64,000 nucleotides of DNA from Bradyrhizobium diazoefficiens (GTDB lineage Bacteria > Pseudomonadota > Alphaproteobacteria > Rhizobiales > Xanthobacteraceae): NCBI RefSeq assembly GCF_016616885.1, contig NZ_CP067102.1, positions 8,021,096 through 8,085,095 of the forward strand, given 5' to 3'. A program made the translations under genes and the position numbers. The notes below the pieces were generated by a model that was not told the origin of the DNA, searched no databases, and saw only the letters and a program-made list of their open reading frames with translations. Positions 1-64,000 of the stretch are shown here, in pieces; the stretch's first letter is position 1, and every line of letters starts with the position of its first letter.

Positions 1-210
1 CGATTTGATCTCGACGATCCAGATCTCGCCGCGCTCGTTCAGCGCCACGAGATCGGCGCGCCGGCCCGACGGCAGCGGCAATTCGCTGATGCAGGAAAAG
101 CCCAACGAGCGCAGCAGCCGCGCCGTGCCCCGCGCGATCGCGAGCGCAGTTTCCGACTGGCGACGGTCCAGCGGCGGCACGAGGGCGATGTTGCGGGCGG
201 GGCTGTCCAT
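1..210 (-). CDS. mmcB: MmcB-family DNA repair protein (partial, 3' end outside window)
   Basis: The minus strand opens at the ATG at 208-210 and runs off the left edge, giving about 70 N-terminal residues. It reads MDSPARNIALVPPLD, then RQSETALAIARGTARLLRSL, then a predicted strand with SELPLPSGRRADLVAL and NERGEIWIVEIKS. The RADL...VEIKS pattern resembles a PD-(D/E)XK nuclease-like core as found in MmcB (DUF1052). In Caulobacter MmcB is an SOS-linked repair protein; that role here is from the family. The gene is divergent from the GH13 gene that starts at 345. The remaining half of the protein cannot be seen, so catalytic completeness is unknown. Confidence 0.75.
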   Translation of the reverse strand, partial: MDSPARNIALVPPLDRRQSETALAIARGTARLLRSLGFSCISELPLPSGRRADLVALNERGEIWIVEIKS

Positions 211-241
211 GCGGGGGAGATTAGCCGATTCCTCCGCTGTT

Positions 242-262
242 GTCCTGGCGGAGAGCCAGGAC
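242..262. promoter_or_regulatory. 8-bp inverted repeat between divergent genes
   Basis: GTCCTGGC and GCCAGGAC form perfect 8-bp arms around a 5-nt centre, in the 134-bp gap between the divergent mmcB and GH13 starts. It could be an operator or a stem-loop in the GH13 leader. No regulator gene adjoins it, so its role is open. Confidence 0.3.
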
Positions 263-344
263 GACATCGGGCACGGAACCTCCCTTCCCCCGCGCACTTA
301 TCACGCAGCCGCCGCACAGGCGGCAGCACCGAGGCCGCTCGCGC

Positions 345-2018
345 ATGATCGACGATCTCTGGTACAAGAACGCCATCATCTATTGCCTCGCCGTCGGCAC
401 CTATATGGATGCCGACGGCGACGGTGTCGGCGATTTCAAGGGGCTGTTGCGGCGGCTCGATTATCTGCACGGCCTTGGCATCACCACGATCTGGCTGATG
501 CCGTTCCAGACTTCGCCGGGCCGCGACGACGGCTACGACATCGCCGATTATTACAGCGTCGATTCCCGCTACGGCACGCTCGGCGATTTCGTCGAGTTTG
601 CCCATGGCTGCAAGCAGCGCGGCATCCGAATCATCATCGACCTCGTCGTCAACCACACCTCCGATCAGCATCACTGGTTCAAGGAGGCGCGCCGCGACAA
701 GAACTCGCCCTATCGCGACTGGTATGTGTGGTCGGACAAGAAGCCTGATAACGCCAACAAGGGCATGGTGTTTCCGGGCGTGCAGAAATCGACCTGGACG
801 CGGGACAAGGAAGCCGGCGCGTACTACTTCCACCGCTTCTACGATTTTCAGCCCGATCTCAACACCTCGAACCCGTTTGTGCAGGCGGAGATTTTGAAGA
901 TCATGGGGTTCTGGATCCAGCTCGGCGTCTCCGGCTTTCGCATGGACGCGGTGCCCTTCATCATCGCGACCAAGGGCGCGAAGGTGAAGACACCGGTCGA
1001 GCAATACGACATGCTGCGCGCGTTTCGCGAATTCCTGCAATGGCGCGAGGGCGACGCCATCATCCTGGCCGAAGCCAATGTGTTGCCGAACACGGACATG
1101 GACTATTTCGGCCGCGATGGCGACCGCATGCACATGATGTTCAATTTCCACGTCAACCAGCACCTGTTCTATGCGCTGGCCGCGAGCGATTCACGCCCGC
1201 TGGCGAAGGCGCTGAAGGCAACAAAGCCGCGGCCGGCCGCGGCGCAATGGGGGCTGTTCCTGCGCAATCATGATGAGCTCGATCTGGGACGGCTGACCAA
1301 GGCGCAGCGCGACACCGTGTTCAAATCGTTCGGCCCCGACAAGGACATGCAGCTCTACGACCGCGGCATTCGCCGCCGCCTTGCACCGATGCTGGGCGGC
1401 GATCGCAGGCGGCTCGAGCTTGCCTACAGCCTGATGTGCACGCTGCCGGGAACGCCTGTGATCCGCTATGGTGACGAGATCGCGATGGGCGACGATCTCT
1501 CGCTGCCGGAACGCAATTGCGCGCGCACGCCGATGCAATGGTCGACCGAGCCGCATGGCGGCTTCACCAAGAGCGACAGGCCGGCCACCCCCGTCATCGA
1601 CAAGGGGCCTTACGGCTACCCGCATGTCAACGTCGCAAAGCAGCGGCGTGATCCCAACTCGATGCTTAACTGGACCGAGCGCATTGTCCGCATGCGCAAG
1701 GAGGTGCCCGAGATCGGCTGGGGCGACTTTGCGATCATCCCGACCCGCGATCCCGCCGTGTTCATCATCCGCTATGACTGGCGCAACAATTCCGTGCTGT
1801 TCGTGCATAATCTCGACGAGAAGCCGCGCGAGATCGCGTTTGCAGCGCGGCTGCCCGGCGATGCCGGCGAGCACCTGATCAATTTGCTGGCGGAAGACCA
1901 CAGCCACGCCGATAAGCGCGGCCAGCATCGCATCGTGCTGGAGCCTTATGGATATCGCTGGTACCGGGTCGGCGGGCTGGATTATCTGCTGAAGCGGAGT
2001 GACATCGAGACGCATTAG
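345..2018 (+). CDS. GH13 alpha-amylase family protein, trehalose-synthase-like
   Basis: The protein has 557 residues from ATG 345; upstream in-frame codons precede the family's usual start (MIDDLWYKNAIIYCLAVGTY). The GH13 barrel motifs are all present: DLVVNHTS (region I), GFRMDAVPF with nucleophile D201, ILAEAN with acid/base E243, and FLRNHDE with D310. The spacing and the WYKNAIIY / YMDADGDGVGDF opening fit the trehalose synthase (maltose alpha-D-glucosyltransferase) branch, cytoplasmic, without a fused maltokinase domain. It may instead be a related alpha-glucosidase, because the substrate cannot be read from the motifs. It converges on a second GH13 gene ending at 2070, with only about 50 bp between them. 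No maltokinase or glycogen gene adjoins it in the window. Confidence 0.85.
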   Translation: MIDDLWYKNAIIYCLAVGTYMDADGDGVGDFKGLLRRLDYLHGLGITTIWLMPFQTSPGRDDGYDIADYYSVDSRYGTLGDFVEFAHGCKQRGIRIIIDLVVNHTSDQHHWFKEARRDKNSPYRDWYVWSDKKPDNANKGMVFPGVQKSTWTRDKEAGAYYFHRFYDFQPDLNTSNPFVQAEILKIMGFWIQLGVSGFRMDAVPFIIATKGAKVKTPVEQYDMLRAFREFLQWREGDAIILAEANVLPNTDMDYFGRDGDRMHMMFNFHVNQHLFYALAASDSRPLAKALKATKPRPAAAQWGLFLRNHDELDLGRLTKAQRDTVFKSFGPDKDMQLYDRGIRRRLAPMLGGDRRRLELAYSLMCTLPGTPVIRYGDEIAMGDDLSLPERNCARTPMQWSTEPHGGFTKSDRPATPVIDKGPYGYPHVNVAKQRRDPNSMLNWTERIVRMRKEVPEIGWGDFAIIPTRDPAVFIIRYDWRNNSVLFVHNLDEKPREIAFAARLPGDAGEHLINLLAEDHSHADKRGQHRIVLEPYGYRWYRVGGLDYLLKRSDIETH

Positions 2019-2069
2019 TTTGTTCCGCCGTTTCCACAACCGTCGCGCTGCGCCTGGCGGGGACGACAG

Positions 2070-3674
2070 CTAAGGATGTGGCGGCACGACCACCACGCCC
2101 TCATTTCCACGCAAATCCAGCACGCCCTCCAGCCGTTCGCCCTCGCGATCCAAAACCGTCGACAGCAATATCTCGCTGCCAAACCGGATGGCGCTGGTGG
2201 TGACCGCGATCGGCTCGGGGCCGAGATTGAGCACGACGATGAGTGCCCGACCCTCGGCCTCGCGGCGATAGATCAGGAGATCGGCTTGCGCCGCGATAGG
2301 ATGGTAATCGCCAGAGACCAGCGGCGGCGAGGCCTTCCGCAACGCAATCAGCCGCTTGTACAGGCTGAGAATCGAGCGCGTATCGGCGTCGAGATTGACG
2401 ACGTTCTCGCGGGTATGATCCTCCGGCAGCGGCAGCCACGCCCTGACCTCCGAGAAGCCGGAGAAGCTGGACGAATCCCACTGCATCGGCGTGCGGCAGC
2501 CGTCGCGCCCCACCCCGATGCCGGGCACGTTCTTCTCGAAGGGATCGCGGACATCCTCGGGCGGAATGGCGAGCTGATGCATGCCGATCTCGTCGCCGTA
2601 ATAGAGCGTCGGCGTGCCGCGCAAGGTCAGCAGCAGCATGGCGGCGACGCGCGCCTGCTCGGGCCCGACACGGCTGGCGACGCGCGGGCGATCGTGATTG
2701 CCGAGCACCCAGTTCGGCCAGGCGCCTTTCGGCAGCGCCTTCTCATAGTCTTCGATGATTTTTTCGATCGAGCGCGCACTCCAGAAGGTCGAGAGCAGCG
2801 CGAAGTTGAACGGCATCTGTGCGCCGGTGAGATCGTTGCCGTAATAGGCCATGAGGCGATGCAGCGGCAGATAGACCTCGCCGATCAGCACGCGCGCGTC
2901 ATAGGCATCGGTGACGCGCCGCATCTCGGCAATGACGTCAAACACCTCCGCCTGGTCGGTGGAGTATTGGGTGAGGATCTTTTCGTTCGGCGGCCGGCCC
3001 TCGACATAATGCGGGTTGGGCGGATTGTCGCGAAACTCGGCATCCTTGATCAGGTGCCAGATCACGTCGACGCGAAAGCCGTCGACGCCCTTCTCCAGCC
3101 AGAACCGCATCACGTCGTAGATCGCGGCGCGGACGTCCGGGTTGCGCCAGTTGAGGTCCGGCTGCTGGGCCAGGAAGGCGTGGTAGTAATATTGACCGGT
3201 CGCGGCATCGACCTGCCACGCGCTGCCGCCGAACTCGGACAGCCAATTGTTCGGCACGCCGCCATCGGGGGCGGGATCGCGCCAGATGTACCAATCACGC
3301 TTGGGATTGTCGCGCGAAGAGCGGCTCTCGACGAACCAGGGATGCTGGTCGGAGGTGTGGTTCGGGACGAGGTCGAGGATCAGCTTCAGACCATTGTCAT
3401 GCGCGGCCGCGAGCAGTGCATCGAAATCCGCCATCGTGCCGAACAGTGGATCGATGCCGGTATAGTCGGAGATGTCGTAGCCGAAATCGGCCATCGGCGA
3501 GGGGAAGATCGGCGACAGCCAGATCGCGTCGACGCCGAGCGATTTCACGTAAGGCAGCCGCCGTAAAATGCCGGCGAGATCGCCGACGCCGTCGCCGTCA
3601 CTGTCCTGAAACGAGCGCGGATAGATCTGATAGAAGATGCCGTCGCGCCACCAGTTCTCGCCGCCCTGAGCCAT
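2070..3674 (-). CDS. GH13 alpha-glucosidase / oligo-1,6-glucosidase type
   Basis: This 534-residue protein has the family opening WWRDGIFYQIYPRSFQDSDG and the calcium-site-like DSDGDGVGDL. The catalytic set is intact: GFRVDVIWH (nucleophile D203), LIGEVYLP (acid/base E266) and LGNHDRPR (D328). A C-terminal beta-sandwich with LIYRREAEGRALIVVLNLG follows. No signal peptide is present, so it acts in the cytoplasm on imported maltose-, isomaltose- or trehalulose-type disaccharides; the exact substrate is inference. It is convergent with the other GH13 gene. Length is normal for the family. Confidence 0.88.
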   Translation of the reverse strand: MAQGGENWWRDGIFYQIYPRSFQDSDGDGVGDLAGILRRLPYVKSLGVDAIWLSPIFPSPMADFGYDISDYTGIDPLFGTMADFDALLAAAHDNGLKLILDLVPNHTSDQHPWFVESRSSRDNPKRDWYIWRDPAPDGGVPNNWLSEFGGSAWQVDAATGQYYYHAFLAQQPDLNWRNPDVRAAIYDVMRFWLEKGVDGFRVDVIWHLIKDAEFRDNPPNPHYVEGRPPNEKILTQYSTDQAEVFDVIAEMRRVTDAYDARVLIGEVYLPLHRLMAYYGNDLTGAQMPFNFALLSTFWSARSIEKIIEDYEKALPKGAWPNWVLGNHDRPRVASRVGPEQARVAAMLLLTLRGTPTLYYGDEIGMHQLAIPPEDVRDPFEKNVPGIGVGRDGCRTPMQWDSSSFSGFSEVRAWLPLPEDHTRENVVNLDADTRSILSLYKRLIALRKASPPLVSGDYHPIAAQADLLIYRREAEGRALIVVLNLGPEPIAVTTSAIRFGSEILLSTVLDREGERLEGVLDLRGNEGVVVVPPHP

Positions 3675-3845
3675 GTCGGAAAACCCACCCTGGAATATGC
3701 CTTGCGCGAGAGAACGCGGAAGCAGCGCCCCGGTTCAAACAGCCACGCGAATTGGGACGGCCGTGTGACGGCCGGCGCGGTTGTTCCGCAGCCAGGCCAC
3801 GACTTTTTTGCTTGGCGGCGCAGCAAAAATCAGCATTGTGAGCCC

Positions 3846-4538
3846 ATGACCGAGCAAAACGACACCCGGGAATCCTCGCAAGGATCCGCGCAAGCCAAGG
3901 CCGGCGCGATCATCGTCCCCGTGACGCTGTTCGAGCAGAACTGCACCATCATCTGGGACGAGCCCGGCAAGAAGGCCGTCGTGATCGACCCCGGCGGCGA
4001 CGTGCCGAAGATTCTTGAGGCGATCAAGCAGGCCGGCGTCACCGTCGAGAAAATCTGGCTGACCCACGGCCATATCGACCATGTCGGCGGCGCGGCCGAA
4101 TTGCGCGATGCGCTGAAGGTGCCGATCGAGGGCCCGCACGTCGCAGACAAATATCTGCTCGACAACGTGGTCGAGAGCGGCGCGCGCTTCGGCATGACGG
4201 GGGTGCGCAATTTCGAGCCGGACCGCTGGCTCGACGAAGGCGACACCGTGTCGATCGGCGGCCTGACGTTCGACATTTTCCATTGCCCCGGCCACTCGCC
4301 GGGCAGCGTGGTGTTCTTCAACAAGGACCTGCGTTTTGCCCATGTCGGCGACGTGCTGTTTGCCGGCTCGGTCGGGCGCACCGACTTGCCCGGCGGCAGT
4401 CACGCCACGTTGATCAATTCGATCGTGACAAAACTGCTGCCGCTCGGCGACGATGTCGGCTTCATCTGCGGCCATGGTGCCGGCTCGAGCATCGGCCAGG
4501 AGCGGATGACCAATCCGTTCATCACCGGCGAGACGTAA
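3846..4538 (+). CDS. MBL-fold metallo-hydrolase, glyoxalase-II-like
   Basis: From ATG 3846 the protein has 230 residues. It carries the metal-binding signature THGHIDHVGG (H74, H76, D78, H79), a second histidine region at FHCPGHSPGS, AHVGDVLFAGSVGRTDLPGG supplying the bridging aspartate, and a terminal ICGHGAGSSIG histidine. This is the glyoxalase-II / YcbL branch, which hydrolyses thioester-type substrates in the cytosol. The substrate cannot be assigned from sequence. An alternative upstream start near 3702 would add 48 residues with no family resemblance, so the ATG at 3846 is preferred. Confidence 0.88.
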   Translation: MTEQNDTRESSQGSAQAKAGAIIVPVTLFEQNCTIIWDEPGKKAVVIDPGGDVPKILEAIKQAGVTVEKIWLTHGHIDHVGGAAELRDALKVPIEGPHVADKYLLDNVVESGARFGMTGVRNFEPDRWLDEGDTVSIGGLTFDIFHCPGHSPGSVVFFNKDLRFAHVGDVLFAGSVGRTDLPGGSHATLINSIVTKLLPLGDDVGFICGHGAGSSIGQERMTNPFITGET

Positions 4539-4572
4539 AGCGCGCGGGCGGCGTGATCCGGGACGACAGGAC

Positions 4573-5769
4573 CTACTTCATCAATCCCGCGGCGGTCAGC
4601 GCACGGGTGATGATCTGGCCGAGATCGAAGCCGCGGGCCTGCTCGGGCTTCGGCTCGGCCGATTCCTGGGCGACCGCGGCGCGGATCGAGCGGGCGAGGT
4701 GCGGGGCGGGCGAGCGCGCGGGCACTGCTTTTGCCTCCACCTTCTTCCTGGTCGCGTCCGGAATCCATCCGGTGAGACCGAAGAACTTTGCGATGTGGTA
4801 GGAGGACGAAATACCGGCCTCGATCAGGAACGCGCCTTCGACGCCGTAGCGCTGATCGTTGTCGGCGAGCCCCAGCGGCGTGCCGTGCGCCATGCCGGTG
4901 ATGGCGTAGGATTCGACCAGCGTCTCGCCGTCCTTGTTCCACCAGGCCTGGCGCGGATAGCCGTCGACATTGGTCTCGGCCATCGGCGTCATCGGCAGAT
5001 CGTGCAAATCGAGCCACTGCTTGACGATCTCGTTGGCATTGCCGGGATTGACGGTGCGGTCGGCGCCGCCGTGCCACACCGAGATTTTTGGCCAGGGCCC
5101 GCGATGATTGGAAGCCCGCCGCACGAGATCGCCGAGCTCGCGCTCGGGCCGCGCCGGCGAATGAAACATGCCGTCCAGCGCCTCGCGTAAATTCGACGCG
5201 ATGCCGTAAGGAAGTCCGGCGATGATCGCGCCGGCCTCGAACACTTCCGGATAAGTCGCGAGCATCACCGAGGCCATGCCGCCGCCGGCGGACAGGCCGG
5301 TGATGAAGACGCGCCTGGGATCGATGCGATGCGTCTGCACCATATGCGCGACCATCTCGCGAATCGAACGCGCCTCGCCGCTGTCGCGCGCTGTGTCTTC
5401 CGGATTGAACCAGTTGAAGCAGGTGTTGCCGTTGTTGATGCGCTGCTGCTCGGGCATCACCAGCGCAAAGCCGTAGTGCCGCGCGAGTGTCGACCAGCCC
5501 GCGCCGAGATCGTAGGCCGCAGCCGTCTGGCCGCAGCCATGCAGCACGACAACGAGCGCGCGCGGCTTCTGCAATTGCGCCGGCACGAACGCATACATGC
5601 GCAGATTGCCGGGATTATCGCCGAAGCCTGTGACTTCCTCCAGCGGACTGGAGGCATCAGCGCTCGCGCCAAAGTCGGGCAAGCGGAGACCATCCATCTT
5701 CGGCAGATGTCTCAAGAGGTCGACATTACGGGCAAGCGACACGGCAAATTCCTGGTGGGCGGCTTTCAA
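4573..5769 (-). CDS. PHB-depolymerase family esterase (LpqC type)
   Basis: The protein has 398 residues. After a roughly 65-residue N-terminal arm come the alpha/beta-hydrolase motifs: VVLHGCGQ (oxyanion region, near residue 77), the nucleophile elbow TGLSAGGGM (S160), WHGGADRTV for the acid, and AITGMAHGTPLG for the histidine. The CFNWF pocket motif is typical of the PHB depolymerase/feruloyl-esterase-like group. The C-terminal 60 residues are low-complexity and Ala/Lys/Pro-rich. No clear signal peptide is seen, so an intracellular polyester or carbohydrate-ester hydrolase is likely. It is convergent with the MBL gene, with a 34-bp gap. Confidence 0.85.
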   Translation of the reverse strand: MKAAHQEFAVSLARNVDLLRHLPKMDGLRLPDFGASADASSPLEEVTGFGDNPGNLRMYAFVPAQLQKPRALVVVLHGCGQTAAAYDLGAGWSTLARHYGFALVMPEQQRINNGNTCFNWFNPEDTARDSGEARSIREMVAHMVQTHRIDPRRVFITGLSAGGGMASVMLATYPEVFEAGAIIAGLPYGIASNLREALDGMFHSPARPERELGDLVRRASNHRGPWPKISVWHGGADRTVNPGNANEIVKQWLDLHDLPMTPMAETNVDGYPRQAWWNKDGETLVESYAITGMAHGTPLGLADNDQRYGVEGAFLIEAGISSSYHIAKFFGLTGWIPDATRKKVEAKAVPARSPAPHLARSIRAAVAQESAEPKPEQARGFDLGQIITRALTAAGLMK

Positions 5770-5882
5770 CGTTTACCCAGACCAGATAGTTGCTGCAGTG
5801 CAAAATGAAAAGGCCGTGTGCTGTCGATTACCCCTGGATCACGCAGAATCCAGCAGGAATCCGCATGAATTAACCGAATGCC

Positions 5883-7286
5883 TCAACTTCGTGCAGATGC
5901 GCGGCGCATCCACGTCAGGAATGCGGCGCAGATCATGATTAACGCCGCGAACAGCGCGAGCGAGGCCAGAAATCCTGCGCGCGTTGATTGCAGCGATTCG
6001 ATTGCGAAGAACACCGCGCCGATTGCGGCCACTCCGGCCGCATTTCCGATCTGCGCCGTGGTGCCGTACATGCCCGAGGCCGAGCCTGCGGCGACAGGCT
6101 TCACCGTCGAAAGCACCGCGCCGGAGAGCGGCACCATCACCAGGCCCTGGCCATAGCCAAAGATGATCATGATGAGCGCGACCGGCGTCGGCGCGTCGAT
6201 AACGCCAGCAACAAGTGCGAGCGCCGCGAGACCCGCGATCTGCAACGCGCAGCCTTCGATCAGCACTTTTGTGCCGCGATGTTTTGCCCGCGCGCCGCTG
6301 TGGCGCGAGGCCACGACGAAAGCCAGCGCGAGCGGAATGAAGGCGAGGCCGGCGGCGAGCGGCGCAATCTTCAGGCCGCGCTGCATGAACAGCGTCATCA
6401 CCAGATAGAACGAGAGATTGGCGACGAAGAAAAAGAAGGCGGCACCGAGCCCGCGCAGAAAGGCTGCATCCGCCAACAGCGTCAGATCGATCAACGACAT
6501 GCCCGCGCGCGCAACGACGTGTTCGAGCTTGAGGAATCCTGCGAGGATCGCGCCGCCGCCCAGCATCACCCCCCACAGCCACGGCGCCCAGCCGACATCG
6601 TGACCGAACAGCAGCGGGCCGATCAGGCACAACAGCCCGGCGAACAGCACGACGCTGCCCTTGATGTCGAGCCTGGTGCCGGCCCGGCGCGGCACCGACG
6701 GCATGATGCGCCAGGCGGCGACCGCGATGATGAGCCCACAGGGCACGTTGACGAAGAACACCGATCGCCAGCCGGTGTGGGCGAGGTCGATCGTGACTAG
6801 GAGGCCACCGAGCAAGAAGCCCGCGGCGCCCGCAAGCCCGAGCACGATGCCGTAGATGCCGAAGGCGCGGCTGCGTGACTCGTCGTTGAAGAGCAGATGC
6901 AGTGTCGCCAGCACCTGCGGCACCATCAGCGCGGCGGTCGCGCCCTGCGCCAGCCGGGCGACGATCAGCTCAGCACCGGATTGTGCCAGCCCGCACCAGA
7001 GTGAAGTCGCGGTGAATCCGAGCACGCCGGCGAGAAAGACATTCTTGGTGCCATGGATGTCGCCGAGGCGACCGCCGGTGACGACCAGCGTCGCATAGGC
7101 GATCAGATAGATCGCGATAACGGACTCGATCTGCGCCGGTGTCGCATGCAGGTCGACGGCAATGGTCGGAATCGCAACGTTCACGATGAAGGCGTCGACG
7201 CCGAACATGAACTGCGCGGCGACGACGATCGCGAGCACCCACCAGCGGCGGGTCGAATCGACAGGCTTTGTGAGGGTCTGATGCAT
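5883..7286 (-). CDS. MFS transporter, DHA2 (EmrB/QacA) drug:H+ antiporter family
   Basis: The protein has 467 residues and about 14 hydrophobic segments, beginning WWVLAIVVAAQFMFGVDAFIV. The loop motif GGRLGDIHGTKNVFLAG matches MFS motif A, and the motif-C-like GLAGAAGFLLGGLL is present. This branch exports drugs or small organic acids using the proton gradient at the inner membrane. It is transcribed away from the luciferase-like gene at 7524. A 13-bp palindrome lies upstream of its start, but no adaptor (EmrA) or regulator gene adjoins it. Confidence 0.88.
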   Translation of the reverse strand: MHQTLTKPVDSTRRWWVLAIVVAAQFMFGVDAFIVNVAIPTIAVDLHATPAQIESVIAIYLIAYATLVVTGGRLGDIHGTKNVFLAGVLGFTATSLWCGLAQSGAELIVARLAQGATAALMVPQVLATLHLLFNDESRSRAFGIYGIVLGLAGAAGFLLGGLLVTIDLAHTGWRSVFFVNVPCGLIIAVAAWRIMPSVPRRAGTRLDIKGSVVLFAGLLCLIGPLLFGHDVGWAPWLWGVMLGGGAILAGFLKLEHVVARAGMSLIDLTLLADAAFLRGLGAAFFFFVANLSFYLVMTLFMQRGLKIAPLAAGLAFIPLALAFVVASRHSGARAKHRGTKVLIEGCALQIAGLAALALVAGVIDAPTPVALIMIIFGYGQGLVMVPLSGAVLSTVKPVAAGSASGMYGTTAQIGNAAGVAAIGAVFFAIESLQSTRAGFLASLALFAALIMICAAFLTWMRRASARS

Positions 7287-7347
7287 CGGTACGTGACTCT
7301 GGGCGATGGTCGACCGATGATTTCAGTTTTGCACACCGCGCTGCTAT

Positions 7348-7360
7348 TACCTCAGAGGTA
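7348..7360. promoter_or_regulatory. TACCTC-A-GAGGTA palindrome, candidate operator
   Basis: This perfect odd palindrome sits 62 bp upstream of the MFS exporter start and 164 bp upstream of the monooxygenase start, between divergent genes. The position suits a repressor of the exporter. No cognate regulator is encoded nearby, so the call rests on symmetry and position. Confidence 0.4.
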
Positions 7361-7523
7361 GGATTGCTGGGCTCTTCATCTCTCCCGGGTGAGCGGGAAC
7401 AGGGAAGAGAAACACGCATGCCTGCATTCCGCTGCACGGGACATCGCGCGATTGCGTTCGCGGCATCGGGCACGTAGCCTCCGCCTACCTAACAAGCAGA
7501 AAATGACGGCCGGAGAGAACGCC

Positions 7524-8759
7524 ATGGCGCGCCTGAAGTTTGGAGCCTTCCTTGCCCCGCATCATCCGATCGGGGAGCATCCGATGCTTCAGTTCCGGCG
7601 CGATCTCGACCTGGTCGAGCAGCTCGATGCGCTCGGCTATGACGAGTTCTGGTGCGGCGAGCATCACTCCTCCGGCTGGGAGACGATCGCCTCGCCCGAG
7701 ATGTTTCTGGCCGCGGCCGGGGAACGCACCAAGCGCATCAAGCTCGGCACCGGCGTGGTGTCGCTGCCCTATCACCATCCCTTCAACGTGGCCCAGCGCA
7801 TGGTGCAGCTCGACCACATGACCGGCGGCCGCGCCATTTTCGGCTCCGGCCCGGGCGCGCTGGCGTCGGACGCGCACACGCTCGGCATCGACCCGATGAC
7901 GCAGCGGGACCGCCAGGACGAGGCGATCGCCGTGATCCGCCGGCTGTTCAACGGCGAGCGTGTCACCGCCAAGAGCGACTGGTTCACCATGAACGACGCC
8001 GCGCTGCAGATCCTGCCGTTGCAGGAGGAGATGCCGTTCGTGGTGGCGTCGCAGATCTCGCCATCGGGCATGACGCTCGCCGGCAAATACGGCATCGGCA
8101 TCATCTCGCTTGGCTCGATGACGACGCAGGGCCTGATGTCGCTGCAACAGCAATGGCAGTTCGCCGAGGATGCCGCGAAAAAGCACGGCACCTCGGTCAG
8201 CCGCGCCGACTGGCGCGTGCTGCTGAGCTTCCACATCGCCGAGAGCCGCGAGCAGGCGCGCAAGGAGGCCGGCGCCGGGCTGATGCGCTGGCACAACGAA
8301 TATAATGTCGGCACACTGCAGCGGCCGGGCCTCACCGCATTCTCCTCGCCCGACGAGGCCGTGGACAAGACCGCTTTCGTCGAGGGCGCGGCGTCCACCA
8401 TCGGCACGCCCGACGATCTCGTCAAAACCATCAAGAACGTGATGGACGTGTCCGGCGGCGTCGGCGCCGTCATCGGCTTCGTGCACGACTGGGCCAATCC
8501 GGAAGCGACGCGCCGGAGCTGGGACATGGTGGCGCGTTATGTCGTGCCGGAGATCAACGGCTACACCGAAGGCTTGCGCAAGTCGCAAAAGTTCGTGATC
8601 GAGAATCGCGCGATTTTCGAGCGTGCCGGTCAGGCCGTGATGGCCAAGATCATGCAGAACGAGAAAGCCGCCGAGGCGCTGAAGGTCACAGGCCCCGGCC
8701 GGGTCGCTATTCCCGCCGTCAACGCGCCGGATTTGCAGAAGGAGGCGGCGAAGCGATAG
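7524..8759 (+). CDS. LLM-class flavin-dependent monooxygenase (luciferase-like)
   Basis: The ATG at 7524 is preferred because GGAGAG lies 6 nt upstream; in-frame starts at 7389 and 7503 are possible. The protein has 411 residues and begins MARLKFGAFLAPHHPIGEHP. Typical bacterial-luciferase TIM-barrel blocks follow: GYDEFWCGEHHSSGWE, RIKLGTGVVSLPYHHPFNVA, RAIFGSGPGALASDAHTLGI, and a C-terminal GTPDDLVKTI. Such enzymes use FMNH2 from a partner reductase to oxidise small organic substrates; no reductase gene is next to it. It is divergent from the DHA2 exporter and precedes a P450, which hints at xenobiotic or secondary metabolism by inference. Confidence 0.88.
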   Translation: MARLKFGAFLAPHHPIGEHPMLQFRRDLDLVEQLDALGYDEFWCGEHHSSGWETIASPEMFLAAAGERTKRIKLGTGVVSLPYHHPFNVAQRMVQLDHMTGGRAIFGSGPGALASDAHTLGIDPMTQRDRQDEAIAVIRRLFNGERVTAKSDWFTMNDAALQILPLQEEMPFVVASQISPSGMTLAGKYGIGIISLGSMTTQGLMSLQQQWQFAEDAAKKHGTSVSRADWRVLLSFHIAESREQARKEAGAGLMRWHNEYNVGTLQRPGLTAFSSPDEAVDKTAFVEGAASTIGTPDDLVKTIKNVMDVSGGVGAVIGFVHDWANPEATRRSWDMVARYVVPEINGYTEGLRKSQKFVIENRAIFERAGQAVMAKIMQNEKAAEALKVTGPGRVAIPAVNAPDLQKEAAKR

Positions 8760-8900
8760 GCCCCCTTGGCGCTACGCTCGTAACCACGTTCACAAGCAAA
8801 ACACATAGGCCTGTGCTATGCTGACCCGGTCAGCTGGCGCAGGCCGTATTGTTGCCGCGGTCGCGCGATTCCCGTCGGTCAGCCAACCGGAGCAATCGTC

Positions 8901-10277
8901 ATGTCGATGCAGAATGTCGCCACGCCCGAGCTCGGCTACACCGCACCCAAACGCAACGAGCTCACGCATATCCCGGGCGACGAGGGCTGGCCGATCGTCG
9001 GCATGACTTTCAAGGTGCTCGCCGACCCCAAGGGGCATATCGAGAGGAACGGTGCCAAGTACGGGCTCGTCTATCGTACCCACATTTTCGGCGAAACCAA
9101 CATCGTGCTGCTCGGCCCTGAGGCGAACGAGCTCGTGCTGTTCGACCAGCAGAAGCTATTCTCGTCGACCCATGGCTGGAGCAAGGTGCTCGGCCTGCTG
9201 TTTCCGCGCGGATTGATGCTGCTGGATTTCGACGAGCACCGGCTGCATCGCAAGGCGCTCTCGGTTGCATTCAAGTCAGGGCCGATGAAGTCTTATCTCA
9301 GCGATCTCGATCGCGGCATCTCCGCGCGTGTCGCGCAGTGGAAGGCCAAGCCCGGCGAGATGCAGCTTTATCCGGCGATGAAGCAGCTCACACTGGATCT
9401 CGCCGCAACGTCCTTTCTCGGCGCCGACATCGGGCCCGAGGTTGACGAGATCAACCGCGCCTTCGTCGATATGGTCGCCGCTGCGGTCGCCCCGATCCGC
9501 CGTCCCCTACCCGGCACCCAGATGGCGGCCGGCGTCAAGGGACGCAAACGTATCATCGCCTATTTCCGCGAGCAGATTCCGCTCCGCCGCGGCAACCACG
9601 GCGGCGATGATCTGTTCTCACACCTCTGCCGGGCCACCCATGAGGATGGTGCGCTGTTGTCCGACCAGGACATCATCGATCATATGAGCTTCCTGATGAT
9701 GGCGGCGCACGACACGCTGACCTCGTCGCTGACGTCCTTCATCGGCGAGCTCGCCGCCAATCCGGACTGGCAGAGCAGGCTGCGCGCAGAAGTTCTCGCG
9801 CTCGGGCTTGCTCCCGGCGCGCCGAGCAGCTTCGACGATCTGGAAAAGATGCCGTTGACGGAGATGGCCTTCAAGGAGGCGCTGCGGATCAAGCCGCCGG
9901 TGCCCTCGATGCCGCGCCGCGCCATGCGCGATTTCACCTTCAAGGGCTATACGATTCCCGCCGGCACCGCGGTCGGCGTCAATCCGCTCTTTACGCATCA
10001 CATGAAGGACATCTGGCCGGAGCCGGATCGCTTCGATCCCCTGCGCTTCACCGAGGAAGCCCAGCGCAACCGCCACCGCTTCGCCTGGGTGCCGTTCGGC
10101 GGCGGCGCGCATATGTGCCTCGGCCTGCACTTCGCCTACATGCAGGCGAAATGTTTTGCCCGGCACTTCCTGCAGAACATCGAGGTGTCGCTGGAGCCCG
10201 GCTACAAGCCGGACTGGCAGATGTGGCCGATCCCGAAGCCGAAGGATGGGTTAAAGGTCAGGCTGAAGGCGGTGTGA
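8901..10277 (+). CDS. cytochrome P450 (CYP120-like)
   Basis: The protein has 458 residues. It shows the I-helix MMAAHDTLTSS (acidic/threonine pair AAHDT), the K-helix EALR (in AFKEALRIKPP), and the heme loop FGGGAHMCLGLHFA with the thiolate C406. No membrane anchor is present, so it is a soluble class-I enzyme needing ferredoxin/reductase partners that are not encoded nearby. The family hydroxylates hydrophobic substrates such as retinoids or fatty acids; the substrate here is unknown. It stands 140 bp after the LLM monooxygenase on the same strand and may share its transcript. Confidence 0.9.
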   Translation: MSMQNVATPELGYTAPKRNELTHIPGDEGWPIVGMTFKVLADPKGHIERNGAKYGLVYRTHIFGETNIVLLGPEANELVLFDQQKLFSSTHGWSKVLGLLFPRGLMLLDFDEHRLHRKALSVAFKSGPMKSYLSDLDRGISARVAQWKAKPGEMQLYPAMKQLTLDLAATSFLGADIGPEVDEINRAFVDMVAAAVAPIRRPLPGTQMAAGVKGRKRIIAYFREQIPLRRGNHGGDDLFSHLCRATHEDGALLSDQDIIDHMSFLMMAAHDTLTSSLTSFIGELAANPDWQSRLRAEVLALGLAPGAPSSFDDLEKMPLTEMAFKEALRIKPPVPSMPRRAMRDFTFKGYTIPAGTAVGVNPLFTHHMKDIWPEPDRFDPLRFTEEAQRNRHRFAWVPFGGGAHMCLGLHFAYMQAKCFARHFLQNIEVSLEPGYKPDWQMWPIPKPKDGLKVRLKAV

Positions 10278-10288
10278 GCTTCGCTCTC

Positions 10289-10381
10289 GTGGGCAAAGGC
10301 GCAGAGTGCCGTGCCCACCACTTCTCTTCTCGTTTGAACATCGATGGTGGGCACGGCGCGCGAAGAGCGCGCCTTTGCCCA
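10289..10381. repeat. nested palindromic intergenic repeat
   Basis: The outer arms are GTGGGCAAAGGCGC and its complement ending in GCGCCTTTGCCCA. The inner arms are GTGCCGTGCCCACCA (10306-10320) and TGGTGGGCACGGC (10346-10358). The whole can fold into one long hairpin. This looks like one of the dispersed intergenic repeats common in Bradyrhizobium; it also lies directly downstream of the P450 gene and may end its transcript. Confidence 0.6.
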
Positions 10382-10410
10382 ACTTACGGCACCTCTGCTC
10401 GCTGCTACGC

Positions 10411-10590
10411 TCACCGATCAAACGCTTTGCGCAAAGCGACGCAGTCCATCGCAAGCGTCTCGCCTTCCGGTATACGCCGGCCCGCGATCACAATTTTGGC
10501 ACCTTCAGCAACGAAGACTTCCGCGGTCCGCAATCCGATCCCGCTCGTCGCACCCGTGATCACCGCAACCCTGCCGTCGAGCCTGCCCAT
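10411..10590 (-). pseudogene. short-chain dehydrogenase remnant (N-terminal Rossmann half only)
   Basis: From the ATG at 10588-10590 the minus strand encodes [19 protein letters not shown] and then [18 protein letters not shown], the NAD(P)-binding TGxxxGxG start of an SDR. After GETLA the similarity stops and the frame ends about 12 codons later. Family members have about 250 residues, so the tyrosine-lysine catalytic part is gone. The break lies next to the palindromic repeat at 10289-10381, suggesting repeat-linked deletion. Confidence 0.6.
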
Positions 10591-10784
10591 AGAATGTCGC
10601 TGATTTCGAATGATTTGAAGCCAAATGGCGGACACCGATTGATGACGTCACGCCGACAATCGGCGCCGCAACAATCACTATTCCTGCCGGCTGGCGACAA
10701 GGCAAGCTTTGCTTGCGCATGCGAGATGCGTAACATCGTGGCCCGCCTCTCGACTTTCGGGCGGCTGTCGCAACCGGGCTGCGC

Positions 10785-11750
10785 ATGGGGAAGCTGATCG
10801 ACGAATTCCGCAAGGGCTGGCAGGGCGTGGCATCGCCATCGCTCGGCCTGAGCATTGCGTTCGCGGTGGCCTGCCTGCTGGTCGCGACCCTGGCGCGCTG
10901 GGGGCTCGCGCATGTGCGCCCCGACGTCTACTTCACGCCGTATTTTCCGGCCGTGTTCTTTGCAGCCGCCTTCGGCGGCTTGCGGATCGGCGTGGTGACG
11001 GCACTGGTCGGCGGCGTGCTCGGCGTCGTCGTCAATTTCGGCGATGCCTTTGCCGATCGCGCACGGTTCGCCCTGCTCACGCTCTATTGGGGCGTTTCCG
11101 CGCTGACCATCTGGGGCGTCGAGCACTATCGCACGATGCTGGCGGAGCAGCGCCGGATCTCCAAGCGCCTGATCGAGGAAGAGGACTATCGCAAGGTTCT
11201 GGTCGACGAGCTGCAGCACCGGCTGAAGAACAAGCTGTCGACCGTGCACGCCGTGCTGCACCAGGTGCTGCACGACCAGCCGCAGGTCTGGGCCCGGATC
11301 GACCCGCGGCTGCGTTCGCTGGCCGCGACCGACGATCTGATCTCGAAGATCGACAAGGCCGGCTGCGACATCCGCGATCTTCTGATCTCCGAGCTCGGCC
11401 CTTACGGCCATGTCCGCTTCACACTCAACGGCGACCGGCTGTTCCTGCCGCCGAAGCTTGCGGTGACGCTGTCACTGATGTTTCACGAACTCGCAACCAA
11501 TGCCGGCAAATACGGCGCATTCTCCTCACCTCGCGGATTGCTGCAGGTGTCATGGACCGTCAGCGACGATCGCCTGACCGTCACGTGGGACGAAACCGAG
11601 GGACCGAGCATCGACAAAGTCTCGGAGCCTGGTTTCGGCACCAAGCTGCTGAAGTCGGCGCTCTCCGCCTTCGACGGCAAGACCGAAGTCACTTATTTGA
11701 AAACCGGGCTGCATTGCATCATGCAGTGTCGTATTCCCAAGGGCGAGTGA
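10785..11750 (+). CDS. membrane sensor histidine kinase, HWE/HisKA_2 type
   Basis: The 321-residue protein has three to four N-terminal hydrophobic segments (about residues 22-120, a DUF4118-like sensor region). A short linker leads to the phospho-acceptor block VDELQHRLKNKLSTVHAV and the ATP-binding block FHELATNAGKYGAFSS, followed by VTWDETEGP, which supplies the WxE element, and GFGTKLLKSAL. These are the hallmarks of HWE kinases of alphaproteobacteria. No response regulator or anti-sigma phosphoswitch gene lies beside it, so the partner is unknown. A role in general stress or light signalling is possible but not shown. Confidence 0.85.
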   Translation: MGKLIDEFRKGWQGVASPSLGLSIAFAVACLLVATLARWGLAHVRPDVYFTPYFPAVFFAAAFGGLRIGVVTALVGGVLGVVVNFGDAFADRARFALLTLYWGVSALTIWGVEHYRTMLAEQRRISKRLIEEEDYRKVLVDELQHRLKNKLSTVHAVLHQVLHDQPQVWARIDPRLRSLAATDDLISKIDKAGCDIRDLLISELGPYGHVRFTLNGDRLFLPPKLAVTLSLMFHELATNAGKYGAFSSPRGLLQVSWTVSDDRLTVTWDETEGPSIDKVSEPGFGTKLLKSALSAFDGKTEVTYLKTGLHCIMQCRIPKGE

Positions 11751-12003
11751 CGTTCGGTCACCTCTCCCCGGCGGAGAGAGGTGTCGACGGCCCGCATCGA
11801 TTCAAACGAAAGAGATCGCGCGCGACGCTCGCGCTTTCGCAAGCGCTGTTGACCTTCTGTTAATGACGATCGGCGGCGCACCTCGCAACGCCACAGGTTT
11901 CCCCCAGAACACCCCCGTATTTATGCGGACCCCTTAACCAAACCTAAGAGGGAACTGCGCATGATCGCGCCCATTGCGAAGGCGCGCTGAAACAACAAGA
12001 TTC

Positions 12004-13749
12004 ATGATTTCTATGAACGACAATGCATATAGCGGCGCGACTGAAGCCGAACTCGGATTTCTCAAGGAAATCGTTAGAATGCTGCCTGCCGGCCTGACCG
12101 TGCAGGACGCGCAAGGCAAGCTTCTCCTGGTCAACGATGTGGCAGCCGCCCAGCTCGGCATGGACGGCAGCCGTCCATCGCCCGATCTCGCGCAACGCCG
12201 CGAGGCCTGCGAGCGCGCGCTGAGGGCCGGACAGCCGGTCACTTCCGAAGAAGCGCTCCAGGACGGCGCCGCCCGCCAGGTGCTGCTGACCACCCATCGG
12301 CCGGTCCAGCTCGCCGGCCGCGACCTCTTGATCTCGGCCTCCGCCGACATCACCGAGCAGAAGAATTTCGAGGACCAGCTGTTTCGCTCGGCCTATTTCG
12401 ACGAGCTGACCGGCCTGCCCTCGCGGCGCGTGATCGAGCATCGTGCCAACATCCTGCTGGCACAGGAGCGCGGCGGCGAGCGTTTTGCGCTCGCCTTTCT
12501 CGACGTCGACAATTTCAAGCACATCAACGACTATTACGGTCACGCGGTCGGCGACGCGCTGCTGGTCGAGCTGTCGAAGCGGCTCGGCCGCGACCTGCGC
12601 GATTCCGACGTGCTGTCGCGTATCTCCGGCGACGAATTCCTGCTGCTGCTCTCCCCGATCCGGAGCCAGGAGGAAGTCGCCGAATTCCTGAACGCGACAT
12701 TGGAGCGGCTGACCGCACCGTTCTTCATCGATCATTCGGAAGTGTTCGTCTCCACCTCGGTCGGCGTCAGCCTCTTTCCCGACCATGGCCGCAGCTTCGA
12801 GATGCTGCGCCAGAATGCCGACATCGCGATGTACCGCATCAAGAACAACGGCAAGGGATCCGCCGCCTTCTTCGATTCCGGCATGGAACGCGAGGCCTTG
12901 GCGCGGATGAAGATCGAGCAGTCGCTGCGGCTCGCCATCCTCGAAAAGCGCTTCTGCTGTGCCTTCCAGTCCAAGGTCGACATCCGCACCCAGGCCGTGA
13001 TGGGTATCGAAGCCCTGGTGCGCCTGCGCGACGACGAGGGCGTGATCCAGGCGCCGGGCTCGTTCATCAACCTCGCCAGCGAGCTCGGGCTGATCGACGA
13101 GCTGACCCATCTCGTGCTGGCCGAGATCGTCAAGTCGATCGACCTGATCAACGGCACCTTTGGCGCGGAAGCGACCATCAGCATCAACGTCGCCGCCAAG
13201 CAGGCCGGCAATCCCGAGTTCATGCGTGATTTCGCGCAGGCGCTGGAGGACACCGGCTTTCCGCAGCGCTTCATGATCGAGGTGACCGAAGACGCCTTCG
13301 TCGCCAAAAATCATTTCCAGAGCGAAATCCTGCCGATGTTCCGCAAGCTCGGCGTCGGCATCTCGATCGACGATTTCGGCACCGGCTATTCGTCGCTGTC
13401 GGCGCTCGCCGACATCACCGCCGACGAGATCAAGATCGACCGCTCCTTCATCACCGACATCCATAAGCGCCCGCGCAGCCAGGGCATTTTGCGCGCGATC
13501 GAGTCCTTAAGCGAAGCGCTGGGCATGACCGTGATCGCCGAAGGCCTCGAATCCTACGAGGAACTCGCCTATCTCCAGGCCGCGACCAAGATCCGCTACG
13601 CGCAGGGCTATTATTTCGCCCGCCCGATCTTCCTGGAGGAGCTGAAGCTCGCCACGCCCGCCTCGAGCGAGTCCCGCGCCAGCGTGTCCGCCCGCCCGAT
13701 GCAGCAGAACCGCCAGGGCTATTCGCGGGCGAGCGGGTATCGGCGGTAA
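12004..13749 (+). CDS. PAS-GGDEF-EAL c-di-GMP enzyme
   Basis: A start at ATG 12004 (MISMNDN) gives 581 residues; ATG 12013 is nearly as good and a TTG at 11974 is less likely. The domains are PAS (about 15-115), GGDEF (about 130-290) and EAL (about 310-560). The cyclase motif is SGDEF at 208-212, with an RxxD inhibitory site (RDSD) just before it; S for the first G is tolerated in some active cyclases. The phosphodiesterase motifs look complete: EAL at E336, EVTED, DDFGTGYSSL and IKIDRSF. No membrane segment is present, so it is a cytosolic sensor. The net activity, synthesis or breakdown, cannot be decided from sequence. Confidence 0.88.
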   Translation: MISMNDNAYSGATEAELGFLKEIVRMLPAGLTVQDAQGKLLLVNDVAAAQLGMDGSRPSPDLAQRREACERALRAGQPVTSEEALQDGAARQVLLTTHRPVQLAGRDLLISASADITEQKNFEDQLFRSAYFDELTGLPSRRVIEHRANILLAQERGGERFALAFLDVDNFKHINDYYGHAVGDALLVELSKRLGRDLRDSDVLSRISGDEFLLLLSPIRSQEEVAEFLNATLERLTAPFFIDHSEVFVSTSVGVSLFPDHGRSFEMLRQNADIAMYRIKNNGKGSAAFFDSGMEREALARMKIEQSLRLAILEKRFCCAFQSKVDIRTQAVMGIEALVRLRDDEGVIQAPGSFINLASELGLIDELTHLVLAEIVKSIDLINGTFGAEATISINVAAKQAGNPEFMRDFAQALEDTGFPQRFMIEVTEDAFVAKNHFQSEILPMFRKLGVGISIDDFGTGYSSLSALADITADEIKIDRSFITDIHKRPRSQGILRAIESLSEALGMTVIAEGLESYEELAYLQAATKIRYAQGYYFARPIFLEELKLATPASSESRASVSARPMQQNRQGYSRASGYRR

Positions 13750-13766
13750 CATCGCATGTTCCCCAT

Positions 13767-13902
13767 CCCGTCATCCTGAGGTGCAAGGCCCACGATGCGA
13801 ACGCATCGTGGGCAGAGCCTCGAAGGATGAACGGCCGAGCTGCGAGCCGGGCCCGTCGCCCTTCGAGGCCTCCGCTACGCTCCGGCACCTCAGGATGACG
13901 GG
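13767..13902. repeat. palindromic intergenic repeat (GTCATCCTGAGGTGC type)
   Basis: Arms of 18 bp, CCCGTCATCCTGAGGTGC at 13767-13784 and its complement at 13885-13902, enclose inner inverted repeats around CGATGCGAACGCATCG and a GCCTCGAAGG / CCTTCGAGGC pair. The element fills most of the gap between the GGDEF-EAL gene and the sigma-54 activator. A 21-bp direct repeat flanks it, at 13724-13744 (inside the upstream gene's last codons) and 13911-13931. Confidence 0.7.
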
Positions 13903-14009
13903 AGATAGATCGCGGGCGAGCGGGTATCGGCCGTAGCCCGCCGCACCAATTCCCTTTGAAATTACAGCCCTTTTTGTAATAAACAGGCGGACCTTCCCTG
14001 GGGCACGCC

Positions 14010-15452
<1,443 letters not shown>

Positions 15453-15456
15453 GTTT

Positions 15457-15482
15457 CGAGACTCCTTTTGTCTGGAGTCTCG
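15457..15482. promoter_or_regulatory. 9-bp inverted repeat, candidate upstream activator site
   Basis: CGAGACTCC and GGAGTCTCG are perfect arms around 8 nt, centred about 110 bp upstream of the -24/-12 element. That distance suits an enhancer site for a sigma-54 activator. No T-run follows, which argues against a terminator for the activator gene ending at 15452, although the arms could still fold in RNA. Confidence 0.45.
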
Positions 15483-15571
15483 GATTCCTGACAGCGCGCA
15501 ATGCGCCTCTTTCCCGGAGCCATCGGCGGAATTGCCGGATTTTCAGCCATTTTGCGCAAAACCACCGCATC

Positions 15572-15587
15572 TGGCGCGGACCTTGCT
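15572..15587 (+). promoter_or_regulatory. sigma-54 (-24/-12) promoter of the MHS transporter
   Basis: TGGCGCG-GACC-TTGCT matches the consensus TGGCACG-N4-TTGCW at all positions but one, with the invariant GG and GC correctly spaced. Initiation is predicted near 15598, about 50 nt before the ATG at 15648. The gene for a sigma-54 activator lies immediately upstream. A perfect TTTTGCGCAAAA palindrome at 15550-15561 sits just ahead of the promoter. Confidence 0.82.
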
Positions 15588-15647
15588 CTTCGCTTTGCAC
15601 AATGACGCATGCCGCACATGCGCATTCGCAAACAGGGAGGACGCCAG

Positions 15648-16958
15648 ATGAGTGGAGCGATCACCGTCAATGAGCTCGGGGCAAAGCAGCCGTCCCATGT
15701 CACGGTCGCAGCTGCGAGCCTGATCGGCACGGCCATCGAGTGGTACGACTTCTTCCTCTACGGCACCGCTGCCGCGCTGATCTTCAACAAGCTGTTCTTT
15801 CCGACCTTCGATCCGATGATCGGCACGCTGCTGGCGTTCGCGACCTATGCGCTCGGCTTCATCGCGCGCCCGCTCGGCGGGGTCGTGTTCGGTCACTACG
15901 GCGACAAGATCGGCCGCAAGACCATGCTGTATCTCACACTGCTGATCATGGGCGCGGCGACGGCGGCGATCGGATTCCTTCCGACCTACGACAGCGCCGG
16001 CATCTGGGCCGCGATCCTGCTCGTCACCTGCCGCCTAGTCCAGGGTTTTGGCCTAGGGGGCGAATGGGGCGGCGCGGTGCTGATGGCGGTCGAGCATGCG
16101 CCCGCGGACAAGAAAGGTTTCTATGGAAGCTGGCCGCAACTCGGCGCCCCGCTCGGCCTCGTGCTCGGCACGCTGGTCTTCTCGGTGGTCTCGGCGATGC
16201 TGACGGACGCGCAGCTGCTTGCCTGGGGTTGGCGCATCCCGTTCCTGTTCTCGATCGCGCTGGTGCTGGTCGGCCTGTGGATCCGCTTCACCATCGCGGA
16301 ATCACCGGAATTCCAGAAGGTCAAGGACACCAAGCAGGAAGTGAAGATGCCGATCGTCGAGGCGATCCGGATGTATCCCAAGAATATCCTGCTTGCGATG
16401 GGCGCGCGCTTTGCGGAGAACGGCTTCTTCTACATCTACGCCACCTTCGTGCTTGCCTATGCGACGCAATCGCTCGGCATGAACAAGCAGGACATGCTGA
16501 ACGGCGTGCTGATCGCGGCCGCGATCGAGACCTTCACCATTCCCGCTTTCGGCGCGCTGTCCGACCGCCTCGGCCGGCGGCCGATCTACATCTTCGGCGC
16601 GGTGTTCTCCGCCCTGATGTCGTTCCCGCTGTTCATGCTGCTGTCGACCAAGAACCCGCAGCTCGCCTGGATCGCGATCGTGCTGGGTCTCGCGATCGGC
16701 CATGCCGCGATGTACGGCCCGCAGGCAAGCTTCCTGTCGGAGCTGTTCGGCACCAAGGTGCGCTATAGCGGCGTCTCGCTCGGCTACAACCTCGCCTCGA
16801 TCTTCGCCGGCGCGCTGTCGCCGTTGATCGCGACCGGCCTGATGACGGCCTATGCGCCGGCGACCTGGCCGATCTCGCTCTACATGATCGCGCTCGCGAT
16901 CATCACCATCGTCTCGGTCTATTTCGCCACCGAAACGCGCAAGGTCGGTCAGTCCTGA
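15648..16958 (+). CDS. MFS transporter, metabolite:H+ symporter (MHS/ShiA-like)
   Basis: The start at ATG 15648 follows GGGAGG by about 8 nt and gives 436 residues; the ATG at 15609 has no such signal and lies too close to the predicted transcript start. The sequence has 12 hydrophobic segments. MHS hallmarks are IGTAIEWYDFFLYGTAAAL, GHYGDKIGRKTML (motif A) and RLVQGFGLGGEWGGAVLM. Relatives import organic acids such as shikimate, 2-oxoglutarate or aromatic acids. The next gene is a CoA transferase, so import of a carboxylic acid for CoA activation is a reasonable inference. Confidence 0.9.
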   Translation: MSGAITVNELGAKQPSHVTVAAASLIGTAIEWYDFFLYGTAAALIFNKLFFPTFDPMIGTLLAFATYALGFIARPLGGVVFGHYGDKIGRKTMLYLTLLIMGAATAAIGFLPTYDSAGIWAAILLVTCRLVQGFGLGGEWGGAVLMAVEHAPADKKGFYGSWPQLGAPLGLVLGTLVFSVVSAMLTDAQLLAWGWRIPFLFSIALVLVGLWIRFTIAESPEFQKVKDTKQEVKMPIVEAIRMYPKNILLAMGARFAENGFFYIYATFVLAYATQSLGMNKQDMLNGVLIAAAIETFTIPAFGALSDRLGRRPIYIFGAVFSALMSFPLFMLLSTKNPQLAWIAIVLGLAIGHAAMYGPQASFLSELFGTKVRYSGVSLGYNLASIFAGALSPLIATGLMTAYAPATWPISLYMIALAIITIVSVYFATETRKVGQS

Positions 16959-16982
16959 AACGATTGATCGCAAATCGCACGA

Positions 16983-17015
16983 GACCGGAGCGCCTGGCCG
17001 CAGGCCGCTCCGGTC
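16983..17015. other. intergenic stem-loop between transporter and CoA transferase
   Basis: GACCGGAGCG and CGCTCCGGTC form a perfect 10-bp stem, with an inner CTGGCC/GGCC fold. No T-tract follows, so it may tune expression or mRNA stability between the two genes rather than terminate. Confidence 0.5.
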
Positions 17016-17039
17016 AACAGCAACATGGGAGGAACCGCC

Positions 17040-19079
17040 GTGAGCCTGCATCCTGCCTTGACTGACCTGCCCCATTTCGAAAAAGGCAAGATCGTCACTG
17101 CGGCCGAAGCCGTGATGCTGATCCGCGACGGCGACACGGTCGCGACCGGCGGCTTCGTCGGCATCGGCTTTGCCGAGGAGATCGCGCTGGCGCTCGAAGA
17201 GCTCTATCTGTCCAACGAGGGCGATGCGCCCTACACGCAAGGCAAGCCGCGCAATCTGACGCTGGTCTATGCCGCGGGCCAGGGCGACGGCAAGCATCGC
17301 GGCCTCAACCATTTCGCGCATGAAGGCCTGGTCCGCCGCGTGATCGGCGGGCATTGGGGCCTTGCGCCCAAGCTTCAGCAGCTCGCGATCGCCAGTCAGA
17401 TCGAGGCCTATAATCTGCCGCAGGGCGTGATCACGCATCTGTTCCGCGACATCGCGGCGCATCGGCCCGGCCACATCAGCCGTGTCGGTCTGGGCACCTT
17501 CGTCGACCCCAGGCACGGCGGCGGCAAGCTGAATGCACGCACCACCGAAGACATGGTGGAGCTGATCACGCTGCGCGGCGAAGAATGCCTGCTCTATCGG
17601 ACGTTTCCGATCAATGTCGGGATCATCCGCGCCACCACGGGCGATCCCGACGGCAACCTCACCATGGAGAAAGAGGCGCTGACGCTGGAAGCGCTGGCGA
17701 TTGCCATGGCTGCGCACAATTCCGGCGGCATCGTCGTCGCCCAGGTCGAGCGCGTCGCCGAGAGCGGCAGCCTCAATCCGCGCCAGGTCAAGATCCCCGG
17801 CGTGCTCGTCGATTGCGTCGTCGTCGCCAAGCCCGAGCATCACTGGCAGACCTTTGGCACGCAATACAACCCCGCTTTTTCCAGCGAGATCAGGGTGCGT
17901 GCGGCGTCGCTACCGGTGATGCCGCTGAGCGAGCGCAAGATCATCGCCCGCCGCGCGGCCTTCGAGCTGAAGGCCAACAGCGTCGTCAACCTCGGCATCG
18001 GCATGCCCGAGGGGATCGCCGCCGTCGCCAATGAAGAGCGCATCATCGACCTCATCACGCTGACGGCAGAGCCCGGTGTGATCGGCGGCATTCCCGCAAG
18101 CGGCATCGATTTCGGCGCGGCGATCAATACCCAGGCCGTGATCGACCAGCCCTACCAATTCGACTTCTATGACGGCGGCGGGCTCGATGCCGCCTTCCTC
18201 GGGCTCGCTCAGGTCGATCGCGTCGGCAATCTCAATGTCAGCAAGTTCGGACCAAAACTCGCGGGCGCCGGCGGCTTCATCAATATCAGCCAGAATGCCA
18301 AGGAGGTCGTGTTCGTCGGCACCTTTGCGGCCGGCAAGCAGCGGATTGCGATCCACGACGGCAAGCTCGCCATCGTGGAGGAGGCAAAGTCGCGCAAATT
18401 CGTCGATGAGGTCGAACACGTCACGTTCAGCGGCCGGTTCGCGGCGGCGCGCGGGCAGCGCGTGCTCTACGTCACCGAACGCTGTGTCTTCGCGCTGCGG
18501 CCCGACGGGCTCGAGCTGATTGAGGTTGCGCCCGGCATCGACATCGAGCGCGACATCCTGCGCCTGATGGATTTCAGGCCGCTGATCCCGCGCGATCCCG
18601 GCCTGATGGATGCGCGCATCTTCCGTGATGGTCCGATGGACCTGCGCGAACGGCTGCTGACCATCCCGCTCGATCAGCGCTTTGCGCTGGACGAGCAGCA
18701 GAACCTGTTCTTCATCAATCTGGAGCGCTATCCGCTGCGCAGCAAGGCCGATATCGACGCCATAGCGCGCATCGTCGAGGCCAGGCTCGCGCCGCTCGGC
18801 CGCAAGGTTTACGCCATCGTCAATTATGACAACTTCTCGATCCTGCCGGAGCTGCTGGACGATTATTCGGCCATGGTGCGCAGCCTGGTCGACCGCTTCT
18901 ATGCCGGCGTATCGCGGTACACCACGTCCGGCTTCCTGCGTATCAAGCTCGGCGAGGCGCTCGAACGGCGCGGCGTCGCGCCGCATATTTTCGAGAGTGC
19001 CGAGGAGGCGCGGTCGGACTGGCAGATCGAGGCAAATGGCGCGAGCGAAGGCACGCAGCTCGCGGCACGGCAGGGTTAA
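17040..19079 (+). CDS. acyl-CoA:acetate/3-ketoacid CoA transferase (YdiF type) with C-terminal extension
   Basis: GTG 17040 is preferred because GGGAGGA lies 6 nt upstream; the ATG at 17025 overlaps that signal. The 679-residue protein fuses the alpha and beta CoA-transferase halves. The alpha half has [19 protein letters not shown] and the beta half has [11 protein letters not shown] and the active-site loop [14 protein letters not shown] with candidate catalytic E344. The family usually ends near 520-530 residues; here about 150 more follow, with [20 protein letters not shown] and [20 protein letters not shown], reminiscent of a STAS/SpoIIAA-like fold. The enzyme moves CoA between short-chain acyl groups in the cytosol. 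It probably shares the sigma-54 transcript of the upstream transporter. Confidence 0.85.
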
Positions 19080-19190
19080 GAATAATGCAGAGCTTGCGGG
19101 CAGCAGCCTCAGCCGTAAGGTCGAATTGCAATGTTCTTCAGGCTGTGCAAATCGCTATTGCCCAACAAATCCTACTCAGGAGGGACCATC

Positions 19191-20375
19191 GTGCGTCGAT
19201 CATTCATCATAACAACAACCATTCTCGCCTTGGCCGCGGTCACCTCCGCGCAAGCCGACGATCTCAAGGTCGCGCTGATCTACGGCAAGACCGGCCCGCT
19301 CGAGGCCTATGCCAAGCAGACCGAGACCGGCCTGCAGATGGGTTTTGAATACGCTACCAAGGGCACCATGACGATCGACGGCCGCAAGATCGTCATCATT
19401 ACCAAGGACGACCAGGGCAAGCCGGATCTGTCCAAGGCCGCGCTCGCCGAAGCCTATCAGGACGACAAGGCCGACATCGCGATCGGCACGACCTCGTCGG
19501 CGGCTGCGCTCGCGATTCTCCCCGTCGCCGAGGAGAACAAGAAGATCCTGATCGTCGAGCCCGCAGTCGCGGACCAGATTACCGGCGAGAAGTGGAATCG
19601 CTACATCTTCCGCACCGCGCGCAATTCATCGCAGGACGCGATCTCGAACGCGGTCGCGATCGGCAAACAGGGCGTCACCGTCGCAACGCTGGCGCAGGAC
19701 TACGCCTTCGGCCGCGACGGCGTCGCCGCCTTCAAGGAGGCGCTGGCCAAGACCGGCGCGACCCTCGCCGCGGAAGAATATGCTCCGACCAACACCACCG
19801 ACTTCACTGCGGTCGGCCAGCGCCTGTTCGATGCGCTGAAAGATAAGCCGAGCCGCAAGGTGATCTGGGTGATCTGGGCCGGCGCCGGCAATCCGCTGGC
19901 GAAACTCCAGGACATGGACCCGAAGCGCTACGGCATCGAGCTCTCCACCGGCGGCAACATCCTGCCGGCGCTCGCCGCCTATAAGAGCCTGCCGGGCATG
20001 GAAGGCGCGACCTATTACTACTACGACATTCCGAAGAACCCGGTGAACGACTGGCTCGTCGCCGAGCACCAGAAGCGCTTCAACGCGCCGCCGGACTTCT
20101 TCACCGCGGGCGGTTTCGCCGCCGCGATGTCCGTCGTCGCCGCCGTCACCAAGGCGAAATCGACCGACACCGAGAAGCTGATCACGGCGATGGAAGGCTT
20201 GGAGTTCGACACGCCGAAGGGCAAGATGGTGTTCCGCAAGGAAGACCATCAGGCGCTGCAGAGCATGTATCACTTCAAGGTCAAGGTCGATCCGAACGTC
20301 GCCTGGGCCATTCTCGAGCGGGTGCGCGAGCTGAAGATCGAGGACATGAACGTTCCCGTCCGCAACAAGCGCTGA
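19191..20375 (+). CDS. ABC transporter periplasmic substrate-binding protein (LivK-like)
   Basis: GTG 19191 is preferred: CAGGAGGG ends 6 nt upstream and the product begins with a clean signal peptide (MRRSFIITTTILALAAVTSA, cleavage near QADD). The 394-residue protein has the two-lobed periplasmic-binding fold of the branched-chain amino acid family, with VALIYGKTGPLEAYAKQTETG and TVATLAQDYAFGRDGVAAF. It delivers an amino acid or related acid to the permease encoded downstream. An IS481 element now separates it from the ATPase and permease genes. The real ligand is unknown. Confidence 0.9.
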   Translation: MRRSFIITTTILALAAVTSAQADDLKVALIYGKTGPLEAYAKQTETGLQMGFEYATKGTMTIDGRKIVIITKDDQGKPDLSKAALAEAYQDDKADIAIGTTSSAAALAILPVAEENKKILIVEPAVADQITGEKWNRYIFRTARNSSQDAISNAVAIGKQGVTVATLAQDYAFGRDGVAAFKEALAKTGATLAAEEYAPTNTTDFTAVGQRLFDALKDKPSRKVIWVIWAGAGNPLAKLQDMDPKRYGIELSTGGNILPALAAYKSLPGMEGATYYYYDIPKNPVNDWLVAEHQKRFNAPPDFFTAGGFAAAMSVVAAVTKAKSTDTEKLITAMEGLEFDTPKGKMVFRKEDHQALQSMYHFKVKVDPNVAWAILERVRELKIEDMNVPVRNKR

Positions 20376-20388
20376 GCTTTCTTGCTTC

Positions 20389-20485
20389 ACCTCACCCGCT
20401 CGCGGGGGAGGCCGGGAGAGGGCTCTCACCTCTTGGGGGTCCTCGCCTGTGGCGATACCCTCTCCCCAACCCTCCCCCGCAAGCG
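20389..20485. repeat. palindromic repeat, left part (interrupted by IS481)
   Basis: The stretch is rich in CTCACC / GGGGGAGG / CCCTCTCCCC blocks. Its right arm is CCCTCCCCCGCAAGCG at the IS border. Without the IS, the sequence would join to GGGGGAGGG at 21760-21768 and form a perfect stem CCCTCCCCCGC / GCGGGGGAGGG with a 2-nt centre. This hairpin probably once lay between the binding-protein gene and the ATPase gene. Confidence 0.65.
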
Positions 20486-21755
20486 TGTTCAGACCGGGGA
20501 CATGGTGGACGGGTGTTCGGAGACATCGTGGACAGTTTCGACAGCGAATCAAGGAGGCTGTCGGATGCCGTTCCGCGAGGTGTCTCGGATGGACGCGAGA
20601 TTGGAGTTTGTGATGTTGGCCTCGGCAGAGGGAGCCAACGTTCGGCAATTGTGCCGTCGGTTCGGGATCAGTCCGACGACGGGCTACAAGTGGTTGGAGC
20701 GTTGGCGGACAAGCGGGACGACGGGGCTTCAGGAGCAGTCGCGGCGGCCGCAGCATTCGCCGCTGCGCAGCGTTGCGGCGACAGAGGATGCGGTGCTTTC
20801 GGTCCGCACGGAGCATCCGGCCTGGGGCGGCCGCAAGATTGCCAGGCGGCTGAAGGATCTCGGCCACGATGAAGTTCCGGCGCCCTCCACGGTGACGGCC
20901 ATCCTGAAGCGGCATGGTATCGAGCTCGGCACATTCGGCGGTGGTCAGGCCCCCTTCACCCGCTTCGAGCGCGGGCGGCCGAACGAGTTGTGGCAGATGG
21001 ACTTCAAGGGCCATGTGGCCATGCACGCCGGCCGGCTTCATCCGCTGACCGTGCTCGACGATCACTCGCGCTTTTCCGTGGTGCTTGCGGCTTGCGCCAA
21101 CGAGCAGACCGAAACGGTCCAGCAGCAACTCATCACCGCATTCCGCCGCTACGGCCTGCCCGAGAGGCTGATTACCGACAACGGTTCGCCCTGGGGCGAT
21201 GGCCCGGGCAGCCCGTTCACCCCGCTCGGCGTCTGGCTGATCGAGCTTGGCATCAGGATCAGCCATTCGCGGCCCTATCATCCGCAGACCATGGGCAAGG
21301 ACGAACGCTTCCACCGCAGCCTCAAGGCCGAAGTGCTGTCCGCTCCGCCCTTCGCCGATCTCGCCGCCGCCGCGCGCGCCTTCGAGCACTGGCGCAACGT
21401 CTACAACACGCAGCGACCACACGAGGCTATCGAGCTGGCCGTCCCGGCCAGCCGCTATCAGCCGAGCCAGCGCGCCTATGTCGAGACCATCGCGCCCTTC
21501 GAATACGCCCCGGGCGACATCGTGCGCCGCGTCCAGCAGGGTGGTCACGTCAGCTTCCTCGGCCGTGCCATCAAAGTCCCCAAGGCCTTCCGCGGAAAGG
21601 CGATCGCCTTCCGGCCAACCACACAGGACGGCCTCTTCGACGTCGTCTTCCGAACCCAGACAATTGCAACCGTCGATATTCGGCCTCTCGACGGCAGGCT
21701 CGAAAGTGTCCACGATGTCTCCGAACACCCGTCCACCATGTCCCCGGTCTGAACA
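20486..21755 (+). mobile_element. complete IS481-family insertion sequence
   Basis: The element is 1270 bp with terminal inverted repeats that are identical over 49 bp, starting TGTTCAGACCGGGGACATGG, and then continue with one mismatch for about 7 bp more. The same 5 bases, AAGCG, flank both ends (20481-20485 and 21756-21760), a target-site duplication. It carries one intact transposase gene whose last codons lie within the right repeat. The intact frame and near-identical ends suggest a recent insertion. The target is the centre of a palindromic repeat in the transporter operon. Confidence 0.93.
20565..21752 (+). CDS. IS481-family transposase
   Basis: ATG 20565 follows AAGGAGG by 7 nt and gives 395 residues. 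An N-terminal helix-turn-helix pair (NVRQLCRRFGISPTTGYKW, then a second HTH with HPAWGGRKIARRL) precedes the DDE integrase core: ELWQMDFKGH (first D), ERLITDNGSPWG (second D) and HPQTMGKDERFHRSLKAE (E). The C-terminal domain RVQQGGHVSFLGRAIKVPKAF is typical of IS481. No frameshift or stop is visible, so it should be active. Confidence 0.95.
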   Translation: MPFREVSRMDARLEFVMLASAEGANVRQLCRRFGISPTTGYKWLERWRTSGTTGLQEQSRRPQHSPLRSVAATEDAVLSVRTEHPAWGGRKIARRLKDLGHDEVPAPSTVTAILKRHGIELGTFGGGQAPFTRFERGRPNELWQMDFKGHVAMHAGRLHPLTVLDDHSRFSVVLAACANEQTETVQQQLITAFRRYGLPERLITDNGSPWGDGPGSPFTPLGVWLIELGIRISHSRPYHPQTMGKDERFHRSLKAEVLSAPPFADLAAAARAFEHWRNVYNTQRPHEAIELAVPASRYQPSQRAYVETIAPFEYAPGDIVRRVQQGGHVSFLGRAIKVPKAFRGKAIAFRPTTQDGLFDVVFRTQTIATVDIRPLDGRLESVHDVSEHPSTMSPV

Positions 21756-21820
21756 AAGCGGGGGAGGGAGTGCAGCGTGGCCGCGGATACATCTTCATCT
21801 CATCATTCACCAGACCTCGA

Positions 21821-22597
21821 ATGACGCTCTCTCTCGAAACGCGCGACCTCACCATCCGCTTCGGCGGGCATGTCGCGGTCAACAACGTCACCTGCACGTT
21901 TCGCCCGGGCGAGCTCACCGCTATCGTCGGGCCGAATGGCGCCGGCAAGACCACCTATTTCAACCTGATTTCGGGCCAGCTGCGCGCCTCCCACGGCAGC
22001 ATCCTGTTCGACGGCACCGACATCACGGAGCATTCCGCGCCGCTGCGGACCCGTGCGGGTCTCGGACGCGCGTTCCAGCTGACAAATCTCTTTCCGAACC
22101 TGACGGTCGAAGAGAACGTCCGCCTCGCGGTGCAGGCGGCCAACGGCACCCACTACGACATGCTGCGGCCCTGGACGGTCCGCCGCGATCTGATCGCGCG
22201 CGCCGACGCCATCCTCGACCAGGTCGCGCTCGGCAATCGCCGCGGCGTGGCCGCAACCGCGCTGTCGCATGGCGACCAGCGCAAGCTCGAGGTGGCACTG
22301 ATGATCGCGCTGGAGCCTGATGTCTTCATGTTCGACGAGCCGACCGCCGGCATGAGCATCGACGAGGTGCCGGTCGTGCTGAATCTGATCGCGCAGCTCA
22401 AGCAGGACAAGAGCAAGATCATCCTGCTGGTCGAGCACAAGATGGACGTGGTGCGCTCGCTCGCCGATCGCATCATCGTGCTGCATAACGGCCAGCTCGT
22501 CGCCGACGGCCCGCCGGCCGAGGTGATCGCCTCGCCGATCGTGCAGGAAGCGTATCTCGGCGTTGCACCCAAAAACGCTCCAGAGAGTGCCGCATGA
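21821..22597 (+). CDS. branched-chain amino acid-type ABC transporter ATPase (LivG-like)
   Basis: The 258-residue protein has Walker A GPNGAGKT, Q-loop RAFQLTNLF, a signature region LSHGDQRKLEVAL (LSHGD in place of LSGGQ, usual for LivG proteins), Walker B VFMFDEPTAGM and switch LLVEHKMD. It binds the permease on the inner face of the membrane and hydrolyses ATP. Its stop overlaps the start of the second ATPase gene by 4 bp (ATGA). It is the first gene after the IS481 element, only 65 bp from it, so it now depends on read-through or on a promoter in or near the IS. Confidence 0.93.
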   Translation: MTLSLETRDLTIRFGGHVAVNNVTCTFRPGELTAIVGPNGAGKTTYFNLISGQLRASHGSILFDGTDITEHSAPLRTRAGLGRAFQLTNLFPNLTVEENVRLAVQAANGTHYDMLRPWTVRRDLIARADAILDQVALGNRRGVAATALSHGDQRKLEVALMIALEPDVFMFDEPTAGMSIDEVPVVLNLIAQLKQDKSKIILLVEHKMDVVRSLADRIIVLHNGQLVADGPPAEVIASPIVQEAYLGVAPKNAPESAA

Positions 22598-23316
22598 CCG
22601 ATCTCTTAAAGCTCTCGGGCGTGCACACCCATATCGGCCGCTACCACATCCTCCAGGGCATCGACCTCGCCGTCCCGCAAGGACAGGTCACGATGCTGCT
22701 CGGCCGCAACGGCGCCGGCAAGACCACGACGCTGCGCACCATCATGGGCCTGTGGCACGCCTCCACGGGCGAGATCACGCTCGGCGGCGAGGGCATCGAG
22801 AGCCGCGCCACGCCCGAGATTGCGCGTCTCGGCGTCGGTTACGTGCCGGAAAGCATGGCAGTGTTCTCCGATCTGACAGTGAAAGAAAATCTGGTGCTTG
22901 CGGCGCGCGACGCGCCGATGGACGACCAGCAACTGGAATGGATCTTTGGCTTCTTTCCGGCGCTGCGCCGGTTCTGGCTGTCGCGCGCCGGTAGCCTCTC
23001 GGGCGGACAGAAGCAAATGTTGTCGATCGCACGCGCCATCATCGAGCCGCGCAAGCTCTTGCTGATCGACGAGCCGACCAAGGGGCTGGCGCCCGCCATC
23101 GTCATGGCGCTGATCGAATGCCTGAAGGAGATCAAGCGCAAGGGCGCGACCATTCTCCTCGTCGAGCAGAATTTCTTTGCCGCCCGCGAGCTCGGCGACA
23201 GCGTGCTGGTGATGGACAACGGCACCATCGCCCATCGCGGCGAGATGGCGGCCTTGGCCGCCGACGTGCCGCTGCAGGAGCGACTCCTGGGCCTGAGCCT
23301 GGAGGCGCATCAGTGA
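22594..23316 (+). CDS. branched-chain amino acid-type ABC transporter ATPase (LivF-like)
   Basis: The 240-residue protein has Walker A GRNGAGKTTTLRTIMG, the family block GVGYVPESMAVFSDLTVKENL, signature LSGGQKQML and Walker B KLLLIDEPTKGLAP, followed by LLVEQNFF. It is the partner ATPase of the preceding protein. The ATG overlaps the upstream stop and its own stop overlaps the GTG of the next gene, so translation is coupled. Confidence 0.93.
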   Translation: MTDLLKLSGVHTHIGRYHILQGIDLAVPQGQVTMLLGRNGAGKTTTLRTIMGLWHASTGEITLGGEGIESRATPEIARLGVGYVPESMAVFSDLTVKENLVLAARDAPMDDQQLEWIFGFFPALRRFWLSRAGSLSGGQKQMLSIARAIIEPRKLLLIDEPTKGLAPAIVMALIECLKEIKRKGATILLVEQNFFAARELGDSVLVMDNGTIAHRGEMAALAADVPLQERLLGLSLEAHQ

Positions 23317-24323
23317 CTGAACTTGCCGCAAATGATCCGCTGCCGAAGCCGAAGCGCGACATCGCGCCGATCCTGCTGCCGATCGCGCTCGCGCTTGTCA
23401 CGATCCCGCTGATCGGCTCGCCCAGCACCTGGCTGACCTTGACCGCCGCGAGCCTCGCGATGGGCATGATGATCTTCATCATGGCCTCTGGCCTGACGTT
23501 GGTTTTCGGCCTCATGGACGTGCTGAATTTCGGCCACGGCGCCTTCATCGCCGTCGGCGCTTATGTGGCAACGCTGGTGTTCGCGCCGTTCGCGGCCTCG
23601 GTGCAGGCGGATTCGCTGTGGGTGAACCTCGCGGTGCTGGCGCCGGCAGCGCTGCTGTCGATGGCGGTGTCCGGCGCGCTTGGCCTGGTCGTCGAGCGCG
23701 TGCTGATCCTTCCCGTGTACGGCCAGCATCTGAAGCAGATCCTGATGACCACGGGCGGCTTGATTGTCGCAGAACAGACGCTTTATGCGCTGTGGGGGCC
23801 GCAGATCATCCCGATGCCGCTGCCGGCCTCGCTGCGCGGCTCCTTCATCCTCGGTGACGTCGCGATCGCGAAATACCGCGTGCTGGCGACGCTGATCGGG
23901 CTTGCCGTCTTCATCGCGATCCAGCTCGTGCTCAACCGCACCAAGCTCGGCCTTCTGATCCGCGCCGGCGTCGAGAACCGCGAGATGGTCGAGGCGCTCG
24001 GCTATCGCATCCGTCGTCTCTTCCTTGGCGTGTTCATGACCGGCTCGGCGCTGGCCGGCCTCGGCGGCGTGATGTGGGCGCTCTATCGCGAGCAGGTCCA
24101 CGCCTCCATGAGCGACGAGCTCACGGTCTTGATCTTTGTCGTCGTCATCATCGGCGGCCTCGGCTCGATCGGCGGCTGCTTCATCGGTGCGATCCTGGTG
24201 GCGATGGTCGCCAATTACGGCGGCTTCCTGGTGCCGAAACTTGCCCTCGTCTCCAACATCCTGCTGATGGTCGCCATTCTGATGTGGCGGCCGCGCGGCC
24301 TCTATGCGGTGACCAGCCGATGA
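23313..24323 (+). CDS. branched-chain amino acid-type ABC permease (LivH-like)
   Basis: GTG 23313 overlaps the ATPase stop, as expected in a tight operon, and gives 336 residues. About eight hydrophobic segments follow a polar N-terminus of roughly 20 residues. The family motifs are SGLTLVFGLMDVLNFGHGAF and the cytoplasmic EAA-like loop RAGVENREMVEALGYRIRRL, which contacts the ATPase. It forms half of the inner-membrane channel. Confidence 0.92.
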   Translation: MTELAANDPLPKPKRDIAPILLPIALALVTIPLIGSPSTWLTLTAASLAMGMMIFIMASGLTLVFGLMDVLNFGHGAFIAVGAYVATLVFAPFAASVQADSLWVNLAVLAPAALLSMAVSGALGLVVERVLILPVYGQHLKQILMTTGGLIVAEQTLYALWGPQIIPMPLPASLRGSFILGDVAIAKYRVLATLIGLAVFIAIQLVLNRTKLGLLIRAGVENREMVEALGYRIRRLFLGVFMTGSALAGLGGVMWALYREQVHASMSDELTVLIFVVVIIGGLGSIGGCFIGAILVAMVANYGGFLVPKLALVSNILLMVAILMWRPRGLYAVTSR

Positions 24324-25405
24324 TGATCCTGTCAGGCGATCCGCCGCGGAGCCGCGTGCTCACGCTTGTTCTCGTCGTCATCATCCTGGCGCTGGCGGCG
24401 ACGCCGTTCCTGTTCCCGGGCGCAAAGGCGCTGAACGTGGCGGCCAAGATCTGCGTGTTCGCCGCGCTGGTCGCCTCCTACGATTTGCTGCTCGGCTATA
24501 CCGGCTCGGTGTCGTTCGCGCATACGATGTTCTATGGCATCGGCAGCTACGCGATCGCGATTGCGCTCTATGGCATGGGACCAAACTGGGCCGCGGTCGC
24601 GACCGGCATCGTCGTCGGCCTGCCGCTCGCAGCGCTACTCGCCCTCGCCATCGGTCTGTTCTCGCTGCGGGTCGCCGCGATCTTCTTTGCCATGATCACG
24701 CTCGCCGTCGCTTCCGCCTTCCAGGTATTGGCCTCGCAGCTGTCCTGGTTGACCGGCGGCGAGGACGGGCGCAGCTTCCAGCTCCCGGAGCTGCTCCGTC
24801 CCGGCACGGTACTGATCTCCAAAAGCCTGTTCGGCTTCGAGATCAACGGCCGCATCCTGACCTTCTACCTGGTGTTCGCAGTCTCGGCCTTGATGATCCT
24901 CGCGCTGCTGCGGGTGGTGAACTCGCCGTTCGGTCGCGTGCTGCAGGCGATCCGGGAGAACCGTTTTCGCGCCGAGGCACTCGGCTTCCGCACCGTCTTC
25001 CATTTGACCTACGCCAACTGCCTCGCGGCCCTCGTCGCCGCGGGCGCCGGCATCCTGAACGCGCTGTGGCTGCGCTATGCCGGCCCGGACACCTCGCTGA
25101 GCTTCTCCATCATGCTGGACATTCTCTTGATGGTGGTGATCGGCGGCATGGGCACGATCTACGGCGCGATCATCGGCGCGACGATCTTCATCCTGGCGCA
25201 GAACTATCTGCAATCGCTGATGGGCGTCGCCTCCAAGGCGGCGAGCGAAGCCGGTCTGCCGCTGCTGCCGGGGCTGCTGCATCCCGATCGCTGGCTGCTG
25301 TGGCTCGGGCTGCTCTTCATCGCCAGCGTCTATTTCTTCCCGACCGGCGTGGTCGGGCGGCTGCGCAGTGGCGGCGGCGACAAGAGCGCTGGCGCCTCGC
25401 ATTAA
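24320..25405 (+). CDS. branched-chain amino acid-type ABC permease (LivM-like)
   Basis: The protein has 361 residues; ATG 24320 overlaps the upstream stop by 4 bp. It is highly hydrophobic, with YDLLLGYTGSVSFAHTMFYG near the N-terminus and the ATPase-contact loop RVLQAIRENRFRAEALGFRT. It pairs with the LivH-like protein to complete the channel. It is the last gene of the operon; 175 bp of non-coding DNA follow before the next GGDEF-EAL gene. Confidence 0.92.
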   Translation: MMILSGDPPRSRVLTLVLVVIILALAATPFLFPGAKALNVAAKICVFAALVASYDLLLGYTGSVSFAHTMFYGIGSYAIAIALYGMGPNWAAVATGIVVGLPLAALLALAIGLFSLRVAAIFFAMITLAVASAFQVLASQLSWLTGGEDGRSFQLPELLRPGTVLISKSLFGFEINGRILTFYLVFAVSALMILALLRVVNSPFGRVLQAIRENRFRAEALGFRTVFHLTYANCLAALVAAGAGILNALWLRYAGPDTSLSFSIMLDILLMVVIGGMGTIYGAIIGATIFILAQNYLQSLMGVASKAASEAGLPLLPGLLHPDRWLLWLGLLFIASVYFFPTGVVGRLRSGGGDKSAGASH

Positions 25406-25579
25406 GCCTCCATTAACGATGCAGCGCAGCGGTTATCGCGAACGCAGCGCAACCAGGAAGCGATTCGCGCTGCGCTCGGCCCCGATACGCTTGCGCAACC
25501 TGGATTAATCCTCAGGTAACTGGTTTTCCTAAGCATTGGGCCATTTGTACGGTGTATTTCTGTCCCCCAGGGGGAGGAA

Positions 25580-28500
25580 ATGCGCGACCTATTCTCAGGG
25601 ATGGCATCCAGACTGTCGCTAGCCGTCAAGGGCGGCTGGGACGCTGCCATGCGACGCGGCCCCGTGCTGTGGCTGATCCTATCAGGCGCATTGCTTGTCG
25701 CCGGCATCTTCGCAGTGACGGCCATGGCGTCCGGCGAGTTTCGCGAGCGCACACTGGTCAACCGCGAGCGCGAGCTGGAGAACACCGTGCAGCTGATCGC
25801 ACGGCACTTCGACCAGCAATTCGAAGATTCCGACGTCATCGCGGCCGACCTGATCGGGCAGATGCACTTGCCGGAAATCACCTCGCCGCAGATGTTCCGC
25901 GAGCGCATGTCGGGGCCCGAAGCGAACCGGATGCTGAGGAGCAAAATCAGCCCGGTCTCCTATCTCGGCGACATCGCGATCTACGATGCCGACGGCGACC
26001 TGATCAGCTGGTCTCGGGCCGAGCCCCTGCCCAAGATCAACATCTCCTCACGCACCTATTTCCAGACCTTCAAATCGAGTCCGATGTCGGAGCCGGTGCT
26101 GCTGGAGTCGGTGCGCAGCTTCATCATCGACAAATGGACCACCATCGTCGCCCGCCGGCTGAGCCTGCCCGACGGCACCTTCGTCGGAGCGATGGTCCGG
26201 CGGATCGATCCCGACAGCTATCAGCGCTATTTCGCCTCGGTCGCTCTGGCTGATGGCGCCGCCATCTCGCTGTTCGACCGCGAAGGCGTGATGCTGGCGC
26301 GCTACCCGAATGTCGAATCGATGATCGGGGTCAGCTACAAGAGTGCGCCGCTGATGCAGAAGGTGCTGACCCGCGGCGGTCAGCACACGCTTCGCGTCAA
26401 GAGCCCGGTGGACGGCGAGGAGAAGCTCGGTTCGGCTGCGTCGCTCACGCATTTCCCGCTGGTCATCGTCGCCACCAACACCATGTCGTCCGCGCTTGCC
26501 GACTGGCGGCAGCAGACCGGCTTCATGGTCACCACCGCGACGCTTTCGGCGGCCGTGATCGCGCTGATCCTGTTCATGATCATCCGCCAGATCGACCGGC
26601 AGAACCGCGAGGCCCAGCAGCGCCTGGAGGCGGAGCGGCTGCGGCTCGACACCGCCCTCAACAATATGTCCCAAGGGCTGATCCTGTACGACGCAGCCGG
26701 GTACATCGTCACCTGCAATCGCCGCTATGCCGACATGTTCGGCCTCTCCCACGACGTCATCAAGCCCGGCTGTCACATTCGCGAGGCGATGTCTCATCGC
26801 AAGGAACGTAACGCGTTCGGCGGCGATGTCGAAGCGTTTTGCGCCGACGTCATGAAGGTCGTGGCCGAAGGCGAGGTCTCGACGAGAGCTCACCTGCTGC
26901 CCAACGGCCGCGCCTTCCAGGTCATCAACACCCCGCTCGCGCAGGGCGGATGGGTCGCCACGATCGAGGAGATCACCGAACGGCGCAATCTGGAGCAGGA
27001 GCGCGACCGCAACTACACGTTCCTCCGCGAGATCATCGACCACATCCCATCGCAGATCACGGTGAAGGATGCCCGGACACGGCAATATCTGCTGATCAAC
27101 CGTACCGCCGAAGAGCAGTTCGGCCAATCGCGCGAAGCGGTAGTCGGCAAGACCCCCTTCGACATCTATCCGGGTGACACCGCAAGGAAAGTTACCGAAG
27201 ACGACAGCAAGGCGTTGGAGACGACCGAGGGATTGTTCAGGGACGAGCATCCCTGGCCGAGCCTGACCATGGGGCTGCGCTACATCACCTCGACCCGAAT
27301 CGGCATTCGCGACACGTCGGGCGAGCCGCGCTACCTCATCAACGTCGTCGAGGATGTCACCGAGCGGCGGCGCGCCCACGAGAAGATCGCGCATATGGCG
27401 CATTATGACGCGCTGACCGACCTGCCGAACCGAACGCTGTTCCGCGAGCAGATCGAGCGCGAGCTGGAGAAGGTCGCCGGCGGCGAACAGTTCGCGCTGC
27501 TCTATATCGACGTCGACGAATTCAAGGGCATCAACGATTCGCTCGGCCACCATGTCGGCGACGAGCTGCTGAAGGCGATCGCGGGTCGCATCCGCGCCTG
27601 CCTCAGGCCGGGCGATCTGATCGCGCGGCTCGGCGGCGACGAGTTTGCCGTGATCCAGACCGGAATCGAATCGTCTGCCGACGTGCTGTCCTTCGTGACG
27701 CGGCTCCATGAAGCGATCCGCCGCCCCTATCACTGCCTCGGCCACCAGCTCTCCACCGACGCCAGCATCGGCATCGCGCTGGCACCGCAGGACGGCACCG
27801 ATCTCGACCAGCTCATCAAGAATGCCGACCTCGCAATGTACGGCGCCAAGGCGGAAGGGCGGCGTACCTACCGCTTCTTCGTGCCAGAGATGGATGCGTG
27901 CGCCAGGGCTCGCCTCTCCCTGGAGCAGGATCTGCGCCAGGCGCTGGTCAATGGCGGCTTCGAGATCCATTACCAGCCGCTGGTCAATCTGCATTCGGGC
28001 GAGGTCTCCGGCTGCGAGGCGCTGCTGCGCTGGCGTCATCCCGTGCGCGGCATGGTCTCGCCGGCCGAATTCATTCCGATCGCCGAGGACACCGGCCTGA
28101 TCAACGAGCTGGGCGACTGGGTGCTGCGTACGGCCTGCAACGAGGCCGCGACCTGGCCGGCTCATGTGCGCGTCGCCGTCAACGTCTCGCCGGTGCAGCT
28201 CAAATGCGACACGCTGGCGCTGCGGATCGCAGGCGCCCTCGCCGCCTCCGGGCTTGAGCCGCGACGGCTCGAGCTCGAGATCACGGAGGCCGTGCTGATC
28301 CGCGATGACGAGGCGGCACTCTCGATCCTGCACCAGCTTCGTTCGATCGGCGTGCGCATCGCGCTCGACGATTTCGGCACCGGCTATTCCTCGCTGAGCT
28401 ATCTGAAACGCTTCCCGTTCGACAAGATCAAGATCGACCGCTGCTTCGTCGCCGACATCGCGGATTCCGGCGGATCACCCGTGATCGTCCAGGCGGTGGT

Positions 28501-28690
28501 GAACATCGCCTCCGCCAGCAATATGACCACGGTGGCCGAAGGCGTCGAGACCGAGGCCCAGCGCGAGATGCTGCGCGCGCTCGGCTGCACGGAGATGCAG
28601 GGCTATCTGTTCAGCAAGCCGAAGCCGGCGGCCGAGGTGCGCGGGTTGTTCGGCCCGGGCGATGCCATGCCAGTGGCGGCGGTGGCCTGA
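25580..28690 (+). CDS. membrane sensor with PAS, GGDEF and EAL domains
   Basis: ATG 25580 follows GGGGGAGGAA. The 1036-residue protein has a transmembrane segment near 33-55, a periplasmic dCACHE-like sensor (about 60-305), a second segment near 315-335, two PAS regions (about 355-475 and 480-600), GGDEF (about 605-770) and EAL (about 785-1025). The cyclase motif GGDEF is at 685-689 with an RxxD inhibitory site (RPGD) five residues before it. The EAL motif is intact (E813) with EITEAVL, DDFGTGYSSL and IKIDRCF. Both activities are therefore possible, with an external ligand tipping the balance. The next gene starts one base after its stop. Confidence 0.9.
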   Translation: MRDLFSGMASRLSLAVKGGWDAAMRRGPVLWLILSGALLVAGIFAVTAMASGEFRERTLVNRERELENTVQLIARHFDQQFEDSDVIAADLIGQMHLPEITSPQMFRERMSGPEANRMLRSKISPVSYLGDIAIYDADGDLISWSRAEPLPKINISSRTYFQTFKSSPMSEPVLLESVRSFIIDKWTTIVARRLSLPDGTFVGAMVRRIDPDSYQRYFASVALADGAAISLFDREGVMLARYPNVESMIGVSYKSAPLMQKVLTRGGQHTLRVKSPVDGEEKLGSAASLTHFPLVIVATNTMSSALADWRQQTGFMVTTATLSAAVIALILFMIIRQIDRQNREAQQRLEAERLRLDTALNNMSQGLILYDAAGYIVTCNRRYADMFGLSHDVIKPGCHIREAMSHRKERNAFGGDVEAFCADVMKVVAEGEVSTRAHLLPNGRAFQVINTPLAQGGWVATIEEITERRNLEQERDRNYTFLREIIDHIPSQITVKDARTRQYLLINRTAEEQFGQSREAVVGKTPFDIYPGDTARKVTEDDSKALETTEGLFRDEHPWPSLTMGLRYITSTRIGIRDTSGEPRYLINVVEDVTERRRAHEKIAHMAHYDALTDLPNRTLFREQIERELEKVAGGEQFALLYIDVDEFKGINDSLGHHVGDELLKAIAGRIRACLRPGDLIARLGGDEFAVIQTGIESSADVLSFVTRLHEAIRRPYHCLGHQLSTDASIGIALAPQDGTDLDQLIKNADLAMYGAKAEGRRTYRFFVPEMDACARARLSLEQDLRQALVNGGFEIHYQPLVNLHSGEVSGCEALLRWRHPVRGMVSPAEFIPIAEDTGLINELGDWVLRTACNEAATWPAHVRVAVNVSPVQLKCDTLALRIAGALAASGLEPRRLELEITEAVLIRDDEAALSILHQLRSIGVRIALDDFGTGYSSLSYLKRFPFDKIKIDRCFVADIADSGGSPVIVQAVVNIASASNMTTVAEGVETEAQREMLRALGCTEMQGYLFSKPKPAAEVRGLFGPGDAMPVAAVA

Positions 28691-28691
28691 G

Positions 28692-29771
28692 ATGGCAAAA
28701 CTCATCAAGACTTCTGTCAAAACCGTCGACGTGGCGGATTCCTACGCGGTGCGGCTGATGCAGCATCTGGTGGTGCCGACCTTCGTGATCGACCCGAAGC
28801 GCCGCGTCGTGATCTGGAACAGGGCGTGCGAGCGGCTGACCGGCGTTGCAGCCGCCGAGGTGATCGGCACGACGAAACACTGGCAGGCCTTCTACGAGAC
28901 CAAGCGCCCTTGCCTTGCCGATCTGGTCGCGCTTGACCGCCCCGAGCAGCTACCTGAATTCTATTCGGAGTACGCCGCGCGCGGCCACAACGGGCTCGGG
29001 TTCAGCGCGGAGAACTGGTGCGTGATGCCGAAGCTCGGCAGCCAGCTCTATCTCGCGATCGACGCCGGCCCCATCCATGACGAGGCCGGCAATCTGATCG
29101 CCGTGGTGGAGACGCTGCGCGACCTCACCGACCAGAAGCGCGCCGAGATGGCGCTGAAGGAGCTCGCCACCAAGGACGGGCTGACCGGGCTATCGAACCG
29201 CCGCTCCTTCGACCAGATGCTGATGACCGAATGGGCGCGCGCGCAGCGGACGCAGAAGCCGTTGGCGCTGCTGTTCGTCGACGTCGATCATTTCAAGTTG
29301 TTCAACGACGAGCACGGCCACCAGTCCGGCGACGAATGCCTGCGCGAGGTCGCGCGCGTCGTCAGCCGCCATGCGGTGCGCCCGCTCGACCTGGCCAGCC
29401 GCTATGGTGGCGAGGAATTCGCGCTGATCCTGCCCGACATGAGCTGCGACGATGCCTGCGCCATTGCTGAGGAGATCCGCGGTGCCGTCATGGCGTTGCG
29501 GATCGCCCATGGCGCCCACGGGGCCGGCAACCACGTCACCCTCAGCGTCGGCGTCGCCAGTCATATCCCCGGCGAGGCCGACGGCGGCCCCGACCGGCTG
29601 CTGGGTGCAGCCGACCAGGGGCTCTATGCGGCCAAAAGGCTCGGCCGCAACCGTGTCGTCTGCTCCGAGCGGCTGCTGGCCGAATTTGCAGGCCTCGGCA
29701 GGGACAATGTGCCGTTGAGTGGTCAGGTGAGTGGTCAGGTTCCTGGCCTGGCCCCGCGCAAATCCGCCTAA
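28692..29771 (+). CDS. PAS-GGDEF diguanylate cyclase
   Basis: ATG 28692 lies one base beyond the stop of the GGDEF-EAL gene, so the two are co-transcribed. The 359-residue protein has an N-terminal PAS domain (about 20-150, VVPTFVIDPKRRVVIWNRAC) and a GGDEF domain with the active-site motif GGEEF at 239-243. An RxxD product-inhibition site (RPLD) stands before it. No membrane segment is present. It synthesises c-di-GMP; the pairing with a dual sensor suggests a local signalling module. A short run of GQVSGQVPG repeats ends the protein. Confidence 0.9.
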   Translation: MAKLIKTSVKTVDVADSYAVRLMQHLVVPTFVIDPKRRVVIWNRACERLTGVAAAEVIGTTKHWQAFYETKRPCLADLVALDRPEQLPEFYSEYAARGHNGLGFSAENWCVMPKLGSQLYLAIDAGPIHDEAGNLIAVVETLRDLTDQKRAEMALKELATKDGLTGLSNRRSFDQMLMTEWARAQRTQKPLALLFVDVDHFKLFNDEHGHQSGDECLREVARVVSRHAVRPLDLASRYGGEEFALILPDMSCDDACAIAEEIRGAVMALRIAHGAHGAGNHVTLSVGVASHIPGEADGGPDRLLGAADQGLYAAKRLGRNRVVCSERLLAEFAGLGRDNVPLSGQVSGQVPGLAPRKSA

Positions 29772-29837
29772 AGCGCGCTGGTTGTCACGGCGAGACCGGT
29801 TGCCCGCCCCGCGCCAATCGGCTAATGAACCCTCGTT

Positions 29838-29914
29838 GCGCCCGTAGCTCAGCTGGATAGAGCGTTGCCCTCCGAAGGCAAAGGTCACACGTTCGAATCG
29901 TGTCGGGCGCGCCA
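29838..29914 (+). tRNA. tRNA-Arg (anticodon CCG)
   Basis: The 77-nt cloverleaf has acceptor strands GCGCCCG and CGGGCGC, encoded 3' GCCA, a D-arm with AGCTCAGCTGGATAGAGC, the anticodon arm TTGCC-CTCCGAA-GGCAA reading CCG, and the T-loop GTTCGAATC. It decodes CGG. Its 3' end overlaps a 15-bp direct repeat that recurs 3.5 kb downstream. Confidence 0.96.
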
Positions 29915-29920
29915 CTTCGG
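29906..29920 (+). repeat. attL-like direct repeat in tRNA-Arg 3' end
   Basis: It covers the last 9 bases of the tRNA gene and 6 bases beyond. The copy at 33389-33403 is identical, and one mismatch extends the match upstream by three bases. Confidence 0.65.
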
Positions 29921-30242
29921 TACAAAACTGGGCACGCCAAAACCAGCCGTTTTTGCGCTTTCAGCGGCGACGAGCGTGCGCAAGAGCACGCTTTTCGACC
30001 TCATGATACGAACTTCTTTCGGGTCCACTCCACCGCTGGGCCAGCGCGCGCAGGGCGGGATGCATGCCGAGCATGCGCAGCAGGACGCTACGCTGCGAAC
30101 GATGGCGCTCGGAATGTCGATTTTGAATACTTTCTCGGTTCGAACGGCACCAGGCCGCTTCATACGGCGCCGCAGTGCCATCCAAATCAATGTGCAGACA
30201 AACACTTACAACCCCCGACGGCCCGCAGCGACACCGTCGTTT

Positions 30243-30368
30243 TTATCTTGCCGTCCCTGATCTGCGCTGTTTCGGCATCTCTCGCAGCAGAGGATCCCGC
30301 CCTTCTTCGTTCAAGCAGATCTCAAGCTCGCCATTCGCAGCTAGGTTAATGGTTATTCTCGCTGCCAT
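30243..30368 (-). CDS. small uncharacterised protein, possibly truncated
   Basis: The 41-codon frame reads MAARITINLAANGELEICLN, then EEGRDPLLREM. The pattern of beta-strand residues plus LNEEGRD recalls small rhizobial proteins that are normally a little longer, so the C-terminus may have been lost to a frameshift. No known function. It lies inside the tRNA-Arg island and is divergent from the HExxH gene. The rest of the 29915-30520 interval shows no convincing gene. Confidence 0.35.
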   Translation of the reverse strand: MAARITINLAANGELEICLNEEGRDPLLREMPKQRRSGTAR

Positions 30369-30521
30369 GATGCACCTCTGAGGTTGAGAGCAATACTAAG
30401 CCGAATCGAGTTTGGTTTTCGTTAGCAAACCCTAACGCAGCCGCTAAGAATTTTGGCCGTGCCGGTAAGCGGGCCGAAAGTACCGTATCGTATCAATCAG
30501 GCATCGAACGCCGAGTTCAGA

Positions 30522-31199
30522 ATGCGCAGGGAACGCCAGAAGCCGCCCAAAGTTCGTCCGAGCCTTATCGACAGGATACAGCTGGCGGCGTCCTATGGTC
30601 GGCAGGTTGATGGGATTTGGATCGGAAGTTACTTTGCGCCGGAGCACTTGTCGCGCGTCGAACGTGCGCTACTTCTCGTAAAGCAGCACAGTCCCTTGCA
30701 GTACTCCCGCATTATCAGGGACCTTGAGCGTATTTGGATTTTCCTGCTGCCGGGCGGGCTTGCCGAATACAAGCATTCACTCAAGGCGTGCGTGCTCGAC
30801 AAGCGATTCGTGGCCGATTCGGCTGTGAGTATAGAACAGATCGCCTCAGCTATCGTGCACGAAGCCACGCACGCAAAGCTGGAGCGGTTCGGAATCGAAT
30901 ACGACGAAGATCAGCGCGCGAGAATCGAGGCGATCTGTTTTCGTCGAGAGTTGGCCTTTGCCGTTCGATTGCCTGACGGCGCCCGGCTCTGGGAAGACCG
31001 CGCACGAGATTTAAATTGGTACCAAGCCAATCCAGACTATTTTCGTGATGCTCAATTCATCGAGCGCCACACCGATGGTCAAGACGAGATGCTTCGACAT
31101 ATCGGGACTCCGGAGTGGCTCATCCGAGCCACGCCCGCCCTGCAGTCAATAGTCGGCCGGGCAAGGAGATTGTTCCGCGTCGCCTCGCGTCCTGGCTGA
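30522..31199 (+). CDS. uncharacterised island protein with HExxH zinc-site motif
   Basis: The first ATG in frame (30522) gives 225 residues; GTG 30459 or TTG 30453 would add about 20. The centre contains SIEQIASAIVHEATHAKLER, with HEATH as a zincin-type HExxH motif, and a downstream ARIEAICFRRELAF that could supply a glutamate ligand. The N-terminal part has a basic stretch (MRRERQKPPKVRP) and no signal peptide. If the motif is functional it would be a cytosolic metalloprotease, but no named family is recognised. It is the only intact cargo-sized gene in the island. Confidence 0.6.
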   Translation: MRRERQKPPKVRPSLIDRIQLAASYGRQVDGIWIGSYFAPEHLSRVERALLLVKQHSPLQYSRIIRDLERIWIFLLPGGLAEYKHSLKACVLDKRFVADSAVSIEQIASAIVHEATHAKLERFGIEYDEDQRARIEAICFRRELAFAVRLPDGARLWEDRARDLNWYQANPDYFRDAQFIERHTDGQDEMLRHIGTPEWLIRATPALQSIVGRARRLFRVASRPG

Positions 31200-31615
31200 A
31201 CGTTCACAGCTACCGCAAGATCGCAGTTCATCGCAGGTTAAGGGTGCCGATTATGTCTAGCCTGGACGCGTGGAAATATCGTCCCGACCGCGATGGAACG
31301 ATCCTGGCGTACGCCGGAACTGAGCGCGGCGGAGCCGACACATGTGATTGCGCGGGCTGTAGAAACTTCAGATTGGTGCGAGCCGAAGTTTTTCCAGCAG
31401 AGTTTATTGCATTGCTCGACGAACTCGGCATCGATCCCGGCAAGGATGCTGAGGTCTATCACAATGCTCGACTTGCTCCGGGCCGTCACGATTATGGTGG
31501 GTGGGTACCACTTCGCGGGTACCCTGGATCAAACCGGAGATGTTCCGCTTATTGATTTGGGAAGCAACTTCACAGTTTGGATGGGCCAAGACGCCGGAGC
31601 ACCGCGACTGCCAAG

Positions 31616-33039
31616 GATCGTGTCCCAGGGAGTGGTGTAACTGGCGGTGGGACACCGCGCTCGCCGGCAAGGGCCGGACTGGTCAGCTGGCGATAGCCGG
31701 AAGGCTGACGGTTGGATCATCGCTCAACGGCGCGATGGTTTCCAGCGTCATGTAGCGGGCACGTTGGACGGCCCATTCATCGTTCTGCTCGAGCAGGATC
31801 GCACCGATGAGGCGGACGATGGCATCCTCGTTGGGGAAGATGCCGACCACCTCGGTGCGCCGCTTGATCTCGCCGTTGAGGCGCTCGATCGGGTTGGTCG
31901 AGTGCAGCTTGGTTCGATGCTGCGGCGGGAATGTCATGTAGGCCAGCACATCGGTCTCCGCTTCGTCGAGGAAGCCGGCCAGCTTGGGCAGCTTGGGGCG
32001 GAGTTGATCGGCGACCTTCCGCCATTGGGTTCGCGCGGCCTCGGCATCGTCCTGGGCGAACGCGGTGGCAATGAAGGCGGAGACGACGCGCCGCCCACTC
32101 TTGCCGGCATGCGCCAGCGCGTTGCGCATGAAGTGGACGCGGCAACGCTGCCAGGTGGCGTTGAGCACCTTGGCGACGGTGGCCTTGATGCCCTCGTGAG
32201 CGTCGGAGACGACCAGCTTGACGCCACGCAGGCCGCGGCGAGCAAGCTTGCGCAGGAATGCCGTCCAGAACGTCTCGGCTTCGGAGGGACCGATGTCCAT
32301 GCCGAGCACTTCGCGGCGGCCGTCACTGTTGACGCCGACCGCGATAATCACCGCGACCGAGACGATGCGGCCATTTTGGCGCACCTTCACGTAGGTGGCG
32401 TCGATCCACAGATATGGCCAGTCGCCCTCGATCGGCCGGGCGAGGAAGGCCTTCACCTTGTCGTCGATCTCGCCGCACAGCCGGCTCACCTGGCTCTTCG
32501 AGATGCCGGTCATGCCCATGGCCTGCACGAGGTCGTCCACCGAGCGGGTCGAGACGCCCTGCACATAGGCTTCCTGCACCACGGCGGTCAGCGCCTTCTC
32601 GGCCATGCGGCGTGGCTCCAGGAAGCCCGGGAAGTAGGAGCCCTTGCGCAGCTTGGGAATACGCAGCTCAACTGCGCCGGCGCGGGTCTCCCAGATCCGG
32701 TCGCGGTAGCCGTTGCGCTGGGCCAGACGTTCGGGGTTCTTCTCGCCATAGCCCGCTCCGGTCTGGCCTTCGACTTCCAGCTCCATCAGCCGCTGGGCCG
32801 CAAAGCCGATCATCTCGCGCAACAGATCGGCATCAGGGGTCTTCTCCATGAGCGCGCGCAGGTTCATCATCTCGTCGGTCATCGGTGGTTCCTCGAATCA
32901 GGTTGGTGTCAGCAACCCGACCCTACCGACGAATCATCGATGACCACCGCAAAGCCGCCCGCCCGCTACGGCGCTATTTGACGGCGCGCGTGCGGGCGGC
33001 TTTGCTCTACCGAGCTACACCATCAATTGGGACACGACC
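31616..33039 (-). mobile_element. IS256-family insertion sequence
   Basis: The element is 1424 bp. Its ends read GATCGTGTCCCA and, as the complement of the right end, GGTCGTGTCCCA, with further matches TGGTGTA inward, giving an imperfect inverted repeat of about 27 bp. An 8-bp target duplication, CTGCCAAG, flanks it exactly (31608-31615 and 33040-33047). It carries one intact transposase on the minus strand and splits the CxCxxC gene. Confidence 0.92.
31683..32882 (-). CDS. IS256-family (Mutator-type) transposase
   Basis: The 399-residue protein has the DDE core of the family: [17 protein letters not shown] (first D), [19 protein letters not shown] (second D) and the conserved block [13 protein letters not shown]. 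The C-terminal [20 protein letters not shown] carries the catalytic E. The frame is uninterrupted, so transposition competence is likely. Confidence 0.95.
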
Positions 33040-33136
33040 CTGCCAAGTCTAAAAGGCATGCAGGTTGTGCAGGTGGATTTTCAGTGTGATGCCGTGCCGT
33101 GGCGGTTGGATGAGCCCGAAATGGAATAGGTGAGGC

Positions 33137-33286
33137 ATGATCAAGTCTCGCTTGTCGTTCGAGATGCAGCCTATTGAGCCCGACCCGCAAGGTGGTTGGC
33201 AGCTTATGCTCTGGGATGGCTCGGCATGCCGGCTATCGAAGAGTAATCGGACCACCCTGCGATATTGGAAGTCCCGCGAGGCGTAG
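33137..33286 (+). CDS. small hypothetical protein at the island edge
   Basis: The 49-codon frame begins MIKSRLSFEMQPIEPDPQGG and ends LRYWKSREA. It starts 7 bp after the stop of the broken CxCxxC gene, so the two may have been co-transcribed. The ribosome-binding signal (GGTGAGG) is too close to the ATG to be convincing. No family is recognised. The remaining 33287-33507 holds only the attR-like repeat. Confidence 0.35.
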   Translation: MIKSRLSFEMQPIEPDPQGGWQLMLWDGSACRLSKSNRTTLRYWKSREA

Positions 33287-33388
33287 CGCAAGATCGTAGG
33301 CAGTCGAAGATTTGCCGATTGAAGCGTCCGGTCGAGTACGGCGTCATAGTGCGATGGCGAAAGAATAGTGCCCATCTTCATCGGCCGT

Positions 33389-33403
33389 GGCGCGCCACTT
33401 CGG
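33389..33403 (+). repeat. attR-like direct repeat
   Basis: It is identical over 15 bp to the tRNA-Arg 3' end copy at 29906-29920. It marks the likely right boundary of the island, 105 bp before the amidase stop codon. Confidence 0.6.
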
Positions 33404-33507
33404 AATACGCTATCGGCGCCAAAATCGGCCGGTTCTTCGATTGACCCCGTCGAGCTGTCGAGTTGGGTCGCCGCAATACGCGGTGCACCTGGCTCTCCTG
33501 CGGCAAG

Positions 33508-35091
33508 TCAAAGCGGGATTTCGGGCGGCCTTGCAAATCCTCCGTGCTCCCTTTCGAGCAGTTGAGCGAAGGCAAGCGGGGTGCGGTCCTCGAACAGAGG
33601 ACCGATGATCTGTACTCCGATGGGAAGCCCTGCCTTCGACCGGCCTATCGGCATCACCGTTGCTGGCAGCCCCGGAGGCGTCGCAAGCGTCGCCCAGACG
33701 ATCAGCGACAGATAGGGGTGCATCTCGCCGTCGATATCGATCGTTCGGTCCTCCTGATCCGGCTTCTGGTCGTGCGGGAACGCGAGCACGGCAAACGGCG
33801 GACAGAGAACCACGTCGAATTCCCTGAACAGGGCAGCCCATTGCTGGCGCAGGCGGGCCCGCGCGATTTCCGCAGCCATCATCTCGTGGTGGCTGAGCAG
33901 TGGCGCGCGCATTCGCCATGCCTTGAGACTGTCGTCATCCGGCTTCAGCGTGGCAACGTTCTCCTGAATCTTCTTGAAGAACTCGGGAGGCCGGCCGAAC
34001 GCGCCAAAGTTGCGCACCATGCGAGTATGCAGGCGTGCCGATTCGGCGAGATCAGGCACCAGCGAGCTGGACCGCGCAACGTTTGCTCCTGCCTTCGCCA
34101 GGCGGCTCGCCAGCTGATCGAGCGCCGCGCCTATCTCGCCGGCCACCGGCAGCAGAGGATGACTGTCCAGCACAAGAACGCGGAAGTCTTTCAGCGTCTC
34201 GTGGCGCGCTGGAGGGAGCACCAGTCGATAGGCGGTGGCCTCCTGTTCGTCGGGGCCGGCGAGGATGTCGAGCGCCGCTGACAGATCGGCACCGGTGCGG
34301 GCCATCGGGCCGCAAACGCCCAATCCGTTGGTCAGGTCAGTTGCCAGGGCTTGCGAGTGGGGTGGTGCGTGGCCGCGTTGCGGGACCAGATTGGATGTGG
34401 GCTTGTGAGCGAACACCCCGCACAAATGTGCCGGCACTCGCAGCGAGCCACTGATGTCGGAGCCGAGCTCGAGCGGCACGTATCCGGCGGCCAGCGCGGC
34501 CGCCGATCCGCCGGATGAGCCACCGGGCGTGCGCGTGAGGTCCCAGGGATTCTTGGTCGTTCCATAGATCTCATTGAAGCTTTGCCAATCGGCCATCGCG
34601 GTGGCCAGATTGGTCTTTCCCAGGATCACGGCTCCTGCCGCCTTGAGGCGGGTGACCGCAACTGCGTCTTCGGCGGCCCGCCATCCACGGCCCGACGGGA
34701 AGCCCCAGGTGGTCTGCAGCCCGCCGATATTGAAGGCTTCCTTGACTGTCATCGGTATTCCGAGCAACAGCCGGCGTTCGCCGCGGGCGAGCGCGGCATC
34801 GGCCTCGCGCGCCGCCGCCTTGGCGCGTTCGAAGTCGCGCACGACCACCGCATTGATGCGGGAATCGAGCGCCTCGATCCGGCCAACCGCATGCTCGAAC
34901 AATTCGCTCGCCGAAATCTTGCGTGCGTCGAGCAGCGCCCGCAGGTCGCTGACGCTGGCATAGTCCAGCCGTTGCTCGGACGCGGACGAGGGCGCGGCCT
35001 TTTGGCCAAAGGCCGGGGTGAGCTTCGTCGCCGCCATGGTTGCGACGGTGCTGGTGGCTGCCCCCAACAGGAAACGTCGGTTCATTGTCAT
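33508..35091 (-). CDS. exported amidase (amidase-signature family)
   Basis: ATG 35091 (MTMNRRFLLGAATSTV) is preferred because GGAGGA lies about 9 nt upstream; it gives 527 residues and a twin-arginine-like signal (NRRFLLG) with a hydrophobic stretch. The Ser-cisSer-Lys triad elements are present: GIPMTVKEAFNI (Lys), TPGGSSGGSAAALAAG (cis-Ser) and LGSDISGSLRVPAHLCG (nucleophile Ser). It hydrolyses an amide, probably in the periplasm; the substrate is unknown. It is divergent from a CadC-like regulator gene 121 bp away, which may control it. Confidence 0.88.
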   Translation of the reverse strand: MTMNRRFLLGAATSTVATMAATKLTPAFGQKAAPSSASEQRLDYASVSDLRALLDARKISASELFEHAVGRIEALDSRINAVVVRDFERAKAAAREADAALARGERRLLLGIPMTVKEAFNIGGLQTTWGFPSGRGWRAAEDAVAVTRLKAAGAVILGKTNLATAMADWQSFNEIYGTTKNPWDLTRTPGGSSGGSAAALAAGYVPLELGSDISGSLRVPAHLCGVFAHKPTSNLVPQRGHAPPHSQALATDLTNGLGVCGPMARTGADLSAALDILAGPDEQEATAYRLVLPPARHETLKDFRVLVLDSHPLLPVAGEIGAALDQLASRLAKAGANVARSSSLVPDLAESARLHTRMVRNFGAFGRPPEFFKKIQENVATLKPDDDSLKAWRMRAPLLSHHEMMAAEIARARLRQQWAALFREFDVVLCPPFAVLAFPHDQKPDQEDRTIDIDGEMHPYLSLIVWATLATPPGLPATVMPIGRSKAGLPIGVQIIGPLFEDRTPLAFAQLLEREHGGFARPPEIPL

Positions 35092-35212
35092 TGCTTGACT
35101 TCCTCCGCCACGATCCGGCGCGCCATTCCCGCGCCCCTCGGTTTGGGCTAGCATCGCGTGTCGATTGCCGAGCCTGGGCGCAGTGGCGCCACGACACCCG
35201 AAAGAGCGCCGA

Positions 35213-36979
35213 ATGAACGCCGAAATTGGCACGAAAACCAAGCCGGGCGCGGCTGGTGGCGACGAACCGGCCCCGATTTCCCGCCGCGCGCTTCACTTTG
35301 CCGATTTTGACGTCGACCTCGAGCGCGGCGAATTGCGTGTCGGCGGCACCGCAATTGCCTTGCGCCCGAAGAGCTTTGCGCTGCTGGTTTACCTCGCCCG
35401 TCATCCCGGCCGGCTATTGGCCAAGGACGAGCTCATTGAAGCGGTTTGGCCCGATGTGACGGTGACCGACGACTCCCTGGTTCAATGCATCAGCGAGCTG
35501 CGAGCCGCGCTTGGTGACGGCGACCAACGCCTGATCAAGACCGTGCCTCGCCGTGGTTATTTGCTGGACGCCCACCCTGTCGATAGGCCTCCGGTCGTCG
35601 ATCAAACGGTCGTACGCGATGCGGGTACCACCGATCCGCACCGCGCTTCGCTTCAGGCGCCCTCGCGTCGTAGAACGTTGCCGTGGCTGCCTGCAGTGGC
35701 AGCCGTATGTACGGTCTCGCTTGCCGGAGCGCTCTGGTTCGGGTTTCCGCATCGCGAACGGAATGCCGCCCTCGTCACCAAGAACACGATCACGGTTTTG
35801 CCGCTTGTCGGTGTTGGCGGCGAGAACGCCGCTGACCTCGCCGAGGCCGTTACCGAAGATCTCACCATCGAGGTGTCGCGTTTGCCCGACACGCTCGTGA
35901 TCGGATATCCAACAGGGCATTCGCCGACCGGTCCCGATAGCGATCCACAAAGCGTCGGCCGCCGATTGGATGTCGCCTACGTCTTGGGCGGCAGCCTACA
36001 GCGGCAAGGCGAAGCGGTCTCAATCGCTCTGAAACTGCAAGCGAGTACCACCGGCGCGCTGTTATGGTCGGGCCGATTCGACTATCCTGAACCAGCCGGA
36101 TGGAATTGGCGCCGCGACATCACGGCGCGCATTGCCAATGAGCTGAAGGTACGCATTGACGAGGCCGGGACGCCCGTCGACAGGCCTTATGCCGGGCGTA
36201 CGTTTGCCGCCATCGATCCCACGCTTCAGGGCTGGCGCCTGCTGAAGCGGATCCATACGCGAGAAGAGCCGCAGAGGGCGCGCGCCCTGTTCGAGCAGGC
36301 GTTACAGATAGACCCCGACTCCGCCTCTGCGCTGGCCGGACTTGCCATGAGTCACATCACCGAGGTGTTGACCCGCTGGAGCAAGGCGCCGGACACCCAG
36401 ACCGCGCTTGCCGCGCAAACGATCGAGCGTTCATTGGCACTGCAGCCAAATGATCCCCGCGCAAATTACGTGCGAAGCCTGGTGCTATCCGTGCAAGGTC
36501 GGATCGGCGATGCGGACCAGGCCATCCAACGCGTGCTGTCACTCTATCCGAACCAACCGCGGGCGCTGCAGCGGCTGGGCTTTCTGAGGCTGCAGCAGGG
36601 TCGTCCGGAAGAGGTAGCGGCGCTGGTCATGCTATCGCTCCGTCTTGATCCACTCGATGCTGAACAGGTGAGCCTTGGCCACTTCACGCTGGGAATGGCC
36701 GAATTCCACCTGCATCATGATGAGACGGCCTACGCGCACATGCGACAGGCGACGATCAGTAGTCCGCAAAATGGATTTGCCTGGCAATGGCTGGCGGCGA
36801 TCGATGGCCTGCACGGTCGCAGCGAGCAAGCCAGGACGAATTTGATTGAATACCTAAAGCGCAATCCCAGCCACACGGTGAGTAGCCTGAAATCGTCGGA
36901 ATACTCGCGCAACGCTGTGTTCTGGCAGGAGCGCAATCGCTTCTATGAAGGTCTAAGGATGGCGGGGCTGCCGGAGTAG
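35213..36979 (+). CDS. CadC-like winged-helix regulator with TPR region
   Basis: ATG 35213 gives 588 residues. The N-terminus holds an OmpR/PhoB-type winged helix (about 28-120: FDVDLERGELRVGG, WPDVTVTDDSLVQCISELRA, IKTVPRRGYLL). A transmembrane segment follows (about 160-180, LPAVAAVCTVSLAGALWFGF), then a TolB/FlgO-like domain (ITVLPLVGVGG to LLWSGRFDYP) and TPR helices from about 350 to the end. This is a one-component membrane-bound regulator whose outer part may sense the envelope. No phosphorylation domain is present. It is divergent from the amidase. Confidence 0.87.
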   Translation: MNAEIGTKTKPGAAGGDEPAPISRRALHFADFDVDLERGELRVGGTAIALRPKSFALLVYLARHPGRLLAKDELIEAVWPDVTVTDDSLVQCISELRAALGDGDQRLIKTVPRRGYLLDAHPVDRPPVVDQTVVRDAGTTDPHRASLQAPSRRRTLPWLPAVAAVCTVSLAGALWFGFPHRERNAALVTKNTITVLPLVGVGGENAADLAEAVTEDLTIEVSRLPDTLVIGYPTGHSPTGPDSDPQSVGRRLDVAYVLGGSLQRQGEAVSIALKLQASTTGALLWSGRFDYPEPAGWNWRRDITARIANELKVRIDEAGTPVDRPYAGRTFAAIDPTLQGWRLLKRIHTREEPQRARALFEQALQIDPDSASALAGLAMSHITEVLTRWSKAPDTQTALAAQTIERSLALQPNDPRANYVRSLVLSVQGRIGDADQAIQRVLSLYPNQPRALQRLGFLRLQQGRPEEVAALVMLSLRLDPLDAEQVSLGHFTLGMAEFHLHHDETAYAHMRQATISSPQNGFAWQWLAAIDGLHGRSEQARTNLIEYLKRNPSHTVSSLKSSEYSRNAVFWQERNRFYEGLRMAGLPE

Positions 36980-37096
36980 TGGTTCCCAAGTCTCCCGCCT
37001 TGCCCGCGAGGGGGCGACCTTCGCCGTCCGCTCAACCGCCCCTGATCTCACCTGCGATCCGGACGGGGGCCGTACGCGGCCCTCGTCCTCGCGATC

Positions 37097-37390
37097 TCAG
37101 TGCCTGACGCGCTCGAACACCACGATCACGCCGGTCGGCTCGGGCTCGTGCGCCATCAGGCGCGTCAGGTCCGCGTCGCTCCAGTCGGCGAGGCTGACGA
37201 CTTCGCCGGTCTCGCGCTCCGCACTGATCGACGGGGTCGGCTCGAGAACTTTCAATCCCATCTCGTCGACGAAGAAGGTGTGTTCCCCGAACATGCTGTT
37301 GAGCTGGGGCATGGCGGGATGCTCGTCGGGCAGCACCTGGGCGCCGAGCTGGTTGACGGTCTGCTTCACCTGTTCGGATGTGAGCTTCAT
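37097..37390 (-). CDS. hypothetical protein, about 97 residues
   Basis: ATG 37390 (MKLTSEQVKQTVNQLGAQVL) is preferred because GGAG lies 7 nt upstream; ATG 37411 adds 7 residues. The protein is acidic and soluble, with FGEHTFFVDEMGLKVLEPTP and a C-terminus GVIVVFERVRH. No family is recognised with confidence. It stands alone between the regulator and the glycosylase gene, about 120-200 bp from each. Confidence 0.65.
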   Translation of the reverse strand: MKLTSEQVKQTVNQLGAQVLPDEHPAMPQLNSMFGEHTFFVDEMGLKVLEPTPSISAERETGEVVSLADWSDADLTRLMAHEPEPTGVIVVFERVRH

Positions 37391-37599
37391 GAGCTGCTCC
37401 GTTTCTGTCATGTCGTTTCATGGGCTTGAGCCGGCTTTTTGGCCGGAGCACGCGTTCCCTGCCCCTGTGTCGCCTGGCTCAAGCTCTCGAACGGATGCTG
37501 CGCACAAATGTTCCTGCAAAATGTATTTTGTGATCGCGCGTTGCATCTGCCGCAGTGACGGCGCGAGATCGCCACACGATGTCCACGATTTCTCGTGGG

Positions 37600-38289
37600 C
37601 TAGTGTTCGCTCCTGATATCGCCGACCGAGAGCGCGCAGATGCGTGACAGATAGGTGTAAGGCAGCCCCGTCTCCTCCGCCCAGGCGTTGAACTGCGCCT
37701 GCACCTTGGCGAGATCGCCTTTCGACTTGACCTCTTCGGCGATGTCGAGGCCGGCATCACGCAGGCAGGCGACGACGTCCTTCGAGGTGACGAAACCGTC
37801 CCAGCCGACGAAGCGCAGCAGCATCTGGCCGGTGTTGCCGCCCAGCCGGGAGCCGCGCTTGCTCAGCAGATCGAGCAAACCGATCTCGTTGGACGGCGGC
37901 CATTTCGCCAGAAACTTGCCGAAGCTGCCGTGCTCTTTCGCGATCTCCTGCACGAACGCGGCGTTGTCGCGCACCGACATGATCTTGGCGCCGTTGCGGA
38001 CGATCCGCGCATCGCGCAGCAGGGCTTCCCAATAGTCTTCGGGCTGGAAGCTGAGCTCGGCCGGCTGGAAGCGCAGAAAGGCGTCTTCAAAGCCGTCCCA
38101 TTTCGCATCGATCACGCTCCAGGCAAAGCCCGCGCAAAATACCCGCCTGGTCATCTCCGCGAGGATGCGATCGTCGCCGAGTTTTGCCAGCCCCTTCAGG
38201 TCGGGCTTGTCAGGCATCAGTCTGTCGAGCGCCTTGGGCCCGCCCTTGCGCTTTTCGGCACGGGCACGAATGGTCTTGAAGGAAGTCAT
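37600..38289 (-). CDS. DNA-3-methyladenine glycosylase I-like protein
   Basis: The 229-residue protein matches the Tag family core: MTRRVFCAGFAWSVIDAKWD, FQPEDYWEALLRDARIVRNG, AKIMSVRDNAAFV, and a C-terminal FVTSKDVVACLRDAGLDI. It lacks the N-terminal zinc-site segment of E. coli Tag and reads TYLSRICALSVGD where the terminal zinc ligands would lie, so it belongs to a divergent branch. A role in alkylated-base excision is likely but not certain. It faces the same way as the isoprenyl transferase gene upstream. Confidence 0.75.
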   Translation of the reverse strand: MTSFKTIRARAEKRKGGPKALDRLMPDKPDLKGLAKLGDDRILAEMTRRVFCAGFAWSVIDAKWDGFEDAFLRFQPAELSFQPEDYWEALLRDARIVRNGAKIMSVRDNAAFVQEIAKEHGSFGKFLAKWPPSNEIGLLDLLSKRGSRLGGNTGQMLLRFVGWDGFVTSKDVVACLRDAGLDIAEEVKSKGDLAKVQAQFNAWAEETGLPYTYLSRICALSVGDIRSEH

Positions 38290-38377
38290 GCGGTCACCCG
38301 CGATTGAGGGTGCTCCACGACATCAGAATTCGGCGATCCGGTCCAGCCCTGCGGCGCCTTGTGCCACGCGCCGCGCG

Positions 38378-39118
38378 TCACGCCCGCGACAGTGAAGGCA
38401 CCTCCTCAGGCACAATGGCCTGGAGGCCGCCGAAGCGGCGCTCGCGGCCGTGGAAGGAGGCGAGCGCCGCGGCGAGATCGCCCGCATCGAACTCCGGCCA
38501 CATCCGCTCGGTGAAATGCAGCTCGGCATAAGCGCCTTCCCAGAGCAGGAAGTCCGACAGCCGCTTTTCACCTGACGTGCGGATGATGAGATCGACGTCG
38601 CGCAAGCCGGCCTCGCCGGTGACCAGTTGCGAGAAGGCTTCGCGGGTCAGGCTGGTCAGCGCGGCCGCCTTCGCCGCTGCATTGAGAATGGCGTCGCGCG
38701 CGGAATAGTCGACGGCGATGCGCAGATGCAGCGTGGCGCCATGTGCGGTAGCCGCCTCCGCGCGCGCGATGGCGGTGGCGATGCCGTCCGGCAACCGGTC
38801 GCGACGGCCGATCACGTTGAGCCGGACGCCGTTCTTCACCAGGCTCTGCACCTCATTGGCGAGATAGAAGCGCAGCAGCGTCATCAGCGCGCCGACCTCC
38901 GCCTTCGGCCGGCGCCAATTGTCGGTCGAGAACGCATACAGCGTCAGCGTGCCGATGCCCTGCTTGGGCGCGGCCTCCACAATGCGGCGTATCGCCTCGA
39001 CGCCGGCCTCGTGGCCGCGCACGCGCGACAGGCCGCGCCGCGTCGCCCAGCGTCCGTTGCCGTCCATGATGATGCCGACATGAAGCTTCTCGTTGTGGGA
39101 CGTGACGTCACTTTGCAT
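38378..39118 (-). CDS. uppS: isoprenyl (undecaprenyl) diphosphate synthase family protein
   Basis: ATG 39118 follows GGAGA by about 8 nt and gives 246 residues; a TTG at 39148 is less likely. The cis-prenyltransferase motifs are complete: [12 protein letters not shown] (D19), [25 protein letters not shown], and the terminal [20 protein letters not shown] with [10 protein letters not shown]. It makes a long-chain prenyl carrier from IPP for cell-wall or polysaccharide synthesis. Neighbours are not the usual cdsA/dxr genes, so this may be a second, non-housekeeping copy. Confidence 0.88.
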
Positions 39119-39148
39119 CGCAAAGTCTCCAGTCAAAAAGGGGGACAA

Positions 39149-39523
39149 TCAGGTCGGGAGAATGCCGAGGCGGCCGAGCGGCGGTGCCTCGCGGCCGGCG
39201 GCCTTGGCGGCATCGCGCACCAGCCGCTCAAGCACGGCGAGATAGTCGAGGAAGCGGCGGCGGCCAATCTTGGTCAGCCGGCAGGTGGTGTGCGGGCGAT
39301 TGCCCTCATAGCCCTTGGTCACCTCGACCAGGCCGGCTTCCTGGAGCACGGCGAGGTGGCGGCTGAGATTGCCGTCGGTGAGGCCGCAGAGCTGCTTGAG
39401 ATCGGCAAAGGCAAGCCCCTTCGGGTGAGCCATCAGCGAGGTCAGAAGCCCGAGCCTCGCCTTCTCGTGGATCACACGGTCGAGCCCTTCATAGGAGAAA
39501 GGTGCGCTGTCAATCTTCAACAT
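39149..39523 (-). CDS. winged-helix transcriptional regulator
   Basis: The 124-residue protein has an ArsR/MarR-like winged helix with HEKARLGLLTSLMAHPKGLA, FADLKQLCGLTDGNLSRHLA as the recognition helix pair, and a wing VTKGYEGNRPHTTCRLT. It lacks a metal-binding cysteine cluster. Its start overlaps the 3' end of the upstream membrane-protein gene by 14 bp, so the pair is translationally coupled, a common arrangement of a small regulator with a membrane protein. Confidence 0.85.
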   Translation of the reverse strand: MLKIDSAPFSYEGLDRVIHEKARLGLLTSLMAHPKGLAFADLKQLCGLTDGNLSRHLAVLQEAGLVEVTKGYEGNRPHTTCRLTKIGRRRFLDYLAVLERLVRDAAKAAGREAPPLGRLGILPT

Positions 39524-40127
39524 CATTGTCTCCGGACGCGAAATACAGAATGGCCGCCATCACCGACTGGCCGATCACGAAGGGCAATCCCATGGTCCAT
39601 GGCGACAGCATGTGAGTCCGGCTCGCCAGCACCACCACCGCAAAACCCGAGATGAAGTACCAGGCGCCGGCGAAGGCCACGCTGCGCGGCAACGAGCGAA
39701 CGGATGCAAAGATGCCGAGCGACACCAGGATCTGCCACAGCCCCGGCAGGAGCCACAACGTCTCGGCGGCGAACTTCCACATCACCACCGCGAGCAGGAT
39801 TCCGGCGACGCCTGCGGGCAAGAACTGCTCGACCGCCTGGTGGATCATGACGTCGGCAAGGCCCGAATGATGACGGCGCGAACGCGCGCGCATCTCGATC
39901 CAGATGATCAGGCCGGACAGCGCAGCCGCAACGAACCAGCCGAGAAAGAAGCCGAGCGGCTCGCCGGTGGGATCGCCGAGCAGCCAGAATTGCAGGATTG
40001 CGGTGACAAGCGCGACCCCGCCGGTCGCAGCCATCGTCGCCGGACCGTAGCCGCGGAACGCCGTGCCGGCCGCAATCTGGCTGCGGATCGCCACGATGTC
40101 GGCCAGCGCCTTGTCGAGATCGCGCAT
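39510..40127 (-). CDS. hypothetical inner-membrane protein, about 205 residues
   Basis: ATG 40127 (MRDLDKALADIVAIRSQIAA) is chosen over a TTG 12 nt upstream. After a helical soluble N-terminus of about 30 residues there are about six hydrophobic segments, including GGVALVTAILQFWLLG and LSGLIIWIEMRA. It forms a two-gene unit with the overlapping regulator. Function unknown; the pairing suggests a regulated membrane protein. Confidence 0.7.
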   Translation of the reverse strand: MRDLDKALADIVAIRSQIAAGTAFRGYGPATMAATGGVALVTAILQFWLLGDPTGEPLGFFLGWFVAAALSGLIIWIEMRARSRRHHSGLADVMIHQAVEQFLPAGVAGILLAVVMWKFAAETLWLLPGLWQILVSLGIFASVRSLPRSVAFAGAWYFISGFAVVVLASRTHMLSPWTMGLPFVIGQSVMAAILYFASGDNDVED

Positions 40128-40328
40128 CGGCAATGCCAAAACTCCGCTCCACCCAGTTCACGGACCGGCATCACCCCAGTCACTTTGTGATGCAAAGTAT
40201 ACCGCACCACAAAGCACGCGCAAGCCTGAAAGTCGTCCGGAAGGGACACGTTCCGATCGAACAACTGTCGGTTGCGCGACACCTGCCCGCGCAGATAAGA
40301 TGCGGCCAAAGCACTCCGGGGGCAAGTT

Positions 40329-41570
40329 ATGTGGTTGAGGTCGTTTGCTGTTGCGGCTCTGTTGCAGCTGAGTCTTGCCGGGCTGGCGCATGCGGCGGGA
40401 CCGTTCGGCTCTGTCAATGTCGGCAACTGGATCGGCGGCGCCTTCAGCAACGACGAAACCGGCGCTTTCTCCCATTGCGCCGCCACAACGCCCTATGCGA
40501 ACGGCGTCATCCTCGTCGTAAGCCAAAATGCCGCCGGCACATGGTCGCTGGCCTTTGCGAGTCCCAACTACCGCTTCAACAAGGGTGAGAACGCCGCGAT
40601 CGACGTGATCTTCGACGGGCAGGAGCAAGCCAGGCTGTTCGCCACGGCGTATCAGTCCAACATGCTCACGGCCATCATGCCCGCCAATGTCGTGCGAACA
40701 TTTCAGAAGGCGAGCCTGATGGTGGCGACAGCCGGCCGCGCCGTGCTGAATTTCGATCTGACCTCGACCGGGCCGGTGATCGCGGCCTTGGCCAATTGCG
40801 TTGCCAAAGTGAAGGCTGACGGATTGAACAAGGCTGGCGATTTCACCAAGAGCGCCGCGAAGCCGGCAGCCGTGGCGGACAAGCAAGGCGCAACGCCGGC
40901 CAGCAAGCCCGCCAAGCCCAAGAGCGGGACCGGCTTTGTGGTGAGTGCCAACGGGCACATCGTCACCAACCACCATGTGATCGACGGTTGCAGCGACCTC
41001 AAGGGTAATCTCACCGGCGAGGCCGCGATGGTGCTACGCGTCGTGTCGAGCGACGCCAACAACGATCTCGCTTTGTTGCAGGCGCCGTCGACCGCGACAT
41101 TCAAGGAGTTTGGCCGGATCCGTGATCGCTCGATCCGCTCCGGCGATTCCGTCGTCGCGATCGGCTTCCCATTCCACGGCCTGCTGACTTCGGACTTCAC
41201 CGTGACAACGGGCATTGTGAGCTCGCTCAGCGGCATGCGCAACGATTCGCGCTTCCTGCAAATCAGTGCGCCCGTGCAGCCCGGCAACAGCGGCGGCCCG
41301 CTATTCGACACGACCGGTCAGATCGTCGGAGTCGTCACTGGAAAGCTCGATGGACTACGAGTCGCCGTGGCAACCGGCAGCATCCCCGAAAACATCAACT
41401 TCGCCATCAAGACCGGCGCGCTGCGCGACTTCCTCGACAATTCGGTCGTGCCGTACCAGACGGCCGAGCCGAAGGGCGAGCTCAAGACCACCGACATCGC
41501 TGGCAACGCCCGTGCCTATACGATGCTGATCTCGTGCAACGGGACGGAGCAGGCCGACGCGAAGAGGTGA
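40329..41570 (+). CDS. secreted trypsin-like serine protease
   Basis: The 413-residue protein has a signal peptide (MWLRSFAVAALLQLSLAGLA, cleavage near AHAA), an unassigned N-terminal domain (about 25-170), an Ala/Lys/Pro linker (about 175-200) and a trypsin/HtrA-like protease domain. The triad is complete: TNHHVIDGC (H216), NNDLALLQA (D246) and APVQPGNSGGPL (S321). No PDZ domain follows, unlike DegP. It acts in the periplasm or outside; the substrate is unknown. Confidence 0.87.
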   Translation: MWLRSFAVAALLQLSLAGLAHAAGPFGSVNVGNWIGGAFSNDETGAFSHCAATTPYANGVILVVSQNAAGTWSLAFASPNYRFNKGENAAIDVIFDGQEQARLFATAYQSNMLTAIMPANVVRTFQKASLMVATAGRAVLNFDLTSTGPVIAALANCVAKVKADGLNKAGDFTKSAAKPAAVADKQGATPASKPAKPKSGTGFVVSANGHIVTNHHVIDGCSDLKGNLTGEAAMVLRVVSSDANNDLALLQAPSTATFKEFGRIRDRSIRSGDSVVAIGFPFHGLLTSDFTVTTGIVSSLSGMRNDSRFLQISAPVQPGNSGGPLFDTTGQIVGVVTGKLDGLRVAVATGSIPENINFAIKTGALRDFLDNSVVPYQTAEPKGELKTTDIAGNARAYTMLISCNGTEQADAKR

Positions 41571-41597
41571 GAGGCGTACGCTGTAGCCTCAAACACT

Positions 41598-41774
41598 GCT
41601 GTCATTCCCCCGCGAACGTGGGGAATCCAGTACGCCGCGGCCCCTCGATTCGAGCACTACCGTCTCGGAGTACTGGATCGCCCGGTCCCGGCTCCGCCAA
41701 GGCTACGCCGAGGCCCACGCCGGCGCTCGGCACGCCGAAGCTTCAGCGAAGGCGGCAAGCCGGGCGATGACAGC
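41598..41774. repeat. palindromic mosaic repeat
   Basis: Outer arms GCTGTCAT (41598-41605) and ATGACAGC (41767-41774) enclose inner arms ATCCAGTAC and GTACTGGAT, and GC-rich blocks such as CGCCGAAGCTTCAGCGAAGG. The element fills the gap between the convergent protease and DUF899 genes and may help end both transcripts. Confidence 0.6.
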
Positions 41775-41803
41775 ATTGATGTGGACGCAACGAGCCCATC
41801 AAC

Positions 41804-42538
41804 TCACCCCTGGCAACAAGCGCCCGTCGCCTGCGGCTCGTACTGGTCCCGCAGGCGGACCCAGTCCATCGGATAGGGCAGCCCTTCCTCGTGGCGGCCG
41901 AGCGGGGTGAGGTCGAGATATTGATAGGCGGCGTTCATCATATCGAGGCCGCGGGCGAAGCAAGAATAGGTGTGAAAGATTTCGCCGGCCTCGTTGCGAT
42001 AGAACACGCTGATGCCGGGCAACTCCGGACCATAAAACGGCGTGGTGCCGAAATTGTATTTCGGGACGCCCTGGTCGATCTGCTCGGGTGTGAACGAGAC
42101 CTCGTAATCGTAGTTGAAGTCGTTGTGGCCTGAAGACACCCAGTCAAAACTCCAGCCCATGCGCTTCTTGAACGCCTCGAGCTTTTCGACTGGCGCCAGC
42201 GAAATCGCGACCATGGTGGTGTCGCGCGCCGCCAGATGCGGCACCATGCGCTCAAAACCATCGGCCCAGAACGAGCAGCTCTTGCAGGCGGCGTCCCAGT
42301 CGGGCGCAAACATCACGTGCTGAACCACGAGCTGCGGACGGCCTTTGAAGAGATCGCCAAGCGTGACCTTGCCGTTCGGGCCGTCGAACACATAGCTCTT
42401 GTCGACCTTCACCCAGGGCAGTGCGCGGCGCTCCTCGGCAAGGCGCTCGCGGGCCCGGCTCAACTCCTTCTCGTGCGCCAGATGGGCTTTGCGGGCAGCG
42501 ACCCATTGCTCGCGCGAGACGATCTGATGTTGCTGCAT
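41804..42538 (-). CDS. DUF899 thioredoxin-fold protein
   Basis: The 244-residue protein shows the DUF899 pattern: REQWVAARKAHLAHEKELSR, ALPWVKVDKSYVFDGPNG, LFKGRPQLVVQHVMFAPDWD, then CKSCSFWADGF (CxxC in a thioredoxin-like fold) and YSCFARGLDMMNAAYQYLDL. A role in redox or dithiol chemistry is inferred only from the fold. It is the last gene of the ArsR-SRPBCC-DUF899 operon; 27 bp separate it from the SRPBCC gene. Confidence 0.88.
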   Translation of the reverse strand: MQQHQIVSREQWVAARKAHLAHEKELSRARERLAEERRALPWVKVDKSYVFDGPNGKVTLGDLFKGRPQLVVQHVMFAPDWDAACKSCSFWADGFERMVPHLAARDTTMVAISLAPVEKLEAFKKRMGWSFDWVSSGHNDFNYDYEVSFTPEQIDQGVPKYNFGTTPFYGPELPGISVFYRNEAGEIFHTYSCFARGLDMMNAAYQYLDLTPLGRHEEGLPYPMDWVRLRDQYEPQATGACCQG

Positions 42539-42565
42539 GATATCCTCCTTGATATCCCCTTGCGG

Positions 42566-43033
42566 TCAGGCGACGAAGGTGTCGAGCTTGTCGAAGGACG
42601 AGGTCCAGCCACGCTGGTGGTTGTCGCGCGCGGTCTCGTCGAAGAACTGGGCATGATGGAAGATCATCAGCGTGCCGGCACTGTCCGGCTTCAGCGTGAT
42701 CGTCACCAGCGATTCGCGCTCCGGCGTCGAATGCCAGGCCCAGGTGAAGACCAACCGCTCGTTCGGCACGACCTCGCGATAGAGGCCGCCCGCCTCGAAA
42801 TATTCGCCGTCCTCACCGGTGAACGAGATGCGGTAGCGGCCACCGGAGCGAACATCGAGCTCGGCATTCAGCGTCGCCGGCTTCATGTTCGGCGGCCCGA
42901 ACCACTGCACTAGCTGCTCGGCTTGCGTCCAGGCGGCGAAGACCTTTTCCGGCCGCGCACGGAGCCGGCGCGTGAGTGTGAGGCTTGGACCTTCGCTTGC
43001 GCGTTCGGCAGTGTTGGCGGCTGCGTTGACCAT
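42566..43033 (-). CDS. SRPBCC (AHSA1-like) domain protein
   Basis: The 155-residue protein has the START-like opening LTLTRRLRARPEKVFAAWTQ, WFGPPNMKPATL, GGRYRISFTGEDGEYF and a C-terminal GWTSSFDKLDTFVA. This fold binds hydrophobic ligands. Its first 124 bp overlap the end of the ArsR gene in another frame; no later start would keep the domain, so the overlap is real or the ArsR gene has run past its usual end. It is co-transcribed with both neighbours. Confidence 0.88.
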   Translation of the reverse strand: MVNAAANTAERASEGPSLTLTRRLRARPEKVFAAWTQAEQLVQWFGPPNMKPATLNAELDVRSGGRYRISFTGEDGEYFEAGGLYREVVPNERLVFTWAWHSTPERESLVTITLKPDSAGTLMIFHHAQFFDETARDNHQRGWTSSFDKLDTFVA

Positions 43034-43362
43034 GGTTTGTCCTCCACAAAGGCTGCAAGGCGGTCAAAACTCTCGGACCAGAATTGCGCGTAGCGATTGA
43101 GCCAGTTCATCGCCTGCTCCATCGGCTGCGCGGTGAGCCGGCAGGACACCGTGCGTCCGGTCTTCTCGCGCACGATCAGGCCGGCATCCGTGAGCACGTC
43201 GAGATGCTTCATGATCGCCGGCAGCGAGATCGAGAACGGCGCCGCCAGCTCGCTCACCGACAGGCTGTGCTTTTCGCCGAGACGCGCGAGCAGCGCGCGC
43301 CGTGTCGGATCGGACAGCGCCGCAAAGGTACGATCGAGCGTCCCGTCTTGATACTTAACCAT
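42910..43362 (-). CDS. ArsR-family regulator
   Basis: ATG 43362 (MVKYQDGTLDRTFAALSDPT) gives 150 residues. The winged helix is clear: TRRALLARLGEKHSLSVSEL, AAPFSISLPAIMKHLDVLTD and the wing VREKTGRTVSCRLT. It probably represses its own operon and responds to a small ligand; the metal-site cysteines of classical ArsR are absent. The last 40 residues, after WSTQ, overlap the SRPBCC gene and look like frame read-through (Ser/Arg/Pro-rich). Confidence 0.87.
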   Translation of the reverse strand: MVKYQDGTLDRTFAALSDPTRRALLARLGEKHSLSVSELAAPFSISLPAIMKHLDVLTDAGLIVREKTGRTVSCRLTAQPMEQAMNWLNRYAQFWSESFDRLAAFVEDKPWSTQPPTLPNAQAKVQASHSRAGSVRGRKRSSPPGRKPSS

Positions 43363-43413
43363 GCGGTTTAGTATAGACGCAAACGCCATCCCGTCAAGCC
43401 GGAACCACGCACG

Positions 43414-43440
43414 AAAAAAGCCCCGCCTTCCGGCGGGGCT
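43414..43440 (-). terminator. rho-independent terminator of the TctC-like gene
   Basis: AGCCCCGCC-TTCC-GGCGGGGCT forms a 9-bp stem, and the minus strand then continues with six T residues (A-run at 43414-43419). It lies 26 bp after the stop at 43466. Confidence 0.9.
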
Positions 43441-43465
43441 CCGTGTTTGGTCATTCACGAGATTG

Positions 43466-44440
43466 CTATTCGACCTTGAGGCCGGCGAACTCGACGACCT
43501 TCTTCCACTTCGCGGTCTCGGCCTCGATCTCCTGGCCGAACGCCTCCGGCGTCAGCACCAGGGGATCGCCGCCGAGCTCGACCAGGCGCTTGGTCATGTC
43601 GGGATCCTTCATGAGCGTGTTGATCTCGTTGTTGAGCTTCGCGATCATATCCTTGGGCATGTTCTTCGGCGCGCCGATGCCGAACAGCGCGCTCGCCTCG
43701 TAGTCCTTCACGGTCTCGCCGATCGCCGGCACGTCCGGCAGTTGCGGCGAGCGCTGTGCCGTGGTGACGCCAAGTGCGCGAAGCGAGCCGGAGCGGATGT
43801 GCTGGATGATCGAGGGCATGTTGTCGAAGATCACCTGCACCTGGCCGCCGAGCAGGTCCGTGATCGCCGGTGCGGCACCGCGATAGGGCACGTGCTGCAT
43901 CTTGCAGCCGGTCATCGCCATGAACATCTCGCCGGACAGATGCACCGAGGTGCCGTTGCCGGAGGAAGCCATGTTCACCTTGCCGGGGTTGGCCTTCACA
44001 TGCTCGATGAACTCGGCGACGGTGTTGGCCGGCACGTCCTTGTTGACGGTCATCACATTCGGCACGCGCTGGAACCCAGCGATCGGCGCGATGTCGCGGA
44101 CGAAGTTGAACTTGAGGTTGGCATAGAGCGTGGCGTTGATGTAGTTCGCCGGATTGACCAGCAGCACGGTGTAGCCGTCGGGCTCGGCGTTCACGACGGA
44201 TTCGGTGCCGATATTGTTGCCGGCGCCCGGCTTGTTCTCGATCACGAATTGCTGGCCGAGCCGCTCCGACAGCCGCTGGCCGATCAGGCGCGCCAGGATG
44301 TCGGTGGCGCCGCCCGGCGGATAGCCGACCACGAACTTCACCGGCCGGGACGGATAGTCGGCGGCGAAGGCTTTCGACAGCGGGCTGGCTGCAAGCGGGG
44401 TGGCGGCGAGCAGGCCGAGCGCGGAACGGCGAGTGATCAT
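43466..44440 (-). CDS. tripartite tricarboxylate transporter binding protein (TctC/Bug family)
   Basis: ATG 44440 gives 324 residues with a signal peptide (MITRRSALGLLAATPLAASP, cleavage near AFAA). The Bug-family blocks are YPSRPVKFVVGYPPGGATDI, GQQFVIENKPGAGNNIG, MQHVPYRGAAPAITDLLGGQ and NEINTLMKDPDMTKRLVELG. It binds a carboxylate in the periplasm. No TctA/TctB membrane genes are nearby, as is common for orphan Bug proteins. It is divergent from the VOC gene. Confidence 0.9.
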   Translation of the reverse strand: MITRRSALGLLAATPLAASPLSKAFAADYPSRPVKFVVGYPPGGATDILARLIGQRLSERLGQQFVIENKPGAGNNIGTESVVNAEPDGYTVLLVNPANYINATLYANLKFNFVRDIAPIAGFQRVPNVMTVNKDVPANTVAEFIEHVKANPGKVNMASSGNGTSVHLSGEMFMAMTGCKMQHVPYRGAAPAITDLLGGQVQVIFDNMPSIIQHIRSGSLRALGVTTAQRSPQLPDVPAIGETVKDYEASALFGIGAPKNMPKDMIAKLNNEINTLMKDPDMTKRLVELGGDPLVLTPEAFGQEIEAETAKWKKVVEFAGLKVE

Positions 44441-44548
44441 CTCAAGGGTTCTCCCAGTGTTGTTCTTGATAGCAGCGTCAGCGGCGTTGTAACAAAGCCC
44501 GTCACGCGCGGAAAGTGCGCAACGTTCGTGGCGACGAAAGGATAAGGC

Positions 44549-44959
44549 ATGCCGGTTAGGGTTGAGGCCCTCGATCACTTCGTGATTAACGTCGCCGACG
44601 TCGCGATAACTGCCGAGTGGTATCGCAAGATCCTCGGCATGGAAGTCAAGGTGTTCGACCCCGGCGGCGGCAAAGCGCCGCGGACGTCGCTTCAGTTTGG
44701 TAACCAGAAGATCAACGTCCGGCGGCGCGACGCCGACAAGGTGGAGTGGTTCACCGCCGACCATCCAACCGCCGGCAGCGAGGATCTGTGCTTCCTCACC
44801 TCCGCCACGCCCGACGAGGTGGTGGCGCATTTGCAGGCACATGGCGTCGCGATCGAGGAAGGCCCGGGTCCCAGGAAGGGCGCCCACGGCACGTTGCGCT
44901 CAGTCTATTGCCGGGATCCAGACGGCAGCCTGATCGAGATTTCGTCGTACGAGGAATAG
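44549..44959 (+). CDS. VOC-family (glyoxalase/dioxygenase fold) protein
   Basis: The 136-residue protein has a single VOC domain: VEALDHFVINVADVAITAEW, YRKILGMEVKVFD, and a C-terminal YCRDPDGSLIEISSYE. Metal-ligand positions are suggested by H10 (LDHFV) and the terminal glutamate in IEIS. The reaction is unknown. It is divergent from the TctC-like gene, with about 108 bp between them. Confidence 0.87.
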   Translation: MPVRVEALDHFVINVADVAITAEWYRKILGMEVKVFDPGGGKAPRTSLQFGNQKINVRRRDADKVEWFTADHPTAGSEDLCFLTSATPDEVVAHLQAHGVAIEEGPGPRKGAHGTLRSVYCRDPDGSLIEISSYEE

Positions 44960-45021
44960 AAGGCGCACGCCGTCCCCTCCCCGATTTGCGCCCCGCGCCA
45001 TCCGATGGGTGCGGCGCCGGA

Positions 45022-46116
45022 TCAGAACGACCCCAGCGCCACCGGCCTGAATGCCTGCAACAGCTGCTGATCGAGCTTGCCGCCCATGCCTTCCATCATC
45101 GTGAACGCACGCGAGTGGGTGAACGGCATGCGATAGGCGCGCTTCTCCACCAGGGCGGCGTAGATGTCGACGATGGTCGTCAGCCGCACGATGTCGCTGA
45201 TCTGGTTCGACGACAGCCCGTTCGGATAGCCCGAGCCATCGAGGAATTCGTGGTGATGCAGCACGACGTCGAGCATCTCCGGCGGGAAGCCGCCTTGCGC
45301 TGCGAGCGCGTCATAGCCGCGGCGCGGATGCTGGCGGACCTCGGCCATCTCCTCGTCCGTGAGCTTGCCGGGCTTGTCGAGCAGCACGGAGGGAACGAAG
45401 GCCTTGCCGACATCGTGCAGCAGGGCGGCACGGGTCAGCCGGCGCTGATCATCCTCGCGCATGCCGAGATGCTGCGCGAAGGACACCGCAAAACCGGTGA
45501 CGAACAGGCAGTGGCGATAGCTGCCGGCATGGTGGCAGCCCACCGTGGTGAGCCATTCGCGCAGCGAGGAATGCTTGATCGCTTTCAGGATCTTGCTCTC
45601 GGCGGCGATGACGTCGTCGAACGTCAGGGGCACGCCGAGCGGCAGCTTCTCGAACATCTTCTTCAGCACCGCATGCGCCGCCTCGACGCCGCGGTTGAGC
45701 GTCTTGCCGCGATCGGTCGCGTCATAGGTCGCAGTATCGGGGAATGCGGCGCGGATGCGCTGCAGAATCGCGTCGGGCTGCAGCGGTCGCGAGATGGTGT
45801 CGGTGGCCCCCAACGCCCAGGCCTGCATGGTGCCGTGATGCAGGGCATCGGCCAGCACGAACAGCCGCGGCATCGCGCGATAGGCGTCGCCGCGCAGCTT
45901 GTTGCGCACCCGCTGCACGCTTTCGGGCGCGCGCAGATTGATGTCGACCACGAGGCCGGAGAGATCGCGCGACGGCTGCTCAGGGATTTCCTGCGTCGTC
46001 ACCGTCGAGACATCGCCGATTGCCTTCAAAATGCTGGCGAGTTCGGTGCTCGCATCGCTCCGGTCGGAGGCGAGAAGAAGCCGGCGTTTGGCGGCGGATT
46101 TGGCTGGCGCGTTCAT
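45022..46116 (-). CDS. HD-GYP domain protein with receiver-like N-terminus
   Basis: The 364-residue protein starts with a degenerate receiver-like region (about 10-125: RRLLLASDRSDASTELASIL, LSGLVVDINLRAPESV) that seems to lack the full phosphorylation pocket. The C-terminal HD-GYP domain has LLHDVGKAFVPSVLLDKPGK (H234, D235), then VVLHHHEFLDGSGYPNGL, the HD-GYP signature. Such domains break down c-di-GMP. It faces away from the Fic gene. Confidence 0.88.
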   Translation of the reverse strand: MNAPAKSAAKRRLLLASDRSDASTELASILKAIGDVSTVTTQEIPEQPSRDLSGLVVDINLRAPESVQRVRNKLRGDAYRAMPRLFVLADALHHGTMQAWALGATDTISRPLQPDAILQRIRAAFPDTATYDATDRGKTLNRGVEAAHAVLKKMFEKLPLGVPLTFDDVIAAESKILKAIKHSSLREWLTTVGCHHAGSYRHCLFVTGFAVSFAQHLGMREDDQRRLTRAALLHDVGKAFVPSVLLDKPGKLTDEEMAEVRQHPRRGYDALAAQGGFPPEMLDVVLHHHEFLDGSGYPNGLSSNQISDIVRLTTIVDIYAALVEKRAYRMPFTHSRAFTMMEGMGGKLDQQLLQAFRPVALGSF

Positions 46117-46379
46117 GGCTTCCCCAACAGCACGGGACTGTATTGGGCGTCAGCCTAAGCCGGATCAGGTTCTCCCGCCCTTAAGAGGCGTGCTCAAGGG
46201 AACCCTGCGAAATCGGGTCCAATTTGAGGGATTTTTGCCGGACCGACGGTTCCCGACGAAGATGTCGAAAACAACCCCATGCACAGTAGCCGGGCCTCCC
46301 ATTCCCGTCAGAGAACGACGAGAATAATCTGGACGTGATGAGGATAGGCCCTATATTCTCCTCATATCGTGCAGAGAAA

Positions 46380-47480
46380 ATGACCTATATCCACGACAGA
46401 CCCGACTGGCCCAGGTTTCAGTGGCGCGCGGACAAGCTCGCGGCACGACTGGCCGAGGTGCGACACAAGCAGGGCCGCCTGCTCGGACGGATGGAAAATC
46501 TCGGCTTCAAACTGAAGGCCGAGGCCTCGCTCCAGGCGCTCACCGAGGATGTTGTCAAATCCAGCGAGATCGAAGATGAGATCCTCGATCGCAATCAGGT
46601 CCGGTCATCGATCGCACATCGGCTCGGCATCGATATCGGCGCGCTCGCACCCGTCGATAGACATGTCGAGGGCACCGTCGACATGACGCTCGACGCCACC
46701 CAGAATTACGATCAACCCGTCACCGCCGAGCGCTTGTTCGGCTGGCATGCCGCGCTCTTCCCGACAGGCCGGAACGGCATATTGAAGATCGTTGTCGGCG
46801 GATGGCGCACCGAACAATCGGGGGCCATCCAGGTTGTCTCCGGCCCAGCCGGCCGCGAGCACATTCATTTCGAAGCGCCGGCTGCCAAGCGGCTCGACCA
46901 TGAGATGAGCGCATTCCTTGACTGGTTCAATACCGATCGGGACTCAGACCCTGTCATCAAAGCCGCGATTGCGCATGTCTGGTTCGTGAGCATCCATCCG
47001 TTCGAGGACGGCAACGGCCGCATTGCGCGCGCGATCGCTGATCTGGCGCTGGCGCGTTCAGTGCAAAGCAAGCAGCGTTTCTACAGCATGTCAGACCAAA
47101 TCCGGAAAGAGCGAAACGCCTATTACGGCATCCTCGAAAAAACCCAGCGTGGCACGCTCGATATCACCGACTGGCTGCAATGGTTCCTCGACTGTCTCGA
47201 TCGCGCATTCGACGGCGCCGAGATGATCATCGGCAACGTGCTGGACAAGGCGAGGTTCTGGGAGCGCCACGGCGCGAGCTCTCTCAACGATCGGCAGCGA
47301 CGCATGTTGAACCGCCTGCTCCATGGCTTCGAAGGAAAGCTTACGTCGTCCAAATGGGCAAAGATCGTCAAGGTTTCGCAAGCGACGGCTGCGCGCGACA
47401 TCGAGGACCTGATCGAGAAGGGCATCCTGCAAAAGGACGCCGCCGGCGGCCGGAGCACGAGCTATTCGCTGGTGCCTTAG
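46380..47480 (+). CDS. Fic-family AMP-transferase (DUF4172-Fic-HTH)
   Basis: ATG 46380 gives 366 residues. The N-terminal DUF4172 region (about 1-95) has the inhibitory segment SSEIEDEIL (S61, E65), where the usual glycine after E65 is D66. The Fic core has HPFEDGNGRIARAI with catalytic H206. A C-terminal winged helix (about 320-365, KWAKIVKVSQATAARDIEDL) follows. It transfers AMP or a related group to a target protein, with self-inhibition by the N-terminal glutamate. No antitoxin-like partner lies beside it. A likely promoter is in the A/T-rich stretch just before the ATG. Confidence 0.9.
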   Translation: MTYIHDRPDWPRFQWRADKLAARLAEVRHKQGRLLGRMENLGFKLKAEASLQALTEDVVKSSEIEDEILDRNQVRSSIAHRLGIDIGALAPVDRHVEGTVDMTLDATQNYDQPVTAERLFGWHAALFPTGRNGILKIVVGGWRTEQSGAIQVVSGPAGREHIHFEAPAAKRLDHEMSAFLDWFNTDRDSDPVIKAAIAHVWFVSIHPFEDGNGRIARAIADLALARSVQSKQRFYSMSDQIRKERNAYYGILEKTQRGTLDITDWLQWFLDCLDRAFDGAEMIIGNVLDKARFWERHGASSLNDRQRRMLNRLLHGFEGKLTSSKWAKIVKVSQATAARDIEDLIEKGILQKDAAGGRSTSYSLVP

Positions 47481-47582
47481 AGCAATTGTTGAGTCGCGAG
47501 GCGCCTGACGCTGCTTGAACTGGGAAGCTGCGGCGTACCTGGATGCCTTCGCGGGGCATGACAGTGAGATTGTGGAGGCAGC

Positions 47583-47619
47583 TCAAAAACAAATCCGCCG
47601 GAGGCTGCCCTCCGGCGGA
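47583..47619 (-). terminator. terminator copy A downstream of the autotransporter
   Basis: TCCGCCGGAGG and CCTCCGGCGGA form an 11-bp stem with a 4-nt loop; the minus strand continues TTTGTTTTTG. It is part of repeat copy A and now lies 93 bp after the autotransporter stop. The same hairpin recurs at 54353-54378. Confidence 0.85.
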
Positions 47620-47692
47620 TCATCTCACCTCATAATCGCAACCGCCCTACGCCTTCATCGCTCCCTTCACGGCTTCGGCCGTAATCGGCAGC
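47594..47692 (-). repeat. 99-bp direct repeat, copy A (aldehyde-oxidase 3' end)
   Basis: It matches 54353-54451 at 95 of 99 positions, in the same orientation. Read on the minus strand it still encodes [14 protein letters not shown] and a stop, exactly the last residues of the aldehyde-oxidase gene. The coding differences (ATC/ATT, GGG/GGA, TAA/TAG) are all silent; the fourth lies after the stop. Copy A has no gene body attached. Confidence 0.93.
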
Positions 47693-47711
47693 CGGCGTCC
47701 GAAAGCCGACA

Positions 47712-50700
47712 TCACCACGCATACCGCACCACGCCCTTGCCGGCGTAGGAGCGCGTGACGCTCGAGAATTCCCCCTCGAAGGTGGCGGCGGCGGACCAGC
47801 CGTTCAGCCATTTCTTCTCGACCGCCCCCGTTACCAGCGCCGAGTCGGCCGCCATGGCCGCGCCGTTCACGACGAAGCTCGCACCAGGCAGCGTCTGGAA
47901 TGTCGCGGCGATCGTGCGATCCGGATTGAAGTCGTGCGCCCAGGCGGCTCGGCCCCGCAACGTCAAGAGGCCGTCTTGCACAACGAAGGATCTATCGGTC
48001 CGCAGGCCGAGTTCGCTGCGGGTGTCGGTGACGGTCTTCGCATCGTACGCCAGAGCGAAGATGCTGCTGCCAACGATCGCCTGCTCGGCATAGTTGGGCA
48101 GATCGAACGTGGTGAACTGGCCTGCGGCATACGGAGTAAACCCAACACCGTGGGCGACGAAGCGATATCCGCCCTCGAGCCGCCCGGACCAGGCGTTGGC
48201 CTTGAACTCGGCGTGCAACTGATCGATGCCGGCAGCGGTAACGGTGCGATCGGTCGTGATATCCTGCCAGCCGTAAGCCAGCGCGGCGGTGACGTACGCC
48301 GGTCCAATCGTGTGGCGAGCGTACATTCCGACCTGGAACAGATCAGAGCGTCCGCTGCCGCCGTTGGCGACGCTGAAATTGGTGCCGCCGCCGGCCATGG
48401 CAAAGCCTGCCAGCGTGGACGGTGCGAGCAGATAATCGGCGCCGACGGCCACACCGTAAGCACGACCGGTCGCGCTGTTCGATCCGAGCGCGGAATCGCC
48501 ACTCGTGGTTCGCCCCCCGCCGAAGCCGGCGCCCCAGGTGCTCCAACGGCGTTCGAAGCTGGCCGCCGGAGGCGCCTTGTTGGACATCATCGCATAGGCA
48601 GCGGACTCGCGGCCCACGTCGGCGTATTGCGAGGCGGTCGACGAGATCGCCGCTTCGCCGCGCCTGTCGGAAGGATCCGTCATCACGCCCAAAAACATCC
48701 CCATTGCGTCATATGTGCTCTGTTGCGAGCCGGTCGCCAGCTCGCCCGAGACTTGCGTCAGATCGGCCGGCGTCAGCGACCCGAATGCGGCCTGAATGCC
48801 CCCATTCGTATTGAAGTAATTCGTCAGCGCGTTGGCGACGTTCTGCTGATTGACGTTGAGGCCGCTATATTGCGTGAACCCCAGCCCGAGATTGAGATAG
48901 ACATCGTTGGCGTCGTAACTCAGGCTCGACATGAAGCCCGATGGGAGATTGGTGTTGACGATCGACGCGAAGGTGCCGCTGACGCCGCCGGCAGCGTTCA
49001 CAATCGTGTACTGCTTGGCCACGTAGCTACCCGGCCCGAATGAAGCGCTCACCGTGGCGCCGCCGAGCGTCGCAGTCCCCATGACATTGGTGAGATCGGC
49101 CGCCGTCGGCGAGACCTCGACAGAGTAGTGTCCGGCCGAGGTGAACGCGAGATTGCCCTGCACGGCCAGCGTGCCTATCGAGTTTCCGGGCGCCAGCGTA
49201 CCGCCATTGACCGTGGTGCTGCCGACTGTTCCGGTGCCCCCGAGCGTGCCGCCGGACACGGTCACGGTCGATCCCGCGAGCGAGCCGTTCACGGCCAGCC
49301 GTCCACCCGTCACGTTGGTCACCCCGGTGAAGGCGCTGAAGTTGTTGCCGAGAATCGTGGTGCCGGCGATTTGATTGATCGTGCCGGCGCCGCTGACGGT
49401 CGGAGCGAAAGCATAACCGGCGCTGGTGTGATTGAAATTGATCGACCCGGAGCCCGCCCCGAACACGATGCTTGGGGTGGTTACCGTTCCCGGCGCGGCA
49501 GCGGCACTCGCCGCATCCGCTCCGATGTTGAGTGTGCCAACGGACCCCGCTTGCGTGGCGATGAATAAACCCGACAACGCTGTCACATTACCGCCGTTTG
49601 AGATCGACAACGATCCGGTTCCGGCGTCGCCGACATAAATGCCGCCTCCGTTGGTCAGGCTTGATCCAGATCCATCCACGGACAACGTACCGATTGCACC
49701 GACGCTTGCTCCAATCTGGGCGATGCCGCTGCCCCCAAATACGGTTGCGCCGCCGGAGATCGCCAACGATCCCGTACCCGCGCCACCGACGACAAGGTTG
49801 AGACTGTTGCTCCAGCTCGAACCGACACCATCAACTGTCACGTGGCCGACGCTGCCGGCAAACGCGCCAATAATCCCGTTAATGTCGTTGACGTTGCCCG
49901 CATTGGAAATCGCCAACGCACCGCTTCCCGCGTCGCCGATCCCGAGAAAGCCATTGGTCCAGGCGGAGCCTGTGCCGTTGACGGCCGCGCTCCCACTTGC
50001 GCCCGCGAACTGACCGAGATCACCGTTCGTGTCGTTGACAGTAGCGCCGTTCGAAACGAGAAGTGAACCCGTGCCGTATTGGCCTATGATCATGTTGCCG
50101 GTGCCTGTGGACCAACTCGAACCAGCTCCGGTCAATGTGACGCTGCCGCTGGAGTTGGCAAGGGCACCAACGGTGCCACCGACGCTGCTGACTGCGCCGC
50201 CATTCGAAATGGTCAGCGAGCCGCTGCCCGCGTAGCCGACATTGATGCCGGCGCCGGTCGTCCAGCTCGAATTCGCGCCGGTCACTGTCGTCACGCCGGT
50301 CCCGCCCGCCGCGACGCCTAGATATCCGTCGCCCGAAATGACGACGGCGCCGTTCGAAATTGTTACCGAGCCGTTGCCACCAACGCCGACGAAGAGGAAC
50401 CCAGGAGAGGTCCACGAAGACCCCGCGCCGTCCACAGTCATGGTGCCGCTCGTGCCTGCAGCCTGGCCCAAAATGCCGCTGCCATTGCTGCTGCTGAGCG
50501 CGCCGCCGTTGGAAACCAGAAGTGAGCCGTTGCCGTGTGCGCCAATGATCAAATCGAAAACGCCGAAGGACCAGCTTGAACCGGCCCCCGTCACCGTGAC
50601 CGCGCCGCTAGCGCCAGCAAGGTTACCGATCGCACCGCCGCTGCTGACGAGCGATGAGTTGTTCGATAGTGTAAGAGTGCCGGTGCCCGAAAAGCCAACG

Positions 50701-51578
50701 TTGGCAAGCCCCGTCGTCGACATTCCCGAGTGGCCATCGAGGATGACGGTGCCGGTGCCGCCCGCGACACCGATGAGGAACGTGGCGGTCGTTACCTGGC
50801 CCTGGTTCGAAAGCGTCAGCGTGCCAGTACCCTGGGTGCCAACGACTAGGCTCGAAGTATTGCTCCAAGTTGAGCCCAGGCCATCTACTGTCACCGTGCC
50901 GACGCCCCCGGTATTCTGGCCGATGATCCCGTTTGCGTCGCTGACCACGCCGCCGTTCGAGATCTGAAGCGCGCCGGTTCCGTAATTTCCCACGATCACC
51001 TGATTGCCGACGCCCGCAGTGGTCAAGGTCGACCCCGCGCCCGTCACCGCGAGCGTACCATTCGAGCCGGCAAGATCGCCGACCGAAGCACCAATGCTGC
51101 TGACCGCGCCGCCGTTCGAAACCGTCAGCACGCCGGTGCCGGCGTTGCCGATGCTAAGACCCAGACTGTTGACCCAATCGGATCCTGCGCCATCGACCGT
51201 CACCGTGCCGTTGGAGAACGACTGGTTGCCGATGATTCCGGACGTCCCGTTGAGCGCGCCGCCGTTGGAAATCAGGAGAGACGCGGCGCTGAGATCAGCG
51301 ACCGTCAGAAAGCCGCTGGTCGCGGAGAACGTGTTGATGACGGTGGCATTTGGCGTGACCGTATCAATGACGACGGTCGACGCCCCCGTTGGAATTGCGT
51401 TCGGGCTCCAGTTGCCGGCCGTGAACCAGCTGGTGGAACTCGTTCCATTCCATGTTTGGGCTTGCGCCGACGAAGACAGCGGCATTCCGGCAAGGGCGGT
51501 GCCGGTCAGCAGCAATGCGGCATAGCCACGCGCTCGGACGGATTTCGGGGCGCGGTGGCTTGCGTGCGACTTCGTCAT
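47712..51578 (-). CDS. autotransporter (type Va) with repeat passenger domain
   Basis: The 1288-residue protein starts with an extended signal peptide (to about 41, ending SSSAQAQ). The passenger (about 42-950) is built of about 11 degenerate repeats of roughly 54 residues, each with a VTVDGAGSSW-like edge and a GTGSLTISNGGAVS-like edge, rich in Gly, Ser, Thr and Asn, as in beta-helical adhesins. After a linker (TTVNGGTLAPGNSIGTLAVQ) come a junction and a C-terminal 12-strand barrel (about 1020-1288) ending VRYAW with a terminal aromatic residue. The passenger is probably surface-exposed and may bind host or abiotic surfaces. It lies between the flanking repeats with two AraC-type regulators. 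Confidence 0.9.
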   Translation of the reverse strand: MTKSHASHRAPKSVRARGYAALLLTGTALAGMPLSSSAQAQTWNGTSSTSWFTAGNWSPNAIPTGASTVVIDTVTPNATVINTFSATSGFLTVADLSAASLLISNGGALNGTSGIIGNQSFSNGTVTVDGAGSDWVNSLGLSIGNAGTGVLTVSNGGAVSSIGASVGDLAGSNGTLAVTGAGSTLTTAGVGNQVIVGNYGTGALQISNGGVVSDANGIIGQNTGGVGTVTVDGLGSTWSNTSSLVVGTQGTGTLTLSNQGQVTTATFLIGVAGGTGTVILDGHSGMSTTGLANVGFSGTGTLTLSNNSSLVSSGGAIGNLAGASGAVTVTGAGSSWSFGVFDLIIGAHGNGSLLVSNGGALSSSNGSGILGQAAGTSGTMTVDGAGSSWTSPGFLFVGVGGNGSVTISNGAVVISGDGYLGVAAGGTGVTTVTGANSSWTTGAGINVGYAGSGSLTISNGGAVSSVGGTVGALANSSGSVTLTGAGSSWSTGTGNMIIGQYGTGSLLVSNGATVNDTNGDLGQFAGASGSAAVNGTGSAWTNGFLGIGDAGSGALAISNAGNVNDINGIIGAFAGSVGHVTVDGVGSSWSNSLNLVVGGAGTGSLAISGGATVFGGSGIAQIGASVGAIGTLSVDGSGSSLTNGGGIYVGDAGTGSLSISNGGNVTALSGLFIATQAGSVGTLNIGADAASAAAAPGTVTTPSIVFGAGSGSINFNHTSAGYAFAPTVSGAGTINQIAGTTILGNNFSAFTGVTNVTGGRLAVNGSLAGSTVTVSGGTLGGTGTVGSTTVNGGTLAPGNSIGTLAVQGNLAFTSAGHYSVEVSPTAADLTNVMGTATLGGATVSASFGPGSYVAKQYTIVNAAGGVSGTFASIVNTNLPSGFMSSLSYDANDVYLNLGLGFTQYSGLNVNQQNVANALTNYFNTNGGIQAAFGSLTPADLTQVSGELATGSQQSTYDAMGMFLGVMTDPSDRRGEAAISSTASQYADVGRESAAYAMMSNKAPPAASFERRWSTWGAGFGGGRTTSGDSALGSNSATGRAYGVAVGADYLLAPSTLAGFAMAGGGTNFSVANGGSGRSDLFQVGMYARHTIGPAYVTAALAYGWQDITTDRTVTAAGIDQLHAEFKANAWSGRLEGGYRFVAHGVGFTPYAAGQFTTFDLPNYAEQAIVGSSIFALAYDAKTVTDTRSELGLRTDRSFVVQDGLLTLRGRAAWAHDFNPDRTIAATFQTLPGASFVVNGAAMAADSALVTGAVEKKWLNGWSAAATFEGEFSSVTRSYAGKGVVRYAW

Positions 51579-52008
51579 GACGAATAACTTTCAAATTGAT
51601 CCCGGTGCGGAGCAGTCGGGAGGACTTCGCTCACGCGGGGCGATTGACAGGTTTGGCTGCGGGGGCCGCGGACCGCCGGGGTTGCGGCCGGACAGCTATC
51701 GATCGGTTCAGGGAGAAACTCCGGCCTCCGACCCCGCCTTCGTCATTGCGGCATCACGCCCCGGAAGCCCGAGATGCCGGGCTTCCGTGTCCAGATCGCG
51801 TTGAGGTGTGACGTTCATCGGGATCCCAAATCCTCCGTCGAGAGCAGCAGATGGGAAATACTACCGGGTCGACTTTGCTCGGCGCTTGGGCTGGATGCCG
51901 CGATGATTTGGGCTAGACGGCAGAAGCGGCAGTCGAAATGCCGCCGTTGCAGATCGGCAACTGTCGTATCGCGCGCCGCGTCCGCCTCGCGCGTCACAGC
52001 AAACGCGC
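51579..52008. other. intergenic region between autotransporter and AraC-type gene
   Basis: No gene is supported in this 430-bp gap. It contains the inverted repeat GGAAGCCCG / CGGGCTTCC (51763-51786) and the leader of the autotransporter on the minus strand. It is the likely place for the autotransporter promoter and an AraC-type operator. Confidence 0.5.
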
Positions 52009-52995
52009 TCACTGCGCTGATTTGCGGCTTGATGCGACGGAGGCGCGAATATCGGATGGCGTCGCGCCAAAGCGCCGTCGGAACGCGTGATTGAAATATG
52101 ACAGATCCCCAAAGCCCGATTCAAAGGCGATGGTGCTTATCATGTGGCCGGCAAAGCGCGGATCCACGAGGCAGCGATGGGCGCGCTCCAGGCGACCACT
52201 CAACACGAAGTCCGTGAATGTCTGTTCCTCGCCTTCAAATAGCGTTCGAATGTAGCGCGGCGAAATCCCGTGCCGTGCGGCAAGGGTTTCGATCGACAGA
52301 TCCCGCCGCGTCAGATTGGCAAGAATATCGGACTTGAGAGCGAGAAGCCTCGCGACCCTGATGCCGCGCCCCTTGGCCAGTTCGGCGGTGTCCCGCCTTG
52401 CGCCAAGCGCCATCGCCACGAGATCCTGCACATGCGAACCAGCGGCTGCCTTCAATTCCAGGGACATCTGGCTGAATTCGTTTTGGAGTATTTTGACGTA
52501 GCCGACCAAAAGCCGCATCGCGTCGTTGCCGCGCGGAATAAGCTGCATCAGGGCGTCGTCAATATTGGCGACGGCCTGCGTCAGAGCGGTTCGTGGCACG
52601 GCGATGGTAAGAAAGTCGATCGGCGTGTCGTACGACGCGCCTCCGGGCGAATCGTTCGACCACAGAACGCCTTCGTGCGCCTGGAACGCGACATCTCTCT
52701 TTCCCTGATGCGTTGCGCACTTTCCGCTGAGCAAAATGCCGAGGACGAGGTCGTCGCTGCCGTCGGCGGCGAGCGCCCGTGTCCTGGTAATCCGGTTGGG
52801 AGAACTGGAGACCGACGCAATGGTCAGGTTCGGCAGCGCATAGATGTCCGCTTCGCTGCGAAACGGCTCGCTCCCGACGGACTCCATATCCATCTTGACG
52901 ACGTTGCGGCCGAAGACTTCTCGCCAGATCGAAAGTCTATCCTTCTCAGGCAACTCATCGGTCGAAAACCGGAAAAATCCGTCATTCTCTTGCAC
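52009..52995 (-). CDS. AraC-family regulator, paralogue 1
   Basis: The 328-residue protein has an N-terminal AraC-binding-like domain (about 10-200, DELPEKDRLSIWREVFGRNV) and a C-terminal double helix-turn-helix (about 225-320): LSIETLAARHGISPRYIRTL and ISTIAFESGFGDLSYFNHAF. The adjoining gene encodes a close paralogue, and the two share most of the C-terminal sequence. It is upstream of and in line with the autotransporter gene, so control of that gene is the simplest guess. The ligand is unknown. Confidence 0.88.
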   Translation of the reverse strand: MQENDGFFRFSTDELPEKDRLSIWREVFGRNVVKMDMESVGSEPFRSEADIYALPNLTIASVSSSPNRITRTRALAADGSDDLVLGILLSGKCATHQGKRDVAFQAHEGVLWSNDSPGGASYDTPIDFLTIAVPRTALTQAVANIDDALMQLIPRGNDAMRLLVGYVKILQNEFSQMSLELKAAAGSHVQDLVAMALGARRDTAELAKGRGIRVARLLALKSDILANLTRRDLSIETLAARHGISPRYIRTLFEGEEQTFTDFVLSGRLERAHRCLVDPRFAGHMISTIAFESGFGDLSYFNHAFRRRFGATPSDIRASVASSRKSAQ

Positions 52996-53121
52996 AGCAA
53001 CGCTCCGACCGCCTGGTCGGCGACATCGGGCACAGTATCGAGAACAGGCGGGCTATCGCTTGGGCTGAACGGCACGGCTTCTTGGGCTGTGAGGAACAGG
53101 GACGAACCGGACTGCTGCGGC

Positions 53122-54084
53122 CTATCCGTCTAAATCGCGGCAGGCCGCAGCCCTGATATCGGACGGGGTAGCGCCATATCGCTGGCGAAAGCGGTGATTG
53201 AAGTAGGAAAGATCGCCAAAACCGGCCTCGAATGCGATGGTGCTGATCTGGCGATCACGGTGTGTCGGACTGATGAGAAGCGCATGAGCGCGGGCCAACC
53301 GTTGGCCCAGCACGAAATCCGTAAACGTCGTCTCCTCGCTCTGGAACAGCGAGCGGACATAGCGCGGAGAAACGCCATGGCGCGCGGCGAGCGCGTCAAT
53401 GGAGAGCCAGCGCGACGTAATATTGGCGGCCGCATCCGCCTTGATGGCATGAAGGCGCGCCATTCGTACCCCCCGCCCTTTCGCGATCTCGGCAGCGTCC
53501 CGGGTCGCCCCGAGAGCCAGAGCGACCAGGTCATGGACGTGGTCCGCGGTTGCTCGCTGCAGAGTTGGAGGAGATCGCGTCAGCTCGCCGGTCACGAGGT
53601 GCAGATAGGATGTCAGCAGGCGCAATGCCGGGTTGTTCACCGAGAGCGGCCGAATGGTGAAAGGGTCGGCATTCGCAAGCTGCGACGAAAGCCTTTTTCG
53701 TTCGAAACGAAGGTTGATGAGCTGCGTGCGCGAATGTCCGGCAAAGCTCCCCACCTCGTCATTCCTCGTCAGGATCGCTTGGCCATTGCCTATGGTCTCT
53801 TCTCTGCCAAGTTGCCTCGCCGTACCGACGCCTTTCTCCAGAATGACGAGGACGAGATCATCGTTGTCGATCAATTCACTGGTGAGGCGATTTTGCATAG
53901 GGGAGAGCGATCCCGAGGCGATGCCAAGACCCGGTAAGGCCTGCAACGTCATGTCGACATGAAAATCCATGCCGGGCTCGGGCTCTATCTCGATTTTCAG
54001 GAGTCGGCGCCCGAATGTCTCGCGAAAAATCTCTAGGCGCTCGGCCGGCAGCAAGGTTTCCGTATCAATTCGCAGACTATCCAT
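53122..54084 (-). CDS. AraC-family regulator, paralogue 2
   Basis: ATG 54084 (MDSLRIDTETLLPAERLEIF) gives 320 residues; longer upstream starts add non-family residues. The layout matches its neighbour: AraC-binding-like domain, then LSIDALAARHGVSPRYVRSL and ISTIAFEAGFGDLSYFNHRF. Conservation is strong in the DNA-binding half and weaker in the sensing half, so the two may read similar sites with different signals. It is the cargo gene nearest to repeat copy B. Confidence 0.88.
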   Translation of the reverse strand: MDSLRIDTETLLPAERLEIFRETFGRRLLKIEIEPEPGMDFHVDMTLQALPGLGIASGSLSPMQNRLTSELIDNDDLVLVILEKGVGTARQLGREETIGNGQAILTRNDEVGSFAGHSRTQLINLRFERKRLSSQLANADPFTIRPLSVNNPALRLLTSYLHLVTGELTRSPPTLQRATADHVHDLVALALGATRDAAEIAKGRGVRMARLHAIKADAAANITSRWLSIDALAARHGVSPRYVRSLFQSEETTFTDFVLGQRLARAHALLISPTHRDRQISTIAFEAGFGDLSYFNHRFRQRYGATPSDIRAAACRDLDG

Positions 54085-54343
54085 TGCGCAATTCCAAGGA
54101 CCACTCCACTCGCTCAGATCGTTAAAATGCAAGTAGCACGCCAACCGTTACCAAATCTCCGGGCGGCGCAACTCCGCGTAGGCCGAGCTAATGAAGTTGT
54201 CGAGTGGTTGCACGGGCTCGCAATCATCGACACCGACATTCGCTCTTGGATGAGCATATCGCAGTCATCGCGAAGCGCGGCGCGGGAAGCTCATGACATG
54301 GAGCGGAGCACTGGTCGACAGCCAGATTGTTGAGCGGTGAACT

Positions 54344-54378
54344 GCAAAAGAGTCCGCCGGAGGCTGCCCTCCGGCGGA
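54344..54378 (-). terminator. terminator copy B of the aldehyde-oxidase operon
   Basis: The same 11-bp stem and 4-nt loop as copy A, followed on the minus strand by CTCTTTTGC. It lies 27 bp past the aldehyde-oxidase stop. Confidence 0.85.
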
Positions 54379-54451
54379 TCATCTCACCTCATAATCGCAA
54401 CCGTCTTACGCCTTCATCGCCCCCTTCACGGCTTCGGCCGTGATCGGCAGC
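54353..54451 (-). repeat. 99-bp direct repeat, copy B (resident aldehyde-oxidase 3' end)
   Basis: This copy is part of the intact molybdopterin-subunit gene and its terminator. Copy A lies 6.76 kb away in the same orientation; the interval between them is the autotransporter/AraC cargo. Confidence 0.93.
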
Positions 54452-56691
54452 GCCCGGACGCGGGCGCCGCTGGCGTTGAAGATGGCGTTGCCGATGGCGG
54501 GCGCCACCACCGTCACCGCGGGCTCGCCGACACCGGTGGCCTTCTCGCCATTGGCGATCACGGCGACCGCGACCTCCGGCACCTGACTCATGCGCAAGGG
54601 CGTATAGCCATCGAAGTTGGTCTGTTCGATGCCACCGTCCTTGAGCGTCGCCTTCTCGTACAGCGCCAGCGACAGGCCCCACAGCGCCGCGCCCTCAACC
54701 TGGGCACGGATGTTGTCGGGATGCACCTGCGTGCCGACATCGGTTGCGACCGTGAGCTTCTTGACGGTCACTTCGCCAGACGGCGCCACCGCGACATGCG
54801 CGACGCAAGCGGTCCAGCTTGCGGTCGCGCGCTCCTGCGACGACACGCAGGCCACGCCCATGCCTTCTCCCTTGGGGAGTTCCTTGGTGCCGTAGCCGGC
54901 AAGCCCCATCGCCGCGAGCAGCGTGTTGCGCAGCCGCTGCGCGCCGCCATCGTTCTTGCCGGCGCCGTCGAGCAGCGAGATGCGGTATTGCGCCGGATCC
55001 TTGCCGGTCGCAGCCGCGATCTCATCGATCATGCTTTCGACCGCCCAGAAGGTCCAACCCGGCGCCACCGAGCGGAGCTGACCCGACGGGGTGGCGTTGT
55101 GCGCCATCTCGTTCTTGATCGCCCGCACGTGATGGTTGGGCACCGTGTAGAAGAAGTCCGACCCGTTCACCGTGAAGGCATCAAGCGGACCCTTCTTGTC
55201 GACCGAGGGCGTGAGGAAATCAGGGATTCCCCAGCGCTGCGTCGGCCAGGCCGAGACCACGTCGTGGCTGAGCGCGACGAGCTTGCCATCGCCGTCCACG
55301 CCGGCCTTCACTTTCTGGTAGGTGAGCGGACGCGAGAAATCCATCGTCATGTCGTTCTCGCGCGTGTAGATCACCTTCACCGGCTTACCCACGGCCTTGG
55401 CCGCCTGCACCGCCGGCACCATCATGTCGGCGTCGAGCCTGCGGCCGAAGCCGCCGCCGAGCCACATCTGGTGCATCACCACGAATTTTGGATCGATCCC
55501 GGCAGCACCGGCCGCGATCGCGCCGGAGCGCGTCGCGAACTGGTTGCCGGAATAGATGTGCAGGATGTCGCCCTTGAACTCCGCGGTGGCGTTCATCGGC
55601 TCCATCGGCGCGTGGATGTTGATGCTGGTGGTGTATTCCGCCTCCAGCACCTTGGCCGCCGTGCCAAGGGCTGCTGCAGGATCGCCGTCCTTGACGAAGA
55701 ACTGGCCGGAATCGTCGAGCCCTTGAAGCCGCTTGGCCTCGGCGTACAGCGACTCGCTCGACACCTTCGCATTCGGACCGCCGTCATAGCTGACCTTCAG
55801 CGCCGCGGCAGCCTTCTTGGCGTTGGCGTAGGTGTTGGCGACCGCAACCACCCAGCCCGTCGTCGTCTGGGTCTTGTCGTCGAGGGTGACGGCCTTGATG
55901 AAGCCCGGCACCTTCTTCGCGTTGCTGTCGTCGACCGACTTCACCGTAGCGCCATAGCGCACCGGCGGCGTCACCACCGCGCCATAGGCCATGCCCGGAA
56001 TCATCACGTCGATGCCGTATTTGGCCGTGCCGTTGGTCTTGGAGGGGATGTCGAGCTGCGGCACCGACACACCGATCATGATGTATTGATCCGGCGTCTT
56101 CAGCTTGATCGCCTTCAGCTCGTCCGGCGTGAAGGCTTTTGTCGCCTTGCCGCTCTTCACGATATCAGCGAACGACATCTGCTTCTTCGACTTCGGATGC
56201 GAGATCATGGAGTCGCGCACCACGAGCTCCGAAGCCGGCACGCCCATGGACGCAGCCGCACCTTCCGTCAACGCCATGCGTCCGGCGGCGCCCGCCCGGC
56301 TCATCGCGTCAAAGTTCATCATGGTCGACCAGCTGCCGCCGGTGATCTGCGCCCCCAGCACGGGGTCGTTGAATTTCGGATCGTTGGAGGCGAGGTTGAC
56401 CCGCATGTCGCTCCACTTCGCGCCCAGCTCCTCGCAGACGATCTGCGCCATGGTGGAGGCGATGTGCTGGCCCATGTCGGCCTTGCCGCAGGTCACAGTG
56501 ACCAGGCCATCCGGCGAGATCGCGTACCAGACGCTCGGCTCGAAATTGGCGGGAGCCGCAGCGAGCGCTTCGCCGATACCGGGCACGCCGGCATAGCCAA
56601 GCACGAGACCGGTGGCGGCGGTCCCGACCAGGAAGGAGCGGCGGCTGAGATCTGATGTCTCGGATGTGACGTTTTTCACGTGTTGATTCAT
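54406..56691 (-). CDS. aldehyde oxidase/xanthine dehydrogenase-family molybdopterin subunit (IorB-like)
   Basis: ATG 56691 overlaps the upstream stop by 4 bp and gives 761 residues. A twin-arginine signal ([20 protein letters not shown]) shows export as a folded enzyme. The molybdopterin-binding repeats include [40 protein letters not shown] and a C-terminal [20 protein letters not shown] with the likely catalytic glutamate in GVGEPA. Such two-subunit enzymes (isoquinoline 1-oxidoreductase type) hydroxylate N-heterocycles or aldehydes in the periplasm. The iron-sulfur subunit is encoded just upstream. The cytochrome subunit often found with this type is not next to it. Confidence 0.92.
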
Positions 56692-57179
56692 GTGGGCCTC
56701 CGCTCGTTGCCGGCGGCGGATGCGGTGCGCATCTCGGTGGCGGCGCGCATGATTGCCTTCTGGATCCGCGAATAGGTCATGCAACGACAGAGATTGCCGT
56801 CCATATGGGCCACGACCTCTTCCTTGGTCGGATTGGAATTCTTCGCCAGCAGCGAAGCTGCCTGCATGATCTGCCCGGACTGGCAGTAGCCGCATTGCGG
56901 CACCTGCTCGGCAATCCACGCCTTCTGCAAGGGATGATCACCCTTGGCGGAGAGACCTTCGATGGTGGTGATCTTCTTGCCGGCGACATCGCCGACCATG
57001 GTCTGGCACGACCGCACGGCTTCGCCGTTGACGTGCACGGTGCAGGCACCGCACAGGCCGGCACCGCAGCCGAATTTCGTGCCGGTCATCTGCAATTGTT
57101 CGCGGATGGCCCAAAGGAGCGGCGTGTCGTTTGCCGCATCCACGGACATGCTCCGCCCGTTGATGGTGAGCGTTGGCAT
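56688..57179 (-). CDS. (2Fe-2S) subunit of the aldehyde oxidase (IorA-like)
   Basis: ATG 57179 ([20 protein letters not shown]) gives 163 residues. The plant-type ferredoxin cluster is [16 protein letters not shown] plus C of VRSCQTM, and the second cluster is [13 protein letters not shown] and [13 protein letters not shown]. It passes electrons from the molybdenum subunit. Its stop overlaps the start of the large subunit, so the two are translated together. It has no export signal and would travel with the Tat-bearing partner. Confidence 0.93.
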
Positions 57180-57458
57180 AGGCGTCTTCCCCTGCCGGTG
57201 CATGAAGCCGCTTACGGCGGCAACTTGTGTAGCGGACGCCCACCGGGTCGGCGGCCGCCTTGCGCGAAGAATGATCGCGTTCGCGCGCAGAGGCAAATGC
57301 AATTTGGAATCGGTCGAAACAAACGCGGTGGCGGTATGTTGTGCGTTGCGTCAAGTGCGCTGATGCTAGCGACTAGACACAACAAGCACACGCTGAGCAC
57401 GCATGCTATCGCGTCTGGGCAGTTTCTTGCAGGTAACCAAGGGAGCTAGTGTGCAACT

Positions 57459-57540
57459 GCGGACGCGGACGCGGACGTTCCCTTCTCCCCTTGTGGGAGA
57501 AGTTGGCGCGAAGCGCCGGATGAGGGGTATCTCTCCGCTC
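57459..57540. repeat. GCGGAC triplet run and palindromic repeat at a truncated gene
   Basis: Three GCGGAC units (57459-57476) precede a repeat with CCTTCTCCCC-TTG-TGGGAGAAG and GGCGCGAAGCGCC. It fills the promoter side of the alpha/beta hydrolase gene, whose N-terminal coding part is missing. The 57180-57458 stretch carries only the divergent leader of the aldehyde-oxidase genes. Confidence 0.6.
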
Positions 57541-57550
57541 GACGTCGGCG

Positions 57551-58216
57551 ATGTGGCATGGGCAGATCGATGCACTCGCGAAGGACCACAAGCTTGTGCT
57601 GTGGGACATGCGCGGCCACGGACAGTCCGATTATCCCGACGATCCCAAAGCCTATAGCGAGCCGCTCACGGTCGGCGACATCGCGGCGATCCTCGATGCG
57701 ATCGGCGTCAAGCGCGCCATCATCGGCGGGCTGTCGCTCGGCGGCTACATGTCGCTGGCGTTCTATCGCGCCCATCCAGCGCGCACGCGGGCGCTGCTGA
57801 TCATCGACACCGGCCCCGGCTTCAAGAAAGATGATGCACGCGAGGCCTGGAATGCGCGCGCACTCGCCACCGCCGACAAGCTCGATCGTGAAGGCCTCGA
57901 CGTGTTGAAGGCGGCGACGCGCGAGCGCGCCACCGCCAGCCATCGCAACGCCAACGGCCTGGCACTGGCCGCGCGCGGCATGCTGACCCAGCGCGACGCC
58001 AAGGTGATGGAGCTGCTGCCACACATCAAGGTGCCGTCGCTGATCGTGGTCGGCGCCGACGACACGCCGTTCCTGGCGGCGTCCGACTACATGGCGGCCA
58101 AGATCCCCGGCGCACAAAAGGTCGTGATCCCCGCGGCCGGGCACGCCGTCAACATCGATCAGCCCAAGGCTTTTGTTGACGCCGTGGCGCCTTTCCTGAA
58201 GAACTTGCCGGAATAG
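57551..58216 (+). CDS. alpha/beta hydrolase lacking its N-terminal part
   Basis: The frame of 221 residues starts at MWHGQIDALAKDHKLVLWDM, which in relatives follows some 35-40 residues including the first strand and the HG oxyanion motif. The rest is normal: DMRGHGQSDYPD, the nucleophile elbow GGLSLGGYMSLAF (S98), LIVVGADDTPFLAAS (acid) and PAAGHAVNIDQPK (His). The preceding bases are a palindromic repeat, so the missing piece was probably lost with its insertion. Whether a shortened protein is made is uncertain; it may be a pseudogene. Confidence 0.7.
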   Translation: MWHGQIDALAKDHKLVLWDMRGHGQSDYPDDPKAYSEPLTVGDIAAILDAIGVKRAIIGGLSLGGYMSLAFYRAHPARTRALLIIDTGPGFKKDDAREAWNARALATADKLDREGLDVLKAATRERATASHRNANGLALAARGMLTQRDAKVMELLPHIKVPSLIVVGADDTPFLAASDYMAAKIPGAQKVVIPAAGHAVNIDQPKAFVDAVAPFLKNLPE

Positions 58217-58224
58217 GCGGCGAG

Positions 58225-58581
58225 ATGAGGATCACGGCAATGAAGCGGGCAATGTTGGCTGCGGGCGCAGCGCTTCTCTCAATGGCAGCGTCCGTGCAGG
58301 CCGAGCCGTTCGGAACGGTGCCGCTGCGCCATCCCTTCGTCGAGACCTTGTCGAACAACACGCCCTTGGCGTTCGGGATGGATGCGGAGCAGACCGCGCA
58401 CGCCCTCGGACAGCGCTTGCAATACGTCAAGGGACGCCCCGGCAACGAGATCTATCTCGCGCTACGCGACATCGGCGGCAGTGGATTGGTGCCGTACCGC
58501 CACCGCCTGTTCCTGCAATTCCGTCATGGACGGCTGGCAGGATGGAAGGAGGATTACGGCGAGAACTGGATGTGGGAGTGA
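58225..58581 (+). CDS. small secreted hypothetical protein
   Basis: The 118-residue protein has a signal peptide (MRITAMKRAMLAAGAALLSM, cleavage near VQAE). The mature part, about 90 residues, reads PFGTVPLRHPFVETLSNNTP and ends FRHGRLAGWKEDYGENWMWE. No family is recognised. It follows the alpha/beta hydrolase by 8 bp and probably shares its transcript. Confidence 0.72.
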   Translation: MRITAMKRAMLAAGAALLSMAASVQAEPFGTVPLRHPFVETLSNNTPLAFGMDAEQTAHALGQRLQYVKGRPGNEIYLALRDIGGSGLVPYRHRLFLQFRHGRLAGWKEDYGENWMWE

Positions 58582-58626
58582 GGTGAGAGCGACCTCCCAG
58601 ATCGATAAGCAAGAAGGACAACCCGC

Positions 58627-59298
58627 GTGGGACAAGACATCAAACTGACGGCGTCGGACAATTTCCAGCTCGGCGCCTATCGCGCCGACCCCTCGGGCGC
58701 GCCGAAGGGCGCGGTGGTGGTGATCCAGGAGATTTTTGGCGTCAATCATCACATCCGTTCGGTCTGCGACCGCCTCGCGGACGAAGGTTATGTCGCGATC
58801 GCGCCGTCGATCTTCGACCGCACTTCGCCGGGCTTCCAGTCGGGCTATACGCCCGACGAGATCGCCGAGGCGCGCAAGTTCGTCGCCAATCCCGATTGGG
58901 ACGCGATGCTGCGCGACACCCAGGCTGCGATCGATGCGGTGAAGGGTGTCGGCCCGGTCGGCATCATCGGCTTCTGCCTCGGCGGCAGCGTCGCCTTTGT
59001 CGCGGCGACGCGGCTTTCAGGCCTGAAGGCCGCGATCGGCTATTACGGCGGCGCGGTCGTGCGCTTTGCAGATGAGAAACCGAAGGTGCCGACGCAGCTG
59101 CATTTCGGCGAGAAGGACGCCGGCATTCCGCTGACCGACGTCGAGACCGTCAAGGCGAAGCGGCCTGATGTCGAGGTCTTCATCTATCCCGGCGCGCAGC
59201 ACGGCTTCCATTGCGACGAGCGGCCGAGCTACGACAAGGCCGGCTCCGAGACCGCCTGGCCGCGCAGCCTGGACTTTTTCGCGAAACATTTGAAGTAG
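58627..59298 (+). CDS. dienelactone hydrolase family protein
   Basis: GTG 58627 (MGQDIKLTASDNFQLGAYRA) gives 223 residues. The Cys-Asp-His triad of the family is visible: GIIGFCLGGSVAF (C118), FGEKDAGIPLTD (Asp) and YPGAQHGFHCDERP (His). The IQEIFGVNHHIRSVCDRLAD block is typical. The family opens dienelactones in aromatic catabolism, but many members act on other esters; no other ortho-cleavage gene is nearby. Confidence 0.9.
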   Translation: MGQDIKLTASDNFQLGAYRADPSGAPKGAVVVIQEIFGVNHHIRSVCDRLADEGYVAIAPSIFDRTSPGFQSGYTPDEIAEARKFVANPDWDAMLRDTQAAIDAVKGVGPVGIIGFCLGGSVAFVAATRLSGLKAAIGYYGGAVVRFADEKPKVPTQLHFGEKDAGIPLTDVETVKAKRPDVEVFIYPGAQHGFHCDERPSYDKAGSETAWPRSLDFFAKHLK

Positions 59299-59386
59299 CC
59301 TCCGTCAGAGCAGGAATCGGGTGGCTGCACCACGACGCGCGGCGATAGAGCTGGCTGATCAAGCCAGTTCACGCCGGGAGAGCGTC

Positions 59387-59869
59387 ATGCAGCAGGCCAA
59401 TACAAACATCATCATCCGCAATCCGTTCGGCACTATGGACGTGCCGGATCCCAGCGATTCCGACGTCATGGATTATGCCGCGACCGCCCGGCTTGCCGGC
59501 GATGCCGCCGACGGCAATGCGGCCCATTGGGCATCCATTCCCGCAATCTCCGACCCGCTCGAAGGCACCTGGGCGAGCCGCTGGAATGGCGGCGCCGATC
59601 CGACCATTGCCGGCGATACGCCGGAGACATGGAAGCAGGGCCGTGCGGAGGTCCGTGTCGTGGGCGAGCGGATCTACCTGCGGTTTGATTGGGACAATGG
59701 CCGCCGGCACGGACTGATCGATGCTATTCGCGAGAGCGGCCATCGTCTGGTCGGGAAATACATCAACCTGACCAATCCCGCGATCATGCGGCCATGGATT
59801 GGTCTTGTGGTCGATGACGCGCGCATCGACGGCTGCTTTCCGAACGGGCGGCTCGATTTTCGGAGATAA
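59387..59869 (+). CDS. hypothetical protein, 160 residues
   Basis: ATG 59387 follows GGGAGAG and gives MQQANTNIIIRNPFGTMDVP. The middle and end hold a beta-rich block, EGTWASRWNGGADPTIAGDT through GRAEVRVVGERIYLRFDWDN to LVGKYINLTNP, of unknown function. No signal peptide or membrane segment is present. It is convergent with the polysaccharide-export gene. Confidence 0.7.
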   Translation: MQQANTNIIIRNPFGTMDVPDPSDSDVMDYAATARLAGDAADGNAAHWASIPAISDPLEGTWASRWNGGADPTIAGDTPETWKQGRAEVRVVGERIYLRFDWDNGRRHGLIDAIRESGHRLVGKYINLTNPAIMRPWIGLVVDDARIDGCFPNGRLDFRR

Positions 59870-59876
59870 TCTCCGC

Positions 59877-59998
59877 CGTCATTCCGGGGCGCGCGTAGCG
59901 CGAGCCCGGAATCTCGAGATTCCCCGGTGCGCAATTGCGCACCTGAGGTCTGGTGCTAGCGCACCACCCCGGAATGACGAAGTACGTTGTACTTCGTC
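59877..59998. repeat. palindromic repeat and hairpin between convergent genes
   Basis: Arms CGTCATTCCGGGGC (59877-59890) and CCCCGGAATGACG (59967-59979) enclose inner GC-rich inverted repeats (GTGCGCAATTGCGCAC). A further hairpin GACGAAGTAC-GTT-GTACTTCGTC ends at 59998 and reaches into the stop codon of the minus-strand gene. The unit likely terminates both genes. Confidence 0.65.
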
Positions 59999-60743
59999 AG
60001 AACCAGCGTTCGCCGACGAACACGGTGTCGCCGGGGCTGACGGGCGTGCCGAGCGGCACGACGGCGCGCATGGCGCCGCCGGCTTCGGCATGCGTGACGG
60101 TCACAACGTCGCGCTTGGCGCGCGGCGAGAAACCACCGGCGATTGCGACCGCGCTCTCGACCGTCATGTTGGGCACGTAAGGATATTGGCCGGGCGCTGC
60201 GACCTCGCCGAGGATGAAGAACGGGCGGTAGGACTCGATCTCCACGGCAACCGACGGCTCGCGGATGTAGCCGTTGCGCAGACGCGCGCCGATTTCACCG
60301 GCGAGACCGGCCGTGGTGCGGCCGCGCGCCGGCACCGCGCCGATCAGCGGCATGGTGATGGAGCCGCCGGCATCGATGGCGTAGCTGTTGGTGAGACCTT
60401 CCTGCCCGTAAACCACGACGCGCAGCTTGTCGCCGGCATCGAGGTGATAGGAGGCGTCGTAGCGCACGGGTGCGGCCACCATTGGCGCGGCATAGGCGAC
60501 CGGCACGGGCGCGGTGCCTGCGGCAAAGGAATTGGTGAGCGCATCAATGGCACCGCCGCCGTTGGCAACGACGACCGCATGCGGAGCGCTATAGGGCTGG
60601 CCATAGGCCATCGTGTCCAGATCGGGACGGGGCTGCACGTAGGCGACGGGGCCGGCAGTCTGCATGCAGCCGCCCAGGGTCAGCGCGGCGGACGCTGCCA
60701 AGATCGACCATCGAAACGCGCGCGCAACCGGCACCGGAGCCAT
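59997..60743 (-). CDS. polysaccharide-export lipoprotein (Wza/SLBB family)
   Basis: ATG 60743 (MAPVPVARAFRWSILAASAA) gives 248 residues. The lipobox LTLGGC (C26) predicts an outer-membrane lipoprotein. The export domain reads YHLDAGDKLRVVVYGQEGLT, DAGGSITMPLIGAVPARGRT and EIGARLRNGYIREPSVAVEI, then an SLBB-like FFILGEVAAPGQYPYVPNMT. Such proteins form the outer-membrane exit for capsule or exopolysaccharide. It is shorter than Wza (about 380) and no glycosyltransferase or tyrosine-kinase gene lies beside it. Confidence 0.87.
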   Translation of the reverse strand: MAPVPVARAFRWSILAASAALTLGGCMQTAGPVAYVQPRPDLDTMAYGQPYSAPHAVVVANGGGAIDALTNSFAAGTAPVPVAYAAPMVAAPVRYDASYHLDAGDKLRVVVYGQEGLTNSYAIDAGGSITMPLIGAVPARGRTTAGLAGEIGARLRNGYIREPSVAVEIESYRPFFILGEVAAPGQYPYVPNMTVESAVAIAGGFSPRAKRDVVTVTHAEAGGAMRAVVPLGTPVSPGDTVFVGERWF

Positions 60744-60837
60744 CCCCGAAAACGAGACAGCTCCAGTGATGCACCGGTTATGGTTAATAAAAGGTTGAGC
60801 GGGGCTGCGGCGCGACGATGCAAGCAACGAGCACGGT

Positions 60838-60956
60838 GCGCTCCCTCTCCCGCTAGGGGTGGGGAGAGGGTGCTTCCGCAAAGGGACACTCCCCAAGAGG
60901 AGAGAACCCTCACCCGGCGCTACGCGCCGACCTCTCCCGCAAGCGGGAGAGGTGCA
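60838..60956. repeat. palindromic repeat (CCTCTCCCGC type)
   Basis: It includes CTCCCTCTCCCGC, CGGCGCTACGCGCCG and CCTCTCCCGCAAGCGGGAGAGG, a perfect hairpin. It belongs to the same repeat style as the IS481 target at 20389-20485. It separates msrA from the export-lipoprotein gene on the same strand. Confidence 0.65.
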
Positions 60957-60973
60957 CCAACTTCGTGGCGCGC

Positions 60974-61630
60974 TTACGCGCTCACACCCACGCCGATGGG
61001 ACACGACACGCCGGTGCCGCCGAGGCCACAATAGCCGGCGGGATTCTTCGCCAGATATTGCTGATGATAGTCCTCGGCGAAATAGAATTCGCCGGCCGGC
61101 GCGATCTCGGTGGTGATGGCGCCGAGCCCCTTTGCAGCAAGCGCCTTCTGATAGAGCGCCTTCGACTCGAAGGCCGCTTTCTTCTGCGCGTCGGAGTACG
61201 TGTAGATCGCGCTTCGGTACTGCGTGCCGACGTCGTTGCCCTGGCGCATGCCCTGCGTCGGGTTGTGGTTCTCCCAGAACGTCTTCAGGAGCTTCTCGTA
61301 GGAAATCTTCTTCGGATCGAACACGACCAGCACCACTTCGGTGTGGCCGGTACGCCCCGAACAGGTCTCTTCATAGGTCGGGTTCGGCGTGTGACCGCCG
61401 GCGTAGCCGACAGCAGTCGCATGGATGCCGTCGCCGAGCTCCCAGAACTTGCGCTCGGCGCCCCAGAAGCAGCCGAGCCCGAACACGGCCTGCTCGAGGC
61501 CAGCGGGATAAGGCGGGGCGAGCTTCGCGCCGTTGACGAAATGGATGCTCGCGGTCGGAATCGGTCGCGCACGGCCGGGCAGCGCGTCGGCTGCGCTCGG
61601 CAGTGCGGTGGTCTTGCGCATGAACAGCAT
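60974..61630 (-). CDS. msrA: peptide-methionine (S)-S-oxide reductase
   Basis: The 218-residue protein carries the catalytic [15 protein letters not shown] motif, [40 protein letters not shown] and [20 protein letters not shown]. The C-terminus [14 protein letters not shown] supplies likely resolving cysteines. It repairs oxidised methionine with thioredoxin. It is cytosolic and stands as a single gene. Confidence 0.95.
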
Positions 61631-61760
61631 GATCGGATCTCCGAGAAACGAGCTGTCGCGCGCCTGAGCCAGGTGCTCAGGCGACGTGCTCGCGATCGAG
61701 TGGGAATATAGGTCTTTACGCAGGAAGGGGCAGGCTTGTTACAGCGCCCTCGCTTGCAAC

Positions 61761-62078
61761 TCAGTCCCGGGAGTAGCCGATCAGCGGCTTGCGCGGACGG
61801 AACAGGATCATCAGCAAAATGCCGAGGAGGCCGAGGACGGCGAAAACCGGCTGGTCCAGCACCAGGCGGATCACCGAGGTCCAGAGCCAGGGCGCCTTGG
61901 CCTCGACCCAGGCGCGGAATGCGGACTGGCTGGCCTGGTGGATGTCGTTCCAGAACTGGCCGAACCGGGTGAAGCGCAGGGTCTGGTCGGCTACCCAGCG
62001 GGCGCCGTCATAGACCATGAAGAAGAACCCGCCGGCCAGCAGCAACAGCCCAATCAGTCGGAAAAAGCCGCGGATCAT
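61761..62078 (-). CDS. hypothetical membrane protein, 105 residues
   Basis: The protein has an N-terminal hydrophobic segment (LIGLLLLAGGFFFMVYDGAR), a soluble middle with ARWVADQTLRFTRFGQFWND, and a second segment (VFAVLGLLGILLMILFRPRK). No function is known. The pattern is common in Rhizobiales genomes. Confidence 0.75.
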   Translation of the reverse strand: MIRGFFRLIGLLLLAGGFFFMVYDGARWVADQTLRFTRFGQFWNDIHQASQSAFRAWVEAKAPWLWTSVIRLVLDQPVFAVLGLLGILLMILFRPRKPLIGYSRD

Positions 62079-62464
62079 GCCCTACCCTCTATGGCCATCC
62101 GATCGGACGACCCCTGGAGATGCCGTCAGCCAATAGCCGGGAGACGGCAGAAATTCAACCTCATCAGGGCGTTACGGCCCCCTGGCGCGCTCCGGGGCCC
62201 TGCTTTTCCAGTCCCTAAAGCGTTGACGGTGCCAAAGACCCCCTCTATAAGGGCGCCAACTGGCGGTGGGCGCAATCCTGCCGCCGCTGTTCTTTGAGCA
62301 GTTGCAGGCTCTTTTGAGCCTCAGAGATGGCCGCAAGGCTTATCGCTCATGTTCCGGGAACGGCCAGCAACCGAACACCCTAAATCCGAGCGTCGATTCC
62401 GCGGTCAAGCTGCCGGCGCTACCCGACTAAGACGCGACCGGTACCCGCAAAGGACATTGAGACC

Positions 62465-62731
62465 ATGGCCAACACTACCTCCGCCAAGAAAGCGACGCGC
62501 AAGATCGCCCGCCGCACCGCCGTCAACAAGTCGCGCCGCACCCAGATGCGCGGTGCTGTGCGTAACGTCGAAGAAGCCATTGCGACCGGCGATCGCGCCG
62601 CCGCCGTCAAGGCGCTGGCCAATGCCGAGCCCGCGCTGATGCGCGCCGCCCAGCGCAACATCATTCACAAGAACAACGCCAGCCGCAAAGTCTCGCGCCT
62701 CACCGCGCAGATCGCCAAGCTCGCCAAGTAA
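62465..62731 (+). CDS. rpsT: 30S ribosomal protein S20
   Basis: The 88-residue basic protein begins [20 protein letters not shown], has the family block [20 protein letters not shown], and ends with helices typical of S20. AAAGGA stands about 10 nt before the ATG. It binds 16S rRNA near the 5' domain. In Rhizobiales rpsT commonly precedes dnaA, which suggests dnaA lies just beyond this window. Confidence 0.97.
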
Positions 62732-62807
62732 ATTCGCGACGTAAGTTCGTCAACGCGACCTGATCGTCTCGTTCGATCGGTTGAAGCGTGCATCGCCTTC
62801 GCCAATC

Positions 62808-62832
62808 AGCCCGGCTTCGCGCCGGGCTTTTT
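62808..62832 (+). terminator. rho-independent terminator of rpsT
   Basis: AGCCCGGC-TTCGC-GCCGGGCT forms an 8-bp stem and is followed by TTTT. It lies 76 bp after the stop codon. Confidence 0.9.
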
Positions 62833-64000
62833 GCTGTCTGTCACAATTCACCCTCGCGGTCTTTGGGCGACCGGTCTTCCGTCGGCAGACTTTCGTCGTG
62901 TCCGCGAAGCGGCGTTCCGTAACTCTACCTGCCGTTGTTTTTGCAACAGCGGAAACCTTCACTGCGCTGCGCTGCGAAAAACCCCTGCGGGGCGGGCGCA
63001 AGTTGCATTCTCGCGCGCGCGGGTTCTGCACACCGTAGTTCACCGGAAGACGTTTCGCTGTGGAGTTACCCTGCGAAACGAGACTCAAAAAACGATGTCT
63101 CGCTAATCACTTATCGACATAGCGGCGACAAGCATTTGGAAAATTCGCGCGCACGGCACGCGCGTGACGCTTTTGTAAAAAATTTTTGGCGGTGGCGGGG
63201 AATTGTCACATGACGCGCGCGGTTTTCGAATCTGTGCACGAATCCAGAAACTTGCTCCGAAGCCTGTGAACAACTCCTGCGCGGCGTTAACGCTGGTCAA
63301 GTTTTTTGATGCCTCAAGTGTGAATCAATTTCGTTGCGAGTCTTTCCGCTTAGTGTATTCCTTAAGTCGTTCGCGGCGCCCACGATCTTGAGACCAGCGC
63401 GGTATCGGAAACGGGGCGAGCGTGCAAATCGGCGGCGGTGTGCACGTGGGCGACGCTTCAACAAGCGATTGTCGGATCAAAACCCATAGCAATGTGGGAA
63501 CGGTAGCTCTTTGTCTGAATGTCTCCAAGCGGGATTTTTCTTATCTCGCTCGCGCCCAGGACGTCATGAGGCTACCCCGACACACGTGATGGCGTAGCCG
63601 AGCGGACGAACAGTGCAGACGGGCGGGACATCAGCGACTTCGGTGGCAGTTGTCTTCTAGGACACGCAGGACCTTGTCGTGAGCAATCACGGCAGGACGG
63701 GGAGGTATCATGTTTTACAGACTCAACGCGGTATTGAAGCAAATCTCTTTTTCGAACGATGCCGTTCCGGACCTGTCGGACTTCCAACCTCCCGCGTGTG
63801 ACGACGCGCCGAGTATGCGCTGACCTCGCGACTCCTCCATCTCTGACATCGCTGATCTGACCGCGGCGTTCGCGCCGAATGGTCGAGCTATGTCCGCAGA
63901 TGGACTCGCTTGAGGTCGCGCCATTGCAGAAACCCTGATGGCAGGAACTCTGCATGGCGCCCACCACGCAACCTTATCTCTCAAGAAAAGTTCTCAAATG
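62833..64000. other. long non-coding stretch, candidate dnaA leader / oriC region
   Basis: No supported gene is found in 1.17 kb. The segment 63100-63330 has an A/T-rich patch (TTTTGTAAAAAATTTTT, 63171-63187) and several sequences one base from the DnaA box TTATNCACA: TTATCGACA (63111-63119), the complement of TGTGAACAA (63265-63273) and the complement of TGTGAATCA (about 63319). Taken with rpsT upstream, an origin or dnaA control region is plausible. The boxes are imperfect, so this is a suggestion. Confidence 0.4.

Follow-up and report, generated by a model that had tools for sequence, protein, structure and literature searches.

The stretch of DNA analysed here, a window of 64,000 nucleotides from the soil bacterium Bradyrhizobium diazoefficiens, contains the gene for the molybdopterin-binding subunit of an aldehyde-oxidase/xanthine-dehydrogenase-type enzyme, the 3′ end of which occurs twice. 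The two copies enclose an insert of 6.66 kb with three genes, an autotransporter (a surface protein) and two AraC-family regulators; with Pfam, none of the three was recognised as a gene for replication or transfer. The locus is composed of the following features.

46335..47480, + strand: Fic-family gene with DUF4172 and Fic domains (Pfam), a variable neighbour beyond copy A and outside the cargo insertion proper
47509..47593: resident flank that follows the aldehyde-oxidase terminator and aligns beside the single terminator of cargo-free relatives
47594..47692, − strand: copy A, probably the original gene end, now displaced (14 codons and stop, then spacer and hairpin, the latter at 47592-47621)
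47693..47711: junction of 19 bp from copy A to the autotransporter stop codon, with a putative illegitimate joint at 47692/47693
47712..51578, − strand: autotransporter, 1288 aa, full open frame (PF03797, E 4.7e-46; ten stretches of TIGR04393, the T5SS/PEP-CTERM repeat)
52009..52995, − strand: AraC-family regulator 1, 328 aa (domain/family matches)
53122..54144, − strand: AraC-family regulator 2, 340 aa (domain/family matches)
54173..54352: stretch from the module to copy B, without a clear counterpart (module homology to the relative G269 ends at 54172)
54353..54451, − strand: copy B, which at present closes the gene (14 codons and stop, then spacer and hairpin)
54406..56919, − strand: molybdopterin-binding subunit, full open frame (PF02738, PF20256)

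No tRNA lies near the insertion, the window's single tRNA being at 29838, and no Rfam family reaches its gathering score in 42000-60000. The downstream flank (47509..47593) includes a dispersed Bradyrhizobium repeat, and this repeat part also matches other places in the genome.

Copies A and B are direct repeats, 6759 bp apart from start to start and identical at 95 of 99 bases (E 1e-43 in a BLAST comparison between the insert flanks), and a whole-genome search at E ≤ 0.001 finds the 99-bp sequence at exactly these two places. The preliminary description, which had reported a direct repeat of the gene end at a distance of 6.76 kb, is thus borne out. Copy B runs from the last 14 codons and stop of the molybdopterin-subunit gene through a spacer to the terminator hairpin; in copy A all of these elements are present, but the gene body is missing. 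As had also been described, the three coding differences between them (47647, 47662 and 47683, one of them TAA/TAG) are silent; the fourth, at 47645, is non-coding. The repeat stops at 47692.

The comparison covered 110 gene ends of relatives and 104 syntenic loci, in which the aldehyde-oxidase end is found together with its syntenic neighbour on a single stretch. The cargo is present in none of the 104, and the repeat marks both of its junctions in this genome, in agreement with the earlier view of the cargo as an insertion with cargo-free alleles. A Fic gene occupies this place in six of the syntenic loci and is itself variable; in five of these six it directly adjoins a single gene end, which is the cargo-free arrangement that the preliminary description had proposed to look for. 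It had also named relatives with the same double copy as the case that would speak against it, and a second match of more than 70 bp to the 99 bp occurs in none of the 110 gene ends (fetched DNA, with no conspecific strains included).

The distance from the neighbour to the stop codon is at most 343 bp in 96 of the 104 loci, on which grounds the site was rejected as an insertion hotspot. One locus (L043) has 881 bp, and besides the Fic-only loci just two, G136 and G277, hold more than 1.5 kb at the site. The open reading frames scanned in the G136 and G277 inserts have roles in metabolism, transport or regulation or match no family, and include neither a recombinase family nor a second copy of the gene end. 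Across the 104 syntenic loci, the site is not used by the same or a similar repeat-making insert.

Which of the two copies is the resident one can be addressed from their surroundings. When the 60 bp outside copy A and the 60 bp outside copy B are fitted to the flanks of the relatives, copy A fits better in 88 of the 104 loci and copy B in 12, with four ties; copy A is therefore placed on the resident side, and the best reading of the comparison is that it represents the displaced original gene end. The preliminary description had instead seen in copy A the 3′ end of a gene from a relative, imported together with the autotransporter, on the grounds that its coding differences from copy B are all silent. 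This pattern is weak evidence; the chance of all three substitutions being silent is 0.017-0.045 even without any constraint. Single states of copy A do occur in relatives (in 15, 3 and 6 of the 110 ends, with two combined in three), as an origin in a relative would have it, but no end carries all three silent variants together. In addition to the resident flank at copy A, the spacer common to A and B is found in none of the 110 other gene ends (the closest has 4 mismatches in 26), and copy A, at 96% identity to copy B, has no full-length match above 90% in 264 other genomes. Nor does a comparison with the autotransporter-bearing relatives help the earlier claim, the module there lying away from the aldehyde-oxidase gene end. 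A foreign copy A thus appears extremely unlikely. As to the relatives sampled, a derivation of copy A from any of them was rejected on the 90% match and the lack of an end with all three variants.

The outer side of copy B carries a fainter signal. The last ~36 bp before copy B look like the downstream flank of the gene in diverged form: among the matches listed, 11 relatives align to this side from 54317 on, and the mean score is 8.4 vs −3.8 (sd 1.1) in 200 simple shuffles. The resemblance to the flank of copy A was equalled in 24 of 2000 shuffles when aligned locally and in 9-15 of 2000 when anchored, so that homology between the two flanks is suggested only weakly. Such a trace would suit incoming DNA derived from a gene-end locus. 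No full counterpart of 54173-54352 exists in the genome itself or among the loci searched for it, and 54173-54316 is left without a source, which counts against the explanation favoured below.

Identity along the aldehyde-oxidase gene is not decisive as to the owner of the body beside copy B. Across nine windows of 90 bp starting at 54443, identity is 96-99% to the best Fic-bearing relative and 94-100% to the best of the others, and the later windows do not separate the groups; for the terminal 90 bp the values are 88% and 91%, respectively.

A tandem duplication of the aldehyde-oxidase region, after which the cargo replaced or deleted one of the gene bodies, would also yield two gene ends. 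Loss of a gene body with survival of its 3′ remnant does occur (G245 retains ~66 codons and the terminator), and two genes of this type are present in some genomes (G011, G025 and G031). However, the 19 bp at 47693-47711 contain no alignable gene body, the fetched DNA shows a second copy at none of the 110 ends, and more steps are required; we regard this course of events as distinctly unlikely.

The same three genes are found at other places in three Bradyrhizobium relatives (G269, G245 and G078), with full-length autotransporters of 59-73% identity and identities of 78-89% for AraC regulator 1 and 75-90% for AraC regulator 2; homology with G269 spans 47705 to 54172. In all three, the module is located away from the aldehyde-oxidase gene end. 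In the tested flanks of these places, the best direct repeat measures 28 bp (G269, 86%, E 0.003) and lies hundreds of bases away from the module. Insertion between repeats as a general habit of the module was considered and rejected, since nothing like the 99 bp is seen at the other places (the G245 contig is just 8.1 kb long). In two of these relatives the module has genes of mobile elements in its vicinity, namely a resolvase gene at ~1.4 kb in G078 and, in G245, a DDE_3 match below the family's cut-off; this is a point against the explanation favoured here.

In the genome itself, neither the cargo nor the surrounding 200 kb contains a tyrosine or serine recombinase gene (PF00589/PF00239), and the earlier statement that the insertion is free of an integrase stands to this extent. 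The nearest PF00589 match is 261 kb away on one side, or ~214 kb round the ends of the record if the contig is circular, and the nearest PF00239 match lies more than 1.1 Mb away. These distances bear on the main rival explanation, a decayed integrase-type element that would have used the 3′ terminus of the gene for attachment, brought along a substitute end (copy B), displaced the original (copy A) and later lost its recombinase gene. In the case of prophage e14 in icd of E. coli (PMC6379469), the element supplies the end of the gene and a pseudo-end of 163 bp is displaced. The locus shares this geometry with e14 and other elements at gene 3′ ends, in that the insertion is inside the gene end, a second end closes the gene and the original appears displaced (PMC6379469), and the insert is framed by direct gene-end repeats (99 bp, 96%), as would be expected of an integrase-type island. 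An integrase would account for the same peptide being encoded by both copies, and the resolvase gene of G078 points in the same direction. Unlike e14 and the islands, however, the locus has no recombinase or phage gene and only three genes in 6.66 kb, and unlike the islands, its site holds no related elements in the 104 syntenic loci, the only large inserts besides the Fic-only ones being those of G136 and G277. The absence of a serine recombinase extends to 1 Mb, and the flank trace outside copy B would be needless for an attachment core. On balance, we consider a decayed integrase element unlikely.

The explanation that we favour, at somewhat better than an even chance, is that the three-gene module entered the aldehyde-oxidase 3′ end by one illegitimate joint and one homologous exchange. 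The point of insertion, in this lineage, would lie between codon −14 and the terminator, with the illegitimate joint at 47692/47693 and the homologous exchange inside the 99-bp gene-end core, and the incoming DNA would have brought a nearly identical gene end of its own. In this process the original end would have been pushed outward to become copy A, with copy B closing the gene, and the hairpin of copy A would have come to lie where it may terminate the autotransporter transcript. A donor with both module and gene end was not found in the genomes compared, where the product alone is seen.

Two routes could lead to this outcome: single-crossover integration of a circle, or illegitimate insertion assisted by one homologous end. 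Campbell-type (single-crossover) integration of circular DNA is expected to leave exactly the shared segment as direct repeats. The 99-bp gene end is directly repeated around the insert, although, unlike such a circle, the insert has no recognised replication or transfer gene. Homology-facilitated illegitimate recombination usually replaces the resident DNA between its joints; here, by contrast, the resident 99 bp are duplicated and none are lost, which calls for a circle, a sister chromosome or a subsequent exchange of alleles. Such recombination is known from Streptococcus pneumoniae, Acinetobacter and Pseudomonas stutzeri and has been proposed for Vibrio T6SS immunity arrays, and the event proposed here would have in common with it one homologous and one illegitimate joint, with a foreign module added and part of the resident gene displaced (PMC5361080, PMC2884548, PMC3240628).

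By title and abstract opening, none of the publications retrieved on horizontal transfer of autotransporter and AraC genes in Bradyrhizobium concerns this locus, which literature searches suggest is undescribed. As it stands, the locus is a single case of an already known kind of event and looks like an ordinary recombination accident rather than a new mobile element. It is conceivable, if very unlikely, that the terminator hairpin and gene end, which are well conserved across the genus, serve as portable homology for integrase-free capture at gene ends, with captured genes given a terminator on arrival and this locus one product of a general, enzyme-free route; if true, a genus-wide survey could use doubled gene ends as footprints of such capture. 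Overall, the locus is a clear, polarised example of genes gained with no recognisable mobile element involved, for which relatives show the allele lacking the cargo, the resident end and the other sites of the module.

The end of the aldehyde-oxidase molybdopterin-subunit gene occurs twice in the window as 99-bp copies in direct orientation, with a spacing of 6759 bp and four differing bases. A search of the whole genome (one contig, 8.09 Mb; E <= 0.001) places this gene-end sequence at these two positions only. Copy A is bodiless, as the preliminary description had it, and copy B belongs to a full open frame:

45022-46116, HD-domain gene, the syntenic neighbour used for comparison with relatives
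46335-47480, Fic-family gene, on the far side of copy A
47594-47692, copy A, gene end without gene body
47712-51578, minus strand, autotransporter, open frame between the copies
52009-52995, minus strand, AraC gene, open frame between the copies
53122-54144, minus strand, AraC gene, open frame between the copies
54353-54451, copy B, part of the gene at 54406-56919 (minus strand)
54406-56919, minus strand, molybdopterin-subunit gene, full open frame

The locus was compared with 111 loci from relatives, mostly drawn from the best matches rather than as a random sample, with one genome (G011) contributing two. The gene end is present in 110 of them and shares a stretch with the syntenic neighbour in 104; in six the neighbour is absent from the fetched stretch. 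Neither the autotransporter nor AraC genes occur at the gene end in any of the 104 syntenic loci, and the same double copy, which an ancestral tandem duplication might have left in relatives, was not seen (no second match >70 bp to the 99 bp at any of the 110 ends). The neighbour ends at most 343 bp from the gene's stop in 96 of the 104 and 881 bp from it in one, while G277 has about 2.0 kb extra between neighbour and gene end (L181 7065-8990) with an NAD-dependent epimerase-like gene. A Fic gene lies at six of the 104 loci. In five (distance 1268-1423 bp) it alone adjoins a single gene end, which is the cargo-free allele that the earlier reading called for; the sixth, G136, carries a 7.7-kb insert between Fic and the terminator (L123 5448-13193), with genes for a PLP enzyme, a beta-eliminating lyase, an HTH-cupin regulator and an amino-acid-type ABC transporter, and no second gene end was found around it.

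Two side observations concern these loci. At 45008-45012 the window is without some 1.6-2.0 kb that most of 20 compared loci have there; G078 likewise is without it, and G077 has a 323-aa ORF in it that matches no Pfam family. On contig C16 of G011, L037 and L038 are two gene loci that score equally, which may reflect an extensive duplication or an error of assembly.

The outer 60 bp of the two copies were scored against the flanks of relatives, using 104 ends that have a hairpin and 35 bp or more of flank, a set that differs from the 104 syntenic loci. Copy A matched better in 88, copy B in 12, and four were ties. Part of copy A's outer flank is a dispersed repeat, and this flank directly adjoins the terminator in cargo-free loci. 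Copy A's resident-like flank indicates that this copy and the cargo-free allele are collinear as far as codon -14, which would place the insertion point inside the molybdopterin-subunit gene and not past its terminator. The outer side of copy B also carries signal: alignments with at least 11 relatives start at 54317. Against the flanks of relatives it scores 8.4 on average (200 simple shuffles: -3.8, sd 1.1), compared with 33.0 for copy A, and between 9 and 24 of 2000 shuffles resemble copy A's flank as closely as it does. This side may derive from the same flank, either eroded or of foreign origin. Gene-body identity beside copy B (nine 90-bp windows from 54443) does not separate Fic-bearing relatives (best 96-99%) from others (best 94-100%).

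The copies are 96% identical, and the best full-length match among the matches listed in 264 other genomes reaches 90%; together with the resident-like flank, this speaks against the earlier view that copy A is a relative's gene end that arrived with the cargo. The two copies have a stop-to-hairpin spacer in common that is absent from 110 other ends, the nearest of which differs from it at 4 of 26 positions. Copy B carries the majority state at all three silent sites (found in 95, 72 and 104 of the 110 ends), where copy A carries minority states (15, 3 and 6); at the non-coding site the relation is reversed, copy A being with the majority (71/110) and copy B's state being rare (2/110). No single end among the 110 combines all three silent states of copy A, and three ends have two of them. 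Three silent differences of three have a probability of 0.017 to 0.045 without constraint, depending on the assumed transition bias, and so the pattern fits a released copy; it is also compatible with each end having completed a functional gene before the event.

A DNA search with the AraC part of the module gave some match in 182 of 265 same-genus genomes, our own included. Long matches, among those listed, fall in only three other genomes, G269 (88%), G245 and G078 (76%); these relatives are Bradyrhizobium sp. OK095, sp. SSUT77 and B. cytisi (G078). All three carry the autotransporter as one group with the two AraC genes, ordered as in the window and set in different neighbourhoods. The gene-end loci that G269 and G078 have of their own are cargo-free and include Fic; in G245 the gene end is likewise cargo-free and most of the gene body is lost (L130 5040-5479, about 66 codons and the terminator remaining), with the module on another contig. 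In G078 the module has a resolvase-family gene some 1.4 kb away (L096 10322-10873), and in G245 an ORF near it matches DDE_3 at a score under the family's cut-off, so that mobile-element genes are close to the module there; the resolvase-family gene could have moved the module to its place in B. cytisi. In the flanks tested in the three relatives, no 99-bp-like repeat brackets the module, the best direct repeat being 28 bp at 86% (G269). Homology to G269 spans 47705-54172, and no full counterpart was found for the following 180 bp, which start at 54173 and reach to copy B. A protein search identified an AraC relative in Methylocapsa sp. S129 (68%), with no autotransporter in the fetched stretch holding it, and more remote relatives in B. 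neotropicale, five of them consecutive and next to two stretches similar to the autotransporter's C-terminal half (L145).

The copy A hairpin (13 pairs, tail TGTTTTTG) is positioned after the autotransporter, and that of copy B has 11 pairs and the tail CTCTTTTG. Because terminator-like sites in the region are not enriched over shuffles (7 vs 7.1), the case for a terminator role depends on the stems of these two, the longest among the seven; judged by its stem and position, the copy A hairpin can serve as the autotransporter's putative terminator.

The simplest account would involve two events: an illegitimate joint at 47692/47693 and a single homologous exchange at any point of the 99-bp core. 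A circle carrying the module and a gene end would, on single-crossover entry, yield exactly the observed structure; an exchange that joins alleles with and without the module, one of its ends being illegitimate, would yield the same. On one side the nearest tyrosine recombinase lies at a distance of 261 kb; should the contig be circular, the nearest is about 214 kb off across the ends of the record. The nearest serine recombinase in the genome is more than 1.1 Mb away; the genome-wide search covered these two recombinase types. The sole tRNA of the window is a tRNA-Arg (29838-29914), an interval matched by short stretches of L061 and L096, perhaps merely as the tRNA itself.

The e14 prophage in icd displaces a 163-bp pseudo-end (PMC6379469), a geometry like that of our locus. 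Unlike integrase-type elements such as e14, the window locus has no recombinase among its three cargo genes and no site reuse in the 104 syntenic loci, and falls outside that class on both counts. Homology-facilitated illegitimate recombination normally replaces resident DNA, whereas here resident DNA is duplicated instead. This process is proposed for Vibrio T6SS modules (PMC5361080) and E. coli variable segments (PMC2884548), and its one-homologous, one-illegitimate logic as set out there fits our locus. The locus belongs to a known kind, in which an insert sits at a gene end and that end is duplicated; it may have arisen through an e14-like integrase element or through homology-facilitated illegitimate recombination.
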